IMG/VR virus record: IMGVR_UViG_3300020411_000752
Span: 1-20,602 of that record
Direction: 5' to 3' (one strand)
DNA from: a virus
DNA: 20,602 nt
The number at the start of each line of letters is the position of its first letter. The stretch's first letter is position 1. The position numbers were made by a program, and so were the translations under genes. The notes beneath the pieces were generated by a model, which was given only the letters and a program-made list of their open reading frames with translations, had not been told where the DNA came from and did no database searches. Below are positions 1 to 20,602 of this stretch, one piece after another.

Positions 1-1515
1 TTAGAATTCAATTACTACTTTTAGCTCTTCGTTTTGATCCGCAGATCTTGTGATCGGAATCCTATTATCTATGTACAATATTTCACCTGAGTTTAATTCA
101 ATCTCTTCGTTGGCATAACCAGTAACGAATGAAAGACCTAACTCATATACAGATACACCAATAGTTATCTGTGATAGTGGAACGGATGATGTTCCAAATG
201 TTGCGTCTGGAGTTGCAACATATGATGTTGTAGTACCAGTAATCTGATTTGTACCAGAAAATGCAATGATATTACCATTGACAGTACCGTCAACAGAATC
301 TTGATAATACTTCAAGACTTTAGTTGTAGAATCATAGGATACTACAAATCCTTTTGCCCCTGTAGATGTCTGTGTGATTGTTTCACCAGGTGCGAAGTTT
401 CCACTAGGTGTACCAGTACCAGACTGAGGGAAGATCATTGCCTTAACAGCAGATCTTGTGTTTTGACTACAAACAGTTGTAGTATTATAATCAAATGGGT
501 TTAGAACAAGACCAACCCTTCTATATGACAAATCATTAGGGAAATCAACAAATGCACTAGTAGTTTCTAACTTACTAGTAAACATAAGACGATATGCACC
601 TAATTCTCTAACAGCATCCGCACCGTGACCACCTTGAGGAGGTAATACAACGTCTAGAGATGCACCAGTACCATTACCAACATTAGTAATAAGATCAACA
701 TTAATGCTTGCAAAACTATATCCAGCACCTGCTTGAGTCACAGTCACTGAAGATACAGCACCAGAAACAACAGAAACTGTACAAAGTGCTTGAGTACCAC
801 CATTGATCTCCCAGTCACCACGAATAGGAACATTGGTATAATCACCATTGTTATAACCTGCACCAGCGTTCTCAATAACAACTGTGTCGATTGAACCTGG
901 GTTTGCAGCAGATGTAACTAAGCTATTTGATAATACAGGAACAAATTCTGAAGTAACAAACTTTAGAATGTTGTCAGCGTCAATAGTATAGAGATATTTC
1001 CAACGATAAGAATATACGCCAGGACTATCTGATGTTTCAATGATAGTTGTTGATGTACCAGTTGGTTCAACCAATGAAGGTCTACCTCTTGGGTAATCTG
1101 GATCTTGACCATTATAAAGACATTTATAGACGTTAAAGTCTGAATTCATAACATAAAAATTACTGTCATACAGTCTAGAAGAACCGTTTGCAGTAGTTTT
1201 TGCGGGTGCATAATCTGGTTTATACATTGAGTATGTACGTCCCACACCACCAGTTGTGTTTGCAGGATCAATCCAATCAACTCTAGGAACTACTAATGAA
1301 GTATCAGATATATCAACACGCTTAAAAGCAACGGAATCTTGATATGTAGTTCTTGCATACTCAAAACTATCAATAGGCTCACCAGCAGGTGGGATGTCAG
1401 AAGACCCCCATGTTTTCGCCCTACCGACGAACATGTACACTTTGTTGGAGCTTTGCAGAGTATTTCTGAAGCTCTCAGCAGCATATATTCTAAATTTATC
1501 AGTAACTAATGCCAT
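1..1515 (-). CDS. 8: Baseplate wedge subunit gp8-like, enlarged with two GSGY repeats
   Basis: Complete 504-aa gene; the TAA stop lies on the first three bases of the window. It resembles T4 gp8, a wedge protein that binds gp7 and gp10 at the baseplate periphery. Seen: an N-terminus of the type ALVTDKFRIY, VVPRVDW at residues 76-82, YKCLYN at 130-135, WKYLYTI at 172-178 followed by FVPV, and GGHGAD..ELGAYRLMF around 296-312. The corresponding T4 gp8 motifs (an IPRRDW-type and a WEYLFEI-type segment) match from memory. T4 gp8 is about 334 aa, so this protein is some 170 residues longer. Part of the extra length is two GSGY-type beta repeats at residues about 209-290, like those in the upstream giant gene. 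The start is ATG, 23 bases after the giant gene's stop. I see no strong Shine-Dalgarno, but an exact late-promoter motif (1536-1543) lies just upstream. Assignment as gp8 is fairly sure; the repeat insertion is seen directly. Confidence 0.88.
   Translation of the reverse strand: MALVTDKFRIYAAESFRNTLQSSNKVYMFVGRAKTWGSSDIPPAGEPIDSFEYARTTYQDSVAFKRVDISDTSLVVPRVDWIDPANTTGGVGRTYSMYKPDYAPAKTTANGSSRLYDSNFYVMNSDFNVYKCLYNGQDPDYPRGRPSLVEPTGTSTTIIETSDSPGVYSYRWKYLYTIDADNILKFVTSEFVPVLSNSLVTSAANPGSIDTVVIENAGAGYNNGDYTNVPIRGDWEINGGTQALCTVSVVSGAVSSVTVTQAGAGYSFASINVDLITNVGNGTGASLDVVLPPQGGHGADAVRELGAYRLMFTSKLETTSAFVDFPNDLSYRRVGLVLNPFDYNTTTVCSQNTRSAVKAMIFPQSGTGTPSGNFAPGETITQTSTGAKGFVVSYDSTTKVLKYYQDSVDGTVNGNIIAFSGTNQITGTTTSYVATPDATFGTSSVPLSQITIGVSVYELGLSFVTGYANEEIELNSGEILYIDNRIPITRSADQNEELKVVIEF
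645..891 (-). repeat. Two GSGY-type beta repeats inside gp8
   Basis: Two consecutive units are visible in the translation: IDTVVIENAGAGYNNGDYTN and VSSVTVTQAGAGYSFASIN, each followed by a small-residue-rich strand (TVSV; GNGTGASLDVV). The unit pattern (V-x-x-V-x-V-x-x-x-G-x-G-Y) is the one that recurs about 20 times in the adjacent giant protein. They replace or extend the region between the WKYLYTI motif and the C-terminal part of gp8. Confidence 0.8.
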
Positions 1516-1535
1516 TACTAGTAAGCTTTATTGGT

Positions 1536-1543
1536 TATTTATA
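1536..1543 (-). promoter_or_regulatory. T4-type late promoter TATAAATA ahead of gp8
   Basis: The minus strand reads TATAAATA exactly, the T4 late-promoter consensus recognised by the gp55 sigma factor with the gp33/gp45 co-activators. It overlaps the TAA stop of the giant gene (1539-1541) and ends 20 bases before the gp8 ATG, so a transcript would have a very short leader. Position relative to the gene start supports function; no experimental evidence is visible. Confidence 0.7.
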
Positions 1544-4500
1544 ATGATCTCAGACGAACTTCTGGAAGAAGACTTACGTTTCCGCTTGTTGTAAGACCAT
1601 AAGGAATTTCTACTGTAAATGAGGTAGTTCCAGTAACAGTAACTTTATAAGAACCATCAATAGAATGATCCACTCCGCTTACTGTCATACCACTCGTGAA
1701 ATCTAAGTACTGATACATGTCAGTAGTTAGATAATGAGCCGCGGAAGTCGTTACAGTACAGACGTTTCCACTTGAACTATATGTCCCAGTTAATATAGTG
1801 TGAGCATGGGCTGTTGTACCCCTATACCCTCTACCACCAGTTGCTACAGTTAATGTATTGGCAGATGTATTCTTTGCACCATAGAGAATTCTCTCTGCAG
1901 TCCAATGCTGCTTAACCGTATCATAGAACGGAATAATCACCTCTGCTTCATCTGGGAAACCATATTTCTGAGAAACATCGTACCAGACATTCTGGAGATT
2001 TAATGTAGTACTAGCAGCTGTTATATTACTAGTTAGGAAGGAATTGCCAAGAAGATTTGAATCTGAGATAATTCTATTTCTTTGCTTCCTTTCTAGATGT
2101 AATGGATGAGTTGGTAAAACTGTAGGAACACTAACATAACCATTACCACCTTTTAAGTTCTTAATACCAATAACTTTACCACTACCTTCTTCAATCTCTG
2201 TTTCGGCAAATGCACCTCCACCACCGCCACCTTGGAATAATAAGAATGGAGGATTTTCATAGTTAGAACCAGGATTAGTTATAGCAACCTGTGTTACTTG
2301 CCCACCTGTCACTGTAGCAACAAACTCAGCAACAGTTGGTCTTAAACCTACGTACTCATAACTGTCAATAGAAGTAGAACTAGAGACTGTAGCAATCAGT
2401 CTGTCATTTCCTTCACTCACAACTTGAAGTCTATCACCAGGATCAACAGAGTTGAATGTCTTGCTGACAAGAACGTCTTCTGCAGAACCACTAAAGATAA
2501 ACGCAGTGCAATCAGAACCTGCTCTTGGTGCTTCACTAAACTCAATAATAGATCCTCTCAAGTTATATGCTTTTTGAGGTTCTTGGAATACACCATTGAT
2601 AAAGATCAATAGGTTATTCGATGCAATAACAGAAGTATTATCAGATTCCAAGGATATTGGTTCATTATCCTTCTTCATAGTAAAGTTCTTCTTACTATTA
2701 TCAAAGAATGGTGTAAGATCATCAATAAGTTCCAACTTACCAAAGTAGAACCCATAGAAGTCCATTCCTGATAGAGGTGCTTCATTAAAGGTTAATGTGC
2801 TTCCAGTATATGTGTATGATTCTGTACTACCCTTAACCTGAAGTGTACTATTCAAGAAGATAAGGAAGTTATCCTGTGCGGGTAGTACTTGTGTACTACC
2901 GCCTACCTGAGCAGTAAATGTTGTATCAGTTCCATCAAATGTTGTAGTACCAACATCTACTTGGAAGAATGGGTTGGATGATGATGTTCTAGTGAAACTA
3001 TTAAGATTACCAGATCCACCTGCTGTAGTACCAACTGCAGTGGTGATAATATTAAAGAGAGTTGTGATAGTAGAAGCAACTGCGGTACAGTCATTTGTAT
3101 CATATACATCGTTACCACTATCATTAGTAATTGTAAGATCCTTAACCTGAGATCCTAGAGTCGTTGAGTTAGTTGTAACTGTGATATTACGCATAACTTC
3201 CTGACAAATATCTCTAGCAGCATTAAACACTGCTACTGATTCATCCTCTTCACCAGTTAGATGTACAGTTCCAACATAGAAACTTGCAACATCATAAGTT
3301 GCATCGTTTCCACCAAACTCTACGTTATCAGCGACAGCATCACATATTAACTTAGTATCACGAATACACTTGACCTTATAAAGATCACCATTGAAACTTG
3401 GGTTTGCTGCGAGCATCCTACCATATGCAGTAGTTGCAATAAACTCTAAGTTGTCACGTATAAGTCTTGCAGCATCAGCAACCTTGTTATATGCATAAAC
3501 TCCATGTGTAACAATACCCCTTGTGACAGCTGTAGAAGTGGCACTTACAAAGGTATGCCTATCACCTGTCTTAATAGCACCTGCATCCGCAGTTACAAAC
3601 TTATGAGTATAATTACCACCTGTAATAACTGAGTCTGCTAGGGCAGATACAAAGGTATGTGTATCAGTATTAGTAGAAGGTATGTTGGTTAGAACTTGAA
3701 CACTAATAGTTGTTGCTGTGGTTGCAATAACCTCTAATGCAGTGTCGTAGAATGGGTCACGTTTCTTCTCAAATGGTGCAATAGTAATAGAATCATTTTC
3801 TGCAGTAATGAATGTATGTACTGTAGTATTGGTAGAAGGAATAGTGTCTAGAACTTGAACTTCAAATGTATTAAATGTTACATTTGATACAGGAATAAAT
3901 TTACCACTTATAGGGTCAGTAGAACGAGGATAAGTTTTAGTTCCTACACCAGTTGTGCAAGTAAATTGCATCGAATCATCCTTGATCTTAATAAAGTCTC
4001 CATTGGATAATCCATGACCAACTTTAACACCATTTGTGGTAGCACTTACGAATGTATGAGGTACAGCATGACTGATAGCACCTTGCCCACCATTTACATT
4101 AACTGTGATTGTGGTGGGTGTGTATGCAGTGATAGGAACATCAACGTTGTAAACATAATCATTACCATTTGATCTTGGGTATGCCTTAGTCTGTGTTACG
4201 CCATTATATTCACAACTGAAGGATATTGATTCAGTGTCAATTCTTACTGTATCAATATCAGTCAATCCATGAGTTCCAACAGTTAGAACCATATCACCAG
4301 ATGTAGGATTATATGTTGCATCTGTTACAGTTAACTGTTTATGACTGACTGTCATTACACCTGTGGTTGGGTTATAGTCTGCACTCGATGGTGTCAACTT
4401 ACCTAATGTGCTGAATAAATGTGTATCTGTGTTAGTTGAAGGTATTGCATCTAAGACAGTAACGTCAAATGTATTAGTTGTAACATTTGATACCTTTAAC

Positions 4501-7500
4501 CACCTATCATAGGGGTAATCTGTAGTGCGTGGATACTGTTTTTTCTTAGTATTACCATCTAGGTTGCATGTGAATGTTAGTGATTCTGGTTTAAACTTAA
4601 TCCAATCATCTGCTACCATACCATGTGACGGTGAGGTAACTGTCATAACACCATTGTCAGGATTATAGTTAACTGCAGTTACGTCAAATCCATCTGTCAA
4701 TGATCTTGGATATGCTTTATCACCACCACTACCAAATGCACAGTTAAATGTTACAGCACCTTCTGCTAGTTTAATACTTGTACCAGATACAATATTATGA
4801 GAACCAATAGTAAGTTCCATAATTCCTGTAGTTCCACTGTATGTGGCATCTGTAGGTGTGTAAGTAACAAGAGGTGACTTACCAACGTTTACAGTAATAA
4901 CATTGCCTGAGATCGCTTTAACACCCAATGCAGCACCATCTGCAGGATCACCCTTACGAGGATATGCATGACGTGTTGCTCTATCATCCATCTCACAAGT
5001 ATAGATCAATCCATTCCTCTTAATTGTTACAAAATCTCTTGCCTGTCTAATACCACCTGTTACTGCGGATACAAATGTATGAGTAGTGGTGTTGGTTGAT
5101 GGAATAGTCTCTAGACATTGGATAGTAAATGTATTATTTGTTACATCAAAGATCTCTACAAATTTACCACTAATGGGGTCAGTTGATCTAGGGTATGTCT
5201 TAGTGCCTGCACCATGAGTGCAGTTGAATGATAATGAATCATCTACGATCCATACTCTGTCACCATTAGACATTCCATGACCAGTTACTGTAATTACAAC
5301 CTTACCATCTGCAGGTGTGTAAACAGCACCAGTTGCAGTATGTTCTATTGGAGCAAGCAAAGCATGTGCACCAATATCAAGTGTCACATCACCTGTTGCA
5401 GCATTGTATGTTGATGCTGTAGGTGTAAATTCAAATCTTTCATTCTTACCAACGTTTACAGTAAATGAATCAGTAGTTACACTATCAATCGTTAACCATG
5501 CACCATTTGCAGGATCAGCAATACGAGGATATGTGTGATTAGATTGATTATTATCTTTAGAGCATGTAAAGGTTAGTGAATCAGTAGCGAACTGTACTCT
5601 GTCACCCTTAAACATTCCATGAGCAGCTGCAGTAACTACCATAGTACCTGTTGCAGGTATGTACTTAACTTTTGTTGGTTGGAATTGATAAGTGCTTAAA
5701 CCTTGCCATGTATGAGCATCAGTGTTTGTAGGAGATGTGCCCTGTAGAGCATTGACTGTGATAGTAGTTGCACTTGTCGCAGTAATAGGAACATCAAATA
5801 GATTACCAATAGGATCTGTAGGACGTGGATATGCTGCAGTTCCACCGCCACCATAAGAACAACTGAATGTTAGGGCGTTATTAGCAATTCTAACTGTATC
5901 ATTAGTTGTTAAAGTGTGAGTACCAATAGTCAACACCAAATCACCACTAGCAGGTGTATAAGTTGCTGTAGAAGGAACGTAGTTAGTAGTTAACTGTTCT
6001 CCTATTTCAGATAAACCTAATACATCATCTTTTGTATATCCATTACCTGCTTGATTCAATACAACATTAGTTACCTTATTACCTGAGACTGTAATATCTG
6101 CAGTAGCACCACTACCAGATCCAAGATTATTCTTCAATGGTACATTGATATAAGTTCCATTTGAATATCCGCTACCTGGTGTTATTGCACCAAATGTCTT
6201 AATCTCATCTCCAATTTGATCCAACTGGAAACTACCTGTATAACTTGCACGATCATAGTACATCGCTAGTACAGTTGTACCACTCAATAATGGTTTGTCA
6301 AATGTTATAATATCGTTAGCGTAAGTATAATTTTCTGGATTTTGTACTATACTATTAGCAATAACAAATAGTTGATTCTTATCAGGTGTTTTACCCAACC
6401 TAGTAGACATTGGAGAACCATTGTTAGATAACTTAAATTGTGTATTTGTGCCATCAATAAAAGATCTAATTGTGTGACCACCACCTGATCCAACAGCACT
6501 TAAGTTAATTGAAGTTCCACCTGGTGTTTCTCTAAGTTCTATAGTATTTGCGTCAATGTATTTCACATAGTATGCATTACCATTTGCCAATCCTGTAATT
6601 GGAGTACCAGTTCTTACATTAGGATAATTACCTATATTTGGTTCAGGTAATGTAGATGGATTCTCAATACCATCAGTGATGATTTTTGCAAAGGATGTGA
6701 TGGCACTTGTGACAGTTGCACAACTGTCTGAGGCTACCGTAATACTGAGGTCAACTACTGGGTTTATAGTCGTGTATGTGCCAATTGGTAGGTTGTTGAC
6801 TATAGCAAGGTTACAGAGGTCTCTTGCTTTGTTGAAGGCATATATGGTCTCACTCTCCTCTCCTTCGATGTGTAAGATATGATTCGCAGGATTAGTTCTA
6901 GTTACAGAATTAAGACTATCAGAGCTAATAGCAGTGGTAACAATATTAAAGAGGGTGTCCATTGCAGCATCAACTGTAGCACAGATAGCAGCATCAAAGG
7001 TGACACCAGTATTAGTAACTTGAGTATAACCATGAGTTCCTTGAATAGTAATTGGAGTATTAACGATGATATTCGCTGCTAACTCTTTTGCCTTATTAAA
7101 CGCCCATATTGATTGTGTTTCTTCACCATCTAGGTGTACTGTATTCACATAGTAATTTGCAGCATCCCATACTTCACTATTTGATCCATATTGTAAGTTG
7201 TAAGCAATTGCTTCAACTACATCAACAATATCATCAATACAGTTTTGATCTCCACCAGGTACGCCAGGATAACCAGATGCAATACCAACAGTAGGATCAT
7301 TCAACATTAGATGAACTGCTTCAGCAGCAATCAAGTTCTTATTGTCTTTGAGTAGATTAGCAGCATCAATATAAGCATTGCCTAGTGGTACAACTGCACC
7401 AACATATGCATTCGCAGCAGTTAGTGAGAAGAAGTTACCACCATATCTCAAATCATTTGCCCATGCAGCAACAATTAATCTTGTATCTCTAGCACAGGTT

Positions 7501-10500
7501 GCTGAATTGTATTGTAAACTTGGATATGTAGCATTTAAGAAACCAATAGTCTCTTCTACGATATAATCAATATTTGAGATAATTAGATTTCTTGCATCTT
7601 GGAATCTATCACCACCAGAATTGTAGATAACACGTTGATCATCAATAAGATTATGATTCGTAAGTGTAATTCTATTACCAGATGTATCAACTACAGTAGA
7701 TGATGATCCATCGAAAGAAAGTGATCTATCTGTAATATCATCAATCTTATATGCGATACAAGATAAGATCTTCTGAATGTCTAATAACTGTTTACCAAAT
7801 ACCTGTATTTCAGTTGGAACAGCAGCACTATAATCAGGTTTACCAAGAGCAAAGTTTTTAATAACAGATAACTTACCAGTTGCCTTAGCAGATGGTTTAG
7901 GAATGATATATGTTGTACCGTTAAATGTAGTTCCTAGACTATTTGTTGTTGGAAGCCACCAATCAAATGAGTTACCAGCATTAAGGTTAAGAGATGATTT
8001 AGATCTAAAGGATTTAGTACTTGCTTGTGATAGTACTTGTGTACCAACAACTTTGAAACCTGCTGGGTGAGCAGCGAACTTAAGTGGACTTTTCCAATCA
8101 TTAATGTTGATAGATGACGATATATCATATGAAAATTCCTGATATCTGTCACTATCATATAGTCTTTGTTCGTTAAGGTCTAAGAAACCAGTTGTCTTCT
8201 CCCAGGTAGTTGCTGAGATACTAATAGGAGAAACCTCGAATACAGCATCTGCCCTAGTAAACTCATGAATCTGACCAAATGCAGCAGTCTCCTCACCAAA
8301 TACAGGTTCACCGACTACAAATTCACCTTCTACGATCTCTACACTAACAACACGCCCAGAAGCATCCCAGTTCTTAACAAATCCATATGCAGTATATGAT
8401 GCAGTAGATGCACCCTGATAGATCCTCTCTCCGACAGAGAAAGTAGCAGGTTTCATAAACGCAGTAATATTATCACCTAAGTCTGTTGTTTGTAATGTAA
8501 AGTATGTCTGACCTGTTAAGGCATCACCTACAGGTGCACTAGTAAATGATATAGTGTTACCAAGATTAGCATCTGCAAGGGTTGCAGCAAGTCTAATTTG
8601 GTTATCTGCTAATGCATTTGCTACAGTAGCAGCAACAGCATAATAAGTTGTATTTTCTGCTAATGGATTTGGAAACTGACCAGTAAGTTGCTGAAGTGTT
8701 ACTTTTGTACCTGTTGGTATCTTAGTATTGTATGGGAAGTTAAGAGTGCTATTAGACTGTAATCCAACCCATGTATGAGTTACTCTTGCTCTGACTGTAG
8801 GAGCAGCTAAGAAACCTCTACCCTCATTGATGATTTGAATAGATTGTATGACTTCATTCTCTATTCTTGCTTTTGTCTCAAATAGAGATCCTCCACCACC
8901 CTCAAGAACAATATCAGGTGTTGATACAAAGTTTGCACCACCATTAGTAATGGTAAAGTAATCTAGAACTTGAGTTCTTGTAAGTTGTAGATTATATGTT
9001 GTATTAAGTTCTGGTTTTAGAGTTCTATCGTGAGAATAGTTAAATGTAATATTATCTCCACCAATATTCAATATCTCACCCATGTTAGATGACTTAAGTA
9101 GTATAGAAGCACCTGAACCTGTTTTTTGAAGAATATTAACTACTGGAGCACTTTGATATTGAATACCACCACTTTCTATATTAATTGACTGTACACCTTC
9201 ATTAATAATAGTAGCGTTAAACGCTGCGTTGATTCCGTTACCACCAGTAACCTCAATGTTAGGAGCAGAGAGATAACCAGATCCACTGTTCGTAACAGTA
9301 ATACTGTCAACAGAAGCATCTAATAGAGTAGAGATGGTTGCAGGATTAGCATGTGCCAATCCGTTAACTGTCACAGTAAAGTCTTCGCTAGAAGCACCAC
9401 CTGGTATCTTTGTACCATCAAAAGTGATAACGTCACCTAGTGCATATGTACTACCGCCACCAGTAACGGTTATAGTTGCTATTCGTCCGTTACCGTCTGT
9501 GTTGACAGTAAATGTTGCACCTGTACCACCAACAGGAGCAACACTGGTTTGAGTTACCCCAGTGGTTGTTGTATCTGCGGTATATGTTCCGTTACCTGCT
9601 GGTTGAGTTATAGATGTAATCGTATCTACTGATCCATAATAGGGATCATCAAATATAATAGATGGAGCAGATCTATAGTTAGAACCAGGATTAGTAACAC
9701 TAACTTCATCTAGTGTACCACCACCAGATACTACAGTTGCCACAGTTGCCTGAGTTCCACTTATTGCACTGATAGATGCTTGTGAATCTGCACTGAATAC
9801 ATTATTGGTCTCAGCAGTACCAGTACTGAACATAATGTATCCTTTGTTACCTGCACCTGTTCTTTCGTTCCTAAGTGGTTTGATTCTTAATACTGTTGTA
9901 ATAGGGTTCCAATCAATTACTTGACCTCTAGCAGTCTGATTACCCTGTGTTGTTTGTGAAATAACAATCTCATTTTTAATAAATGATCCAAGTATATTTG
10001 AAAGTGTCAAATCAACATAATCTGGTAATGTAACAACTCCAGTTGGTAATGAACTGTTATTATAACCAGATCCAACGTTTGTAACTGATACATTAGATAA
10101 TGTTCCAGAAATAGTTGCAAAAGCAGTTGCACCAGATCCAGATCTAGTAGATGAACTTAATTTTGGAAGAGATGAGTAATTTCTACCAGGATCACCAATA
10201 GTAATTTTTGCAACTCCACCTGAGGGGTAAATTGAGTCTGTAGTAAATGATACACCTGTACTATAACCAACTTCGGGTGCTACTGCCATTTCGTAGGTTA
10301 TTGTAGTATCAGTTTTTGATTTGACTATTTGTGTGCCAACAATAGGATCATTAATCGCTATAAAGTAATTTCCACTCGTAGATCCTTGAATATCAAAATA
10401 ATAGAAGATGCCAGGTAAATCTTTGACTAATATTGTAATAGATGTCTGATCTCCAGTAATTGCATCTCTAACTTCATCAGTAATGTTCTTATAAGTGAAA

Positions 10501-13500
10501 ATATCGGTATTTGCCGAATCTAACGTAAATGCAAGTGTTTTTCCAACATTGCTAGAATCAGAAGTATCAAATGTGTATTTGTGCCCTTGTATAAGTTGTA
10601 ATTTTGGTTCTTGGACATAAACCTCGGCATTAGTGATTGTTGCAGATGCAATAGATGCAAAATTACGTTTTACGGTAAATTTCCTTAATGTTTCAGTACG
10701 GATAACCGTATAATCAGTTTTATCGTATCCTGATGGTGTAATACCCGAAATATTGACTATATCACCAGTTGAGACTTGATGAGCAAGATTACAGTGAACT
10801 TGTGCTTCAGTTTCTACTTGAGACAGTGTGAGAAGGAAACCTGACCCACCAGCGTTACCTAGGTTCAAATCTGTAATAGTAATTTGATCACCAACGTTAT
10901 ATGCAGTACCAGTCTCGGTAATTGTAACAGATGATACAGAACCACTAGAAACAACAACAGTTGCTCTACCACCTCTACCACTTTGTGTGTTTACGTTATT
11001 TTTGATAGGAACGTTTGTATATGTACCATCTAGGTAACCAGAACCCAATGAACCAACTGTCCAACCACCTTGATACAAATTACCGTCTGTACGTTTCCTA
11101 AGATACGTCCAAGTCATTGCACCATCAGTTGCAGTGCCAGATTCATGAGTTGGTGCAGAAGAACCAGATGTAGAACTCACTGCTGCTTGATAAACTCTAT
11201 CTTGAACGTAAATTAAGTCTCCTTGAGTATATGCAGTAGTATTTGCATATGCAGCAATGAGTTTCATGCTTGTTACGTCAAAATAGCTAAAATGATACTT
11301 GCTGCTTATAATTTTAGTCTTAATAATTCTTGTGTATAGATTATCCTCTACAGTAACTGTAATAATGTCATTTGGTTGCAAATAATGAAATCCTGCGGTT
11401 GTAATAGTCGCAGAATGAACATCGGTGTTTGCATCAATTGCCATTGCCAAGTTATTGACAGTTTCACCTTGTACTTGAGATACAATTGCACTAATACCTT
11501 CTCCACCAGTGCCAGTATTGTCAAATTGAAGTCTATCGTTAACTTTATACTCTTTACCACCACCCTCAACTAGGTATTGGTCAACACCTGCAGATGAATA
11601 CTTGTTTGTTGCTGAAACCACCATAGAATCAGCACTACCACCTCTAATGACTGGATAGTAACTGTAATACCCAATTCCATCTTCAAGATAAGTCAATATC
11701 TCACCAGTCTCCATCACAATCAAAGTTGTGGTGTCTTCTAGTGCCAAAAAGAAGTCAACTCTATTATCAAGTTTCTTTCTCTTTGCTACAATGTTATCTG
11801 TACCGATAAATGGTGCTTTATATCTAATTGCATCTTCTGTAAAGTTTTTCTGCAGACCATTACCATTCCAGTTGACAGCATCCGCTTCTGAGTAGAAATT
11901 AGGTCCTATAAAGTAAGGAAACTTAGGTTCACCAGCAGAACCTTTGATTGTAGCAAAATATGCATAAACTCCATTTGGATATTCTGGAGTAACGCAAAAT
12001 CTTCCATTATATTGATCTAAATCTCCAGACCCTTCCGTATATTCATAATCTTCAATATAAGTCCCCATAGGGTCTGCTAGACCGCTTAGAAGAGCATCTC
12101 TAGAGGTCTTTACATCATAACTAGAAAGCATCAACTTATATGAATTAAATGGAGCTGCATTTTGTGGATCTTCAAAACCATAAGGTCCATATATGGGATG
12201 TCCGTCGTATGCCCACCCTATAATTGGTGAATGAGCAGTAGGGTTCAGTTCTTGCAATGATTCATTGATATTATCCCTTAGTAAAAATCTAAGTTGCTTA
12301 GGATTATACAAATATCCATATTCTCCACCATATATCAAATAGTTCTCACCTTGCATCGTTGCACCGTTTGCAGGGTCTACAGTTTTCCTATTTGTAAATT
12401 GATTTGAAGAAACACCTAGTTCTGAGAATGTTGCTGCTTCATTATATGTCAATTCTGTTAGATTAGTCTGGAATACTGCACCTGCACCTGGATATACGAT
12501 ACTAACAGTTGTAGCACCTGCGGTATAACCTGCACCCTTGTTCGTTATGACAACACCAGTAACAATATTAGATGATAGGTCTACTTGAGCAAATGCAGTT
12601 GCACCAACTCCGTCTCCAGTGATAACAACATCTGGAGCACCAAAATATCCAGTACCACCAAATGTAACAATAATACTTTCGATCTTTCCGTTCAATATAG
12701 ACGGATATGCAACAGCACCACTACCAGAGATCAAATTGATAGTTGGTTCGTAATCATATTGAGTTCCTGCATTAGTAATGTTAATTGCATCAACAGGACC
12801 TCGACAAGTTGCAGTTGCAGTTGCCCCTTGACCATTTCCACCAGTGATTGTGATGGTAGGAACGCTAGTGTAACCAGATCCACCACTAACAACGTTGATG
12901 CCAGTAACTGTACCAGATGTAATCACTGCTGATGCAGATGCTTGATTATCTGAGGTTGCACCACCACCAGTAATAGACACAATAGGTTCTGTTGTATATC
13001 CACTACCACCATTAGTTACGTTTATAGCAGTAACTGATCCTTTTACTGTAACAGTTGCTTCAGCAGGTGTTCCCTCATAAATCCAGTTGATTTGACCAAT
13101 TGCTTGCTCACCAGAAGTGTGTGTTGGGTATAATGTAGATGATGATATACCTGCAGAAAGAGACCTATACCTATTTCCATTATATTTGACTCTTATACCA
13201 GAAGCATAGGGTGTATTAAGTTTGTAGTCTGATTCAAACTCAACTGTAGGAGGGTTTGTGATATCATAACCTGCTCCACCATTGACTTTAGTGATTGACT
13301 TCAATCCACCAAACTTTTTCTTAGATTCTCCTTTATATGAAAAGAATGGTACGCCATTTGCACCAATACCAACCTGACCTACTGGAGTAGCAGTTTTTGT
13401 ACTCTTAGTAGATGGTACAAGTGGAATTCTCTTAAGATATCTTTGGTTGCCAGGATTTAAGTCCCCAGAACCAAAAGGACCTACCTTATGCGATGGTACA

Positions 13501-15254
13501 CCTGTACTAGCGATGATAGCATCTGTACTACTCTTGTATGTGTTCTGTATATCTGTCGTAAAGTCTTTGATTCCAACATTAATGGAGTTGTAGTCACTTC
13601 TACCAAAAGCAAACTCTCTAGCAATGTAAAATTCAAAGTTTGATATACCGCCAGCTGGCGATGATGAAAATATAAACTCAAACTCAAACTCATTAACAAT
13701 ACCTGCAACATCATGTTGGTTATTATAGATGTCCTCAGGGGCATTGAGGATTCTAATAATGTCATCTCTTTTTAAACGATGTTTCTCTTTTGTTCTAACA
13801 GTACAACGTACCGAACCATCTGGATTGACCTGTCCTAGGGTCGCAGACTCCCCTCTCAGTGCCTTTCTAACATTGTATATAAAACTATCCCATATTGGAT
13901 CAATGCTATCAAAACCTGGTGCTGCAGGTGTTGTGATTTTACTATCTGGAAGATAATACTTACCACCACTACTTAATACGACACCTCTAGTACCACCATA
14001 TACTTTTAACTGAATTTCAGAGTTGTCTATGTTAGAATATCCAAAAATCTTGAATGCAGCGAATACTTCTTGACCTGCATCATGTGCTACGCATAGTGTA
14101 TCCTCTCTAGCACGTGTGCATCCTAAAAACTGAGTTACAGTTTTGTTTCCATAAGTAATGACCTCATCTTCAATTCTAAATCGACCATTTTGCTCTGGCC
14201 AACCAATTGTAGAATCAACTGTGACTACTTGGTCAGTTAAATTACCTCCAAGGTCAGAAGCAAGGGTAGATTTGTATGGTGTAACAAATGTACCTAATGA
14301 ATTATTGGTATCTACGTCAATTTCAAAGATTGTACCACTTGCAGTGAATACTTCTACAACTCCTTTGACATAAATGCGTGCAGCTGCAACATTTGGGTCA
14401 TTTGCGTCGTCTTCTTGGTATAATACTTGTCCTACAAGGTCAATAGGGTTTCCAGAAACTGCTGTAGCACGAATTACCTCTCTAGAAGTGTAATATGCGT
14501 CTGATGGTTTGAATATTCGGTCTCTTGGGTAGTTAACTTCTGATTCTACGCCAAATAGTGTCCTTAAGACGAACTGGAATGACCTTGTTGACCCCTTTGC
14601 AGCATAGAAGTCTTTAATTCTCTTAATTACAGTTGATTCAGTAACTCCAGATGCAAAATTCTTCGGAAATGTCGATAAAAACTGTTCTTTGAACTTTCCA
14701 AGAACGTAAAGTGGGAAAATGTTGTTTAAATTAACAACTTTTGTTCCAAGTTCGTGTGTTGCAGCAGTTGTATTCTCAAATTGGTAAGTTCCAACCTCTC
14801 CAACTGCCTTTACAGCGTTAAATCCTCTTGCACAATCTTGAAATAGTGTAGATCCTTTCTTTTGGTAGTAAATGATCTCGTCATCTACAAGCAAAAGACC
14901 CTCATCTGGAAAATCACGAGTAGATTCAACGTCAACTGCATCTGAAGTAGTTGTTAACGCTGAAATTAGTTTAGTTTCAGTAACTAGACCGCCGTAATTA
15001 TCAATATTATAGTAATCTGACCAGTTTTGAATTACATCAAAACAATATCCCTTTAATTCTTGTGATTTATAGTAATGCTTAACAAATGATATGAAGGTTG
15101 GATAATTATCCTGCACAAACGAAGCAAACTGTCCCGTAACAATTAGGGATATTTGCGATTTCGATTCAGGACTAACCTCAGACGGTACTGGAGGTACAGA
15201 TACCGTTGTGGTTGGCGTAGTCCACGAGCTAACCTTCCATGAAGAATTTGTCAT
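1539..15254 (-). CDS. 7: Giant 4571-aa baseplate wedge protein in the gp7 position
   Basis: One uninterrupted 13.7-kb frame between gp6 and gp8, the place of gene 7 in T4. T4 gp7 is about 1032 aa, so this is over four times longer. Residues ~40-300 hold a stretch like part of T4 gp7: F.SFV..YY, then RIKDFYAAKGSTRSFQF.LRTLFG at about 210-235 and DLVGQVLY near 272. Later modules, in order: two 'EIIxY...GC.R' modules (~95-165 and ~335-395); GSGY beta repeats (~650-930); a YHYH-like domain (~985-1130); more GSGY repeats (~1395-2155), with a cupredoxin-like stretch (~1549-1638) among them; helical cassettes (~2549-2868); an NGV-Q module (~2942-3005); eight YPR cassettes (~3090-3914); one more helical cassette (~3915-4078); two NGV-Q modules (~4110-4256); and a third 'EIIxY' module (~4405-4488) before a 'TTSAAH' domain. 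I see no signal peptide or transmembrane segment. It starts 7 bases after the gp6 stop. The gp7 relationship is inferred from synteny and motifs; what the extension does is unknown, with a tail-fibre-like appendage or host contact as the likeliest role. Confidence 0.85.
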   Translation of the reverse strand: MTNSSWKVSSWTTPTTTVSVPPVPSEVSPESKSQISLIVTGQFASFVQDNYPTFISFVKHYYKSQELKGYCFDVIQNWSDYYNIDNYGGLVTETKLISALTTTSDAVDVESTRDFPDEGLLLVDDEIIYYQKKGSTLFQDCARGFNAVKAVGEVGTYQFENTTAATHELGTKVVNLNNIFPLYVLGKFKEQFLSTFPKNFASGVTESTVIKRIKDFYAAKGSTRSFQFVLRTLFGVESEVNYPRDRIFKPSDAYYTSREVIRATAVSGNPIDLVGQVLYQEDDANDPNVAAARIYVKGVVEVFTASGTIFEIDVDTNNSLGTFVTPYKSTLASDLGGNLTDQVVTVDSTIGWPEQNGRFRIEDEVITYGNKTVTQFLGCTRAREDTLCVAHDAGQEVFAAFKIFGYSNIDNSEIQLKVYGGTRGVVLSSGGKYYLPDSKITTPAAPGFDSIDPIWDSFIYNVRKALRGESATLGQVNPDGSVRCTVRTKEKHRLKRDDIIRILNAPEDIYNNQHDVAGIVNEFEFEFIFSSSPAGGISNFEFYIAREFAFGRSDYNSINVGIKDFTTDIQNTYKSSTDAIIASTGVPSHKVGPFGSGDLNPGNQRYLKRIPLVPSTKSTKTATPVGQVGIGANGVPFFSYKGESKKKFGGLKSITKVNGGAGYDITNPPTVEFESDYKLNTPYASGIRVKYNGNRYRSLSAGISSSTLYPTHTSGEQAIGQINWIYEGTPAEATVTVKGSVTAINVTNGGSGYTTEPIVSITGGGATSDNQASASAVITSGTVTGINVVSGGSGYTSVPTITITGGNGQGATATATCRGPVDAINITNAGTQYDYEPTINLISGSGAVAYPSILNGKIESIIVTFGGTGYFGAPDVVITGDGVGATAFAQVDLSSNIVTGVVITNKGAGYTAGATTVSIVYPGAGAVFQTNLTELTYNEAATFSELGVSSNQFTNRKTVDPANGATMQGENYLIYGGEYGYLYNPKQLRFLLRDNINESLQELNPTAHSPIIGWAYDGHPIYGPYGFEDPQNAAPFNSYKLMLSSYDVKTSRDALLSGLADPMGTYIEDYEYTEGSGDLDQYNGRFCVTPEYPNGVYAYFATIKGSAGEPKFPYFIGPNFYSEADAVNWNGNGLQKNFTEDAIRYKAPFIGTDNIVAKRKKLDNRVDFFLALEDTTTLIVMETGEILTYLEDGIGYYSYYPVIRGGSADSMVVSATNKYSSAGVDQYLVEGGGKEYKVNDRLQFDNTGTGGEGISAIVSQVQGETVNNLAMAIDANTDVHSATITTAGFHYLQPNDIITVTVEDNLYTRIIKTKIISSKYHFSYFDVTSMKLIAAYANTTAYTQGDLIYVQDRVYQAAVSSTSGSSAPTHESGTATDGAMTWTYLRKRTDGNLYQGGWTVGSLGSGYLDGTYTNVPIKNNVNTQSGRGGRATVVVSSGSVSSVTITETGTAYNVGDQITITDLNLGNAGGSGFLLTLSQVETEAQVHCNLAHQVSTGDIVNISGITPSGYDKTDYTVIRTETLRKFTVKRNFASIASATITNAEVYVQEPKLQLIQGHKYTFDTSDSSNVGKTLAFTLDSANTDIFTYKNITDEVRDAITGDQTSITILVKDLPGIFYYFDIQGSTSGNYFIAINDPIVGTQIVKSKTDTTITYEMAVAPEVGYSTGVSFTTDSIYPSGGVAKITIGDPGRNYSSLPKLSSSTRSGSGATAFATISGTLSNVSVTNVGSGYNNSSLPTGVVTLPDYVDLTLSNILGSFIKNEIVISQTTQGNQTARGQVIDWNPITTVLRIKPLRNERTGAGNKGYIMFSTGTAETNNVFSADSQASISAISGTQATVATVVSGGGTLDEVSVTNPGSNYRSAPSIIFDDPYYGSVDTITSITQPAGNGTYTADTTTTGVTQTSVAPVGGTGATFTVNTDGNGRIATITVTGGGSTYALGDVITFDGTKIPGGASSEDFTVTVNGLAHANPATISTLLDASVDSITVTNSGSGYLSAPNIEVTGGNGINAAFNATIINEGVQSINIESGGIQYQSAPVVNILQKTGSGASILLKSSNMGEILNIGGDNITFNYSHDRTLKPELNTTYNLQLTRTQVLDYFTITNGGANFVSTPDIVLEGGGGSLFETKARIENEVIQSIQIINEGRGFLAAPTVRARVTHTWVGLQSNSTLNFPYNTKIPTGTKVTLQQLTGQFPNPLAENTTYYAVAATVANALADNQIRLAATLADANLGNTISFTSAPVGDALTGQTYFTLQTTDLGDNITAFMKPATFSVGERIYQGASTASYTAYGFVKNWDASGRVVSVEIVEGEFVVGEPVFGEETAAFGQIHEFTRADAVFEVSPISISATTWEKTTGFLDLNEQRLYDSDRYQEFSYDISSSININDWKSPLKFAAHPAGFKVVGTQVLSQASTKSFRSKSSLNLNAGNSFDWWLPTTNSLGTTFNGTTYIIPKPSAKATGKLSVIKNFALGKPDYSAAVPTEIQVFGKQLLDIQKILSCIAYKIDDITDRSLSFDGSSSTVVDTSGNRITLTNHNLIDDQRVIYNSGGDRFQDARNLIISNIDYIVEETIGFLNATYPSLQYNSATCARDTRLIVAAWANDLRYGGNFFSLTAANAYVGAVVPLGNAYIDAANLLKDNKNLIAAEAVHLMLNDPTVGIASGYPGVPGGDQNCIDDIVDVVEAIAYNLQYGSNSEVWDAANYYVNTVHLDGEETQSIWAFNKAKELAANIIVNTPITIQGTHGYTQVTNTGVTFDAAICATVDAAMDTLFNIVTTAISSDSLNSVTRTNPANHILHIEGEESETIYAFNKARDLCNLAIVNNLPIGTYTTINPVVDLSITVASDSCATVTSAITSFAKIITDGIENPSTLPEPNIGNYPNVRTGTPITGLANGNAYYVKYIDANTIELRETPGGTSINLSAVGSGGGHTIRSFIDGTNTQFKLSNNGSPMSTRLGKTPDKNQLFVIANSIVQNPENYTYANDIITFDKPLLSGTTVLAMYYDRASYTGSFQLDQIGDEIKTFGAITPGSGYSNGTYINVPLKNNLGSGSGATADITVSGNKVTNVVLNQAGNGYTKDDVLGLSEIGEQLTTNYVPSTATYTPASGDLVLTIGTHTLTTNDTVRIANNALTFSCSYGGGGTAAYPRPTDPIGNLFDVPITATSATTITVNALQGTSPTNTDAHTWQGLSTYQFQPTKVKYIPATGTMVVTAAAHGMFKGDRVQFATDSLTFTCSKDNNQSNHTYPRIADPANGAWLTIDSVTTDSFTVNVGKNERFEFTPTASTYNAATGDVTLDIGAHALLAPIEHTATGAVYTPADGKVVITVTGHGMSNGDRVWIVDDSLSFNCTHGAGTKTYPRSTDPISGKFVEIFDVTNNTFTIQCLETIPSTNTTTHTFVSAVTGGIRQARDFVTIKRNGLIYTCEMDDRATRHAYPRKGDPADGAALGVKAISGNVITVNVGKSPLVTYTPTDATYSGTTGIMELTIGSHNIVSGTSIKLAEGAVTFNCAFGSGGDKAYPRSLTDGFDVTAVNYNPDNGVMTVTSPSHGMVADDWIKFKPESLTFTCNLDGNTKKKQYPRTTDYPYDRWLKVSNVTTNTFDVTVLDAIPSTNTDTHLFSTLGKLTPSSADYNPTTGVMTVSHKQLTVTDATYNPTSGDMVLTVGTHGLTDIDTVRIDTESISFSCEYNGVTQTKAYPRSNGNDYVYNVDVPITAYTPTTITVNVNGGQGAISHAVPHTFVSATTNGVKVGHGLSNGDFIKIKDDSMQFTCTTGVGTKTYPRSTDPISGKFIPVSNVTFNTFEVQVLDTIPSTNTTVHTFITAENDSITIAPFEKKRDPFYDTALEVIATTATTISVQVLTNIPSTNTDTHTFVSALADSVITGGNYTHKFVTADAGAIKTGDRHTFVSATSTAVTRGIVTHGVYAYNKVADAARLIRDNLEFIATTAYGRMLAANPSFNGDLYKVKCIRDTKLICDAVADNVEFGGNDATYDVASFYVGTVHLTGEEDESVAVFNAARDICQEVMRNITVTTNSTTLGSQVKDLTITNDSGNDVYDTNDCTAVASTITTLFNIITTAVGTTAGGSGNLNSFTRTSSSNPFFQVDVGTTTFDGTDTTFTAQVGGSTQVLPAQDNFLIFLNSTLQVKGSTESYTYTGSTLTFNEAPLSGMDFYGFYFGKLELIDDLTPFFDNSKKNFTMKKDNEPISLESDNTSVIASNNLLIFINGVFQEPQKAYNLRGSIIEFSEAPRAGSDCTAFIFSGSAEDVLVSKTFNSVDPGDRLQVVSEGNDRLIATVSSSTSIDSYEYVGLRPTVAEFVATVTGGQVTQVAITNPGSNYENPPFLLFQGGGGGGAFAETEIEEGSGKVIGIKNLKGGNGYVSVPTVLPTHPLHLERKQRNRIISDSNLLGNSFLTSNITAASTTLNLQNVWYDVSQKYGFPDEAEVIIPFYDTVKQHWTAERILYGAKNTSANTLTVATGGRGYRGTTAHAHTILTGTYSSSGNVCTVTTSAAHYLTTDMYQYLDFTSGMTVSGVDHSIDGSYKVTVTGTTSFTVEIPYGLTTSGNVSLLPEVRLRSL
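1790..2040 (-). repeat. C-terminal copy of the 'FP.E..I.Y...G..RG..AH' module
   Basis: Residues ~4405-4488 of the giant protein read as STTLNLQNVW, then FPDEAEVIIPFYD, then ERILYGAK, then GRGYRGTTAHAH. The same layout (V-x-ST-x-x-FP-x-x-G, D-E-I-I-x-Y, G-C-x-R-G/A, A-H) occurs twice near the N-terminus, at nt about 14740-14960 and 14070-14260. Finding it at both ends of one protein suggests a reusable beta module rather than a gp7-specific element. Confidence 0.55.
2120..2310 (-). repeat. GSGY beta repeats, C-terminal pair of the giant protein
   Basis: Two units: VTQVAITNPGSNYENPPFLL followed by a run of seven glycines, interrupted once by a serine-free stretch (QGGGGGGAF), and VIGIKNLKGGNGYVSVPTVL. 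They precede the third 'EIIxY' module. This is the last pair in the giant protein; two further units occur in gp8, the next gene. Confidence 0.75.
2490..2925 (-). repeat. Two NGV-Q modules (LIFxNgxxQ...Y...F..aP.aG)
   Basis: Two copies of a roughly 60-residue beta module: one with DNFLIFLNSTLQVKG..SYTYTG, then FNEAPLSG, and one with NNLLIFINGVFQEPQKAYNL, then FSEAPRAGS. A third, more distant copy (NQLFVIANSIVQNPENYTY, then FDKPLLSG) lies at nt 6240-6430. Similar modules are common in marine phage structural proteins. They are probably trimerising or spacer beta domains; no catalytic residues are evident. Confidence 0.6.
3020..3510 (-). repeat. Helical cassette, third copy (AR.I..N..FI..CI.DT..GGN)
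   Basis: Residues ~3915-4078 read as AARLIRDNLEFIATTAYGRM, CIRDTKLICDAVADNVEFGG, VHLTGEEDESVAVFNAARDI and CTAVASTITTLFNIITTAV. The same four blocks in the same order occur in the 6650-7610 region. The predicted helical character and the conserved Cys, Asp-Thr and GGN positions set this apart from the surrounding beta repeats. Confidence 0.65.
3515..5985 (-). repeat. Eight-fold YPR cassette array (HGM..GD...F.C...YPR.TDP..G)
   Basis: About 820 residues (~3090-3914) consist of eight diverged cassettes. A full cassette is: Y.P..G...V....HGM..GD.V......L.F.C, a short loop ending in YPR..DP..G, then .....V....F.V.V...IPSTNT..HTFVSA. The YPR anchors lie near nt 5825, 5525, 5185, 4955, 4705, 4525, 4165 and 3925. 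Spacing is irregular (about 180-360 bases), and some cassettes are truncated: the fourth lacks the HGM half and the fifth lacks the tail. Two cassettes (near 5185 and 3925) share the exact peptide KTYPRSTDPISGKF while their DNA differs at many third positions, so the duplication is old and selection acts on protein. Confidence 0.85.
6030..6215 (-). repeat. GSGY beta repeats between the helical and YPR blocks
   Basis: Two units, FGAITPGSGYSNGTYINVPL and VTNVVLNQAGNGYTKDDVL. They follow the first NGV-Q module and directly precede the YPR array. The first unit closely resembles one at nt ~11040 (LGSGYLDGTYTNVPIKNN) and one in gp8 (AGAGYNNGDYTNVPI), which defines a 'GTYTNVP' sub-type of this repeat. 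Confidence 0.72.
6650..7610 (-). repeat. Helical cassettes, copies one and two
   Basis: Residues ~2549-2868 contain two 'R..LI..N..YI.E' blocks: ARNLIISNIDYIVEETIGFL with CARDTRLIV...DLRYGGN, and AANLLKDNKNLIAAEAVHLM with CIDDIVDVVEAIAYNLQYGS. These are followed by two 'GEE' blocks (VHLDGEETQSIWAFNKAKEL and LHIEGEESETIYAFNKARDL). Each 'GEE' block ends in a 'C.TV..A...F..I.T' helix (ICATVDAAMDTLFNIVTTAI; SCATVTSAITSFAKIITDGI). They are amphipathic and probably helical in an otherwise beta-rich protein. Function unknown. Confidence 0.68.
8790..11070 (-). repeat. GSGY beta repeats, central set of about ten units
   Basis: Units recognisable in the translation lie near nt 11040, 10930, 10210, 10090, 9700, 9480, 9310, 9190, 8960 and 8840. 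Examples are VDSITVTNSGSGYLSAPNIE, LSNVSVTNVGSGYNNSS and IATITVTGGGSTYALGD. The consensus is V-x-x-I-x-V-T-x-x-G-S-G-Y-x-x-x-P-x-I-x-I-x-G-G-x-G. A cupredoxin-like stretch (10340-10610) and unrelated linkers interrupt the set. Units are strongly diverged in DNA, so they are protein-level repeats. Confidence 0.82.
10340..10610 (-). other. Cupredoxin-like stretch in the giant protein
   Basis: Residues ~1549-1638 show L.LIQGHKYTFDTSDSSN, then KTLAFTLDSAN, ending in DLPGIFYYFDIQGSTSG. This layout (L.G..Y.FD.SDSSN...L.FS ... YYYC..H) resembles plastocyanin-like modules that I recall from other marine phage virion proteins. The usual Cys and His metal ligands of a cupredoxin are not visible, so if the fold is right this is a structural relic rather than a copper site. 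The assignment is tentative. Confidence 0.4.
11880..12300 (-). other. YHYH-like domain with the signature degenerated to YAYF
   Basis: Residues ~985-1130 of the giant protein contain HSPIIGWAYDGHPIYGPYGF, followed by about 55 residues to DYEYTEGSGDLDQYNGRFC and YPNGVYAYFATI. This order (HSP.IG.A.DG.PIYGPYG, then LD..NGRF..TPEYP.G.Y.Y) is the hallmark of the YHYH family (PF14240-type). The eponymous tetrapeptide appears as YAYF. YHYH domains occur in bacterial secreted proteins and in marine phage structural proteins; their biochemical role is not settled. An Asp/His-rich first half could bind metal, which is inference only. Confidence 0.75.
12460..13310 (-). repeat. GSGY beta repeats, N-terminal tandem set of six units
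   Basis: Six near-consecutive units lie near nt 13290, 13030, 12910, 12795, 12680 and 12550, for example VTAINVTNGGSGYTTEPIVS and VTGINVVSGGSGYTSVPTIT. The last five have a period of about 115-130 bases (roughly 40 residues). An inserted loop separates the first unit from the second. This is the most regular part of the repeat system and is likely to form a continuous beta structure. Confidence 0.85.
14355..15137 (-). other. gp7-like segment at the N-terminus of the giant protein
   Basis: Residues ~40-300 carry the part that connects this giant to T4 gp7: a helix-like F.SFV..YY region, then ESTVIKRIKDFYAAKGSTRS with F.LRTLFG and E...YPRD, and then IDLVGQVLYQ. From memory, T4 gp7 has, in its C-terminal half, a DFYSTKG..ASYKFLFKVLY block followed about 35-40 residues later by DLVGQTIY. 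Order and spacing agree. If right, the gp7 wedge-binding part sits at the N-terminus here, and the extra length was added after it. Confidence 0.6.
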
Positions 15255-15261
15255 CTGTTAA

Positions 15262-17115
15262 TTAGTTATAGCTGGACTCTGGCACTACTCCTGTACCAGA
15301 TAAGTTTGAACCACTACTGATAGTGTCTTCTATTACACTCACAGTCGTATTATCTATACCTATTGTCAAATAGGTTTCTCTCAATGAAATCAAATCATTT
15401 GATTCTGGACTAGCAGCAATCTGTAATTGATTATTTGCTACACTTGTAGACGAAATGATCAAATCATTAACAACAATTTCGCCCATATTATAATCTACAG
15501 ATCCCCATAGACCATCAACATACTCAAATTCACCAGTTCCCTTGATATAATACAATCTCAATAGACCTGCACCATCGTCATTTAAGTAATAAGTGTTGAA
15601 ATCATCTCCAACAACCTTAAATCCACTGCTGTATACACAGGGTTTTGCACTTGTTCCTTGCTTAATGCGGTTACCATAGCATATTTTATAGTTCACACGT
15701 GCACCAAGTTCCACTGTCACGTTCTTTCTCATCTTGAGACGAGTGATATTTGAAGTAATTGAGGTCTCTGCACGATCAATTATACCTTGAAGCTTAGAAT
15801 ATTTGAATTTTCCGCCAAATTTATTGAATTCTCCGCTACTATTAAGCAAAGTTAACGAAGAAAGTACAGCATTTTTGACTTGAGACGCTTCTTTCCGCGT
15901 AACATTTGGGTTAAAGTACACAAAAGTGTTAATATCAATGTATAAAATGGACGGATCAATGATTGTGGGTTGAATTGCAGCAACAGAATACTCTCTCAAC
16001 CTTTTCAAAATGACATTTTTCTCAGAAAGAGATAATTTGTCTGCATTTTTTGGTTTAATTGCTAAGAAAACTTTTCCATATTCGGGTGGTTCTGCTTCTT
16101 CACCACCATAACAAGCAATAGATCCTATGTTTGGATATATTTGTGGAAGAATTGCTTCATAATCTCTTGTAGAAACTGCTCTACCAAATGCAGAATAGAA
16201 TTTTGGTGCAGCAAATTTTATTGATTCTGTGGTTTCTGCTCTTGAACCTCCATCTGGGAAAGAAGTAGCAGTAATAGTAATACCACTTGTAATTGTATTT
16301 GAATTGTTGTCTCTAAATGTACCAATATTTTCAAACACTTTTAGACCATTTGCACCAGTTCCACTAGATGTAGAATAAGATACGCTTATGACATCTCCAT
16401 TTAATAAATCTTTTCCAACCTTTCCGTCACCAAACAGAATTTCTGGGATCTCATATTCAGATTCTTCTAAGAAAAATACCTTAGAGGTAGAATCAATCTT
16501 TGTAATATCGGTTGCTTGTAGGTATCTTTCTGTAATTGTACCAGAAGTTACCTCAACTCTCATAGAAGTTGTGTCTGCATTCTTATTAGTAAGTATAAAT
16601 CTCTGTCTCTGATTGATGTTTTTTACAAAAGTATCTGTAAGGAATACTCCCTCAAACAATGTAACACCTTTAAACGTTGCAATTCCACTTGTACTGTCAA
16701 CACTTTGTGTCGTATCTGTACCAAGTGAGAATACAAAGTTGTTATTATCTAATCCTGTGAAGTTTAAAACCAATCCTTTGTTGATTGTAACAGTTTTTGG
16801 GTATGGAACTACAGTCTGAACTGATACATCAACCACACATTGTGCAGATCTTGCTGATTTTGGAGTGTAACCAATCATTCTAGCAAGTTTTACTACGTTT
16901 TCACGCAAAACAGCAGTCTCTAGGAACCCTTCATTGACTGCAAGGTTCGCATTGACTGCTGTATAGTAAGTATTATACGCTAAAATGTCTAAAAGCACCG
17001 TCAAAGACGATCCTTCAAAGTCATAATCACTGAATTGATCTTGACTTCTTAAGTAATCTTTAATTTGTGCCTTTATCTCGTTAAATTCGAGGGCGTTGAC
17101 CTGATTAAATGCCAT
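15262..17115 (-). CDS. 6: Baseplate wedge subunit gp6
   Basis: 617 aa, against about 660 aa for T4 gp6. gp6 dimers link neighbouring wedges into the inner baseplate ring, which holds the sheath-initiating parts and opens on infection. Seen: the N-terminal block FNEIKAQIKDYL..Q..F.DYDFEGS at residues 11-36, then LDILAYNTYYTAVNANLAVN and an L-R-E-N-V-V-K-LAR-MIGY segment. These match the T4 gp6 N-terminus (DYDFEGS.L.VL.D.LAYNT.Y). The middle holds the J-like baseplate core, with STRDYEAILPQIYPNIGSIA and a typical 'F.AIKPK' strand. The ATG overlaps the gp25 stop by one base (TAATG), which suggests coupled translation. The stop is 7 bases before the giant gene. No truncation or odd residues seen. 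Identification is secure. Confidence 0.95.
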   Translation of the reverse strand: MAFNQVNALEFNEIKAQIKDYLRSQDQFSDYDFEGSSLTVLLDILAYNTYYTAVNANLAVNEGFLETAVLRENVVKLARMIGYTPKSARSAQCVVDVSVQTVVPYPKTVTINKGLVLNFTGLDNNNFVFSLGTDTTQSVDSTSGIATFKGVTLFEGVFLTDTFVKNINQRQRFILTNKNADTTSMRVEVTSGTITERYLQATDITKIDSTSKVFFLEESEYEIPEILFGDGKVGKDLLNGDVISVSYSTSSGTGANGLKVFENIGTFRDNNSNTITSGITITATSFPDGGSRAETTESIKFAAPKFYSAFGRAVSTRDYEAILPQIYPNIGSIACYGGEEAEPPEYGKVFLAIKPKNADKLSLSEKNVILKRLREYSVAAIQPTIIDPSILYIDINTFVYFNPNVTRKEASQVKNAVLSSLTLLNSSGEFNKFGGKFKYSKLQGIIDRAETSITSNITRLKMRKNVTVELGARVNYKICYGNRIKQGTSAKPCVYSSGFKVVGDDFNTYYLNDDGAGLLRLYYIKGTGEFEYVDGLWGSVDYNMGEIVVNDLIISSTSVANNQLQIAASPESNDLISLRETYLTIGIDNTTVSVIEDTISSGSNLSGTGVVPESSYN

Positions 17116-17504
17116 TATGGTTTAAATGCTATATCAATAGAATCAAAGGTTGGTGGTAAACCCATAATAACGTATGCTACGCTTACATCTAACTGATTAC
17201 GATCCTCAGTCCACTTAGTCTTAATCTCATATACTGCCACTCTAGGCTCATACGTATTAATAGCTTTCTTTAATCGACGCTTTATCTTCTGTGCATCGTT
17301 AGGTGTATAATTCTCAAATAGCAATCCGATGACATTACCACCGAATGCTGGATCAAAAGGTTTCTCGTAGAAATTGTAAAATACAATATTTTTAACTGAT
17401 TCCTTTATGGCTGATTCATTATTCAGTGCCAAAATATCATTTGTCACTGCGTTCTTTTCAAAAGTCAACGAGAAGTCACGAAATGACTTCGATATTAATG
17501 CCAC
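17115..17504 (-). CDS. 25: Baseplate wedge subunit gp25 (GTG start)
   Basis: 129 aa, against 132 aa in T4. gp25 is the small wedge protein that binds the gp6-gp7 core and helps nucleate sheath assembly; homologues exist in contractile injection systems (the TssE/gp25 family). Seen: SLTFEKNAVTNDILALNNE and AIKESVKNIVF near the N-terminus, then a P-F-D-P-A-F-G segment and the invariant EPRV at about residues 91-94. The start is GTG (GTG-GCA-TTA), preceded at about 7 bases by TAGG as a modest Shine-Dalgarno. An exact TATAAATA late promoter lies 28 bases upstream, making this the first gene of the wedge operon. It ends in TAATG with gp6. Confidence 0.95.
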   Translation of the reverse strand: MALISKSFRDFSLTFEKNAVTNDILALNNESAIKESVKNIVFYNFYEKPFDPAFGGNVIGLLFENYTPNDAQKIKRRLKKAINTYEPRVAVYEIKTKWTEDRNQLDVSVAYVIMGLPPTFDSIDIAFKP

Positions 17505-17531
17505 AAACTAACCTATTATTAACCTCAGGTA

Positions 17532-17539
17532 TATTTATA
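17532..17539 (-). promoter_or_regulatory. T4-type late promoter TATAAATA ahead of gp25
   Basis: Exact minus-strand TATAAATA. It overlaps the stop codon of the 53-aa gene (17535-17537) and lies 27 bases before the gp25 GTG, the correct geometry for a late promoter with a short leader. It would drive gp25, gp6 and the giant gene. Confidence 0.75.
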
Positions 17540-17696
17540 CTTCTTTTTGTGACTTTTTTCTACGTGATGCATCACAGCGTGGATCTGTAATAAGATACCT
17601 GCAATATTCATTGCCATGGTCGTAGAAATGATCACTCATATCTACGGGAACATTAGCATTTCTCTTACCATCTACAATTCTATTTGCCTTGGCCAC
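17535..17696 (-). CDS. Small conserved-looking protein, 53 aa, probable GTG start
   Basis: Unrecognised. With the GTG at 17696-17694 it encodes 53 aa starting MAKANRIVDGKRNANVPVDM, then HFYDHGNEYC and a basic tail SRRKKSQKEV. The sequence upstream of this GTG reads AAGAGGTATC, a fair Shine-Dalgarno 4 bases away, although it also codes for the end of the 46-aa gene; the two overlap by 17 bases. A later ATG would give only 34 aa. The frame stays open further upstream to 17909, but that part is only the shadow of the PAAR gene. Two Cys, two His and a charged tail suggest a nucleic-acid- or metal-binding protein; this is a guess. I recall similar sequences from cyanophage genomes but know no function. 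Confidence 0.6.
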   Translation of the reverse strand: MAKANRIVDGKRNANVPVDMSDHFYDHGNEYCRYLITDPRCDASRRKKSQKEV

Positions 17697-17820
17697 GATA
17701 CCTCTTTCTTGCTTTGTTACGTGATGTAGCAGAGTACTTTGAATGTTGTCCTTTACCCTGTCTTGTTTTCTTTGGGGTTGCCTCAATTGTAGGTTGACCC
17801 ATTGAATATCTAGTTGCCAT
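17680..17820 (-). CDS. Very basic 46-aa protein between PAAR and the gp25 operon
   Basis: A 46-aa gene, starting with an ATG 3 bases after the PAAR stop. It begins MATRYSMGQPTIEATPKKTR and ends KYSATSRNKARKRYRGQGK. Twelve of 46 residues are Lys or Arg and there is almost no acidic residue, so it is strongly basic and probably binds DNA or RNA or packs inside the virion. Similar short proteins occur in cyanophage genomes as far as I recall, with no known function. The compact placement (3-base gap upstream, 17-base overlap downstream) and sensible amino-acid composition make it a real gene. Confidence 0.72.
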   Translation of the reverse strand: MATRYSMGQPTIEATPKKTRQGKGQHSKYSATSRNKARKRYRGQGK

Positions 17821-17823
17821 AAT

Positions 17824-18111
17824 TTAACCTGCGAATACGTTTGGTGATCCAGCTGCGACGGATGTACAACCGCCGAGACCATCTCCCACTCTACCACAAC
17901 CTTTGCCATTTACAAAGACTGTGCCACTTCCACTTGATATGGAAGCAGAGTGTGGAGGACATGGTGAACCTGGTTTTAAGTGTACGGTGTTCTTATCTCC
18001 TTGTCGGGAGATAGGTCTACCGTTAGCGAAGACGTTACCTGAACCTTGTGCTCTAGACATTCCAGAACAATGGGCTACGTCTGCGTCTCCGACTCGTGTT
18101 ACTGCTGGCAT
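17824..18111 (-). CDS. PAAR-domain spike-tip protein (gp5.4-like)
   Basis: 95 aa. PAAR proteins form the sharp cone that caps the central spike of contractile tails (T4 gp5.4) and type VI secretion systems, and hold a zinc ion near the tip. Seen: two or three PAAR-type repeats, VTRVGDADVAHCSG (4-17), NVFANGRPISRQGD (26-39) and TVFVNGKGCGRVGDGLGGC (64-82), ending in AAGSPNVFAG. Candidate metal ligands are H14, H44, H54 and C82; the family usually uses three His and one Cys. The ATG at 18111-18109 is chosen because the start 15 codons further up would overlap the preceding gene and adds a hydrophobic stretch absent from the family. One base separates it from the 165-aa gene before it. Identification is firm. 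Confidence 0.93.
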   Translation of the reverse strand: MPAVTRVGDADVAHCSGMSRAQGSGNVFANGRPISRQGDKNTVHLKPGSPCPPHSASISSGSGTVFVNGKGCGRVGDGLGGCTSVAAGSPNVFAG

Positions 18112-18112
18112 G

Positions 18113-18610
18113 TTAATAATAATTAGAAATAAAGGAACGAATACCTTCCCACTCATTATATATCTTCAATTCAAGTGTGAAGGTTGCAGGTGTTTGTGCA
18201 GTCAGGTTACCTGTAGGACCTGATTCCCACTGTACTGTCACATCAAAGTATTCAGTGGTAAAGTTTGTGCCATCTTGATTCAAGTTATACATTACTTTGT
18301 CTGCTGGCATATTTGCAATTCTCTGAACCGTTACAGGTGTACTCGTCTTATCAGACTGCCCCTCTTCAACATATGTAAACTCATCTATAAAAGGATCTTC
18401 TAACGTACCAGTAATTGATACAGATGTACTACCAGGTGTAATCACGAGGTTTGGTTGTGTGCCCTGTACAGTTGCTGTAACATTGGTTACATTACATACA
18501 TCAGGTGCTGTCACACTACAGGAAGCACTAATCGTTTGATTCATAGTGAAGTTAGGTCTGGTGATATCAGTTAGACCCGTTGCTACATCAGGTGTGATGG
18601 TGACTGCCAT
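18113..18610 (-). CDS. Probable virion protein, 165 aa, beta-rich
   Basis: Unrecognised. The protein is Thr-, Val- and Asn-rich with alternating beta-type sequence, for example GTQPNLVITPGSTSVSITGT, which suggests an Ig-like or beta-sandwich structural domain. Two Cys lie near residues 31 and 39. The C-terminus is aromatic (IYNEWEGIRSFISNYY), a pattern often used for assembly contacts. Its start overlaps the end of the 68-aa gene by 23 bases, with AAGAGC as a weak ribosome site, and its stop is one base from the PAAR start. Position beside the spike-tip and wedge genes suggests a baseplate or spike accessory, but that rests on context only. Confidence 0.75.
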   Translation of the reverse strand: MAVTITPDVATGLTDITRPNFTMNQTISASCSVTAPDVCNVTNVTATVQGTQPNLVITPGSTSVSITGTLEDPFIDEFTYVEEGQSDKTSTPVTVQRIANMPADKVMYNLNQDGTNFTTEYFDVTVQWESGPTGNLTAQTPATFTLELKIYNEWEGIRSFISNYY

Positions 18611-18794
18611 ATTGCTCTTGTATTAATCCGTTCTTTAACGCTATCTCATACATTATACTATGAATGGTCATATCATATGCGTTTGACCATGGTTGGGTTT
18701 TCTCATTCTCTATCCAACACTGAAGACTTCCGTATTGTGCCTTTGGTATATCATCTCTAAACCATGAATCGTACTCGAATTGGTATTTGCTCAT
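18588..18794 (-). CDS. Hypothetical 68-aa protein
   Basis: Unrecognised. It begins MSKYQFEYDSWFRDDIPKAQ and has aromatic-rich stretches (WFRDD, LQCWIENEKTQPW) and a predicted helix (YDMTIHSIMYEIALKNGL). It ends in a His-rich tail (SHHHT) inside the overlap with the next gene. The ATG overlaps the stop of the 71-aa gene as ATGA, a classic coupling arrangement, which supports the start. Aspartate-aromatic content resembles small phage virion or chaperone-like proteins, with no firm match. Confidence 0.68.
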   Translation of the reverse strand: MSKYQFEYDSWFRDDIPKAQYGSLQCWIENEKTQPWSNAYDMTIHSIMYEIALKNGLIQEQYGSHHHT

Positions 18795-19006
18795 TTTCGT
18801 TCTCTTGTCATTAACTCCTGCAAGTACTCGGCATACTTACTCATCTCCACATGGTCATTTACATCATGTGGTGGATCTGGAGTTTTTGGAGCAAACTCGA
18901 TGAGATGGTCGAAGGTATCAGGTAGATCTCTGGCCTTCGTATGCCTTATGATTTTATCGTTATCTCGGATAACGAATTCTCCTTCCAGTGATTCCAGTCC
19001 TAGCAT
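18791..19006 (-). CDS. Hypothetical 71-aa acidic protein
   Basis: Unrecognised by function. The sequence has LEGEFVIRDNDKII, then TFDHLIEFAPKTPDPPHDVN, and a helical C-terminus (VEMSKYAEYLQELMTRERK). I recall short cyanophage proteins with the DHLIEF.P..P.PPH pattern, of unknown role. ATG start at 19006. A CTAAATA motif (19028-19034), similar to the late promoter, lies 21 bases upstream. The stop overlaps the next gene as ATGA. Confidence 0.7.
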   Translation of the reverse strand: MLGLESLEGEFVIRDNDKIIRHTKARDLPDTFDHLIEFAPKTPDPPHDVNDHVEMSKYAEYLQELMTRERK

Positions 19007-19027
19007 GGTTTGTACTTACTATAAGAA

Positions 19028-19034
19028 TATTTAG
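19028..19034 (-). promoter_or_regulatory. Late-promoter-like CTAAATA ahead of the 71-aa gene
   Basis: The minus strand reads TCTAAATATTC. It matches the AAATA half of TATAAATA and lies 21 bases before the ATG, the same offset as the exact motifs before gp25 and gp8. One or two mismatches make it weaker. It would separate the small-gene group from the virion-gene group. Confidence 0.35.
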
Positions 19035-19044
19035 AGATCAACGA

Positions 19045-19081
19045 CGCGATTTTTGCCCTTTGGTTAGGATTCGCGATTTTT
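19045..19081. repeat. Short direct repeat cgcgattttt x2 in the intergenic gap
   Basis: The 10-mer cgcgattttt occurs at 19045-19054 and 19072-19081, starts 27 bases apart, in the 74-base gap between the 75-aa and 71-aa genes; the second copy reaches the stop codon of the 75-aa gene. On the minus strand the units read AAAAATCGCG. It could be an operator or a leftover of duplication; no clear hairpin forms. Confidence 0.4.
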
Positions 19082-19308
19082 TACCAGTTTGTATCGTCAG
19101 TCTCAGACAACTCAGAAACAGTCTCTGAGCATCTCTGAAGTTCCTCTTCTTCCTTTAACAATCTTGATTCGTGGTCACATACAACATCGACAAGTCTCTC
19201 ATATTCCTCATGACCAGGTCTTCTCATCAAAAGGTTGGACTTGGCAACTTTTGCTTCGAGTGCCTCAATCCGACCGAGAAGTTCTTCGTTTGATAAATGA
19301 GAGTTCAT
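19081..19308 (-). CDS. Hypothetical 75-aa coiled-coil protein
   Basis: Unrecognised. It begins with NEELLGRIEALEAKVAKSN, a short leucine-heptad segment, and continues with HEEYERLVDVVCDHESRLLK and an acidic tail rich in Glu, Ser and Asp. It is strongly acidic and probably all-helical. It overlaps the end of the 73-aa gene by 44 bases in another frame. The overlap is long, but both readings give well-formed charged, heptad-rich proteins. No strong Shine-Dalgarno is seen ahead of the ATG. The two neighbours may be partner coiled coils. Confidence 0.6.
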   Translation of the reverse strand: MNSHLSNEELLGRIEALEAKVAKSNLLMRRPGHEEYERLVDVVCDHESRLLKEEEELQRCSETVSELSETDDTNW

Positions 19309-19486
19309 AGTTCGTGAAAATTGTGTGGTGTGTTTTTACCTTACTTTCCAAGTAATCACACACTCGTTCGAGTTGTTCGACCTTCTCGTGGAGTGTCTCT
19401 ATCTTGTTGACGTAATACTCTTCGAGAGTTTTTCTACCATGCTCCGAATAGTAGATAAGCGGTTGTTGTTTGCAATCGCCTGACAT
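19265..19486 (-). CDS. Hypothetical 73-aa coiled-coil protein with strong ribosome site
   Basis: Unrecognised. The central part TLEEYYVNKIETLHEKVEQL, followed by ERVCDYLESKV, has heptad spacing of Leu and Ile typical of a short coiled coil; the C-terminus is basic (SFIKRRTSRSD). The start is firm: AGGAGG lies 4 bases before the ATG and overlaps the stop of the 58-aa gene (TAGGAGG). Its last 44 bases overlap the next gene. Confidence 0.72.
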   Translation of the reverse strand: MSGDCKQQPLIYYSEHGRKTLEEYYVNKIETLHEKVEQLERVCDYLESKVKTHHTIFTNYELSFIKRRTSRSD

Positions 19487-19490
19487 GTAT

Positions 19491-19496
19491 CCTCCT
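19491..19496 (-). promoter_or_regulatory. Consensus Shine-Dalgarno AGGAGG overlapping a stop codon
   Basis: The minus strand reads TAGGAGGATACATG. The stop codon of the 58-aa gene supplies the first bases of a perfect AGGAGG placed 4 bases before the 73-aa start. It is the best ribosome site seen in the window and suggests stop-restart coupling. Confidence 0.75.
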
Positions 19497-19671
19497 AGTT
19501 TTGCTTGATATCAAAATGCCACTTGATTGACTTGATGTAGTCAAAGGTATCTTCCATGTATGTCTTGTCACCTATCTTATACTTTCTCTCACATAGAAAG
19601 TTCCTCATCTGTTGTATACTGTCAAATACTCCGACTTGATCGAAGTGTTCGTTGTACAAGACATATTGCAT
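19495..19671 (-). CDS. Hypothetical 58-aa protein
   Basis: Unrecognised. It begins MQYVLYNEHFDQVGVFDSIQ, followed by QMRNFLCERKYKIGDKTYME and a C-terminal DYIKSIKWHFDIKQN. It appears to be a compact alpha/beta protein with aromatic and charged residues well mixed, and the frame is closed on both sides by a promoter and a ribosome site, which makes it a credible gene. No Shine-Dalgarno is evident. It is the first gene after the sigma70-like promoter at 19700-19728, so a start near 19693 would leave a leader of about 20 bases. Confidence 0.68.
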   Translation of the reverse strand: MQYVLYNEHFDQVGVFDSIQQMRNFLCERKYKIGDKTYMEDTFDYIKSIKWHFDIKQN

Positions 19672-19699
19672 AACTGGAAGTGGGTGGTATCTATTATAT

Positions 19700-19728
19700 A
19701 TTATATCAGCATATCAGAACAATTGCAA
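19700..19728 (-). promoter_or_regulatory. Sigma70-type promoter with extended -10
   Basis: The minus strand has TTGCAA (19728-19723), a 17-base spacer, and TATAAT (19705-19700) preceded by TGA, giving an extended -10 (TG-N-TATAAT). The -10 is perfect, the spacer ideal and the -35 a 4-of-6 match. It would be read by the host RNA polymerase with its main sigma factor, as expected of an early phage promoter. A second TATAAT overlaps downstream at 19693-19698. Confidence 0.62.
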
Positions 19729-19744
19729 GCGTAATAATACTCAG

Positions 19745-19924
19745 CTATTCTGGACAATCTCTCACGGTGCCCGTCGCTTCTGCTTTCTCCATTGTCTGAT
19801 ATTGTATAGCGGTGATGTCCCATGCCATGTCGTTAACACGTTTCTGGGCAGCAAATTCATCTTCTGCTGATACTCTGATCCACTGCTTATAGGTCACTGT
19901 GGTTTCTACATCGAAGGTTTTCAT
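19745..19924 (-). CDS. DpnD/PcfM-like small protein, 59 aa
   Basis: The sequence MKTFDVETTVTYKQWIRVSA, with EDEFAAQKRVNDMAWD next, fits the small family of the DpnD/PcfM type: one beta hairpin whose second strand reads 'V-x-A-x-x-E-x-x-A', followed by a helix. The biochemical role of that family is poorly known. I chose the ATG at 19924 because AGGA lies 8 bases upstream; an in-frame ATG 20 codons earlier (19984) has no ribosome site and gives an atypical N-terminus. The DNA upstream is very AT-rich, with an extended -10-like TGATATAAA (19965-19973). Function unknown; family assignment moderate. Confidence 0.62.
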   Translation of the reverse strand: MKTFDVETTVTYKQWIRVSAEDEFAAQKRVNDMAWDITAIQYQTMEKAEATGTVRDCPE

Positions 19925-19964
19925 AGTTTGATTCCTAGGGAAATTTTTTTCAAAAATTATATTT

Positions 19965-19973
19965 TTTATATCA
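19965..19973 (-). promoter_or_regulatory. Possible extended -10 ahead of the 59-aa gene
   Basis: The minus strand reads GTGATATAAA about 41 bases before the chosen ATG. It matches TG-N-TATAAT at all but the last position. No good -35 is visible at 16-18 bases, so this rests on the extended -10 alone. Confidence 0.28.
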
Positions 19974-20033
19974 CGCTCGCTCATGCAAGACTTTATAGAT
20001 TAGACTTTCTAGGGAAGTTTAGCTAGCGGGCAA

Positions 20034-20054
20034 CCCCCAAAAACGACGGGGGGG
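20034..20054. other. GC-rich hairpin ccccc-loop-ggggg after the Cys-rich gene
   Basis: Five C at 20034-20038 and seven G at 20048-20054 with a 9-base loop. It stands out in AT-rich DNA and begins 11 bases beyond the stop of the 49-aa gene. No T-run follows on either strand, so it is not a standard intrinsic terminator; a transcript-end stabiliser or weak pause hairpin is possible. Confidence 0.35.
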
Positions 20055-20065
20055 CATCAGACTGC

Positions 20066-20215
20066 CTACTCCTCTGGTGGTGAGCAACAGCAAGGGCAAT
20101 AGCCTCTGTCCTCTCTCTCTTCTTCTAATGATGAATAATCAATAAACGTAAAATGATCTTTAATGAATTGATCATTGAGTAATGATTCATATGTCTCATT
20201 AGATAGACTGTTCAT
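20066..20215 (-). CDS. Cys-rich 49-aa protein (GYCPCCCSPPEE tail)
   Basis: A 49-aa gene. It begins MNSLSNETYESLLNDQFIKD and passes through a Glu/Arg-rich helix (SSLEEEREDRG). It ends with GYCPCCCSPPEE, that is four Cys in a CxCCC arrangement at residues 40-44. The frame is complete between a start at 20215 and a TAG at 20068-20066. No Shine-Dalgarno is seen; the upstream DNA is the AT-rich repeat region, with TATAAT-like boxes close by. The Cys cluster could bind a metal or form disulfides. I do not recognise the family. Amino-acid composition that is not AT-driven and the terminal motif argue for a real gene. Confidence 0.6.
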   Translation of the reverse strand: MNSLSNETYESLLNDQFIKDHFTFIDYSSLEEEREDRGYCPCCCSPPEE

Positions 20216-20555
20216 AGTAGTATTATATAACTGTTATTATTATAGTATAGTATATACGTATATAATATATGATATATGACACATATATAACTGTCACATA
20301 TAGTATATTATATTATATAATATCAGTATATAATATATCATCACATATATTATATTATATGTGATATAATAATATATCACAATATATAATCACGTATATA
20401 TGTGTATATTAGCGTATATAGTCGTATATAGTACGTACTGTATATAATGACGGGGCTATTATATGTCTTATTATATACAAGAAAATTAATCTCGTATATA
20501 TGTGTATATTAGCCGTATATAGCGATATATACAGACGACTTATAATTCGACGGGG
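20216..20555. repeat. Extremely AT-rich region with palindromes and a 100-bp-period duplication
   Basis: No gene is visible over about 340 bases. The stretch is almost only TATA-type sequence. Seen: a perfect inverted repeat at 20341-20364 (arms tcacatat/atatgtga) directly joined to another at 20361-20380 (gtgatata/tatatcac), sharing a gtga; further TCAC copies at 20294 and 20390. A 20-base block at 20393-20412 recurs exactly at 20493-20512, and gacgggg at 20449-20455 recurs at 20549-20555, both 100 bases apart, so the 20393-20555 stretch is an imperfect two-copy tandem repeat. It could be a regulatory or replication-related site or a junction between gene modules. Confidence 0.7.
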
Positions 20556-20584
20556 TAAAAAAATGCCCTAGTATGAACTAGGGC
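20556..20584 (-). terminator. Intrinsic terminator of an upstream minus-strand gene
   Basis: The minus strand reads GCCCTAG, a 6-base loop, CTAGGGC, then A and a run of seven T: a perfect 7-bp stem followed by a T-tract. The direction fits a minus-strand gene ending at or just beyond the right edge; a TAA at 20602-20600 might be its stop codon. Confidence 0.85.
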
Positions 20585-20602
20585 GAATCACGTCACTTGT
20601 TA

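Follow-up and report, generated by a model that had tools for sequence, protein, structure and literature searches.

A 4571-residue protein in the gp7 slot of a cyanophage baseplate locus carries a gp7-like core split by an insert of about 2030 residues

The gp7 protein of phage T4 (1032 aa in record NC_000866, our reference) is a baseplate wedge protein that is present in six copies (PMC3004832; PDB 5IV5 and 5HX2). Other gp7-like proteins have been linked to the attachment of spikes and fibres. In Vibrio phage XM1, the gp7 homologue holds the spikes by means of an internal loop and a C-terminal tail (PMC10457771), and the gp7-like part of extracellular injection systems touches the fibres and has been termed a hotspot of evolutionary re-engineering (PMC8894135). 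Cyanomyoviruses do not have the T4 genes g10, g11 and g12 (PMC2984593). The protein encoded in the gp7 slot of S-CREM2 (ORF122/gp122) is represented by 91 unique peptides, with 27% coverage, in mass spectrometry of purified virions (PMC10665884).

The window examined here is an entire virus contig of 20,602 bases, cut off from the genome around it. On its minus strand, a single ATG frame of 4571 codons without an internal stop runs from position 15254 to position 1539 and encodes a protein of 488.5 kDa, referred to below as giant gp7. By Pfam and PHROGs matches, the gene is flanked upstream by that of the wedge protein gp6 (15262-17115, minus strand), with gp25 (17115-17504, minus strand) beyond it, and downstream by gp8 (504 aa, 1-1515, minus strand). 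These neighbors bear out the initial annotation, which had recognized an intact 13.7-kb frame in the gp7 slot and had put its product at more than four times the length of T4 gp7 (the ratio is 4.4). Because the window is a fragment of a genome, the remark that the frame fills two thirds of it holds as a share of the contig and not as a share of the genome. The protein's size is ordinary among marine cyanophages: slot proteins reach 5195 aa in P-SSM2, 6603 aa in P-RSM4, 3048 aa in S-PM2, 3007 aa in S-SSM7 and 1937 aa in S-CREM2, and Eurybiavirus isolates have the same gene. Giant slot proteins match PHROGs families with 4179 and 6136 positions, the first 300 residues of giant gp7 match 494 phage records, and the database labels on such proteins vary between 'gp7', 'structural protein' and 'hypothetical'.

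The window's phage is a marine, T4-like cyanophage related to Eurybiavirus, whose members are phages of Prochlorococcus. The closest isolates are the Prochlorococcus phages P-HM2, P-HM1 and MED4-213, with 78-79% identity in the first 300 residues and 65% overall, and the P-HM2 homologue (79% N-terminal identity) already carries the annotation gp7. The proteins of these three isolates resemble the window's in slot and gene order and have the split core, YHYH domain and arrays described below. They differ from it in two respects: the window's insert is about 250 residues shorter than that of P-HM2 (~2030 vs. 2279 aa), and the window's tail has an additional helical cassette and additional beta repeats.

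To relate the slot protein to T4, we aligned nine slot proteins (cyanophage, pelagiphage and phages of Methylophilales, Stenotrophomonas and Sinorhizobium) over their first ~280 residues and built an N-core profile. In the window, this N-core spans residues 27-300 (14355..15176, minus strand) and matches residues 725-797 of T4 gp7; compared with T4-type gp7, the profile gave an hhalign probability of 96% (E 1.9e-9), and its top two matches among 177,635 PDB sequences were both T4-type gp7 (E 2.9e-6 and 6.5e-6). A second segment, the C-core, lies at residues 2341-2420 (7995..8234, minus strand), contains the motif YQEFSY..W..LK...HPAGF and matches T4 gp7 residues 863-896 (hhalign probability 87%, E 4.1e-6). 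Its top two PDB matches were again T4-type gp7, with E values (0.013 and 0.073) that are weak when taken alone, and counterparts of it are present in all nine aligned slot proteins. The reverse search, with a T4-type gp7 model beginning at residue 650, recovered both segments in the correct order in giant proteins, at 190-221 and 2423-2463 in S-SSM7, 693-722 and 3460-3494 in P-RSM4, and 192-271 and 2491-2552 in P-SSM2. The T4-type C-terminal model also found both segments in P-HM2 and, weakly, in the window. The initial annotation had pointed to residues 1-320 as the place to look for gp7 similarity; the first half of the core does lie there, and the second half lies some two thousand residues further on.

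The window's own sequence scored only 7.5 bits against the T4-derived model, and the link to T4 runs via its relatives. Core models from which the window and P-HM2 had been left out gave 191 bits for the window's N-core and 56 bits for its C-core, and the maximum reached by the full core models on 200 shuffles was 6.2 bits. A model of T4 gp7 residues 1-650 matched none of the giant proteins examined (S-SSM7, P-RSM4, P-SSM2, P-HM2 and the window's). We regard this part of T4 gp7 as an elaboration of T4 and do not treat it as defining the family, because the 242-aa XM1 gp17 has itself been called a T4 gp7 ortholog (PMC10457771). T4 gp7 and the giant protein thus share gene order and both core segments, and differ in that the N-terminal 650 residues of T4 gp7 lack a counterpart in the window and its core halves are only ~66 residues apart, compared to ~2030 in the window. 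The gp7 identity proposed at the outset can be retained, but only for a core of ~350 residues split in two. We also considered whether a separate gp7 might lie elsewhere, and found none among nine complete relatives, although the window's own genome is a fragment. In these nine, the N-core occurs once per genome and only in the slot gene (in two pieces in P-RSM4), and the remaining N-core matches are a ~60-residue accessory module. Taken together, the sequence comparisons support assignment of the slot protein as a gp7 baseplate-wedge protein on the basis of its split core.

The insert that separates the two halves occupies residues 301-2340 (8235..14354, minus strand). It contains a first GGSGYT-type beta array at residues 641-914 (12513..13334), a YHYH domain (PF14240) at residues 915-1104 (11943..12512) and a second GGSGYT-type array at residues 1671-2160 (8775..10244), all on the minus strand. 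A small beta module within the N-core, at residues ~90-175 (14730..14987, minus strand), is repeated near residues 330-400; in P-RSM4, ~500 extra residues are found inside the N-core at this module, in addition to an insert of ~2640 residues between the halves. The YHYH domain is also present in the inserts of P-HM2, P-RSM4, S-PM2, S-SSM7 and P-SSM2. The GGSGYT beta module also occurs twice in the neighboring gp8, at residues ~205-296, and has therefore spread between adjacent baseplate genes.

Across IMG/VR contigs and P-RSM4, insert length ranged from 203 to ~2640 aa overall and was narrow within each lineage. In the IMG/VR contigs, inserts measured 203-236 aa in the Stenotrophomonas type, 443-482 aa in the HTVC008M type, 1509-1569 aa in the S-PM2 type (with one at 2472), 2107-2116 aa in the S-SSM7 type and 2109-2197 aa in the P-SSM2 type (with one at 2410), and the window's own type fell into two sub-groups of 2026-2040 and 2270-2290 aa. 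The split core with an insert is common to the slot proteins of P-SSM2, P-RSM4, S-PM2, S-SSM7 and S-CREM2, whose insert and tail lengths differ by lineage. A compact layout is seen in Stenotrophomonas phage Yut3, with a slot protein of 503 aa, and in pelagiphage HTVC008M, with one of 1016 aa: both core halves lie in one chain, with inserts of only 203-236 and 443-482 residues, respectively, and no match to the YHYH domain or the beta-repeat tail. In the IMG/VR survey, all complete frames with an N-core also contained a C-core, with the exception of four frames of 223 to 749 aa that look broken or truncated.

Beyond the C-core, a tail of ~2150 residues (residues 2421-4571; 1542..7994, minus strand) completes the protein. 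It comprises helical cassettes at residues 2549-2870 (6645..7610), tandem beta repeats at residues 3086-3912 (3519..5999) and a further helical cassette at residues 3913-4100 (2955..3518), all on the minus strand. Self-comparison confirmed as repeats the mixture of beta arrays and helical cassettes that had been noticed earlier. One copy of the helical cassette (about 2618-2790) is missing from P-HM1 and similar contigs, and the beta repeats are the most variable part of the protein. The S-CREM2 gp122 protein has both the N-core and the C-core, the latter at its very end (residue 1925 of 1937), and is thus nearly tailless; its virion peptides are direct evidence for this relative and not for the window's phage. 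In S-SSM7, matching beta repeats are carried on a separate gene, SSSM7_103, which identifies the tail as a detachable module. At that locus (L003, 19980-39074), a gene annotated as tail-fibre connector lies between the core gp7 and another giant protein, which bears the tail repeats of the window's protein; the arrangement is a natural split of the modules of the window's gp7.

The reading that we favor, with a probability of roughly 0.8, is that the protein is a gp7 wedge core with a very large internal insert and C-terminal tail placed at the baseplate periphery, which is the site of fibre binding in gp7-like proteins elsewhere. The chain would open with the N-core, a predicted helix-turn-helix plus helices, depart from the core for ~2030 residues of beta arrays and YHYH domain, return at residues 2341-2420 to complete what may be a single folded core, and finish in the modular tail. 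Like T4 gp7 and its homologues, the core would be expected to pair with gp6, which would put a single chain in each wedge and six in the baseplate; six copies would amount to 2.9 MDa, compared to 0.7 MDa for T4 gp7. The insert and tail would then project outward for fibre or receptor contact, perhaps as the long protruding structure imagined in the initial annotation, and probably replace the T4 gp10/gp11/gp12 periphery and take over the jobs of separate fibre-attachment proteins. As described, the spikes of XM1 gp17 attach at sites comparable in kind to the insert and tail, which makes these loops putative equivalents. Few proteins of these phages are larger than the giants, which may face the host, so their inserts and tails are good places to search for host-range determinants of phages infecting Prochlorococcus and Synechococcus.

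The insert and tail could instead serve as a spacer, skirt or shield and not as an adhesin or fibre holder. We regard this as unlikely, though it is the strongest of the competing explanations. It would fit the repetitive beta modules with no recognized catalytic or receptor-binding domain, and an insert length that is constant per lineage (the two sub-groups of the window's type, for example) is what a structural span would be expected to show. However, the beta repeats of the tail diverge rapidly in length and sequence (alignment to P-HM2 leaves 369 of their 827 residues opposite gaps), as is often the case in host-facing parts, and the YHYH domain is common to the inserts of several lineages. 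A broader version of the peripheral wedge-core reading, which we put forward tentatively and hold to be somewhat less than an even bet, is that the gp7 core of T4-like phages acts as a scaffold with fixed sites at which insertions are tolerated. In marine cyanophages, one internal site and the C terminus would have taken up thousands of residues, which assumed the roles of the entire baseplate periphery (gp10, gp11, gp12 and fibre docking) in a single chain per wedge.

A second alternative is that the chain is cleaved after synthesis, with the tail or insert domains becoming separate baseplate or fibre proteins. In S-SSM7, separate genes encode the core and the beta-repeat tail, which indicates that the modules can work apart. 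Nonetheless, almost every complete contig in the survey keeps the two core halves in a single frame, and we consider cleavage improbable.

Structure prediction gave models of low confidence. AlphaFold reached a mean pLDDT of 42.6 for the compact HTVC008M homologue (1016 aa, 15 sequences) and a pLDDT of 62 for residues 27-1115 of the window's protein as a single chain. In a comparison of the low-confidence 27-1115 model with the PDB, 5iv5_BJ, probably T4 gp7 judging from its 1004 residues, ranked twelfth, with an E value of 0.013. Low-TM matches to phage endosialidases and the Pam1 tailspike dominated this comparison and were not taken as evidence, and two Pfam families, carbohydrate-binding module 5/12 and PF23786 ('Baseplate_wedge'), matched only below the cut-off.

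The literature disagrees on which gene is gp7 in cyanomyophages, and T4 gp7 has been said to be absent in cyano- and pelagimyophages, apparently replaced by VrlC (PMC7029224). If so, the giant would be some other structural protein that merely occupies the slot. The slot protein, however, matches both core halves, whereas VrlC matched neither core profile (hhalign probability 0.2% for the N-core and 0.04% for the C-core), and a split-core gp7 occurs alongside a VrlC-like gene in HTVC008M, in Sinorhizobium phage phiM12 and in S-CREM2. We therefore find replacement by VrlC very hard to credit, and the sequence comparison settles the question in favor of the slot gene. A literature search of incomplete coverage turned up no earlier account of the split core. 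The novelty seems to lie in this architecture and in the resolution of gp7 and VrlC, as the gp7 annotation itself is already known in close relatives. The conserved two-piece core offers a means of annotating proteins in the gp7 slot that are labeled only 'structural' or 'hypothetical'.

The repeats are long and alike enough (up to 44-46% identity) for misassembly to inflate a frame, but there is next to no chance that this produced the giant gene, because contigs from other metagenomes (L006, L007 and L013; 90-91% identity) are of equal length with no indel >4 aa over the alignment to residue ~3650, and the isolates P-HM2, P-HM1 and MED4-213 carry single frames of 4454, 4446 and 4458 aa in the same place. 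From base composition, we estimated the probability of a random frame of this length at 38% GC to be ~e^-300. Across the gene, dN/dS was ~0.22, indicating purifying selection, with dS near saturation. The ratio was 0.07-0.18 in the two core segments, which are among the best-conserved parts of giant gp7, and ~0.5 in the beta-repeat array at residues 3086-3912, the least constrained.

Several neighboring genes and labels also deserve mention. The P-HM2 protein PHM2_094 (L085 27651-34922, 2423 aa) was considered as a gp7 and rejected; it has no gp7 core and shares only repeats, from which its gp7 label, a probable misannotation, appears to stem. In the window, a small minus-strand gene at ~17553-17747, between the PAAR gene and gp25, has 80% identity to P-HM2 PHM2_083 and falls within a 124-aa frame (17535-17909). 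The PAAR protein itself (17824-18156) has 81% identity to PHM2_082, and its gene overlaps a 165-aa frame at 18113-18610. The product of this last frame has 70% identity to PHM2_081, whose annotation as a 'toxin' is doubtful, because by eye the product resembles a beta-rich structural protein.
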